A DNA stretch of 35,514 nt. Source: an uncultured Actinomycetes bacterium (GTDB lineage Bacteria > Actinomycetota > Actinomycetes > Nanopelagicales > Nanopelagicaceae). The notes below the pieces were generated by a model, which saw nothing but the letters and a program-made list of their open reading frames with translations, was not told where the DNA came from and did not search any database. Location of the stretch: the NCBI GenBank assembly GCA_903844115.1, contig CAIMSI010000084.1:1-35514 (forward strand), written 5' to 3'. Positions 1 through 35,514 of this stretch are shown piece after piece (the stretch's first letter is position 1; every line of letters starts with the position of its first letter). The position numbers and the translations under genes were made by a program.

Positions 1-690
1 AACCTCGGTTGATCCAGTAAAGGAAAGATTGCGGACACGTGGATCATGTAGAACTTTTGAAAGCATTGGTCCTGTTTTTGATGGCAGAATAAAATTGAGA
101 ACGCCCTTTGGAAGTCCAGCGCGTTCCATGATGTCAACAATATAAAGAGCAGTAAGAGGGGTCTCTCCTGCTGGCTTCAAAATCATTGTGCAACCGGCAG
201 CAACTGCAGGTCCGATCTTTCGAGTGGCCATTGCTGCAGGGAAATTCCATGGTGTGATTAACATTGAAACACCAATTGGTTGGTGTGTAACAAGAATTCG
301 CTTATCTCCTGATGGAGACTTGCGGAAGTCACCAGGTGTGCGAACTGCCTCTTCTGAGAACCAGCGGAAGAATTCTGCGGCGTAGAGAACTTCGCCCTTT
401 GCATCTGAAAAAACTTTTCCGTTTTCGCGGCTTACTAGTCGCGCAATATCATCGGCTTCAGCAACCATAATCTCAAATGCTTTGCGGAGAATCTCACCAC
501 GAATGCGTGGTGCAAGTGCTGCGAATGATTTCTGCGCACCAGCAGCTGCATCGACAGCGGCAGCACAATGTTGATCGCCAGCTGTTTGAACTTCGGCAAT
601 CACTGTCCCAGTTGAAGGGTCATAAACAGGCATTGTTCCGTCGCCTTTTACCCACTCGCCATTGATGTATAGGTCAGTTTTAAGATTCAT
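1..690 (-). CDS. gabD: NAD(P)-dependent succinate-semialdehyde dehydrogenase, 3' end outside window
   Basis: Reading the minus strand from ATG at 690 gives 230 residues open to the window edge. Seen: the aldehyde dehydrogenase N-terminal Rossmann half, with TPWNFP (oxyanion Asn149), LKPAGETP (Lys172, cofactor binding) and FTGST at 224-228. The catalytic Glu and Cys lie beyond the window. The stretch EFFRWFSEEAVR near 106-117 is typical of the succinate-semialdehyde dehydrogenase branch, which oxidises succinate semialdehyde to succinate in the cytoplasm (GABA and related catabolism). Assignment to this branch rather than another aldehyde dehydrogenase is inference from the N-terminal half only. 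The gene is divergent from the KimA-like gene. No Shine-Dalgarno sequence is visible; a TATGAT hexamer ends 6 nt before the ATG, which would suit a leaderless transcript. Confidence 0.85.
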   Translation of the reverse strand, partial: MNLKTDLYINGEWVKGDGTMPVYDPSTGTVIAEVQTAGDQHCAAAVDAAAGAQKSFAALAPRIRGEILRKAFEIMVAEADDIARLVSRENGKVFSDAKGEVLYAAEFFRWFSEEAVRTPGDFRKSPSGDKRILVTHQPIGVSMLITPWNFPAAMATRKIGPAVAAGCTMILKPAGETPLTALYIVDIMERAGLPKGVLNFILPSKTGPMLSKVLHDPRVRNLSFTGSTEV

Positions 691-696
691 GGCTGA

Positions 697-702
697 ATCA
701 TA
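697..702 (-). promoter_or_regulatory. Putative -10 box of a leaderless transcript for the aldehyde dehydrogenase
   Basis: TATGAT on the minus strand ends 6 nt upstream of the ATG at 690, so transcription would begin at or next to the start codon. No ribosome-binding sequence precedes the gene and no good -35 box was found. It lies in a 49-bp divergent spacer shared with the KimA-like gene. Confidence 0.35.
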
Positions 703-739
703 CGCATGGTAAGAAAAACCGCCATGAGGCAAGTAACAT

Positions 740-3085
740 TTGCATGTGCCTAAAGCCTGGAGTGATGACGCCCCAACCCCGATGGTCCTGCAAGAGCACG
801 CGCATTTAAAGGATCCCTTTGTATACAAACTGAAGAAATTCTTTTTGGGCAACCCTCTCAACCGGCATTCACTTTCACACCAACGTCTTTCTAAGAAATT
901 TGCTCTCGGAATCCTCTCCTCAGATTGCATCTCTTCATCGGCGTACGGTTCGGAACAGATTCTTCTTGCTCTTCTTCCTGCTTTTGGTTTAGCGGCTTTT
1001 AATATTTTGATGCCAATGACTGCAATCGTTCTCGCGGTTCTCGTCATCGTCACAATTTCATATCGCGAAGTTGTTCAGATTTATACAAAGTCCGGTGGCG
1101 CATACGTCGTATCGCGCGATAACTTGGGACCACTCTTCTCGCAGATTGCCGCCGTTGCTCTCATGTTGGATTACATCGTTACGGTGGCAATTCAATCCTC
1201 AGCCGGTATAGACGCAATTATTTCGACATTCACAGGTCTACACCCTTACAAACTTTGGATGACCCTTGCTGTCATCGCGCTGCTTACATTTGGAAATCTT
1301 CGTGGTGTGAAAGAGGCAGGTGCGGCATTTGCACTTCCTACATATCTATTTGTGCTCTCACTCGTAACCGTGTTCGGTATGGGTATCTATCGGATGACGA
1401 TGGGTACGCTGCCTAAGTTTGATCCAAGTGCCTTACATGGGGCCGTCGCAATTGGGCAAGCAAAAGGCTTGTTGAATTTTGCAGCGATATTTATTTTGCT
1501 TCGCGCTTTTGCAAATGGTGGTTCTTCTCTTACCGGCCTTGAAGCTATTTCAGATGGCGTATCGCTATTTCGCGCACCAGAAGGTGTCAATGCTCGCAAA
1601 ACTCTTGTTGTTATGTCGGCTATCTTGGGTTCACTTGTCTTTGGAGTTTCATATTTTGCACATCGCACGTGGGCCACTCCTTATGAAACAGGTACCCCAA
1701 CAGTTATCTCTCAAATTGCTAAGGCGACGCTAGGTTCTGGAACATTTGGAAACATCATGTTCTATGTTGTTCAGGGAACAACCATGTTGATTCTTATTAC
1801 CGGAGCAAATACTGCATTTTCGGGCTTCCCGTATTTAGTGAACTTTGTTGCAAATGATGGCTTTCTACCTCGCCAACTTACAAAGCGCGGACACCGTCTA
1901 GCGTTTTCAAACGGAATACTTCTTCTTTCTGGTGGCGCTGTTGCGCTCGTTTTATTTACCGGAGGATCGGTTAACCACCTCGTTGCTTTCTACGCCTTAG
2001 GCGTTTTCACTGGATTCGCCCTCGTTGGATTCGGAATGGGCAAGCGCGCTTTGAAACATAAAGAAAGCGGATGGGTTTATAAGGTTGTCGTGAACTGGTT
2101 ATCTGGAGCCGTTTCGGCGGTCATTATCTTGATCTTTGCAGTTGTTAAATTTACCGAAGGGGCCTGGATCATTCTGGCGATTACGCCGATCATTGTTTTC
2201 GCTCTCATCCGACTCAATGGACAGTATCGACGTGAACAAGCGGCTCTGCGCGTGGGTGCATCTGAAAACCGCGCAACATCAATCACGCGTCACGATGCAA
2301 CTGTTCTTGTAGATGCCGTGGATCTTGCAACCCTTGGAACTGTTCGTTACGCACGCTCACTCAAGCCGCGCAGCTTGAAAGCGGTGCATTTTGTTATCGA
2401 TGATCGCCACGCAGAAGAAATCAAAGAGGCGTGGGTAACGAATCCAGCGCTTACTGATGTCTCTTTAGAACTTATCGATTGCCCAGATCGTCGTATTCCA
2501 AATGCCGCTGTTGACTATGCAATTCGTACAACTCAGGCTCCTAATGTTGAATTAACACTTCTGCTTCCACGCCGTGCTTACTCTGCAGTTCTTGGACGTT
2601 TACTCCACGATCAGACAGCGGATGAGATTGCGAAACCTATTTCCCAATTGCCACGTGTTGTAGCAACAATTGTTCCATTCGATGTAACACGAGTTCTAGC
2701 TAACGAGCCATTGATTGAGCCCAAGGCAGAAGAAAAATCATCTATAACTCATACTTCACGCCTACGTCGAGTCAGTGATGAAGTAAATGAAGTGGTTGAT
2801 ACATCTCATTATTCTGAAAGTGTTATCCCAATCAACACCGCAACATGGCGACATCGTGCACACGTACGCGGAAAAGTAACTGCCATTCGCACAGCACCAT
2901 CAGGATCTCATCCACGTGTGGAAATTGAGGTCTGGGATGAAACTGGCGGAATTACATTGCAATTCTTAGGCCGCCGTGAAGTGATTGGTCTTGAAGTTGG
3001 TTCCACACTCTGCGCAGAAGGAATGGTTGCAGAAGATGAGGGTGCACTTACTATCTTGAATCCTTCGTACGAAATCGTTATCTAG
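740..3085 (+). CDS. KimA-like APC-superfamily potassium transporter fused to a C-terminal OB-fold domain
   Basis: The 781-residue protein has three parts: a multi-span membrane domain (about 35-490), a soluble region (about 495-690) and an OB-fold-like domain (701-781). The membrane part matches my knowledge of KimA/YdaO-type K+ uptake proteins: FLGNPL, SSDCISSSAYG (Asp62 and Tyr69, equivalent to ion-site residues in KimA), SGGAYVVSRDNLG and LDYIVTVA. The tail, with LGRREVIGLE and a terminal NPSYE, resembles the stand-alone actinobacterial OB-fold protein encoded near a related transporter in mycobacteria. Potassium as substrate is inferred from the family. The TTG start at 740 has GAGG about 10 nt upstream; ATG at 782 is an alternative that would shorten the protein by 14 residues. 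It ends 3 bp from the convergent tadA. Confidence 0.85.
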   Translation: MHVPKAWSDDAPTPMVLQEHAHLKDPFVYKLKKFFLGNPLNRHSLSHQRLSKKFALGILSSDCISSSAYGSEQILLALLPAFGLAAFNILMPMTAIVLAVLVIVTISYREVVQIYTKSGGAYVVSRDNLGPLFSQIAAVALMLDYIVTVAIQSSAGIDAIISTFTGLHPYKLWMTLAVIALLTFGNLRGVKEAGAAFALPTYLFVLSLVTVFGMGIYRMTMGTLPKFDPSALHGAVAIGQAKGLLNFAAIFILLRAFANGGSSLTGLEAISDGVSLFRAPEGVNARKTLVVMSAILGSLVFGVSYFAHRTWATPYETGTPTVISQIAKATLGSGTFGNIMFYVVQGTTMLILITGANTAFSGFPYLVNFVANDGFLPRQLTKRGHRLAFSNGILLLSGGAVALVLFTGGSVNHLVAFYALGVFTGFALVGFGMGKRALKHKESGWVYKVVVNWLSGAVSAVIILIFAVVKFTEGAWIILAITPIIVFALIRLNGQYRREQAALRVGASENRATSITRHDATVLVDAVDLATLGTVRYARSLKPRSLKAVHFVIDDRHAEEIKEAWVTNPALTDVSLELIDCPDRRIPNAAVDYAIRTTQAPNVELTLLLPRRAYSAVLGRLLHDQTADEIAKPISQLPRVVATIVPFDVTRVLANEPLIEPKAEEKSSITHTSRLRRVSDEVNEVVDTSHYSESVIPINTATWRHRAHVRGKVTAIRTAPSGSHPRVEIEVWDETGGITLQFLGRREVIGLEVGSTLCAEGMVAEDEGALTILNPSYEIVI

Positions 3086-3088
3086 AAA

Positions 3089-3544
3089 CTATCGTAATTT
3101 CTCAAAAAACTTCTTTAAAATTTCAGCGCACTCTTCTTCCATAACACCAGAAATAACTTCTACTTGGTGTGGTGCGCGCGGATCACGAAGCACATCCCAA
3201 ACTGAACCGACAGCGCCAGCTTTTTTATCCCATGCGCCAAAGACAAGGGTTTTAATTCGTGATTGTGCGATAGCACCTGCGCACATCGCACATGGTTCAA
3301 GTGTTACAACTAGGGTCATTCCATCAAGCCGCCAATTTCCTTTTGCTTTTGCAGCTTTGCGAAGTGCAACTATTTCAGCGTGAGCAGATGGATCGTTCTC
3401 TTCTTCGCGTTGATTTCTACCTTCACCAAAAACTTCTCCCATTGTGTCCATAACAACGGCGCCAACTGGAACATCTCCAGAATCAAGTGCTTGTCCCGCA
3501 ATAAGAAGCGCTCGCCGCATCGCAATTTCGTTGAAGGTCGACAT
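3089..3544 (-). CDS. tadA: tRNA adenosine(34) deaminase TadA
   Basis: The 151-residue product carries the cytidine-deaminase-fold zinc site: HAE at 55-57 (His55 ligand, Glu57 proton shuttle) and PCAMC at 84-88 (Cys85 and Cys88 ligands). TadA converts adenosine 34 of tRNA-Arg(ACG) to inosine so that one tRNA reads several arginine codons. Length and motif order are normal for the family. The gene follows its partner at 3548 with only 3 nt between stop and start, so they are probably co-transcribed and translationally coupled. It converges on the KimA-like gene with a 3-bp gap and no room for a separate terminator. Confidence 0.95.
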   Translation of the reverse strand: MSTFNEIAMRRALLIAGQALDSGDVPVGAVVMDTMGEVFGEGRNQREEENDPSAHAEIVALRKAAKAKGNWRLDGMTLVVTLEPCAMCAGAIAQSRIKTLVFGAWDKKAGAVGSVWDVLRDPRAPHQVEVISGVMEEECAEILKKFFEKLR

Positions 3545-3547
3545 CGG

Positions 3548-4003
3548 TTAGGCCATGAGCTCCGAGAACTGTTCTCCAAATCCTAAACGCCAAGCGATTG
3601 CTTCTATCTGTTCATCAGGAAATAACTCTTCATCAGCAGCAAGAGTTTCTAATTCCATCGCGCTCATGCCGTGGTCTGCAAGTAGATCAACATCTCCACC
3701 AGGTTGTGAATCATCGTCCTCTTCAGGCATTGGCAAATCCAACAAGTCAATTAAGTCGGAGGCGATGTCATATTCGGTTGCATACGTAACATCACTAATC
3801 ATCATTTGTGTTTGCGCACCCAAGGTGCGAGCAATAATAAAGAATTCATCATCGATAGCGATGAGAGCAAAAGTTCCACCGTTGACTCGTTTTGATTTCA
3901 AGTCATCAAGGATCGCAGTCATATCGTTCGGGTCTTCGAGCAACTCCACATTCCAGCGGCCATCTTCGTGCCAAGCAAGTACGCCATAGTCTTGATCAGC
4001 CAT
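3548..4003 (-). CDS. TadA-associated protein (actinobacterial tRNA adenosine deaminase-associated family)
   Basis: This acidic protein of 151 residues sits directly upstream of tadA. Its beginning, [19 protein letters not shown], and its position match the actinobacterial family named for this linkage; its biochemical role is not known to me. I see no catalytic motif, signal peptide or membrane span; the middle is rich in Asp and Glu (EEDDD about residue 95). I chose ATG at 4003 because AGGGGG precedes it by about 6 nt. An in-frame start at 4033 would add 10 residues but lacks such a signal. A role in TadA folding, stability or tRNA handling is inference from context only. Confidence 0.8.
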
Positions 4004-4055
4004 GTCACGCCCCCTTTTGCTGGTTATGCTCAACTAGTACCGATGATGTTAATAC

Positions 4056-4092
4056 TGTCACTTCCCAGACTATGGGACAAGTGTCATTTCCC
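4056..4092. repeat. Direct repeat TGTCAYTTCCC in the upp / TadA-partner divergent spacer
   Basis: TGTCACTTCCC (4056-4066) and TGTCATTTCCC (4082-4092) differ at one base and start 26 bp apart. They lie in the 104-bp region between the divergent upp and TadA-partner genes, so they could be regulator sites, but no partner protein is suggested. Confidence 0.35.
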
Positions 4093-4107
4093 CGCTATCG
4101 TGGGAGT

Positions 4108-4746
4108 GTGAAAATCCACGTGGCGGACCATCCGCTTATCACCCATAAATTGACGGTATTACGCGACGAAAAAACGAATTCGCCTACATTTCGCCAATTG
4201 ACTGAGGAGCTCGTGATGTTGCTTGCCTATGAGGCAACGCGAGAAGTGAAGACTGTCCCTCTCACAATCAAGACTCCTGTTGCGCAAACAACTGGCGCAG
4301 TTCTTGCAAAGCCTCGTCCTGTTGTTGTTCCAATTTTGCGTGCGGGCCTTGGAATGCTGGAAGGCATGACTCGCTTGATTCCGACTGCAGAAGTTGGATT
4401 TCTTGGCATGGTTCGAGATGAAAAAACTCTTCAAGCTTCTACCTATGCAAATCGTCTGCCAGAAAATCTCGCAGGTCGCCAGTGCTACATCCTGGATCCA
4501 ATGCTTGCTACAGGTGGAACTCTTATTGCAGCAATAAATTATTTAATCGAACGAGGCGCCAAAGACATCACAGCGATAACAATTCTCGCTGCGCCAGAAG
4601 GAATGAAAAATGTTCAGGATGCATTCGCATCTTCTGACTTCCCAATAACAGTTGTTACTGGGGCAATGGACGAGAAACTCAATGAACGCGGGTATATCGT
4701 TCCAGGCCTTGGTGATGCTGGTGATCGATTATATGGAGTTGTATAA
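4108..4746 (+). CDS. upp: Uracil phosphoribosyltransferase
   Basis: The enzyme makes UMP from uracil and PRPP in pyrimidine salvage. From the GTG at 4108 the protein is 212 residues, the normal family length. The PRPP-binding loop [10 protein letters not shown] is at 129-138 and the uracil-binding tail [13 protein letters not shown] at 195-207. The GTG start fits the family N-terminus ([10 protein letters not shown]). The frame is open further upstream to 3892, but that extension runs across the divergent promoter region and has no family similarity. TATCGT lies 6 nt before the GTG, compatible with a leaderless transcript. The malic enzyme gene begins 4 nt after the stop, so the two form an operon. 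Confidence 0.95.
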
Positions 4747-4750
4747 ATAA

Positions 4751-6130
4751 ATGGCATCAACTAGCCCCGGCTACGCAATAACAATTCGAGTCGAAGGCAC
4801 ACCATCATCACAACCAGTTGGTCTTATTACAGCTGCGCTTGTGAAGACAGGTGCGTCAATCACCGCCCTCGATGTTGTTGAATCTAATATCGAACATGTC
4901 GTCATAGACGTTACTTGCGATGCAATTAACGCAGACCATGCAGAAGAAATTACTGCTGCGCTGACTGCGAATCCAGAGTTGAAAGTTCGCAAAGTTTCAG
5001 ACCGCACATTCCTCCTACATTTAGGCGGAAAGATTGAAGTTGTCTCAAAAGTCGCGCTCAAAAACCGTGATGATCTTTCCCAGGCGTATACCCCTGGCGT
5101 TGCACGCATTAGCCAAGCTATTGCTGCAGATAAATCAGATGCACGTCGTCTTACTATCAAGCGCAACACTGTTGCTGTCGTTACAGACGGTTCTGCTGTT
5201 CTTGGTCTAGGAAATATTGGGCCTGAAGCTGCCCTTCCTGTGATGGAGGGTAAAGCTGCACTATTCAAGCGTTTTGCCGATGTAGATGCATGGCCAGTCT
5301 GCCTTGATACCCAAGATGTCGATGAGATCGTTCGTACTGTTCAAATTATTGCGCCTGTTTACGGCGGAATTAATTTAGAAGATATTTCTGCTCCACGTTG
5401 CTTTGAAGTAGAACGTCGCTTGCGCGATTTGCTTGATATCCCAGTTTTCCATGATGACCAACACGGAACTGCAATCGTTGTTCTGGCTGCACTTACTAAT
5501 GCACTCAAGCTCGTAAAAAAGAATCTAGCTGACGCCAAGATTGTGATGATTGGTGTTGGAGCTGCTGGTACTGCAATTGCTCGCTTGCTCGTTGCCAGCG
5601 GAGCTCAAAACATTATTGGTTATGACCGTAAAGGCGTTGTCCACGAGCACCGTGATGGCGATGACCCAATGCGTACCTGGTTTGTAGATAATTGCAGCCC
5701 AGGTGATTTCCGCGGAGATGTTCATGAGGCCCTCAAAGGAGCAGACATCTTCATCGGCGTGAGTAGCCCAAACATGATTACCGAAGCAGATGTGGAATCC
5801 ATGGCTCCAGGATCGATTGTGTTCGCTCTTGCTAATCCAGATCCAGAAATTGATCCAATTCTTGCTCGCAAACATGCAGCCGTCGTTGCAACTGGTCGAA
5901 GTGATCAACCAAATCAAATTAACAATGTCTTGGCATTTCCTGGAATTTTCCGCGGTCTTCTTGACGGAAATATCACGAAGATTACCGACAAGATGTTAAC
6001 TGCTGCTGCGATGGCGATTGCAGAATGCGTTTCAGATGAACAGCTCAACGCTAATTTCATCATTCCAAGCGTATTTGATCCTCGAATTGCTACTACTGTG
6101 GCGAGTGCTGTTCGTAAAGCGAACTTGTAA
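4751..6130 (+). CDS. Malic enzyme with N-terminal ACT domain
   Basis: The 459-residue protein decarboxylates malate to pyruvate with NAD(P)+. Seen in order: an ACT-like regulatory domain (about 8-88), the malic N-domain with SQAYTPGVARI (Tyr113) and MEGKAALFK (Lys168), metal-binding EDIS (210-213) and FHDDQHGT (233-240), then a Rossmann domain with GVGAAG at 268-273. The prokaryotic-length enzyme with an ACT domain is common in Actinobacteria and suggests amino-acid control of flux. Cofactor preference cannot be fixed by eye. It follows upp by 4 nt. Its last 38 bases overlap the 3' end of the convergent ABC-F gene. Confidence 0.93.
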   Translation: MASTSPGYAITIRVEGTPSSQPVGLITAALVKTGASITALDVVESNIEHVVIDVTCDAINADHAEEITAALTANPELKVRKVSDRTFLLHLGGKIEVVSKVALKNRDDLSQAYTPGVARISQAIAADKSDARRLTIKRNTVAVVTDGSAVLGLGNIGPEAALPVMEGKAALFKRFADVDAWPVCLDTQDVDEIVRTVQIIAPVYGGINLEDISAPRCFEVERRLRDLLDIPVFHDDQHGTAIVVLAALTNALKLVKKNLADAKIVMIGVGAAGTAIARLLVASGAQNIIGYDRKGVVHEHRDGDDPMRTWFVDNCSPGDFRGDVHEALKGADIFIGVSSPNMITEADVESMAPGSIVFALANPDPEIDPILARKHAAVVATGRSDQPNQINNVLAFPGIFRGLLDGNITKITDKMLTAAAMAIAECVSDEQLNANFIIPSVFDPRIATTVASAVRKANL

Positions 6131-7877
6131 GCAACCACTGCTCTTCTAGTTCCTCGATTCGCTTGGTCACAATTGCAAGTTCTGTCATGACCTCTGCAAG
6201 TTTCTCGTGATCAGTTGCAAACTGACTTTGCGCTATATGTAAGTCAGCAATTTGTGCGCGAGCCTTCTCGATTTGTTTTTCAATCTTTGCTATTTCTTTC
6301 TTGGCATCACGTGCCAAGGCAGCACTTGAAACGCTCTGCTTTATTTCAACTTTCGACTCATCTACCTGATTGGCCGCACGTAATCGAAGGTACTCATCCA
6401 CACCGCCAGGCAGATCGCGCAGTGTTCCATCTCCCATCAGGCCAACAAAGCGGGTACAGACCCGCTCAAGAAAGTATCTATCGTGAGAAATCACAAGGAG
6501 GGTTCCGGCAAACGTATCAAGTAAATCTTCCAGCGCTGTAAGAGTTTCAACATCGAAATCATTTGTTGGCTCATCCAGTAACAAAACATTTGGCGAATCC
6601 ATTAACAATCGTGTCAGTTGAAGGCGGCGCCGCTCCCCACCCGATAAATCTCCTACGGGGGTCCATTGTGATTCGCGATCAAAACCAAGGCGTTCACAAA
6701 GTTGGGAAGCTGAAAGTTCTTTACCGCTTCCAATTTCAACATACTTGGCAACATGTTCGACCGCTTCTAGCACACGCCATTCTGGATTGAGTTCTGCTAA
6801 ATGCTGAGATAGGAAAGCGGGCTTTACGGTAATTCCGGTTACTAGTTTGCCAGCAGAAACTTTATGTTCACCCACTAGCGTGCGCATCAGAGTTGTCTTA
6901 CCTGATCCATTTACGCCAATTATTCCGATGCGATCGGCCGGACCAATATTCCAATAAACATTATCGAGCAGTTCTTTATCCCCTGCTGCGATTGAAATAT
7001 GTTGGCACTCATAGACAGTTTTGCCTAGCCGATTTGTTGCAAAATTCAGAAGCTCGGCGTCATTTCGAATGGGCGGTTCATTTTCAATGAGCATGTTTGC
7101 AGCATCGATTCGAAACTTTGGTTTCGCAGTTCGGGCTGGTGCGCCGCGGCGAAGCCATGCAAGCTCCTTTCGAACTAACATCTCGCGCTTACTATTTTCT
7201 ACTCCTACTTGGCGTTGACGTTCTGCCTTGGAAAGAACATATGCGGAATATCCACCTTCATATTCCTTCACATCTCCATCCACAACTTCCCATATATTGT
7301 CGCTGACTTCATCTAAGAACCAGCGATCGTGGGTAATCACAACAACGGCGAGGTTTGTTCGTGTCTTAATATATTGCGCAAGCCATGCAACACCTTCAAC
7401 ATCGAGATGGTTTGTGGGCTCATCGAGTAATAAAACATCGAGCTCTTCAATCAATAGTTTTGCAAGGTTTACGCGGCGGCGCTCTCCACCTGATAGTGAA
7501 TGCAAATTACGATCAAGGATTTCATCACCAAAGCCCCCAAAGAGCCCATGCAATACATCGCGTACTTCAATGTTGCCGGCCCATTCATGTGTTGCCGCTT
7601 CACCTAAGACGACCTCCCGAACAGTTGCACCGGGCGCTGCGCTATCGGTCTGCGAAAGCATTCCTACTCGAACGCTGGATCCTTGGGAAATGCGACCTTC
7701 ATCAAGTGGCTCTACCCCTGCCAGAATTTTTAGCAAGGTGGATTTACCGCCACCGTTTCGACCAACTACTCCTATCCGTTCACCTTCGGATAATCCGAGT
7801 GAAACGTTTAGGAGTAGTGGTTTGATATCAAAGGCCTTGGAAGCTGATTCAAGATTGATCAGATTCCGGTTAGCCAT
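6093..7877 (-). CDS. ABC-F family ATPase, Uup-like
   Basis: A soluble 594-residue protein with two ABC cassettes and no membrane segment. Cassette 1: Walker A GRNGGGKST (39-47), signature LSGGE (128-132), Walker B and DEPTNHLD (148-159). Cassette 2: GVNGSGKTT (321-329), LSGGE (411-415), DEPTNDFD (435-442). The basic linker near 240-257 and the C-terminal coiled coil (about 515-585) are features of the Uup branch. ABC-F proteins act on ribosomes or branched DNA intermediates; which applies here is unknown. The start lies 9 nt after the stop of the upstream protease gene, with AGGA as a plausible ribosome-binding site. Its 3' end overlaps the malic enzyme gene by 38 bp. Confidence 0.92.
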   Translation of the reverse strand: MANRNLINLESASKAFDIKPLLLNVSLGLSEGERIGVVGRNGGGKSTLLKILAGVEPLDEGRISQGSSVRVGMLSQTDSAAPGATVREVVLGEAATHEWAGNIEVRDVLHGLFGGFGDEILDRNLHSLSGGERRRVNLAKLLIEELDVLLLDEPTNHLDVEGVAWLAQYIKTRTNLAVVVITHDRWFLDEVSDNIWEVVDGDVKEYEGGYSAYVLSKAERQRQVGVENSKREMLVRKELAWLRRGAPARTAKPKFRIDAANMLIENEPPIRNDAELLNFATNRLGKTVYECQHISIAAGDKELLDNVYWNIGPADRIGIIGVNGSGKTTLMRTLVGEHKVSAGKLVTGITVKPAFLSQHLAELNPEWRVLEAVEHVAKYVEIGSGKELSASQLCERLGFDRESQWTPVGDLSGGERRRLQLTRLLMDSPNVLLLDEPTNDFDVETLTALEDLLDTFAGTLLVISHDRYFLERVCTRFVGLMGDGTLRDLPGGVDEYLRLRAANQVDESKVEIKQSVSSAALARDAKKEIAKIEKQIEKARAQIADLHIAQSQFATDHEKLAEVMTELAIVTKRIEELEEQWLLTSSLYEQHSPQ

Positions 7878-7886
7878 GCATCTATC

Positions 7887-9041
7887 CTAGTTTGTAGATG
7901 AACCCAACTTCACCGTGAATTGTTTGCTTCCACCGCTTGGCAAAGTGACAGTCACAGTAATTGTGGTACCTGGGGCATAGGAACGGATTTTCACGATTGC
8001 AGATAACTGATCTACAACGCGATTTCCATCGATTGCAGTCACAATCGCGCCAACTGGAATTCCAGCCTTTTCCGCACCTTCACCAGCAACAAGTTGGGAA
8101 ACCTTCGCTCCGACGCCCGTATACGTGGTGTCAAAATAAACACCGAGCAATGGCCTTGTACTTGTGTGTGTTGGAGAGGTAATAATTTCGGTATAGACGC
8201 GCTTTGCCTCATTAATAGGAATAGCAAAACCTAAACCAATATTTCCAGACTGGCCTGTAGCAGATGAACCAGTTGAGGCGATTGCACTATTAACGCCGAT
8301 GAGCCGTCCAAGTGAATCAGTCAAAGGACCACCAGAATTTCCAGGATTAATTGCGGCATCGGTTTGAATTGCATCGACGTAAGAATTAACACCAGATGCT
8401 GTGCCACCGGTTGTGACAGGTCGGTTTAGCGATGAAACAATTCCTGATGTCACAGTTCCGGCAAGTCCCAATGGAGAGCCGAAAGCAATCACAGAATCTC
8501 CGATGGAAAGTGTTCCGGAATCTCCAATTTGAATCACGGGGAGATTTCCTTTAGCAACTTTGAGAACTGCAAGGTCATAGGCTGCATCTCGCCCAACAAT
8601 AGTTGCGGTTATTTGATCCCCGTTGTTAAGTTCAATTTGAATAGTGCCACTTGTAGCGGCCGCTTCGATAACGTGATTATTTGTCAATATGTATGAAGTA
8701 TTTGCATCAGATTGAATAATTGAGCCACTACCAGAATCTCCACCAGTGCCAACAGTTACGTTCACTGTGACAACCGACGGTGAGACCTTTTGAACAACAG
8801 ATTTAATGGAAGTTGCTGGAAGCGTCGACGCGCTTGCTTGAGAAAGTGAAATAGCGGTGCGGCTTGTCGCACACACGCCATTCGAAGGTGCGGCATACAA
8901 AGCATTTGTACGATTATCGGCGCAAATAACCGATGTTGATCCGCTAAATGTGCCAGCTGCGGTAGCAAATCCACCGACTGCGCTAGCGCCAATAACGATA
9001 CCTACAATGACTTTGCCTGCACTGCTTGTAATCTTCAACAT
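7887..9041 (-). CDS. HtrA/DegP-like S1C serine protease with PDZ domain
   Basis: A 384-residue protein with an N-terminal hydrophobic segment (about 10-30, membrane anchor or signal), a trypsin-like domain and one PDZ domain (about 296-380). The catalytic triad is visible: His123 in TNNHVIEA, Asp156 in YDLAVLKV and Ser236 in NPGNSGGPL. Such proteases degrade or refold misfolded proteins outside the membrane. The hydrophobic start and domain order match actinobacterial PepD/HtrA-type enzymes. The region 31-75, between the anchor and the protease fold, is low-complexity with two Cys (40 and 57). The start is well supported by GAGGAGAG placed 3 nt before the ATG. Confidence 0.93.
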   Translation of the reverse strand: MLKITSSAGKVIVGIVIGASAVGGFATAAGTFSGSTSVICADNRTNALYAAPSNGVCATSRTAISLSQASASTLPATSIKSVVQKVSPSVVTVNVTVGTGGDSGSGSIIQSDANTSYILTNNHVIEAAATSGTIQIELNNGDQITATIVGRDAAYDLAVLKVAKGNLPVIQIGDSGTLSIGDSVIAFGSPLGLAGTVTSGIVSSLNRPVTTGGTASGVNSYVDAIQTDAAINPGNSGGPLTDSLGRLIGVNSAIASTGSSATGQSGNIGLGFAIPINEAKRVYTEIITSPTHTSTRPLLGVYFDTTYTGVGAKVSQLVAGEGAEKAGIPVGAIVTAIDGNRVVDQLSAIVKIRSYAPGTTITVTVTLPSGGSKQFTVKLGSSTN

Positions 9042-9109
9042 TTTCTCTCCTCGTATGAAACGTTTGCCTTAATGTAAACCAACAATCCTTGAAGAATTAC
9101 CCATACTTC

Positions 9110-10318
9110 CTAAGAGTTATCTGTGAACTGCATATTTCTGACTTGAGGAAATACCAGGGTAAGCCCAGTAAAAATCGCCGCCAAGATTGCCAATATTTCT
9201 AAGGTGTGAGTGAGCCCCAACCACGAAGCCATCGGAGCGGCAATTGCCAGGCCTAATGGTCGCAATGAAAGTGAACCCATTCCATCGAAGGCTGACACTC
9301 GTGAAAGAGAGTCGCGAGGAACTTCCTTTTGAAGAGCCGTGGTCCAAATTGCGCCCCATAAATCTAGAGTGACCCCCCAGAAGAAAGCACAAAGTGCAAT
9401 TACCCAAAGCTTCATTGGGCTTGCCATTGAGAAAATATAAATTGAGACTGAAAAAGTCATCAGCATCAGAAAACGCATTGGATATTTAGGTCTGATCCGC
9501 ATTCCAAGCAAAGACCCAACAATGTAACCGACCGCTTCTGCCGAAAGAACTATTGACCATGATTTTGCTCCGTTAAAACTTTTCAATGAGATCAATGGTC
9601 CTAAAACATTTTCTGCCGCTGCCCAGCACATCACTATTACGCCAAATGCAGCAACAATTACGACAATCCAACGGAATGAAAGAAATACTTTCCATCCATG
9701 TCGAAGATCATCAAACATTGATGATTCGGAATCTACGGAAACAGTTAAGTGGCGCATACTGAAAACTATTAGTCCGCAGATAAGAAAACTTGCGGCATCG
9801 ATAGTCAGAGCAATTGTGGAGCCGACGGTTGAAACGAGAATTCCACCAACGGCTGTACCTGAAATAATTGCGATATTGGCTGTAAATTGATTAGCGGAGT
9901 TTGCTTTCTGCAAATCAACTTCATCGACAAGGGCAGGCATCAGACCACCAAATGCCGGCCAAAAAACTCCCCACGCCAAACCAAAAATAATATTTACCGA
10001 CAAGAAAATTCCAATTGGAACATGTCCGGTACTAAAAAAATATGCCTGAACAAGAAAGGCGGTTCCACCAATAATGTCCATTAGTCCTAGGACCATTACG
10101 CGGCCATATTTGTCAGCAATCACTCCGCCGAGCGGTGACATACAAAGCATGGCAATTGTTTGGATACCCAATATCCAACCGAGCAGGGACGCACTTCCAC
10201 CACGCATATGAAGAATTCCAAATGCAAGGGCAATCGGGCCCATTCCATTTCCAAAATTTGAAATGAAGCGTGCTACTAGGAAGCGCCGGTAATGTGGACG
10301 CGCAAGAATTTCACGCAT
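9110..10318 (-). CDS. MFS transporter, probable exporter (EntS/MFS_3-like)
   Basis: A 402-residue integral membrane protein with about 12 hydrophobic spans. The start (FLVARFISNFGNGMGPIAL) and the loop GGVIADKYGRVMV between the second and third spans match major facilitator proteins of the multidrug/siderophore exporter type. No substrate can be assigned. The ATG immediately follows the TAA of the upstream small membrane protein gene (zero spacing), so the pair is translationally coupled. The HtrA gene follows after 68 bp and has its own strong ribosome-binding site, so it may belong to the same transcript or have its own promoter. Confidence 0.85.
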   Translation of the reverse strand: MREILARPHYRRFLVARFISNFGNGMGPIALAFGILHMRGGSASLLGWILGIQTIAMLCMSPLGGVIADKYGRVMVLGLMDIIGGTAFLVQAYFFSTGHVPIGIFLSVNIIFGLAWGVFWPAFGGLMPALVDEVDLQKANSANQFTANIAIISGTAVGGILVSTVGSTIALTIDAASFLICGLIVFSMRHLTVSVDSESSMFDDLRHGWKVFLSFRWIVVIVAAFGVIVMCWAAAENVLGPLISLKSFNGAKSWSIVLSAEAVGYIVGSLLGMRIRPKYPMRFLMLMTFSVSIYIFSMASPMKLWVIALCAFFWGVTLDLWGAIWTTALQKEVPRDSLSRVSAFDGMGSLSLRPLGLAIAAPMASWLGLTHTLEILAILAAIFTGLTLVFPQVRNMQFTDNS

Positions 10319-10702
10319 TTATTTTGACTTGCCCTCAATATCTTGAATAACTCGGTGAATTTCGGCGGCAATTTCCTTCAATTCGGCAAGTTCTTGTTGA
10401 GCAAAAGCACGTGCTTCTTTAGCTAACTCAAATTCGCCGAGGGATGCGGCATGTGTTTCGTTGATCTTTTGCTCAACTGATTTAGCCCCAACATTTTGTC
10501 CCACCATAATGATGGAAAGCAAAACTAGCTGAAGGAATGTTTGGGCAATCCACGCAACAATCACGAGAACACTGCCACTTTTAAGGGCAGAAGGAAGAGA
10601 GATCAGGGCGATAATCGCAAAAGCATAGGCACACCACATAGTGGCGACTCCAGCTGTTATTTTTGCTGCTAGCTTTTCATTGAATCCACTGATTTTGCTC
10701 AT
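10319..10702 (-). CDS. Small membrane protein, two spans plus C-terminal coiled coil (unassigned)
   Basis: A 127-residue protein with two hydrophobic segments (about 16-36 and 44-68) and a charged helical tail (about 80-125, rich in Glu, Ala and Lys) likely to form a coiled coil. The stretch VIVAWIAQTFLQLVLL resembles small uncharacterised membrane proteins sometimes annotated as DUF1003 or low-affinity iron permease relatives; I cannot confirm either. No enzyme motif is visible. Its stop codon abuts the start codon of the MFS gene, which argues for a shared job or shared control. The gene is divergent from the LCP gene across about 56 bp. Confidence 0.7.
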   Translation of the reverse strand: MSKISGFNEKLAAKITAGVATMWCAYAFAIIALISLPSALKSGSVLVIVAWIAQTFLQLVLLSIIMVGQNVGAKSVEQKINETHAASLGEFELAKEARAFAQQELAELKEIAAEIHRVIQDIEGKSK

Positions 10703-10758
10703 ACTCTAATCATACGCTCGTCAGAATTCTCCGCTTGATTGGCTATCATTGCGCCTTG

Positions 10759-11913
10759 ATGACTACTAGGCAGACAAAGAGCACGCGAAGCAAGAAGATC
10801 ATTGCCGCCCTCTCGGTTGGCGTTGTTTTTGCATCGGCACTTTTCGCGATTTTCACGAAAACGGCGGCAACTTCCATTCCGCGCTCACATGCCCTTTACG
10901 GAGTACCTGCATCAAAAAATGGGGATACAAACATTCTTTTGCTCGGCCTTGACTCTCGTCGCGACGCTAATGGAGCAAACCTTCCTCGCAAGCTTTTGGA
11001 TTATATGCATGTTGGATCTTCATCCTCCGTTGGTGGATACAACACAAACACAATGATTGTTATTCATATCCCTGCAAAGGGCCCGGCAACCGCTATTTCA
11101 ATTCCTCGCGATGACTATGTCAATGTTCCTGGTTTTGGAATGAAAAAGATTAAAGAAGCCTATGGTTACGCAAAATATGCCGAAGATTCTCGCCTTTACA
11201 AACTTGGTGTTAAAGAACCTATGCGCGAACAACAATCTCGCGAAAAGGGCCGCATAGCCACGATCCAAACAATTTCACAATTCTTACAAATTCCAATCGA
11301 TCACTTTGCCGAAGTAAACCTCGTTGGTTTTTACGATTTGGCAACAGCATTGGGTGGCATCCAAGTTTGCTTACGTCATGCTGTAAATGACAAACAATAT
11401 TCTGGTGCGGTATTCCCTGCCGGTTTGCAAACTATCACCGGTGTTCAAGCCCTTCAATTTGTTCGTCAACGTCACGGATTACCAAATGGCGATCTTGATC
11501 GCACTCATCGCCAACAAGCATTCATTACTGGAGTTATCACTAAATTCCGCACGCAAGGAATTTTTGGCAATCTCAGCAAACTACAAGGACTCCTTGATGT
11601 TGCAAAGAAAGATGTGGTCATCGATAGCGGTTGGGATGTTCTTGGATTCCTTCCTCAAGCAAAATCTCTGACCGGCGGAAAGATCATCTTCCACACTCTG
11701 CCTATCGAGGGCTACACCATGGAGAACAGTCAATCTGTAAATAAAGTTGATATCCCAACTGTTCGCAAATTCACGCAGGACTTGTTCTACCCAGCACCTG
11801 TCGTAAAAGGTAAAGCAACTGCAAGTCCATCACCGAAACCAAGTAAAACAAACTATGCCCACCAAGCAAATGGAAGTGGTGTCGACGGTTCTGGTATTCC
11901 TTGCGTTAATTAG
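10759..11913 (+). CDS. LytR-CpsA-Psr (LCP) family cell-wall glycopolymer ligase
   Basis: LCP enzymes attach polyprenyl-linked glycopolymers to peptidoglycan at the outer face of the membrane. From ATG 10759 the protein is 384 residues: a basic cytoplasmic end, one membrane span (about 13-30), and an extracellular LCP domain with NILLLGLDSRR, NTNTMIVI, SIPRDDYVNVPG and the Arg-rich LDRTHRQQAF motif, all family landmarks. The C-terminal 30 residues are Pro/Ser/Lys-rich. A TTG start at 10735 would add 8 residues; ATG is preferred because TATCAT lies 9 nt upstream, giving a nearly leaderless mRNA. Its stop overlaps the end of the convergent nagA by 4 bp. Confidence 0.9.
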   Translation: MTTRQTKSTRSKKIIAALSVGVVFASALFAIFTKTAATSIPRSHALYGVPASKNGDTNILLLGLDSRRDANGANLPRKLLDYMHVGSSSSVGGYNTNTMIVIHIPAKGPATAISIPRDDYVNVPGFGMKKIKEAYGYAKYAEDSRLYKLGVKEPMREQQSREKGRIATIQTISQFLQIPIDHFAEVNLVGFYDLATALGGIQVCLRHAVNDKQYSGAVFPAGLQTITGVQALQFVRQRHGLPNGDLDRTHRQQAFITGVITKFRTQGIFGNLSKLQGLLDVAKKDVVIDSGWDVLGFLPQAKSLTGGKIIFHTLPIEGYTMENSQSVNKVDIPTVRKFTQDLFYPAPVVKGKATASPSPKPSKTNYAHQANGSGVDGSGIPCVN

Positions 11914-13001
11914 TAACGATAGGTTTTAACTACTTTTCCATCTATTACTTCAACGAAATGCGCTAACTTTCCAATCGCAATTTCCCCAACAAATTCAATT
12001 CCCAAGGTTCGCGCAGGCAGCGTTGAAGCGCAAAAGGATGCATATTCTAAAGAAGATCCAAATTGGCTCATCAATCTTTCAAATGATGCCTTCATAGTAA
12101 GTGTGCTTCCGGCCAGCGAACCATTTGATGTTAAGCGAGCTACTCCATCTTTCACATTCACATCTAGTTTCCCAATAGTAAATCCACCATCTGCGCCACC
12201 TGCCGCAGACATTGCATCCGTTACCAGAATTACACGCCCAGGAGCAGTGCGAAGTAATAACTCTGTTGCTCCATCATCCACATGGTGACCATCATTAATA
12301 AGTTCGAGCGCCATCGAATCGTCAAGCAAAGTAGTTAAGGTGATATTTGGGTTCTTGTGGTCAATAGTAGGAAGCGCATTATAGAAATGTGTAACTAGCG
12401 AAGCGCCCGCTGATATCGCTTTTTCAGCAACGGCTGCATCCGCGTTTGTATGTCCAAGTGCAACAACAACTCCGTTTTCGACGAGAAAGTCAATCGCTTC
12501 AATTCCATGTGGCAATTCTGGCGCGAGTGTCATCATCGAAATTGCGCCATCGCCAACATCAAGTAGTTCTTTCAATTCGGATATAACTGGATCTCGCAAC
12601 AAAGCCGGATCATGGGCACCACATTTGTGAGGCGAAAGGTATGGGCCCTCGAGATGAATTCCGCCAATCTCACCACTCTGAACAAATGGAAGTAAGCGCG
12701 TGATCTGTTCTTTCAACGAATCCAAAGGTTCAGAGACCAAACTTGCGAGCATTGTCGTCGTGCCATTTTCGCGATGTATCTCAATAACTTTTTGAATATC
12801 TGCTGAGCTCTTTGCGCTGAAGTAATGGCCAGCTCCACCATGACAATGGATGTCTACAAAGCCAGGAATAAGAGTTCCTTCGACAACCAGATCTGCCGGG
12901 CCTTTCACATCCAAGGAAGTGATAATTCCATCGATAACTTCCAGTTTTACATTATTGCAAAGCTCACCATCGATAATCGCCGCCTTTGCGTGAATGATCA
13001 T
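11910..13001 (-). CDS. nagA: N-acetylglucosamine-6-phosphate deacetylase
   Basis: NagA removes acetate from N-acetylglucosamine (or galactosamine) 6-phosphate in the cytoplasm. The 363-residue sequence shows the amidohydrolase fold landmarks: DIHCHGG (His52 and His54), HLEGPYLSP (Glu118, metal), ALGHTNA (His184), THFYNA (His205) and the catalytic Asp262 in VTDAMSAAG. Length is normal. It is the last gene of a leftward operon; its ATG overlaps the stop of the ROK kinase gene (ATGA). This position, after a kinase and a glycosidase, supports catabolism of imported amino sugar rather than cell-wall recycling alone. GlcNAc versus GalNAc as sugar is not resolvable here. Confidence 0.93.
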   Translation of the reverse strand: MIIHAKAAIIDGELCNNVKLEVIDGIITSLDVKGPADLVVEGTLIPGFVDIHCHGGAGHYFSAKSSADIQKVIEIHRENGTTTMLASLVSEPLDSLKEQITRLLPFVQSGEIGGIHLEGPYLSPHKCGAHDPALLRDPVISELKELLDVGDGAISMMTLAPELPHGIEAIDFLVENGVVVALGHTNADAAVAEKAISAGASLVTHFYNALPTIDHKNPNITLTTLLDDSMALELINDGHHVDDGATELLLRTAPGRVILVTDAMSAAGGADGGFTIGKLDVNVKDGVARLTSNGSLAGSTLTMKASFERLMSQFGSSLEYASFCASTLPARTLGIEFVGEIAIGKLAHFVEVIDGKVVKTYRY

Positions 13002-13900
13002 TTATTTTGCCTTGCTGCAAAAATCCCGGCACCAATCATTCCGGCGTGATCGCCTAATGAAGCAATTGCAATCTTTGGTCGGCGTTGAAAAGTGAGTCTG
13101 GAATCCAAATACGTAGAAATAGGTTTGAGCAGATCTTCGCCAGCTTTTGAAACTCCGCCACCTAGAATAATAATTTCTGGCGCAAGAATATTTGTGTAAG
13201 CAGCTAAAGCAAATCCGATTGCATCAACAGCTTCTTTCCACACCTTCATTGCGATGGCATCACCGTTGTGCATGGCTTCTAAAACTTGGGAAACGCTTGT
13301 AAAGTTATTTGAACTCTCGCTGTTGTAACTCCGCAAAATTGATGGTCCAGTTGAAATACTTTCAAGACAACCCATCACTCCACATGCACACATATAGCCG
13401 CTGTTTACATCCAGGTGACCAATTTCCCCAGCATAAGGATCATCGTAAATTTCCCCATCGAGAATAATCGCCCCCGCGATACCAGTTCCGATTGGCATGA
13501 AAAAAGAGTTAGCAAATCCCCTGCCAGCGCCATACAGTGATTCAGCAATTCCTCCGGCGCGTACGTCGTGAGCAAATCCAACAGGCAACTTTGTTAAATC
13601 ATTTATTTTTTTTACAAATGGAACGTTTCGCCAACCAATATTCTCTGAATATTCGGCAACGCCAGTTTTTGTATTCACCACTCCGGGAACAACGACGCCT
13701 ATCGCTCTTGCTTCGGGAAATTCGTCATGCATTGATTTTGCAGCAAGTAATACTTGGTCAACGGCATGATCTGAGCCTTTTTCTCTTTCCGTCGCCCAAC
13801 GACGGGTCGCAATTATTTCGCAACCTTGAAGATACCCAGCCTTAATTTCTGTACCGCCAACATCAAGACCAATTACGAGATCTTGATTTGATGAAGTCAC
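12998..13900 (-). CDS. ROK family sugar kinase, probable N-acetylhexosamine kinase
   Basis: The 300-residue protein has the ATP-binding DVGGTEIK motif (13-20), the catalytic Asp112 in HDVRAGG, and the ROK zinc site GHLDV with CACGVMGCLE (His162, Cys171, Cys173, Cys178). ROK proteins with this layout and without a DNA-binding N-terminus are glucose, N-acetylglucosamine or N-acetylmannosamine kinases. Its place between a GH4 glycosidase and NagA, with ATGA overlaps on both sides, points to phosphorylation of the N-acetyl sugar released by the glycosidase. That substrate assignment is inference; glucokinase is the main alternative. Confidence 0.88.
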   Translation of the reverse strand: MTSSNQDLVIGLDVGGTEIKAGYLQGCEIIATRRWATEREKGSDHAVDQVLLAAKSMHDEFPEARAIGVVVPGVVNTKTGVAEYSENIGWRNVPFVKKINDLTKLPVGFAHDVRAGGIAESLYGAGRGFANSFFMPIGTGIAGAIILDGEIYDDPYAGEIGHLDVNSGYMCACGVMGCLESISTGPSILRSYNSESSNNFTSVSQVLEAMHNGDAIAMKVWKEAVDAIGFALAAYTNILAPEIIILGGGVSKAGEDLLKPISTYLDSRLTFQRRPKIAIASLGDHAGMIGAGIFAARQNK

Positions 13901-15231
13901 TCTGAAAACCCTCCAAGATGTTTCGGATCAAATGCAATTGCATCATCAAGTATGCCAGTTGCCTTCTGGTAGCTAGCAACTAACGGGTCAAGGTAGAGGG
14001 CCTGAAGAGCCATTTCTCGGCTTTGATCGCGTGCGGCAGTGACTGTGAGTTCCTGTTGCTGTGATCGCTGGGTCAAAACAGTTGCAATGGCTTTTGGTAG
14101 GGCTCCAACACGAAGCGGCGTCACACCATTAGCGCCAATCACGGCAGGAACTTCGACTACTGCTTCAGGCGGCAAGTTTGAGATAGCTCCATTGTTGGGA
14201 ACATTTACTGCAAGTTCGACATGGCTCTTACCGGTGATTAAAGCCTCGGCAATTGAAACAAGTCGCTCCGCTTCTTGGTTATCACGTTTGTGTACTGGGG
14301 TTGAGCCGTCGGCTTGAGCGCGAAGTTCTTCCCACAAGTCGCCTTTCTCGCCAATATAAAGTTCTGTCATATTTAATCCACCTTGCAAGCCCCAATGCAA
14401 TTCACCGGAGTCTTGTCGCGTTAGATAACTACCAAAGAATTCTGCAACATGTCGATCACCTGGTGCTGGATAAAGTCCGAATGTTTTAAACAGGTCTGCT
14501 GAGACAGGTGAGTGAACACCCTCCTCATAATTTATTGCCGCGTTTACATCGCCAGCTTTAGCGTTTACGGCGTCACGAAGTTTCGAGTATAAATTTGTTG
14601 ATCCTTGTTTAATATCTAGTAGCCAACAAAGGTGGTTTATGCCGGCAAAAATAGTTTCGACGCCAACGTCTTCAATTCCTAAGTCAGCAAGAATCTTTGA
14701 GCGTGTATGCATCGTTCCGTGGCAAAGACCTACGACGTTTACTCCAGTATATTTATGAATTCCACGAACATTGGCAGTCAATGGATTGCTGTAATTGATA
14801 TACCAAGCGTTCGGTGCAACATCTGCAATGTCCTCGGCAATCGAGACGAGTGCAGGAACATGTCGAAGTGCACGCAATACTCCGCCCGGTCCGACAGAGT
14901 CCCCAACGGTTTGGTGAATTCCATATTTACGAGGGATTTCTAAATCAGCTTTCCAACCAGCCGCTGCCCCAACGGCAATTGTTGTCGTAACAAAATCAGT
15001 TCCTTTAAGGGCCTCGCGCTGACTGGTATAGGCCTTAACAACCATTTTGGAGCCATGGAGGGTCGCAATTCGATTACCCACACGTGCCATAATTTCTGAG
15101 GACTCATTATTGATATCGTATAAATGGACCTCAAAGTCATCGGATAACTTTGATTGCGCCAAATCATGCATAAGGCCTGGGGTAAATACTGTGCTTCCAG
15201 CGCCTATGAGAGTGAAGACCTTCTTATTCAT
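13897..15231 (-). CDS. Glycoside hydrolase family 4 (NAD+ and metal dependent)
   Basis: GH4 enzymes cleave glycosides in the cytoplasm by an NAD+-assisted redox/elimination mechanism. From ATG 15231 the protein is 444 residues: NAD-binding GAGSTVF (10-16), INYSNPLT (145-152), the metal-ligand motif CHGT (170-173) and GINH (197-200). Known subgroups are distinguished by this four-residue motif; CHGx has been associated with alpha-glucuronidase-type members, CHSV with alpha-galactosidases and CN(I/V)P with 6-phospho-glycosidases. So a non-phosphorylated substrate imported by the neighbouring ABC system is likely. TTG at 15243 would add 4 residues but sits directly after the upstream stop. Its 3' end overlaps the ROK start by 4 nt. 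Confidence 0.88.
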   Translation of the reverse strand: MNKKVFTLIGAGSTVFTPGLMHDLAQSKLSDDFEVHLYDINNESSEIMARVGNRIATLHGSKMVVKAYTSQREALKGTDFVTTTIAVGAAAGWKADLEIPRKYGIHQTVGDSVGPGGVLRALRHVPALVSIAEDIADVAPNAWYINYSNPLTANVRGIHKYTGVNVVGLCHGTMHTRSKILADLGIEDVGVETIFAGINHLCWLLDIKQGSTNLYSKLRDAVNAKAGDVNAAINYEEGVHSPVSADLFKTFGLYPAPGDRHVAEFFGSYLTRQDSGELHWGLQGGLNMTELYIGEKGDLWEELRAQADGSTPVHKRDNQEAERLVSIAEALITGKSHVELAVNVPNNGAISNLPPEAVVEVPAVIGANGVTPLRVGALPKAIATVLTQRSQQQELTVTAARDQSREMALQALYLDPLVASYQKATGILDDAIAFDPKHLGGFSE

Positions 15232-15243
15232 CTTATATTCCAA

Positions 15244-16080
15244 TCACTTGACGCTACCGTTGATGAGACCACTGACAATAAACCTATTTGTAAGAAGTGC
15301 AATAACAGCAGGAACGCTTAACGCAATCACTCCCGCTGTACTAAGAAGTGAATAAGGAACTATGTGACGCCCCTGAATGGCGGCAACAATTACGGTTAGG
15401 GGTTGAGTGGATTGATCACTTGCCAGAACAAGAGGAAAGATGAATTGGGCCCACGCGAAGAGGAATGTAATAACCGCCGTCGAGGCAATCGCAGGCATAG
15501 TTAGCGGCAAAACGATAAGTCGGAATATTTGCATCCGAGATGCACCATCGACTGATCCAGCTTCCTCAATTGCCAGCGGAAGGCTTTGCATGTAGCTAAA
15601 GAGAATCCATGTTGCGAGAGGCAAAAATCCTGAGACATAACAGAGGATGATTCCAAGATATGTATTTACCAAGTGCACCATCGCCATAATTCGATACATC
15701 GGAATCAGCGTTGTATATGTTGGGAAAGCCATAGTCATAACAACGACGAACAAGAAGAACTTGCGGCCTTTAAATTCCATTCGAGCAAAGGCATAAGCTG
15801 CAAGTGAAGCCAAAACAACTGTAATGATGGTTGCCGAGATACATTCAATAAAAATATTGATTGTTGCTCGGCGGATCATACTTGGAAGCTCACCATCTCC
15901 AATGAGTAGCGCTTTGTAATTCGCCCATCCTGGAGTTGGGGGAAACAAATGTGCCGGTGTATCGGAAATTTGGGCATCGGTTTGGAAACTCGTATTAATA
16001 ACCCAATAAATCGGAACAAGAGACCAAGAAAGTATGACTCCAACGCCAAAACGTCTGAAACCCTTTTTATGCAGCTTCAT
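15244..16080 (-). CDS. Carbohydrate ABC transporter permease (MalG-like)
   Basis: A 278-residue membrane protein with six hydrophobic spans. The cytoplasmic coupling (EAA) motif EEAGSVDGASRMQIFRLIV is at about 193-211 and mediates contact with an ATPase. N-terminal features (SLVPIYWVINTSFQ) are typical of MalG-type permeases of the CUT1 family for oligosaccharides. Start and upstream stop share TGATG, so it is translationally coupled to the MalF-like gene. The GH4 gene follows. No ATPase gene lies in this operon. Confidence 0.92.
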   Translation of the reverse strand: MKLHKKGFRRFGVGVILSWSLVPIYWVINTSFQTDAQISDTPAHLFPPTPGWANYKALLIGDGELPSMIRRATINIFIECISATIITVVLASLAAYAFARMEFKGRKFFLFVVVMTMAFPTYTTLIPMYRIMAMVHLVNTYLGIILCYVSGFLPLATWILFSYMQSLPLAIEEAGSVDGASRMQIFRLIVLPLTMPAIASTAVITFLFAWAQFIFPLVLASDQSTQPLTVIVAAIQGRHIVPYSLLSTAGVIALSVPAVIALLTNRFIVSGLINGSVK

Positions 16081-16952
16081 CAGTATTCAACCTTCTTGTA
16101 GATAAATTTTGCGACTATTACCGAAATAAAGAGCGTGAAGAGTGTGATGAGAAGTGAAAGTGCGTATCCCTGCCCAAAATTTAGGTTTTGGAAGCTCACT
16201 GCATACGTTTCCATAGCAAGAGAATTTGCCGTGGACGCTGCGCCATTCAAGATATATGGCTGATCAAAAATATTAAGTGTGGCAATGATGGATTGGACAA
16301 CAGCAATAGCGATACCAGGGCGTATGAGTGGCAACGTTAAGTAACGGAATGATTTCCTGCCATTACTACCATCAATCGTCGCAGCCTCATATAAATCATC
16401 TGGAATATTTTGTAGGACTGCCAAAATAAGAATTGTTGATAGCGGGGTGATTTGCCAAACTTGGACTACTTCAATTGCAAGAATGGTCAGGAACTTATGT
16501 TGCCCAAGAAAGACTTGATAGTGGGTAATGAGATGCATTGATTTCAAAACACTATTTAGAACTCCGGTATTTGCATCCCAAATTCCGGTCCATAGAATTC
16601 CTTCCACTACTCCTGGGAGCGCCCAAGGAAGAATAAGCACTGCTATTAAAATAGAGCGGCCTACGAATCGGCGCTGCAAAATTACAGCAAAGTAAATTCC
16701 TAGGACCGTAGAAAGAGTGACGCCAATAATGATGTAAATGAATGTATTACCCAAGCTCGAAATAACATTGGCGTTATGCAAAATATCTCGAAAATTTTCA
16801 AGGCCTGAGAAATGTGTTGGGGGATTTAGCGGTTGAACTTTAAAAAATGCAGCGATGGTTGTGAAAGCTGCTGGTGTGAGAGCTAAAAGAACGATGAAGA
16901 TAATCAGAGGTGAAATTAGTGCGTATGGGAGAAAATCCGTTTTCTTTTTCAC
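16080..16952 (-). CDS. Carbohydrate ABC transporter permease (MalF-like)
   Basis: A 290-residue membrane protein of the CUT1 sugar importer class with about six spans and the EAA-type loop YEAATIDGSNGRKSFRYLTL at about 204-223. It starts at GTG 16952 behind a perfect GGAGG placed 7 nt upstream, a strong signal that would let translation restart after the stem-loop lying between it and the binding-protein gene. It pairs with the MalG-like permease through a TGATG overlap. Substrate is inferred from neighbours as an amino-sugar-containing oligosaccharide or glycoside. Confidence 0.92.
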   Translation of the reverse strand: MKKKTDFLPYALISPLIIFIVLLALTPAAFTTIAAFFKVQPLNPPTHFSGLENFRDILHNANVISSLGNTFIYIIIGVTLSTVLGIYFAVILQRRFVGRSILIAVLILPWALPGVVEGILWTGIWDANTGVLNSVLKSMHLITHYQVFLGQHKFLTILAIEVVQVWQITPLSTILILAVLQNIPDDLYEAATIDGSNGRKSFRYLTLPLIRPGIAIAVVQSIIATLNIFDQPYILNGAASTANSLAMETYAVSFQNLNFGQGYALSLLITLFTLFISVIVAKFIYKKVEY

Positions 16953-16980
16953 TTGATCACCTCCAATTGCTCAAGATTGG

Positions 16981-17012
16981 AAATAGCCACCAGATCTGCC
17001 TGGTGGCTATTT
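16981..17012 (-). terminator. 13-bp perfect stem-loop between binding-protein and permease genes
   Basis: AAATAGCCACCAG (16981-16993) and CTGGTGGCTATTT (17000-17012) are exact inverted repeats with a 6-nt loop. It starts 19 nt after the binding-protein stop and lies 28 nt before the permease GTG. The RNA 3' flank has no strong U run beyond the stem's own UUU. Family precedent (such as the malE-malF region) suggests partial termination or 3'-end protection that keeps binding-protein mRNA in excess; that role is inference. Confidence 0.75.
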
Positions 17013-17031
17013 GATTTCCTTCGGATGTTGA

Positions 17032-18351
17032 CTATTTACCGCTTGAAAGCTTTGTTGCTACTGCACCAATTGCTTTTATAGCTGCGTCAACAGTCATTGT
17101 TCCGGCGGCCGCTGCATGCAGGTTTGTATAAACAGCGCCTGAGAACTCTGGGTACCAAGCTGGTGCTCCTTGTGGGAATACTGCAGCAGAAGTCTTGAGC
17201 ATTCCTGCCAAGACATCTCCTCCAATAATGGAGCCTTTCTTATTGAGAATTGCGATGCCGGAAAGACGTGATGGGAAGAAATAACCTACCCATGTACGTG
17301 CAGTTCCATTTGCACCGGCAAAGTCAGCCATGTTCTTACCATCGGTGAACCAGCTAATAAATTTAGCTGCTGCCGCTGGGTTCTTGGCTTTTACAGGAAT
17401 TCCAATTCCATCTGGGTTTCCTAGATTTGAAGTTGGTCCGCTTGCGCCGGGAGTCGCCAAGTATTGAACTTGATGTACAACCGATGAAGACGCAGCAACA
17501 TCGTAAAGAGAACCGACGTTTCCGGAGTAATCGCTAAATGTTGAAGCGACCTTTCCTTTAGCCATCAGTGTTTGTTGACCTTGGCTATCTGCAACGTTGA
17601 TATTTCCTGGTGGGACAAGACCAGTCTTCACTGCGTTGACCATCCAAGCAGCAGCTTTGTAGCCAGCACTTGCTGGATCTGTAAAGAGTGGCTTGCCTGC
17701 GGCATCGAGGATGTGTCCACCGAATGCTCCAGTTGTTTCATACCAATAAGTTGAAAGACCTTCTGCTGCTGCAAATGGAATATTCAGTGGATACTGAACT
17801 ACATTTTTTGCTTTTACAGCTTTCAAGTCTGCTGTGTACTCATCAATTGTTGTTGGCATCTTTGTAATGCCAGCTTTTGCAAAGAGCGCTTTGTTCACGG
17901 TTGTAACCATGAATGAAGCGTCATAAGGAATACCTACAACATGGCCATTCTTTGTGAAGCTGCTTAGTTGTGGCATATCCGTTGCTAACGCCTTGGTATC
18001 TAAATACTTTTCCATTGGGAGGAACCAGTTGAGTTTTCCAAGTTGTCCAACTCGGGACCAGTCGACATCTGTTGCATCTGCATAATAAGTATTTGCTGTT
18101 GATCCAGCGGCAATTTTGGTTTGGAGAGAGTCCCAATCCACTTGAGTCCATTTAACATTGATTCCCGTTGCTTTTGTGAACTCAGCAAGCATGGCAGGAG
18201 GAAGCGGAGGCGCTGCTAGCACAACCGAAATGGTCACTGGGCTAGCTGCCTTTGCTGGCGCAGCGAGTGAAGCGAAACCGAAAGCTGATGCAACTGCGAC
18301 AACAATTGCAATGCTCTTTTGAGACTTACTAATTTTTATTGCGTTTTGCAT
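17032..18351 (-). CDS. Extracellular solute-binding protein of sugar ABC importer (operon 1)
   Basis: The 439-residue protein is a family 1 solute-binding protein. It has a cleavable type I signal peptide: basic start, hydrophobic core about 13-31, and APAKA ending at residue 35. There is no lipobox Cys, which is unusual for a Gram-positive binding protein. The mature part begins VTISVVLAAPPLPPAMLAEFTKATGINVKW, as in CUT1 sugar-binding proteins (the quoted start is split here: VTISVVLAAP, then FTKATGINVKW). It captures the sugar outside the membrane for the MalF/MalG-like pair encoded downstream. A weak AAAGG lies about 11 nt before the ATG. The SIS gene is 65 bp upstream and probably on the same transcript. 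Confidence 0.9.
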   Translation of the reverse strand: MQNAIKISKSQKSIAIVVAVASAFGFASLAAPAKAASPVTISVVLAAPPLPPAMLAEFTKATGINVKWTQVDWDSLQTKIAAGSTANTYYADATDVDWSRVGQLGKLNWFLPMEKYLDTKALATDMPQLSSFTKNGHVVGIPYDASFMVTTVNKALFAKAGITKMPTTIDEYTADLKAVKAKNVVQYPLNIPFAAAEGLSTYWYETTGAFGGHILDAAGKPLFTDPASAGYKAAAWMVNAVKTGLVPPGNINVADSQGQQTLMAKGKVASTFSDYSGNVGSLYDVAASSSVVHQVQYLATPGASGPTSNLGNPDGIGIPVKAKNPAAAAKFISWFTDGKNMADFAGANGTARTWVGYFFPSRLSGIAILNKKGSIIGGDVLAGMLKTSAAVFPQGAPAWYPEFSGAVYTNLHAAAAGTMTVDAAIKAIGAVATKLSSGK

Positions 18352-18416
18352 ATTGTGGTTAGCCTTTCATCTCTATTTGGTTTTATGACTTCGTGCTTCT
18401 TATTTCCTATCACTAA

Positions 18417-19292
18417 CTAGCCGAGAATGACTGAACGCGATAATCCTCGAGGATGATCAGGATCAAGACCTTTCAGTTTTGCGATTTCAATTGCTACGCG
18501 TTGAGCGCGAATCAAATGTGCCATCGGGTCCAACGAACTCTTCTCTAAAAGAGCTCCAGTTGCAATGATTTCCGCTTCTAATTTTGGGTCTAATTCGCCA
18601 AAAACCCATACGGCACGCCCTTTTTGAGCAATTGACATTGGTCCATGACGATAATCGAATTGAGGATATGCCTCAGACCAAAATTGCGCAGCTTCGCGTG
18701 TTTTAAGTCCGGCTTCCTGGGCGAGGGCAACAGTCCATCCCCGACCAAGAAATGAAATCTGTTCAACCTTTGGAAGATCTCCCAAATCGCTGTTAATTGC
18801 GATTTCGGCATCTTTCGCCGCCGCTGCTAAATCAAATCCATTGTGAGCGCGCAGTAATCCAAGTGCTGCGGTTGCCCATCGTGTTTGTACGACAGATACT
18901 TCATCAGCAAAATCCATAATGATGGAATGTGTAGCAAATTGTGTTACGGGTGAGCCCGCGACGGCAGTGATGACAGTTGTGGGAATTTTTGTTTTTTGAA
19001 GTACTTCAACGATTTCAGTCGTCGTGCCTGAACGAGAAATAACGACAAGGTGGTCATATTTACGGGTGAAGTTAAATTCAGATCCGGCATAAAAATCAGT
19101 TTCCCCGTTGCCAGCTGCTTCTCGAACAGCGGCATACCCCTGGGACATAAACCATGAGCTTCCACACCCAACCGCGGCGACTCTTGCGCCATGCTTTGGC
19201 AGAAGGTGGGCAACGGACGGGAGAAATGCGGCGGTTTGGCGCCAAATGTCGGCTTGGGTAGCTAATTCAGATTCACAGATGTATTTGGTCAT
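18417..19292 (-). CDS. SIS-domain phosphosugar isomerase/deaminase (AgaS/GlmS-isomerase-like)
   Basis: A 291-residue protein with two SIS domains. Phosphosugar-binding segments are visible: GCGSS at 42-46 and SRSGTTTE at 86-93. The C-terminal DPDHPRGLSRSV resembles the isomerase end of glucosamine-6-phosphate synthase and AgaS-like deaminases. No glutaminase domain is present, so a catabolic aminosugar-6-phosphate deaminase/isomerase is the best reading. It would act after NagA, yielding fructose 6-phosphate or tagatose 6-phosphate. It is the first gene of the leftward operon. No ribosome-binding site precedes the ATG; TACCGT ends 5 nt upstream, consistent with a leaderless mRNA. A related fructoselysine-type deglycase is an alternative. 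Confidence 0.85.
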   Translation of the reverse strand: MTKYICESELATQADIWRQTAAFLPSVAHLLPKHGARVAAVGCGSSWFMSQGYAAVREAAGNGETDFYAGSEFNFTRKYDHLVVISRSGTTTEIVEVLQKTKIPTTVITAVAGSPVTQFATHSIIMDFADEVSVVQTRWATAALGLLRAHNGFDLAAAAKDAEIAINSDLGDLPKVEQISFLGRGWTVALAQEAGLKTREAAQFWSEAYPQFDYRHGPMSIAQKGRAVWVFGELDPKLEAEIIATGALLEKSSLDPMAHLIRAQRVAIEIAKLKGLDPDHPRGLSRSVILG

Positions 19293-19386
19293 ATGCGACG
19301 GTAACGCTCCAGACTGGGCAAAGTCAAGAAATTCTGCTCGTTTTTGACTTATTTCAATTGTAGCGAAACATTTACACTCAAAAACT

Positions 19387-19415
19387 TGCCTTTACTTCAT
19401 AGGTGCCGTTGAATC
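19387..19415 (+). promoter_or_regulatory. Putative promoter of the rightward sugar-import operon
   Basis: TTGCCT (19387-19392), a 17-nt spacer and TTGAAT (19410-19415) form the best sigma-70-like match upstream of the second binding-protein gene. The inverted-repeat arm at 19379-19386 abuts the -35 box, so a repressor bound there would block it. The leader would be about 50 nt. Confidence 0.4.
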
Positions 19416-19440
19416 ATCCCACCCGAAGGAAGCTCCCGCT

Positions 19441-19468
19441 CCCTTCTACCCTCAAATCCTTAAGGGAG
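19441..19468 (+). promoter_or_regulatory. Possible leader hairpin covering the ribosome-binding site
   Basis: CCCTT at 19441-19445 can pair with AAGGG at 19462-19466, part of the Shine-Dalgarno sequence AAGGGAG that serves the ATG at 19474. The same CCCTTC can instead pair with GAAGG upstream at 19426-19430. The two pairings exclude each other. The helices are short, so this is only a candidate translational switch. Confidence 0.3.
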
Positions 19469-19473
19469 AATAA

Positions 19474-20733
19474 ATGAAGAAATCAACGCGTCGCGTTGCC
19501 TTCTCGGCATCGCTCGTTTTGGCCGCCACCGGTGTTGTTGGCATTTCACTACCTGTAGCTCACGCTGCAACTGTCAACCTCACAATGGTCGCCGCTGACT
19601 ATCCAGGAGATGGAAAGACTCAGCAAGCACAATGGGATGGTCTTTCAAAGGCATTCGCTGCTGCAAACCCAGGCATCACCATGACTGTAAACGTAGTTTC
19701 ATGGGATGTAATTGACGACAAGGTTAAGACTTTGATCGCAACAGGTAAGACACCTGACATTGTTAACAAGGGCGACTATTCAGCACCAGCTGCTGCCGGT
19801 CTTCTCTACAAAGCTTCAGAAATGGTTTCTGCTTCAACACTTGCAGATATCGTTCCAACATTCTTGAACAACTCAATGTACAACGGAACAGCTTATGCAG
19901 TTCCAGATCTTGCTTCAGCTCGTGCTTTGTTCTACAACAAGGACATCTTGAAGAAGGCTGGCGTTACAAAGCTTCCAACAACTTACGATGAATTGATCAC
20001 AGTACTTTCAAAGATCAAGGCAAAGAACCCAGGCGTTTATGGTTACGCAGTTCCAATGGGTCCAGAAGAAGCACAAGCTGAATTCGCAATCTGGGCTGGC
20101 GGAAACGGTGGTCGTATGTACGACTACACCGCAAAGAAGTGGACCATTAACTCACCAGCAAACATTGGTGCGATGACATTCTTGAAGAAGCTCAATGACC
20201 TCAAGTACATCGAGCCAAACCCAGCTAAATGCGACCGTACCGCTTGCGCACAAACATTGTTCGCAGCTGGCAAGGCAGCATTCATCAACGGTTCTGTATT
20301 CCTTCCAGCATGGTTGAAGGCAAACGGCGGAGCAGGAATCAACCTTGGTTCCGGCGCATTCGTACACGGTCCAGGACAAGAGGCTGTAACACTTGGCGTG
20401 CAGGATTACTTCACTGCATACAAGGCAAACGGTCACCAAGCTGAAATCCAGAAGTTCATGGACTTCTTGTACCAGCCAGCAAACTACGCTGACTTCCTAA
20501 CTGCTGCGGGCGGATTCATTCCTGCAACAAAGTCAGCTGGCGCAGTTGCTGCTAAAGACCCAGCACTTGCTCCATTTATTGCATTGCTGCCAAAGGCGAT
20601 CTTCTACCCAGGAGATATCGCAACATTCCCAGCAGTGAAGGGTGCTCTACAAACTTCAGTCGGACTTGCTATCACAGGCAATCCAACAAAGGTTCTTGGA
20701 GACATTCAGAAGAAAGCTCTTGCTGCTAAGTAA
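19474..20733 (+). CDS. Extracellular solute-binding protein of sugar ABC importer (operon 2)
   Basis: A 419-residue family 1 sugar-binding protein. The N-terminus is a classic type I signal peptide: basic MKKSTRR, hydrophobic core 9-27, AHA cleavage site near 31. No lipobox Cys is seen. The mature part has the CUT1 pattern, with FAAANPGITMTVNVVSWD early and NKGDYSAPAAAGLLY following. Lys, Asn, Tyr, Asp and Phe are coded almost only by AAG, AAC, TAC, GAC and TTC, unlike its neighbours, which suggests very high expression. The AAGGGAG ribosome site lies 5 nt before the ATG. It is the first gene of the rightward operon and supplies the permease pair downstream. Confidence 0.92.
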   Translation: MKKSTRRVAFSASLVLAATGVVGISLPVAHAATVNLTMVAADYPGDGKTQQAQWDGLSKAFAAANPGITMTVNVVSWDVIDDKVKTLIATGKTPDIVNKGDYSAPAAAGLLYKASEMVSASTLADIVPTFLNNSMYNGTAYAVPDLASARALFYNKDILKKAGVTKLPTTYDELITVLSKIKAKNPGVYGYAVPMGPEEAQAEFAIWAGGNGGRMYDYTAKKWTINSPANIGAMTFLKKLNDLKYIEPNPAKCDRTACAQTLFAAGKAAFINGSVFLPAWLKANGGAGINLGSGAFVHGPGQEAVTLGVQDYFTAYKANGHQAEIQKFMDFLYQPANYADFLTAAGGFIPATKSAGAVAAKDPALAPFIALLPKAIFYPGDIATFPAVKGALQTSVGLAITGNPTKVLGDIQKKALAAK

Positions 20734-20763
20734 ATCAGTAGCATCAGTTAAACTAAATTAATA

Positions 20764-21654
20764 ATGGCAACGGGATCAATTCGTAGAGGTCGCTTCGGCG
20801 CACTTCCGTGGATTGGTCCCGCTGTTGTTTTAATTCTCGTTATGGTGGTGTGGCCTGCCATCGAGATGATTCGCACCTCGCTACATGAGATAGACCAGAC
20901 TGGTATCGCAAAAGGTTGGAATGGAATTTCCAACTACCGCACCCTTATTCATAATCCTGATCTCCCTCAAACACTTGTACGCACTCTCATTTGGGTAAGT
21001 GTCGTGGTTTCTCTCACTGTTCTTATTTCCCTACCCGTTGCGCAAATACTCCATGGAAAATTCCCAGGACGTAAAGTTGTTCGTTACTCCATCATCATCC
21101 CGTGGGCTGCATCAGTTGTTATGACGGCAACAATCTGGCGCTGGATACTCGACGGATTTTATGGAATTCTCAATCGAATTCTCCAAGATGTTGGAGTGCT
21201 GAAAGATCCAATCGATTGGCTTGGTAATCCAAATTCTGCATTTGTTTTCTTAATGGTTGTAGCAATATTTGTATCTGTTCCTTTTACAACTTATGTAATC
21301 CTTGCTGGACTCACAACAGTGCCTGAGGATATTCTCGAAGCCAGCTCGATTGACGGGGCTAACGGCTGGAAGCGATATAAAGAAATTACATTCCCACTTC
21401 TTCGCTCGGCTCTTCTTGTTTCGGCTGTAATCAATTTAATAAACGTCTTTAACTCATTTCCTATCATTTGGGCAATGACAGGTGGTGGGCCTGGATATTC
21501 CACAGATACCACGACAACCCTTGCTTACAAGATCAGCTTCCGTGACCAAGACATTGGTCAATCCGCAGCGATGGCAACAGTTAACTTTGCAATTATTCTG
21601 ATCTTTATTTCAATCTTTTTGAAGGTCTCTAAGTGGCGGGAGACAAGCGAATGA
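20764..21654 (+). CDS. Sugar ABC transporter permease (MalF-like, operon 2)
   Basis: A 296-residue membrane protein of the CUT1 class with about six spans; the coupling loop is LEASSIDGANGWKRYKEITF at about 195-214, and a typical MalF-type segment WAMTGGGPGYSTDT follows. It starts 30 bp after the binding-protein gene with no obvious Shine-Dalgarno sequence before the ATG, so translation may be weaker than that of the binding protein. The stop overlaps the start of the MalG-like gene (ATGA). Confidence 0.92.
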   Translation: MATGSIRRGRFGALPWIGPAVVLILVMVVWPAIEMIRTSLHEIDQTGIAKGWNGISNYRTLIHNPDLPQTLVRTLIWVSVVVSLTVLISLPVAQILHGKFPGRKVVRYSIIIPWAASVVMTATIWRWILDGFYGILNRILQDVGVLKDPIDWLGNPNSAFVFLMVVAIFVSVPFTTYVILAGLTTVPEDILEASSIDGANGWKRYKEITFPLLRSALLVSAVINLINVFNSFPIIWAMTGGGPGYSTDTTTTLAYKISFRDQDIGQSAAMATVNFAIILIFISIFLKVSKWRETSE

Positions 21655-22499
21655 CGATGGCTGGGTCTTCACGCAAACGATTTACTGGACGTAAAGTTTC
21701 ATTGACGATTTCTGGTTGGGTTATTGGCGCCGTATTCATTCTGCCTTATTTATATATGCTCATCACGGCACTCAAGCCAAAAGCAGAAATCACTAAAATT
21801 CCAATTGATTATCTGCCGTCAAAGTGGACCTGGGCAAATTTCACAGAAGTTTGGCATGTGCTTCCACTTGCTGGATATTTAAAATCATCCTTCCTGGTCG
21901 CATTTGCGGCCACGCTCGTTGTATTGATTTTCGCTGTACCTGCTGCCTATTACGTTGCTCGCAATAAGTTTCGCGGTCGCACAGCATTTTTAATGCTTGT
22001 TCTCATTACCCAAATGTTTTCTCCAACCGCACTTGTGGTGGGTATTTTCCGCGAGATGATCAAGTTCCACCTTGTTGATACTTATTTCTCTCTCATTTTG
22101 ATTTATGGCGCTTTCAACATGGCTTTTTCAATCTGGATTCTCTCGTCATTCTTTGCATCAATTCCTGTCGAAATCGAAGAAGCTGCATGGATTGATGGAG
22201 CAAGTCGAATTGGAACTCTGCGGCGAGTAATTTTGCCTTTAGCGATGCCTGGGCTTGTCACAGCTTTCATATTCACATTCATTGCTGCATGGAATGAATA
22301 TGTCATAGCGCTCACATTGATGTCATCCCCACAGCGCGAACCTCTCACTGTCGGACTTACTTCGCTGATTGGCCAATATCAGATCCAATGGAACTACCTC
22401 TTTGCTGGTTCCCTCATTGCAATCATTCCAGTTGTCATTCTCTTTGCATCAATTGAAAAATACCTTGTCGGAGGCCTTACAGCCGGCTCTGTTAAGTGA
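21651..22499 (+). CDS. Sugar ABC transporter permease (MalG-like, operon 2)
   Basis: A 282-residue CUT1 permease with six hydrophobic spans and the EAA loop IEEAAWIDGASRIGTLRRVI near residues 174-193. I chose ATG 21651, which overlaps the MalF-like stop as ATGA and has GGGAG 8 nt upstream; a GTG at 21633 would add 6 residues inside the previous gene. It ends 9 nt before the DeoR regulator gene. Like operon 1, this system lacks an ATPase gene and must use one encoded elsewhere, as MsiK/MsmK-type shared ATPases do in other Gram-positives. Confidence 0.92.
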   Translation: MTMAGSSRKRFTGRKVSLTISGWVIGAVFILPYLYMLITALKPKAEITKIPIDYLPSKWTWANFTEVWHVLPLAGYLKSSFLVAFAATLVVLIFAVPAAYYVARNKFRGRTAFLMLVLITQMFSPTALVVGIFREMIKFHLVDTYFSLILIYGAFNMAFSIWILSSFFASIPVEIEEAAWIDGASRIGTLRRVILPLAMPGLVTAFIFTFIAAWNEYVIALTLMSSPQREPLTVGLTSLIGQYQIQWNYLFAGSLIAIIPVVILFASIEKYLVGGLTAGSVK

Positions 22500-22508
22500 G
22501 CACAGCAA

Positions 22509-23300
22509 ATGAGTAAGCAGGATCGACTTAATAGAATTCTAGAGTTGGTCATTGAACGCGGTTCCGTCGAAGTTGAAGAAGCCGCGCAAATTCTTGATGT
22601 TTCCCCCGCAACAATTCGCCGAGACTTTGATGCATTGTCAGCTCGCCAACTTCTCAACCGAACTCATGGCGGGGCATCTGCAACTGGCGGTTCATTCAAT
22701 CTTCCACTTACTTATAAAGTTGCTAAAGATGATGAGATAAAAAAGCGTATCGCTGCGCTGGCCGCAACAATGGTGAAGCGCTATCAAGTCGTTGGCATTA
22801 ACGGTGGAACAACGGCTACTGAGGTTGCTCGTGCTTTAGCTGCATCGCCTGAATTTTCCCAAGGAGTCGATACTGAACGTCCCCCTCTAACTGTCGTCAC
22901 AAACGCGCTGAATATCGCAACGGAGCTGACGGTTCGCAATCAAATCCGAATTGTTGTGACAGGTGGAGTTGCTCGCGCGCAGTCATATGAATTAACTGGT
23001 CCTTTCGCAGAATCAGTCCTCGAAGAAGTAATTATTGATGTTGCATTCTTGGGAGTCGAAGGGCTACACCCAGACACCGGAGCTGCTGCTGCATATGAAG
23101 ATGAAGCCCGTGTAAACCAGATGATCGCCTCGCGTGCCAAAAAGGTTGTCGTTGTTGCCGACTCTTCAAAATTTGCCAAGCGCTCTTTCGCTGCAATAAA
23201 GCCTTTTAGCGAGATTGATGTCATTATTACTGATGCAGGAATAGATCCACAGGTAAAGAAGTCACTCGAAGAGCAAGGTGTAGAGATTGTCATCGCATAA
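22509..23300 (+). CDS. DeoR-family transcriptional regulator
   Basis: A 263-residue repressor type protein. The N-terminal winged helix-turn-helix covers about 5-58 (SVEVEEAAQILDVSPATIRR within it). The C-terminal sugar-phosphate sensor domain shows GINGGTTATE, VVTNALNIATEL and VVADSSKF, the usual effector-binding elements. DeoR/AgaR-type proteins repress sugar operons and release DNA on binding a phosphorylated sugar. Encoded inside the rightward operon, it probably controls the divergent region at 19293-19473. Its 3' end overlaps the aldolase start by 14 nt. Confidence 0.92.
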   Translation: MSKQDRLNRILELVIERGSVEVEEAAQILDVSPATIRRDFDALSARQLLNRTHGGASATGGSFNLPLTYKVAKDDEIKKRIAALAATMVKRYQVVGINGGTTATEVARALAASPEFSQGVDTERPPLTVVTNALNIATELTVRNQIRIVVTGGVARAQSYELTGPFAESVLEEVIIDVAFLGVEGLHPDTGAAAAYEDEARVNQMIASRAKKVVVVADSSKFAKRSFAAIKPFSEIDVIITDAGIDPQVKKSLEEQGVEIVIA

Positions 23301-24141
23301 AGAGGATAGCCAGCATAAGTTCACTGGAGCATCGTTGGTACATGCTGCGGCAAAACGTGGCGGTGCAATTGGCGCCTTTAATGTCATCTTGATTGAACAT
23401 GCAGAGGCATATTCGATTGGAGCAAATGCGGCAAAGCTCCCAACTATTTTTCAAATTTCACAAAACGCTGTTGAATATCATGGTTCCTTAAAACCTATTG
23501 CTCGTGCTTGTCAGGCAATTGCCGAAGAATCCGCGGTAGATATCTCAGTTCACCTTGATCATGCTGAAGATGAAAACCTCATCAGGCAAGCTCTTGACCT
23601 TGGTTTTGATTCAATTATGTTCGATGGTTCGAAATTAGATTTTGCTACAAATGTTGCTAAGAGTGCCGAACTTGCAACACTTTGCAAGCAATATGATGCG
23701 TCTCTTGAGGTCGAGCTTGGCGAAGTCGGTGGGAAAGACGGAGTGCACGCACCTGGAGTAAGAACCAATCCGGCGGAAGCAAAGAAGTTTGTTGAAGCAA
23801 CGGGCGTGGATTTACTTGCAGTCGCCGTGGGTTCATCACATGCCATGACAACGCGGGATGCGACTTTGGATTTTGAATTGATTAAGGAACTTACCGGTGC
23901 TGTTCCAGTTCCACTCGTTCTTCATGGATCTTCTGGGGTTTCTGATAGCGATCTTCAAAAAGCTGTTGCATCAGGGATGCGCAAAATAAATATCGCTACA
24001 CATCTCAATCATGTTTTTAGCAATGAGGTTCGAGCTGCTCTAAGTGGTGATTCGAAGCTCGTTGATCCACGCAAATACATAAAGCCAGCACGCGCAGCTG
24101 TCGCTACAGAAATTGCTCGCTTACTTGCCTTACTTACCTAG
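23287..24141 (+). CDS. Class II (zinc) ketose-bisphosphate aldolase, GatY/KbaY/Fba type
   Basis: The enzyme splits a ketose 1,6-bisphosphate into dihydroxyacetone phosphate and glyceraldehyde 3-phosphate. In the 284-residue protein I see Asp91 and the zinc ligand His92 in HLDHAED, EVELGEVGG (141-149), His185 in GSSHAM and His213 in LHGSSGVSD. The TTG start at 23287 overlaps the DeoR gene, implying coupling; no in-frame ATG exists near the conserved N-terminus. Fructose- and tagatose-bisphosphate aldolases cannot be separated by eye. With AgaS-like and NagA-like enzymes next door, a tagatose-bisphosphate role in GalNAc catabolism is attractive, though the needed kinase is not in the window. 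Confidence 0.88.
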   Translation: MSSHKEDSQHKFTGASLVHAAAKRGGAIGAFNVILIEHAEAYSIGANAAKLPTIFQISQNAVEYHGSLKPIARACQAIAEESAVDISVHLDHAEDENLIRQALDLGFDSIMFDGSKLDFATNVAKSAELATLCKQYDASLEVELGEVGGKDGVHAPGVRTNPAEAKKFVEATGVDLLAVAVGSSHAMTTRDATLDFELIKELTGAVPVPLVLHGSSGVSDSDLQKAVASGMRKINIATHLNHVFSNEVRAALSGDSKLVDPRKYIKPARAAVATEIARLLALLT

Positions 24142-24160
24142 CTTGGTTAGTTGCAGGTAA

Positions 24161-25399
24161 CTAGACAACCATCCACATTGGATTTTCAAAACGCTTAGAG
24201 AAAGCTTCTAGCCATTGAGCGGCAAGTGCTCCATCAATGCTTCGGTGATCTACTGAAAGTGTAAAGTTAATAACTGTTGCAGGAACGATTTGATCATCCT
24301 TCACAACAGGCTTCTTTTTAGCAGCTCCAACAGCCAAAATCATTGATTGTGGTGGATTAATGATTGCGTAGAACTCATCTGTTCCATACATTCCCAGATT
24401 CGTTACAGAAATTGTTCCGCCTTGGATTTCATCTTGTTTCAATTTTCCATCACGCGCGCGCCCGAAGAGGTCTCCAGTTGCCTTTGCTAAATCATCTAAA
24501 CGGAACTTTTCGACGCCACGAACAACAGGAGTAATCAGCCCGTTATCGGTTGCAACAGCGACCGCAATATCAACTGTGTTGAAGAATTGCATAGCCTCTT
24601 CGCCCCAGATGCAATTTGCTTGTGGAACGTCTGCATATGCTGCGGCAACGGTCTTCAAGATCAAGTCAGTGACAGATACCTTTGTCGTCGTCCACTCGTT
24701 GAGCTTCTTGCGAAGTTCAAGAAAATCATCTGCAATGAGAGCAGCGGAAAGATAGAAATGTGGAACCGTTGTCTTGCTTTCAGTCAGTCGACGGGCAATT
24801 GCTTTGCGCATCCGTGAATGGGGAACAGCTTCAGAAGGATTGCTAGAAACAACCGGCGCAGATGTGCGAGGAGCGGGGCTGCCTTGCTTTCCTTGTGCGG
24901 CATAAATATCTGCTTTAACAACTCGACCTTCAGGACCTGTGCCTGCAATAGCGTTTATATCGACGCCTAATTCACGTGCAAGTTTGCGAGCGATTGGACT
25001 AACAAATAAACGGCCCGTTCTTGCAGGTACGGCTGGCGCAACGGGTGCAACAGCGGCAACAGCGGCAACGGGTGCTGCTTGAACTTGAACAGTTGGTGTA
25101 GGTGCTGCAACTGAAATTGTTGTTCCAGCCAGTAATTTATCAATCTCTGAAGCATCTTCTCCCGTTGCAAGAAGAACGGCGATTGGTAAACCAACCTGAG
25201 CGTTCTTTCCTTCGGCCACTAGATACTTGCCAAGGATTCCAGCGCTTTCTGCAGGAACTTCGACAATCGCCTTTTCTGTTTCAACTTCCGCTAAAGGTTG
25301 TCCCTCAACGAATGAGTCGCCCTCTTTAACTAACCATTTAGAAAGAATTGCCTCCGTGGCATCAGCCAACAAAGCTGGCATTCTCATCATTGAAGCCAT
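24161..25399 (-). CDS. Dihydrolipoyl acyltransferase (E2) of a 2-oxoacid dehydrogenase complex
   Basis: The 412-residue E2 has one lipoyl domain (about 4-78, lipoyl-lysine Lys43 in ETEKAIVE), an Ala/Pro/Val-rich flexible linker (about 95-128), a peripheral subunit-binding domain (131-167) and the catalytic domain (about 190-412) with DHRSIDGA (His385, Asp389). It passes acyl groups from E1 to CoA. One lipoyl domain is typical of branched-chain, acetoin or secondary pyruvate complexes. Its ATG overlaps the E1 stop as TAATG. The acyl group transferred is unknown. No E3 (dihydrolipoamide dehydrogenase) gene follows. Confidence 0.93.
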   Translation of the reverse strand: MASMMRMPALLADATEAILSKWLVKEGDSFVEGQPLAEVETEKAIVEVPAESAGILGKYLVAEGKNAQVGLPIAVLLATGEDASEIDKLLAGTTISVAAPTPTVQVQAAPVAAVAAVAPVAPAVPARTGRLFVSPIARKLARELGVDINAIAGTGPEGRVVKADIYAAQGKQGSPAPRTSAPVVSSNPSEAVPHSRMRKAIARRLTESKTTVPHFYLSAALIADDFLELRKKLNEWTTTKVSVTDLILKTVAAAYADVPQANCIWGEEAMQFFNTVDIAVAVATDNGLITPVVRGVEKFRLDDLAKATGDLFGRARDGKLKQDEIQGGTISVTNLGMYGTDEFYAIINPPQSMILAVGAAKKKPVVKDDQIVPATVINFTLSVDHRSIDGALAAQWLEAFSKRFENPMWMVV

Positions 25400-27579
25400 T
25401 ATTTGCCGCCTTTAGCGCTTCTCAAAGCGAGAAGTCCTTCAACGACCTCTTCAACTCCAGCAATAGCAGCACGTTCCAAGACCTTGGAAATACTTGGCGA
25501 TGCAATCTTTCCTGTAACGCGTTGTACTGGTTGATCCAAGTAATCAAAGAAGCGGCGTTGAATTTCATCTGAAAGCCATGCGCCATAACCAGTTCCACGT
25601 GCACCTTGTTCGACAATGATCACGTTATTGGTCTTTTGGATGCTCGCACCGATTGTCTCCCAATCAATACTCGCGCGGTCTAGCCAACGCAGATCAATGA
25701 GATCAGCGCTCATACCAATTTGTGTAAGTGCCGTCTCGGTTTTACGAACCATCGAGAGATAAGAAATGATTGTTGCTTCATCACCTATTTTTGCAAGACG
25801 AGCCTTGCCTAGGGGAAGGTAGTAATCAAAGTTCTCAGGAACTTCTTCTTGCTCTTGATATAGATCAACATGCTCAAGAACCAATACTGGATCGTTGAGT
25901 GCAAGAGCCGTATTCATCAAGCCGATGTATTCAGCAGCCGAAGATGGTGCAACGATTCTCCAACCAGGTTGCATTGAAACAACTCCTGCTGGATCCATCA
26001 AGTGTTGAGATCCGTATCCGCTTCCCATAGCAACCTTCGTACGTAGTACTACTGGAATGTCATGAGTTCCGCCAAACATATGTCGAGCCTTACCAATCTG
26101 ATTGAAAATCTGATCAGCTGCCACCCACATAAAGTCGGCATACATAAATTCAATAACAGGACGGAATCTTCCATCCATTGCCATTCCTCCACCAAGACCA
26201 GCGAATGCGTTTTCACTAATCGGTGTACCAAGAATGCGACCAGGATATTTAGCCGCAAGGCCTTTTGTTGCACCGTTCGTTCCACCGTTAAGGCGGTGAA
26301 TATCTTCACCCAAAATAATTATGCGAGAATCGGTTTCCATGCGACGATCCAGAACAGAAGCAACGGCGTCTGCATATTTCATCGTTGACTTCGCTGCAAT
26401 TGTTGATGGTTCAGCAAAAGCAAGTCCATTTAGTTCTGATCCGTCTCCGCGAATTCCGACATCCACAAATGACTTATCTGGCCACAAAGCAGGCTTAATA
26501 CGGCGCTTTCCTGGCTTTTCTGGATCTTCTTCAAAGATTTGCGCAGCGGCTAGCGCGCATGAATCAACTGCTTGCTTGCGAACTGAAGCAATACCGTCAT
26601 CATCAATTAATCCAAGATTTTTCATCTCTATTGCAAGGCGAAGCAATGGATCGCGTGCCTTCCATTCTGCTTCTTCTTCCTTCGTGCGATATCCAAAAGC
26701 ACTACCTGGGAATGGTCCACTCTGGTGGAAGTAGCGATAAACATCGGCTTCGATAATTGTTGGGCCACCTCCATTTCGCATAATTTCATTTGCTTCCGTC
26801 ATTGCAAGGTGAACTGCAAGTGGATCCATGCCATCGACAAACCATGAAGGAATTCCGAAACCAGCGCCACGTGCGGAAAGACGAGGCTCCCCAGTTACTT
26901 CATCAATATGTGTTGAAACGGCGTAACGATTGTTTTCGATAAAAAAGCAAAGCGGCAATTTCCACGCACTTGCCAAGTTCATAGATTCAAGAACAGAACC
27001 GATGTTGACTGCGCCATCTCCAAAATATGTGACTGAAACATTGTTTGTTCCAGAACGAGATTGAGCAAAAGCATTACCTGCAGCAAGTGGCGCACCGCCA
27101 CCAACGATTGCATTAGTGCCGAGAGCACCAGCATCTAACCATTGAAGGTGCATCGAGCCGCCGCGACCACCGCAATAACCTTGAGCAAGACCCAAGATTT
27201 CAGCCATCGTGCGTTGTACAACTTCTTGAATTGCGGGAGTAATTAAGTTATTTACATCTAAGCGATTCCCCGAAACGTGATTTAAAACTTTTGCTAAAAA
27301 TTGGTGATGCCCGCGGTGTGAACCGTTTACTCCATCGCCTGTATTCAAACTATATGCAGATCCAATTGCGCCACCCTCCTGGCCAATCGAGCTGTGCACG
27401 GGTCCATGTACAAGACCTTCCGTTGCAAGAGTGAGCAATATTTCTTCAAAGGCGCGAATGATGTGGCCTTGACCCAATAGCGTTTCAAGAAGTTGGGGAT
27501 CAGCTGCTGCCCAATCCTCCGGAGTTGACCGAAGTTCGATCCAAGGCTTGCTTGGAGAGAGGGGATTACGTATAGCCAT
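25399..27579 (-). CDS. Fused E1 alpha/beta subunit of a 2-oxoacid or acetoin dehydrogenase
   Basis: A 726-residue thiamine-diphosphate enzyme joining both E1 halves in one chain. Alpha part (about 30-370): HSSIGQEGGAIG (62-73), HRGHHQFLAK and the TPP motif GDGAVNIG (187-194) ending at NN (216-217). Beta part (about 390-726): YADAVASVLDRRM, LGEDI, PISENAFAGLGGGMA and the C-terminal transketolase-like domain with LEHVDLY. It decarboxylates a 2-oxoacid (or cleaves acetoin) and acylates E2. ATG 27579 has AAGGAG 7 nt upstream; an upstream in-frame ATG-containing extension to 27654 crosses the promoter region and is rejected. Substrate cannot be fixed; pyruvate, branched 2-oxoacids and acetoin are candidates. 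Confidence 0.92.
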   Translation of the reverse strand: MAIRNPLSPSKPWIELRSTPEDWAAADPQLLETLLGQGHIIRAFEEILLTLATEGLVHGPVHSSIGQEGGAIGSAYSLNTGDGVNGSHRGHHQFLAKVLNHVSGNRLDVNNLITPAIQEVVQRTMAEILGLAQGYCGGRGGSMHLQWLDAGALGTNAIVGGGAPLAAGNAFAQSRSGTNNVSVTYFGDGAVNIGSVLESMNLASAWKLPLCFFIENNRYAVSTHIDEVTGEPRLSARGAGFGIPSWFVDGMDPLAVHLAMTEANEIMRNGGGPTIIEADVYRYFHQSGPFPGSAFGYRTKEEEAEWKARDPLLRLAIEMKNLGLIDDDGIASVRKQAVDSCALAAAQIFEEDPEKPGKRRIKPALWPDKSFVDVGIRGDGSELNGLAFAEPSTIAAKSTMKYADAVASVLDRRMETDSRIIILGEDIHRLNGGTNGATKGLAAKYPGRILGTPISENAFAGLGGGMAMDGRFRPVIEFMYADFMWVAADQIFNQIGKARHMFGGTHDIPVVLRTKVAMGSGYGSQHLMDPAGVVSMQPGWRIVAPSSAAEYIGLMNTALALNDPVLVLEHVDLYQEQEEVPENFDYYLPLGKARLAKIGDEATIISYLSMVRKTETALTQIGMSADLIDLRWLDRASIDWETIGASIQKTNNVIIVEQGARGTGYGAWLSDEIQRRFFDYLDQPVQRVTGKIASPSISKVLERAAIAGVEEVVEGLLALRSAKGGK

Positions 27580-27621
27580 GCTGCTGCTCCTTGACGCTGG
27601 GGTTTCTAACTTTAGGTCTGA

Positions 27622-27632
27622 TTGCATCCAAT
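27622..27632. promoter_or_regulatory. Putative GntR/FCD operator, copy 1
   Basis: TTGCATCCAAT, lying within the perfect dyad TGATTG-CATC-CAATCA (27620-27635). It overlaps a possible leftward -10 (TTGGAT on the minus strand, 17 nt after TTGTTA) for the E1-E2 operon. The core resembles TTGTATACAA-like sites bound by FCD-type GntR proteins; one is encoded just downstream at 28259. Confidence 0.5.
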
Positions 27633-27683
27633 CACAAGAAATATTGGGTAACAACCTAGTAATAATTGGAAAAATACCCTACT

Positions 27684-27694
27684 TTGTATCCAAT
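27684..27694. promoter_or_regulatory. Putative GntR/FCD operator, copy 2
   Basis: TTGTATCCAAT differs from copy 1 at a single base and lies 62 bp away in the same orientation. It overlaps a possible rightward promoter for the VOC gene: TTGGAA (27666-27671), 17 nt, TCCAAT (27689-27694). Confidence 0.5.
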
Positions 27695-27722
27695 TAGCGT
27701 CAAGTAAGCGAAAGGAGCACTC

Positions 27723-28250
27723 GTGGCACTTCCAGGTCTTCGCGGCACTGAGCACATTGGATTTACCGTTCCCGATCTTGATGAGGCAGAACGATTCTTC
27801 GTTGACATCATCGGATGCGAAAAAATTTATTCACTCGGGCCTTTCAAGAACGACGATAACGATTGGATGCAGGAGCACATGAATGTGCATCCCCGCACCA
27901 TCATGAAGGAACTCCGTTTCTTTCGTTGCAAGAACGGCCCAAACTTTGAAATTTTTCAATTCATCCCTGCAGATGGACAACAACGACAACCGTTGAACAG
28001 CGATATCGGTGGCCATCATCTTGCTTTCTATGTGGACGACTTTGATCTTGCTTATCAATATCTGCTGGATAACAACGTCCGCGTATTAGGCGAACCAACT
28101 TTTAGTAAGAGCCACAGCGAAGGTCAGCGTTGGCTTTATTTCCTCACTCCATGGGGGATGCAATGTGAACTCGTAAGTTTTCCTAACGGAAAGGCGTATG
28201 AGAAAGATGCTCCGGTCAAACTCTGGCATCCAGCTCATCCGGAGAAGTAA
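27723..28250 (+). CDS. VOC (glyoxalase/dioxygenase superfamily) metalloprotein
   Basis: A 175-residue protein made of two betaalphabetabetabeta modules of the vicinal oxygen chelate fold. Candidate metal ligands are all visible: His in GTEHIGFTV (about 12), Glu in NFEIFQF (about 76), His in GGHHLAFYV (about 99) and Glu in MQCELVSFP (about 142), the His-Glu-His-Glu pattern of glyoxalase-I-like enzymes. Members act as lyases, epimerases or dioxygenases on small oxygenated compounds. The GTG start has AGGAG 7 nt upstream. It is first in an operon with a GntR regulator and a ketopantoate-reductase-like enzyme, so it probably handles an intermediate of the regulated pathway. Confidence 0.85.
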   Translation: MALPGLRGTEHIGFTVPDLDEAERFFVDIIGCEKIYSLGPFKNDDNDWMQEHMNVHPRTIMKELRFFRCKNGPNFEIFQFIPADGQQRQPLNSDIGGHHLAFYVDDFDLAYQYLLDNNVRVLGEPTFSKSHSEGQRWLYFLTPWGMQCELVSFPNGKAYEKDAPVKLWHPAHPEK

Positions 28251-28258
28251 GCGCGGCT

Positions 28259-28909
28259 ATGGTTTTAGTTTCTAATAACGATTCAGCCACGAGTCACGCA
28301 ATTGCCGATGACCTCAAAGATCGAATTCTTGAGGGCAAGTACAAACCCGGCATGCGTTTGATTCAGGATGAACTTGCAATTGAATTCAAAGCAAGTCGCT
28401 CCCCTATTCGCGAAGCGTTGCGTATGTTGGAAGCCGATGGACTTGTCACCATTAAGACACATTCGGGTGCCTGGATTACAGAATTAGATTTTGCTGAATT
28501 CGAAGAGCTATACCAAATTCGTGAACGTGTTGAGCCGCTCATGCTTCGTTTGAGTATCCCTCACCTCACTACAAAATTAATTAAGGAACTTGAAGCTACC
28601 CTAGAGAAACTAAACGAAGCCACAACTGTCCAGCAATTTTTAAAGCTTGATCGCGAGTTTCACTTACTGACATACGAAGGTGCTGCCACGTCTTACCTTG
28701 GTGAAATTGTTCAACGAATGTGGAATACAACTCAGCCATACCGACGTCGTTACAGCCAGATTTTGGAGCGTGAACACTTCACTTCAGCCCACCTTGAACA
28801 TACCCTTTTAATGAAAGCGATTAAGCGAGCAGACCTCGATGATGCTGAACGCATTCTTTATGGTCATATCCGTCGGACTCGGCTAGAGCTGCAAGACCAA
28901 GCCGAATAA
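28259..28909 (+). CDS. GntR-family transcriptional regulator, FCD subfamily
   Basis: The 216-residue protein has an N-terminal winged helix (about 12-75, with LAIEFKASRSPIREALRML) and an all-helical FCD effector domain with the expected metal-binding pattern (DREFH near 125-129, a His in LEHTLL and a His in GHIRRTR near the end). FCD regulators respond to carboxylic acids or sugar acids, commonly as repressors. It begins 8 nt after the VOC gene. The likely targets are the two TTGYATCCAAT sites in the E1/VOC spacer, making it a local regulator of both divergent transcripts; this is inference from position. Confidence 0.9.
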   Translation: MVLVSNNDSATSHAIADDLKDRILEGKYKPGMRLIQDELAIEFKASRSPIREALRMLEADGLVTIKTHSGAWITELDFAEFEELYQIRERVEPLMLRLSIPHLTTKLIKELEATLEKLNEATTVQQFLKLDREFHLLTYEGAATSYLGEIVQRMWNTTQPYRRRYSQILEREHFTSAHLEHTLLMKAIKRADLDDAERILYGHIRRTRLELQDQAE

Positions 28910-28927
28910 ATGATTAAGGAGGCTGAT

Positions 28928-29947
28928 ATGTCTAAAAAAATAGCGGTTCTAGGTACAGGAGCAAACGGAGCTTCAATTGGCGCGGATCTAACTCGCGCTG
29001 GCCTGGATGTTGTTTTCATTGAGCAATGGCCAGCACACGTTGAGGCGATGCGTGCGCACGGAATTACTATCAACACACCAGAAGAATCAGTCACAACTCA
29101 AGTTCGCACAATGCATTTATGTGAAGTAGCTACCTTGAAAGAAAAGTTTGATGTAGTCCTCATGGTGATGAAAGCCTATGACTCAAAGTGGGCGGCGCAA
29201 TTAATCGAGCCTTACCTCAAAGAGGATGGCTTACTTGTAGGTGTGCAAAATGGAATGTCAATTGATGACATTGTCGGTGTTGTAGGAATAAATCGCACCA
29301 TGGGTTGCGTACTTGAAATTACATCTGCAATGTTTGAACCCGCAATAATTGAACGACATTCTGGTCATAATCGTTCTTGGTTTGCGGTTGGCGCACTTGA
29401 CGTATCTACTCAAGGCCGGGAAGAGGAAATTGCCTCACTGCTGCGCCATAGCGGAAGTGTTGATATTGTTTCCGATATTCGATCAACAAAGTGGACCAAA
29501 ATTATTAGTAACGCTACAACTCTTGTTCCGACCGCAATTCTTGGTATGCCAATGCGCGAAGCAATCCTTATCCCAGAAATGCGTGCTTTTATGATTGCTA
29601 GCGGCAAGGAAGCACAGCTTGCATCCAAGTTGCTTGGTAATACGTTATTGCCTATTTTTGGATTGACCGCCAAAGATATTGCAAACGAGGAACAGGTTGT
29701 CGAAACACTTCTTGATACTTTGATGCAAGGTTTTGTACTTCCATCATCGACAACAACTATTTTGCAGGATTGGCAGAAGTCTCGGCACAGCGAAGTAAAT
29801 GAAATAAACGGACTTGTTGTGAAGACACTGAAATCCTTTGGAAAGGAAGCTCCAGTTAATTCAAAGGTCGTAGAGATGGCACGCAAGATTGAACATGGAG
29901 AATTAACGCCAGATTCAAAAAACCTTGCTGAGTTGCTAGACTATTAA
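28928..29947 (+). CDS. Ketopantoate reductase-family (ApbA/PanE-like) dehydrogenase
   Basis: A 339-residue NAD(P)-dependent 2-oxoacid reductase-like protein. Seen: the nucleotide motif GTGANGASIG (8-17), the MKAYDSKWAA segment carrying a conserved Lys near 91, VGVQNGMSI, and the C-terminal helical domain starting near STKWTKIISNA. Fit to the fold is good, but pantothenate synthesis is unlikely from context; the family also includes reductases of other 2-oxo or 2-hydroxy acids. ATG 28928 is supported by AAGGAGG 5 nt upstream, whereas the ATG at 28910 places that sequence inside the reading frame. It is the last gene of the VOC-GntR operon and converges on the PRISE gene with a 7-bp gap. Confidence 0.88.
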   Translation: MSKKIAVLGTGANGASIGADLTRAGLDVVFIEQWPAHVEAMRAHGITINTPEESVTTQVRTMHLCEVATLKEKFDVVLMVMKAYDSKWAAQLIEPYLKEDGLLVGVQNGMSIDDIVGVVGINRTMGCVLEITSAMFEPAIIERHSGHNRSWFAVGALDVSTQGREEEIASLLRHSGSVDIVSDIRSTKWTKIISNATTLVPTAILGMPMREAILIPEMRAFMIASGKEAQLASKLLGNTLLPIFGLTAKDIANEEQVVETLLDTLMQGFVLPSSTTTILQDWQKSRHSEVNEINGLVVKTLKSFGKEAPVNSKVVEMARKIEHGELTPDSKNLAELLDY

Positions 29948-29954
29948 GAAATTA

Positions 29955-31016
29955 TTAAGGAATAATCTTTTCAGCGCGTAAACGATCAAAGAGATTCGTA
30001 AATGAATCAAAAGTAACGTTCACATCATTAAAGCCAGCGCGACGAGATTTACCCATATCCGCAAAGGTCTCTACCTGACGGCCAAGGTCGGCATCTGTAT
30101 GCCACCATGAAGCAAGATGGGTTGCCTTCATATCTTGGAGTCCGTGTTTGGCAACAATCTTTGCCCACACTTCATCAGCATCGCCCATCTTGGAATCTAG
30201 AGTCGTCAGCTGTGCTGGATACCCAGGATCTTCTAGACCAAAGTAATTTGCAATGTGCTTCCACAATTGGCGCCAACGAAATACATCTCCATTAACAGTA
30301 TTAAACGCTTGGTTTTGAGCTGCTTTGGCAGTCGCAGACCAGACTGCATGACGAGCAAGCATGGTTGCATCGGTTACATCTGTAACGCCGTTGAATTGTT
30401 CAGTAGATCCAGGGAATACGAATGGACGACCTGTCTCTTTGCAGATACTTGCGTAGAGAGCAAGTGTCACACCCATATTCATCACATTTCCGATGGCATA
30501 GCCAATCATTGTGTGAGGACGATGGACTGACCATGTGAAATTACGTTCTGCTGCATGCTTGAAAAGGATGTCCTCTTGGACGTAATAGAAGTTATCAATA
30601 GGAAGGCGCTCTTGGCTTTCGCGGAACGGTGTATCCATTGGAGTGGATGCATAAGATTCGAAGGGCCCGAGGTAGTGCTTGAGGCCTGTAATCAAAACAG
30701 CGTGTTCAAGAGACTTTGTTTGGCGCATCGCTGAAAGGGTATTTTCAAGCATCGCTCCATTAACTGCGCAGTTTTCAGCTTCAGTGTTTTGGCGAGACCA
30801 TGTACAGAAAAATAGATGCGAAATAGGAAGACCAGCAATCGCCTTCTCCACGCTTGCTTGATCTAAAACATCGCCATAGAGGTGATTAACGCCTGGAACG
30901 ATGATCCCTGGTTTACGAGATAAACCATGAACTTTCCAGCCATCCGCTAATAGAACTTGTGCAATGTTGTTACCTGCAATGCCGGTTACTCCGACGATGA
31001 GCGCTTCTTTTGCCAT
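29955..31016 (-). CDS. PRISE-type SDR (progesterone 5-beta-reductase/iridoid synthase-like)
   Basis: The 353-residue protein is an extended short-chain dehydrogenase. It has the NADP-binding GVTGIAGNN (9-17), the family hallmark TGLKHYLGPFE (110-120, Lys113) and NFYYVQEDILF (142-152), where the second Tyr is the active-site residue in plant 5-beta-reductases. PRISE enzymes reduce activated C=C bonds (1,4-enones) using NADPH; bacterial members often have unknown substrates. It is transcribed alone, leftward, inside a cluster of other oxidoreductases. Start support: AAAGGGA 6 nt before the ATG and a clear promoter at 31041-31069. Confidence 0.88.
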   Translation of the reverse strand: MAKEALIVGVTGIAGNNIAQVLLADGWKVHGLSRKPGIIVPGVNHLYGDVLDQASVEKAIAGLPISHLFFCTWSRQNTEAENCAVNGAMLENTLSAMRQTKSLEHAVLITGLKHYLGPFESYASTPMDTPFRESQERLPIDNFYYVQEDILFKHAAERNFTWSVHRPHTMIGYAIGNVMNMGVTLALYASICKETGRPFVFPGSTEQFNGVTDVTDATMLARHAVWSATAKAAQNQAFNTVNGDVFRWRQLWKHIANYFGLEDPGYPAQLTTLDSKMGDADEVWAKIVAKHGLQDMKATHLASWWHTDADLGRQVETFADMGKSRRAGFNDVNVTFDSFTNLFDRLRAEKIIP

Positions 31017-31040
31017 GGTGAGTCCCTTTCGTTGGGTGGA

Positions 31041-31069
31041 ATGTTAGGTGAGACTGTACGAAATGACAA
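31041..31069 (-). promoter_or_regulatory. Promoter of the PRISE-type reductase gene
   Basis: On the minus strand TTGTCA (31064-31069) and TAACAT (31041-31046) are separated by exactly 17 nt, giving a leader of about 18 nt ahead of the ATG at 31016. This is the clearest sigma-70-type match in the spacer. Confidence 0.55.
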
Positions 31070-31100
31070 CAGAGCGCCAGTAGGAGTGAGATGAGAGGGA

Positions 31101-31122
31101 AAGTGTTCGTTGACACTTGACA
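31101..31122. promoter_or_regulatory. Possible operator: AAGTGT-N6-ACACTT dyad with doubled TTGACAC
   Basis: AAGTGT (31101-31106) and ACACTT (31113-31118) form an inverted repeat; overlapping it, TTGACA occurs twice (31110-31115 and 31117-31122). It lies in the PRISE/SDR divergent spacer. A regulator site is plausible, but no -10 box stands at the right distance from either TTGACA. Confidence 0.35.
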
Positions 31123-31171
31123 CTCACACGGGGCGGTGTTTCACTTAAGTCGTCTTAATTTCTAACACTCC

Positions 31172-31210
31172 TACCTCTAATACCTCTAATACCTCTAATA
31201 CCTCTAATAC
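31172..31210 (+). repeat. Four tandem 9-bp repeats (TACCTCTAA) upstream of the SDR gene
   Basis: Four exact, contiguous copies of TACCTCTAA (31172-31207) plus a partial TAC end 17 bp before the SDR ATG. Each junction creates TCTAAT, a five-of-six match to the -10 consensus, at 31176, 31185, 31194 and 31203. The array therefore presents a ladder of possible -10 boxes and could change length by slippage. Confidence 0.9.
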
Positions 31211-31227
31211 GTTGAAAGGAAGCGGCC

Positions 31228-32010
31228 ATGGGAAGACTCACAGGTAAATCAGTCATCATTTCTGGTGCAGGCAGCGGCATTGGACGAGGATTCGCGCATG
31301 CTCTTGCCACTGAAGGTGCAAAAGTTGGAGTTCTCGATCTAAATGAGAGCGCAGCACAAACTGTCGTTGATGCAATCAACAAGTCTGGTGGAAGTGCAAT
31401 CTCGCTACAAGCCAACGTCGCCAAGCGCGCGGAAGTTAAAGCAGCCTTCGAAAAGTTTGTCGCTTGGGCCGGAAAACTAGATGTCCTCTTTAATAATGCT
31501 GGATTTAATAAGCCAATGCCATTGCTTGAGGTCACTGAAGATAATTGGCATGCAATTATGGATGTAAATGGACTTGGTGTGCTTATCGGAATTCAAGAAG
31601 GCGCGAAACTGATGATTCCAAATAAGTCAGGCAAAATTATTAATACTGCTTCCATTGCTGGTCGCCAGGGCTATCCATCATTTGCACCGTATTGTGCGAG
31701 TAAATTTGCTGTAAATGCTCTCACCCAAGCCGGAGCGCGTGGACTTGCTGAACACAACATCACAGTGAATTCATTTGCGCCAGGCGTTGTCGCAACACCA
31801 CTGTGGGATGGATTGAATAAAGATTTGTACGCAATGGGAGAAGCAAAAACTCCCGACTCAGCCATGGATGAATTCGGCGCAGGAATTCTTAAAGGCCATG
31901 CTGCAGCACCAGAAGAATTGGCGGGGACAGCGGTCTTTCTCGCTAGCAGTGATTCAGACTATATGACCGGACAAACAATAATGATCGACGGTGGGATGGT
32001 GCTCTTGTAA
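31228..32010 (+). CDS. Short-chain dehydrogenase/reductase (polyol or acetoin/butanediol type)
   Basis: A classical 260-residue SDR: cofactor motif ISGAGSGIG (11-19), NNAG (89-92), catalytic Ser142, Tyr155 and Lys159 (YCASK), then APGVVATPLW and the C-terminal MTGQTIMIDGG. The TPLW segment and ending resemble both acetoin/2,3-butanediol reductases and sorbitol (polyol) dehydrogenases, so it likely interconverts a vicinal hydroxyketone and diol. AAGGA stands about 8 nt before the ATG. It heads a rightward operon with two medium-chain dehydrogenases: its TAA overlaps the next ATG (TAATG). Confidence 0.9.
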   Translation: MGRLTGKSVIISGAGSGIGRGFAHALATEGAKVGVLDLNESAAQTVVDAINKSGGSAISLQANVAKRAEVKAAFEKFVAWAGKLDVLFNNAGFNKPMPLLEVTEDNWHAIMDVNGLGVLIGIQEGAKLMIPNKSGKIINTASIAGRQGYPSFAPYCASKFAVNALTQAGARGLAEHNITVNSFAPGVVATPLWDGLNKDLYAMGEAKTPDSAMDEFGAGILKGHAAAPEELAGTAVFLASSDSDYMTGQTIMIDGGMVLL

Positions 32011-32987
32011 TGAAAGCTCTTCAATTTATGTCTCCAAATGTTATGTCAGTAAATAACATTGATATTCCTAAAATTGCAGATGATGAAGTCCTGCTTGCCA
32101 GCCGCGCAGTAGGTATCTGTCACTCAGATATCGAGTTGCTTGAAGGCCGCTACATCATTCCTTTTAAGTACCCAGTAATACCTGGCCACGAGTGGACCGG
32201 TGAAGTTATGGAAGTCGGCAAGAAGGTAACGACTCTCAAAGCTGGTGATCGCGTTGTTGGAGAATGCGTTATTGGCCAGGAACACTTTGGTTTCAGTATT
32301 AGTGGTGCTATGGCCGATTACTTTGTTGCAAAACCTGATTGGCTTCACAAGATTCCGGAAAACCTTTCTTATACACAAGGCGCACTCGTCGAGCCATTTA
32401 GCTGTGGTTACTACGCAACTGTTCGCGCAGACAATCTAGACGGCAGCGACACTGTTGTTGTATTTGGCGCAGGTCCAATTGGTCTTGGCGTTGTCGCAGC
32501 AAGTGCTGCAAAGCGCGCACGCGTTATCGTGGTTGAGCCATCGGCTGCACGTGCACAAGTTGCGCTCAGTCTTGGCGCCGAAGATGTTGTCGACCCAACA
32601 AAAGGTTCTGTTGCAGATCAGGTCATGGCGCTCACCCAGGGACAGGGAGCATCTGTTGTTATTGATGCAAGCGGGCGCCCGGACGCGATGTCAGCAACCC
32701 TTGAAGTCGCTGCTTTTCGCGCTCGTATCGTGATCATTGGAATTAGCGTTGGTGGAAGCGCCCCTACACAAATGGGCCTCATCCAATCTAAGGAACTCCA
32801 AGTGCGCGGAATTATTGGTTCTCCTGGCGTTTGGCCACAAACCATTAAATTCCTTGCTCGTACGAATATTGATTTATCGAAGCTTGTTACATCAACATTT
32901 GATATTAGCGAAGCGAATTTGGCTTACGACAAGGTCTTGACTGACAAGAGCCAGATTAAGGTTCACGTTACAAATACCAAGTCATGA
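32010..32987 (+). CDS. Zinc-type medium-chain dehydrogenase lacking the structural-zinc loop
   Basis: A 325-residue MDR-family alcohol/polyol dehydrogenase. The catalytic zinc site is present: Cys37 (GICHSD), His60-Glu61 (PGHEW) and Glu128 (ALVEPF). The Rossmann motif is GAGPIG (153-158). The four-cysteine lobe that normally follows residue 86 is missing; only Cys86 remains before the sequence rejoins the family at GAMADYF, which explains the short length. Members oxidise polyols, threonine or sugar alcohols. It overlaps the SDR gene by one base and the next dehydrogenase gene by 4 nt, so the three are one translational unit. Confidence 0.88.
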   Translation: MKALQFMSPNVMSVNNIDIPKIADDEVLLASRAVGICHSDIELLEGRYIIPFKYPVIPGHEWTGEVMEVGKKVTTLKAGDRVVGECVIGQEHFGFSISGAMADYFVAKPDWLHKIPENLSYTQGALVEPFSCGYYATVRADNLDGSDTVVVFGAGPIGLGVVAASAAKRARVIVVEPSAARAQVALSLGAEDVVDPTKGSVADQVMALTQGQGASVVIDASGRPDAMSATLEVAAFRARIVIIGISVGGSAPTQMGLIQSKELQVRGIIGSPGVWPQTIKFLARTNIDLSKLVTSTFDISEANLAYDKVLTDKSQIKVHVTNTKS

Positions 32988-34045
32988 GCACTGCTAACAC
33001 TATGAAGGCAGCGGTCCTACATGCCCTTGATGATTTGCGCATTGAAGATGTAGCAATCCCAACAATTGGTGACAATGACTTGTTAATAAAAGTTGCTTAC
33101 AACGGTCTATGCGGATCTGACGCATCTGAATATCACAAAGCAACCTTGTTTGTTCCTTATAATAAACCACACCCAAACAGCAAACATGTAGGTCCAACAA
33201 TATTGGGACATGAGTTTGTTGGGACAGTTATCGAAGCCGGAAAGAATGTTCAATCATTTAACGGTAAAAAAGTTGCCTGCGGTGCTGGAGTTTCCTGTGG
33301 AAATTGCAAACGTTGCAAGGAAGGCCGTACAAATCTTTGCGCCCATTACTACACACTTGGTTTAAGTACTCATGGTGGAATGGCTGAGTTTGTATCTGCG
33401 CCTGCTAGTACCTGCGTCGAGATTCCAGAAGAAATGTCTTTTGAACGCGCTGCATTGGCACAACCCCTTGCCGTTGGAATTCATGGCGTAAACCGCGCAG
33501 GAGTAAAAGAAGGCGACACAGTCTTTCTTCTTGGTGCCGGCGCGATTGGTGCATTTGTCTGCGTTGCACTTCGAAACAAGAAAGTACATGTTGTTGCTGC
33601 CGACATTTCCCAAGAGCGACTCAATCTTGTGAAAGATCTTGGCGTTGATAAAACTATTTTGATCAGCAAAGACGCAACAGTTCAAGAACTGAAAGATCAA
33701 TTTGGAGTACAAGCAGATGTTGTTTTTGAAACTTCTGGGGCGCCAGGGGGAGTCGAAAAAGCAGTAGCTCTCACTCTTATGGGCGGCACAGCAATGCTTT
33801 TGGGCCTCAATAAGACTCCTCAGGAGCTGGTTTTTTCTGACCCTGTTTTGCGCGAAGTTACTCTGCAAACAACAGTTGCCCATGTTTGTATGGACGATAT
33901 TCCTGAAGCACTCGAACTTCTCGCCGACGGAAGCGTTGCAAAACTGCTGAGCGGTGAAACATTTAAGTTAGTAGATTCCCAAGCAGCTTTTGATTTACTC
34001 CTTAGCGGGACTTCCCAAGGAAAAATATTGATTGGAAACGGATGA
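32984..34045 (+). CDS. Zinc-dependent alcohol dehydrogenase (butanediol/sorbitol dehydrogenase-like)
   Basis: A 353-residue medium-chain dehydrogenase. Catalytic zinc residues Cys43 (LCGSD) and His76-Glu77 (GHEF) and the structural-zinc cysteines 105, 108, 111 and 119 are intact; the coenzyme motif is GAGAIG (184-189). The usual Glu of the EPLAVG segment is Gln160 here (AQPLAVG). The N-terminal half, with the insert around 57-72, most resembles (R,R)-butanediol dehydrogenases, with L-iditol/sorbitol and threonine dehydrogenases as relatives. It shares ATGA-type overlaps with genes on both sides (32984-32987 and 34042-34045). Confidence 0.9.
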   Translation: MSTANTMKAAVLHALDDLRIEDVAIPTIGDNDLLIKVAYNGLCGSDASEYHKATLFVPYNKPHPNSKHVGPTILGHEFVGTVIEAGKNVQSFNGKKVACGAGVSCGNCKRCKEGRTNLCAHYYTLGLSTHGGMAEFVSAPASTCVEIPEEMSFERAALAQPLAVGIHGVNRAGVKEGDTVFLLGAGAIGAFVCVALRNKKVHVVAADISQERLNLVKDLGVDKTILISKDATVQELKDQFGVQADVVFETSGAPGGVEKAVALTLMGGTAMLLGLNKTPQELVFSDPVLREVTLQTTVAHVCMDDIPEALELLADGSVAKLLSGETFKLVDSQAAFDLLLSGTSQGKILIGNG

Positions 34046-34914
34046 CAAACGTACTTATTGTTGGCGCCGGCAAAATGGGTTCGGCTATCGCCAAGGAACT
34101 TGCTCAAGATGGTGTACCGGTCACGATGTGGAATCGCACTGTCGAAAAACTTGATGCGCTGAGAAAAGAAATTGCTGCGCCATCCTTTTCAACTTCAAGT
34201 GACCTCAAAGCATCTGTAGCTTCTGCTGACATCATCATTACATTTTTAACATCGGGCACAACTGTTGAAGAAGTTTTGCTTGCTCCCGGATTACTTGAGG
34301 CGTGTAAGAAATCGGCAATCATTGTTGATATGAGTACAAGTGGAGTCCAAACTCCTCATGTTTTGAACAAAGCTATTACGGCTGCTGGGCTTCGCTTTGT
34401 AGATGCTCCGGTTTCTGGAAGCATGGCGACAATTGCATCCCACCAACTTTTGGTTATGGCTAGCGGTGAAGCGAGCGCAATTGATGCGGTAACTCCGACC
34501 TTGATGAAATTCTCAAAGAAAGTTGCAAACCTTGGCGCGGCTGGAAATGGTCAAGTTATGAAATTGGCCGTCAACTTGATCGTGCATTCGCTGAGCGCGG
34601 CTATAGCCGAAGCACTCGCAATTGCGACAAAGGGTGGAATCGATATCGACGCTGCCTATGACATTCTTGAAGAAAGCGTTGTTGCCGCGCCGTTCTTGAA
34701 ATACTAGCGCGCTGCCTTCACCAATCCTGATACGCCCGTTGCAATGCGAATCGATACAGTTGTGAAGGATATGAACCTCATCGCGGCCCTGGGGGATCAG
34801 CTTGGTCTTCCGCTTATCGCCACCCCTGCAGTTCTGGACGCATATTCGGAGGCGCTCACCCAAGGCTTGGCCGCCAGCGATATGGCCCGCCTGCTGGAAA
34901 TCTTTCAGAAATAG
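34042..34914 (+). pseudogene. 3-hydroxyisobutyrate dehydrogenase-family gene interrupted by in-frame TAG
   Basis: The frame encodes a beta-hydroxyacid dehydrogenase: GAGKMG (8-13), DAPVSGS (121-127) and the catalytic Lys174 in GQVMKLAVN. It stops at TAG (34705-34707) after 221 residues. The same frame then continues without interruption for 68 codons to TAG at 34912-34914, and that stretch reads as the missing family C-terminus (NPDTPVAM, VVKDMNLIAALGDQLGLPL). Without the stop it would be 290 residues, the normal length. By hand count the tail is 118 of 207 bases G or C, richer than the preceding part. Causes: a real nonsense mutation, a base error, or readthrough. The truncated product keeps the active-site Lys but loses the end of the helical domain. 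Confidence 0.88.
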
Positions 34915-34929
34915 AGCCTGCCCAGGCTC
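34914..34929 (+). terminator. Short hairpin after the dehydrogenase operon
   Basis: GAGCCT and AGGCTC form a 6-bp stem with a GCCC loop directly at the second stop codon. The following sequence is pyrimidine- and T-rich but lacks a clean T run, so termination would be weak at best. Confidence 0.35.
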
Positions 34930-34953
34930 AAATCCCTCTATTTATTGTTACCT

Positions 34954-34984
34954 AAGCGTTATCTAAGTCGGGCAAAAAACGCTT
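34954..34984. promoter_or_regulatory. Inverted repeat AAGCGTT / AACGCTT upstream of the sugar permease
   Basis: AAGCGTT (34954-34960) and AACGCTT (34978-34984) are exact inverted repeats 17 nt apart; the right arm overlaps the putative -35 box at 34983. This is a plausible regulator site for the permease operon; the regulator is not identified. Confidence 0.4.
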
Positions 34985-35011
34985 GTGGGCACCGGACCCC
35001 CTGTGTACAGT
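34983..35011 (+). promoter_or_regulatory. Putative promoter of the RbsC-type permease gene
   Basis: TTGTGG (34983-34988), a 17-nt spacer and TACAGT (35006-35011). The leader would be about 27 nt and contain AAGAGG 6 nt before the ATG at 35045. Confidence 0.5.
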
Positions 35012-35044
35012 CACACTTCACAGCAAGGCTAAAAAGAGGTTAAC

Positions 35045-35514
35045 ATGAGTTCAATTCAATCCCGCGAAGTAAAGCGTTCTGCGCGCTTACAGATTTCGCG
35101 CGGAATGAAAACCGTTTTAGCTGGCGTAATTATTCTTTATGTAGCCAGCGCTCTTCTTGCGCCAACCAGCGTGAGCCGCGTTGCTCAATTTGGAATGCTT
35201 CCCTTCGCCGCATGTTTGGCAATCGTTGGACTTGGACAAACACTTGTCATTCAACAAGGCGGTATTGATCTTTCTGTTGCCGGAGCTGTTTCTCTCACAG
35301 TAGTTATCGTGACGTGGGGACCTGACCGCCACGATGATCGTTTAATTCCTGCAATCCTCGCCGCATTTGCTGCTGCAATCATTACCGGATTTATTAATGG
35401 CCTGCTCATTACAAAGACAAAACTTAATTCAATTGTTGCGACCCTTGGCGTAAACGCGCTCCTCTATGGCTTCATGATGGCTCTTTCTGGTGGAAGCCCG
35501 CGCCGTACAACAGA
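35045..35514 (+). CDS. RbsC/AraH-type sugar ABC transporter permease, partial (3' end outside window)
   Basis: From ATG 35045 the frame stays open to the window edge (156 residues). Hydrophobic spans begin near 22-40 and 52-70. The signature GGIDLSVAGAVSL (about 73-85) and KTKLNSIVATLGVNALLYG (about 124-142) identify the BPD_transp_2 family, the permeases of CUT2 monosaccharide importers (ribose, arabinose, xylose, autoinducer-2). It has its own ribosome-binding site AAGAGG and a putative promoter. Its place right after the dehydrogenase operon suggests it imports the sugar or polyol that those enzymes process, but the substrate is not known. Confidence 0.9.
   Translation, partial: MSSIQSREVKRSARLQISRGMKTVLAGVIILYVASALLAPTSVSRVAQFGMLPFAACLAIVGLGQTLVIQQGGIDLSVAGAVSLTVVIVTWGPDRHDDRLIPAILAAFAAAIITGFINGLLITKTKLNSIVATLGVNALLYGFMMALSGGSPRRTT

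Follow-up and report, generated by a model that had tools for sequence, protein, structure and literature searches.

KimA (YdaO) of Bacillus subtilis (PDB 6s3k, 8b70, 8b71) is a K+/H+ symporter of the KUP/APC type for which the K+-binding and proton-coupling residues have been described (PMC6994465). The symporter is inhibited by c-di-AMP, which is contacted by its alpha/beta domain (PMC10284832). In Mycobacterium tuberculosis the Trk system is described as two TrkA proteins, without the pore being named, and mycobacterial strains devoid of Trk and Kdp still import K+ by a route that has not been assigned (PMC13163235). For Streptomyces an orphan cluster of OB-fold proteins (cluster 13947) is reported to be syntenic with trkA (PMC13118837), and according to unpublished data cited in a review the RCK protein Vnz_27460 of S. 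venezuelae does not bind c-di-AMP (PMC10117811). Vnz_27460 and the KimA-like Vnz_27465 carry adjacent tags. Literature searches yielded no work that connects an OB fold with KimA.

The window analysed here, a contig of 35,514 nucleotides (CAIMSI010000084.1) from an uncultured member of the Nanopelagicaceae (Actinomycetes), contains a gene in which a KimA-type transporter and an OB domain are encoded in one open reading frame. Its features are:

740..3085, + strand: KimA-OB fusion gene, open for 781 amino acids, with the TTG start as listed; homologues align from about residue 2-3
818..2251, + strand: KimA-type transmembrane domain, residues 27-504, from the model and the alignment to KimA
2282..2698, + strand: cytosolic alpha/beta domain, residues 515-653, from the predicted structure
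Within the alpha/beta domain, residues 623-626: HDQT, at the place of KimA HNQS (579-582), a c-di-AMP contact according to PMC10284832
2708..2815, + strand: linker, residues 657-692, disordered and poorly conserved, pLDDT under 50
2819..3082, + strand: C-terminal OB domain, residues 694-781, from the PF01336 profile, the model and structure comparison
Within the OB domain, residues 706-718, 726-733, 736-743, 756-766, 769-773 and 776-780: strands, from the predicted structure
2966..2977, + strand: LGRR motif, residues 743-746, at the position of FNQPY in the RecG wedge

The tail had originally been delimited as residues 701-781, which correspond exactly to positions 2840-3085. Elsewhere in the window (9110-24141) two sets of sugar-type ABC transporters with solute-binding proteins and permeases were recognised by eye, together with a SIS-domain gene and genes resembling those of a GlcNAc-6-phosphate deacetylase, a ROK kinase and a class II aldolase.

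Residues 29-566, which comprise the membrane domain and part of the cytosolic domain, align with B. subtilis KimA (PDB 6s3k) at E 7e-100, and the transporter belongs to the KimA subfamily of KUP K+/H+ symporters; the word "channel" used for it in the original prediction was wrong. In the full-length AlphaFold2 model (mean pLDDT 81, 50 sequences in the alignment) a helical membrane part is followed by the alpha/beta domain (residues 515-653), the disordered linker (657-692) and, at 706-780, a beta barrel. All seven residues of the K+/H+ site are conserved, D62, Y69, D144, T148, T265, E268 and Y418 corresponding to D36, Y43, D117, T121, T230, E233 and Y377 of KimA. The K+ site (D36, Y43, T121, Y377) and the proton-coupling E233 are identical in the window protein and in nearly all 32 fused relatives, and the fused proteins presumably catalyse proton-coupled K+ import. 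The genome to which the window belongs (G000, 98% complete) gave no match for TrkH, KdpA, Kup or Ion_trans_2, and KimA-OB looks like its only recognised K+ importer, unknown families aside. Among 37 genomes of the family KdpA was found in 3 and Kup in 1.

The fusion is real, as had been claimed. Full-length matches without stop codons are present in nearly all Nanopelagicaceae genomes, those of the same genus included, and when GTDB contigs were scanned the best 80 loci were all fused (80/80), among them loci on finished chromosomes such as that of Ca. Planktophila lacus (NZ_CP016769, L165). The hosts of these best 80 loci are Nanopelagicaceae (Planktophila), Streptomyces sp. ICBB 8177, Kitasatospora mediocidica, Pseudonocardia acidicola, Lapillicoccus, Dermatophilaceae, Acidimicrobiaceae and a single MAG with the label Chloroflexi. 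When close relatives are compared, identity is 92-95% in the KimA part and 89-92% in the OB part, against 37-55% in the linker, so that the OB part is a conserved domain behind a freely changing linker; its dN/dS is about 0.02-0.13, with dS near saturation.

In a tree of 73 KimA parts the fused proteins form one clade (SH-aLRT 100) apart from the KimA of the usual actinobacterial locus, and two changes are needed to explain the distribution of fused and unfused members. As far as sequences tell, the fused proteins are one old clade. Its members without OB are L133, which stands at the base, and a tandem pair (L129). The latter consists of two fused-clade KimA copies without OB on one contig (G196:C141, 6631-10545), in a genome which also has an OB-bearing copy (L128); here the OB was lost after duplication. 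Three f4 genomes carry a fused-clade member with a diverged OB in addition to the usual KimA with a separate OB, and both systems are present in several families (f7, f11, f14, f21, f27). All but one of the Nanopelagicaceae genomes examined that have KimA have the fused form; the exception, G036, keeps separate KimA and OB genes in the old block. At one further locus (L065, G056:C343, 9137-11190) the ordinary KimA gene next to the TrkA pair is broken into two frames that overlap, and an intact KimA-OB adjoins trmA. The split gene is possibly a pseudogene that is being replaced by the fusion.

Searches of Pfam, NCBIfam and the PDB with the single tail sequence gave no meaningful match, and a PDB profile search with the stand-alone OB proteins gave none at E 0.05; ubiquitin matches in the profile search were rejected as a many-repeat artefact. 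With the family alignment, PF01336 is matched by 52 of 63 members of the OB family (best E 4.8e-9) and the RecG_wedge profile by 25 of 63. Modelled alone with AlphaFold2, the tail reaches a mean pLDDT of 90.3, and its structural neighbours are OB folds of RPA, RPA filaments, CST, PolC, RecG and aminoacyl-tRNA synthetases, with VIA Z 13.2 over 87 residues at 1.9 A for archaeal RPA (3dm3) and Z 11.5 over 96 residues at 3.6 A for RecG (1gm5). By its model, its structural neighbours and the PF01336 matches the tail is a five-stranded OB barrel, and the original assignment was correct. Invariant in the family are glycines, an aspartate, a phenylalanine, the arginine of the motif and the NP.Y end.

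The fused OB is homologous to the stand-alone actinobacterial OB protein named in the original prediction (hhalign probability 99.9%, E 9e-38, 94 columns). In M. tuberculosis this protein is presumably Rv2694c, and we take the corresponding mycobacterial gene block to be Rv2690c-Rv2694c. The usual order in the class is dut - DUF3710 - OB - trkA - trkA - KimA - trmA; the gene maps thereby agree with the neighbourhood that had been expected, next to a TrkA pair and an APC transporter of KimA type, and synteny with trkA is also noted in PMC13118837. In the genome of the window this block lies on another contig (C127) and reads dut - DUF3159 - trkA - trkA - trmA: KimA, OB and DUF3710 are missing from it, and the fusion is located elsewhere. 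The DUF3159 protein kept between dut and the TrkA pair is encoded at 2207-3016 of that contig (L107). Most genomes of the family likewise have the fusion away from the TrkA pair. In f12 (L096) the fusion takes the place of KimA, and no separate OB is left.

Outside the class, 13 loci were chosen by their OB match alone and their genes were identified by profile searches of all frames. KimA lies within 6 kb of the OB in 13/13 and both TrkA genes are present in 12/13; dut and DUF3710 were detected in none of these loci. The OB gene immediately precedes KimA on the same strand (L236, L242, L246) or immediately follows it there as a separate gene (L234), and in Acidimicrobiia the fused gene and the TrkA pair are divergently oriented. 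Thus OB and KimA occur in a divergent cluster, as neighbours in either order and as a fusion, and this survey together with the changing arrangements indicates that the conserved core consists of KimA, OB and the TrkA pair in variable order.

The presence of OB follows that of KimA. Of 246 genomes of the class, 206 contain both genes and 24 neither; OB occurs without KimA in 4 and KimA without OB in 12 (Fisher p 2e-20, with no correction for kinship, the genomes not being phylogenetically independent). Two of the four OB-only genomes (G040, G117) stop at contig edges and the other two (G149, G269) keep low-scoring OBs; a more sensitive profile search adds G250 to the genomes with OB and without KimA. 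In these three genomes that have lost KimA alone (G149, G250, G269) the OB scores 58-77 bits versus about 105. At their loci (L136, G149:C6, 5971-8394; L258/L267 of G269; L262 of G250) the block has no KimA and contains a degenerate OB, apparently by decay after the loss of KimA; G149 moreover has its second trkA divided between two frames. Of the KimA-only genomes, 9/12 belong to f35, where the two examined (L134, L135) have a non-syntenic KimA outside the block, and one more (G111) is a contig end.

In the KimA-less genomes examined in f17, f20 and f23, KimA and OB, which would flank the TrkA pair on opposite sides, are both absent from the block, whereas trmA, the TrkA pair itself and, at almost every locus, DUF3710 are retained. 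Since one deletion would also have removed the TrkA pair, KimA and OB were lost separately. Altogether the TrkA pair is kept in 20/24 genomes without KimA and OB. Because OB is gone where KimA is lost and the TrkA pair is retained, OB tracks KimA and not TrkA, DUF3710 or dut, and the earlier suggestion that the OB protein works with K+ transport is strongly supported by this co-loss. TrkH is present in 22/24 of the genomes without KimA and OB (24/26 when G149 and G269 are counted) versus about 10/39 KimA-bearing genomes outside the family, a hand-picked set (Fisher p 1e-7, kinship ignored). KimA with OB and TrkH look like alternative K+ routes, with OB going along with KimA.

Two other partnerships were tried and rejected. 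A partner of DUF3710 or dut was discarded as neither gene was detected beside OB in other classes and both remain where OB is lost, and a partner of TrkA rather than KimA as TrkA remains when KimA and OB both go.

We therefore consider it probable, with some reservation, that the window protein is a KimA-type proton-coupled K+ importer to which its own regulatory or assembly module, the OB domain, is covalently attached. Three kinds of linkage speak for this, namely the fusion, same-strand neighbours in both orders and the cluster with the TrkA pair. Against it stand the KimA proteins without OB (f35, L129, L133), which mean that KimA can work without it, and the genomes G250, G149 and G269, which keep OB without KimA. 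A separate gene beside KimA and the TrkA pair encodes this OB protein in most Actinomycetota. The OB would most likely dock on the KimA dimer from the cytosolic side, close to the alpha/beta domain, and may adjust transport according to a cytosolic ligand or a partner that touches the conserved LGRR surface. A role in regulation and a role in assembly or stability would both fit. In the freshwater lineage without c-di-AMP synthase, no built-in control other than the OB would remain on what is apparently the sole recognised K+ importer.

A different role for the OB, which we regard as unlikely, would be that of a ligand-free protein adaptor which couples KimA to a two-subunit, CeoB/CeoC-like TrkA ring, so that TrkA gates KimA instead of TrkH. 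It agrees with the conserved core of KimA, OB and TrkA pair across classes, with the absence of TrkH from all 37 genomes of the family (0/37) and from 18/23 other genomes of the class, set against the near-universal TrkA pair, with the divergent arrangement in Acidimicrobiia, and with the two TrkA proteins without a named pore of M. tuberculosis (PMC13163235). However, the pair outlives KimA and OB in 20 of 24 genomes, most of which have TrkH, and hence does not belong to KimA alone; in most genomes of the family, moreover, the fusion is not beside the pair. The TrkA pair is a possible further partner of the importer and its module, weakened by the survival of TrkA without KimA.

It is improbable that the OB binds DNA or RNA like RecG or RPA, its link to KimA being incidental or serving nucleic acids, for example by tethering. 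PF01336 and RecG_wedge are the nearest families and the structural neighbours include the OBs of RPA, CST and RecG; the RecG wedge is the closest sequence relative, and RecG of the same genome is weakly matched by the OB profile. However, a common fold proves no function, and a DNA-repair part is not expected to show repeated linkage to, and co-loss with, a membrane K+ importer. FNQPY of RecG is an aromatic junction motif that contacts DNA. In the KimA-linked family this motif with its two aromatics is replaced by [LY]GRR: LGRR is kept in the stand-alone OBs and in most fused OBs, where it is often YGRR. This argues against plain RecG-like junction binding, and would leave nucleotides, RNA and protein partners as candidates.

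The original prediction saw the OB perhaps as a nucleotide or nucleic-acid sensor and pointed to the control of KimA by c-di-AMP; a c-di-AMP sensor controlling KimA is now very hard to maintain. The inhibition of B. subtilis KimA by c-di-AMP (PMC10284832) speaks in its favour, as does the presence of the synthase DAC (PF02457) in 23/23 other genomes of the class; it was also found in 11/14 controls. However, PF02457 was found in 0/37 genomes of the family, G000 included, where the fusion is nearly universal. Therefore c-di-AMP cannot be the expected signal there, and the proposal is contradicted unless another synthase exists; by this search the organism does not make the ligand that a c-di-AMP receptor would bind. 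Moreover, KimA binds c-di-AMP via the alpha/beta domain and not via an OB. Non-fused actinobacterial KimA proteins retain the pocket (V457 30/31, V506 29/31, LHNQS 26/31, R337 29/31), yet a separate OB is present with them as well. The fused clade has E for V457 (32/32), F for V506 (29/32) and HDRT or HDQT for HNQS, with R337 mostly kept, so the B. subtilis-type pocket (R337, V457, V506, HNQS 579-582), a regulatory trait that a KimA-type transporter does not need, is not preserved.

That a frameshift or an assembly error has joined two genes, the refutation foreseen at the outset, has in its favour only that the genes are separate in other lineages, and can be dismissed given the same stop-free frame in dozens of independent assemblies and on finished chromosomes, its presence in 80/80 of the best relatives and the conservation of the OB beyond the variable linker.

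Computation shows the OB fold, its homology to the stand-alone protein, the fusion, the linkage to KimA and loss together with it, the conserved K+ site, the altered pocket and the missing synthase, from which K+ import, docking and regulation are inferred. With the importer and its attached OB module as a basis, an orphan OB-fold protein of most actinobacterial genomes, annotated just as nucleic-acid binding, gains a testable role in K+ uptake, a KimA-like protein is suggested as the membrane partner to seek for the mycobacterial Trk system, and abundant freshwater actinobacteria, which have no c-di-AMP synthase, no TrkH and mostly no Kdp, may import and control K+ via one protein. More tentatively, and with considerable doubt, the OB could be a previously unrecognised sensor subunit of KimA, KimA and OB with the TrkA pair could be the membrane part that is missing from the CeoB/CeoC Trk system in Actinomycetota including mycobacteria, and control by OB could have replaced control by c-di-AMP in the fused clade.

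Compared with known systems, the fused protein shares with B. subtilis KimA the membrane and alpha/beta domains and all K+/H+ residues, but adds the linker and the OB, has an altered c-di-AMP pocket and resides in a host without c-di-AMP synthase. The RecG wedge OB (PF17191/PF01336) has the fold, the sequence profile and the pattern G....G....NP.YE in common with the KimA-linked OB, which differs from it in the motif and in lacking a helicase. With the stand-alone OB, encoded between DUF3710 and the TrkA pair, the fused OB shares homology across the whole domain, the GRR motif and the NP.YE end; the former is, however, a separate protein with its own N-terminal extension and the partner of another KimA clade. 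The genes of two-subunit TrkA proteins (CeoB/CeoC of M. tuberculosis; TM1088A/B, PMC4380455) neighbour KimA and OB across the phylum, and whereas the TrkA ring of T. maritima serves TrkH (PMC4380455), TrkH is mostly absent here.
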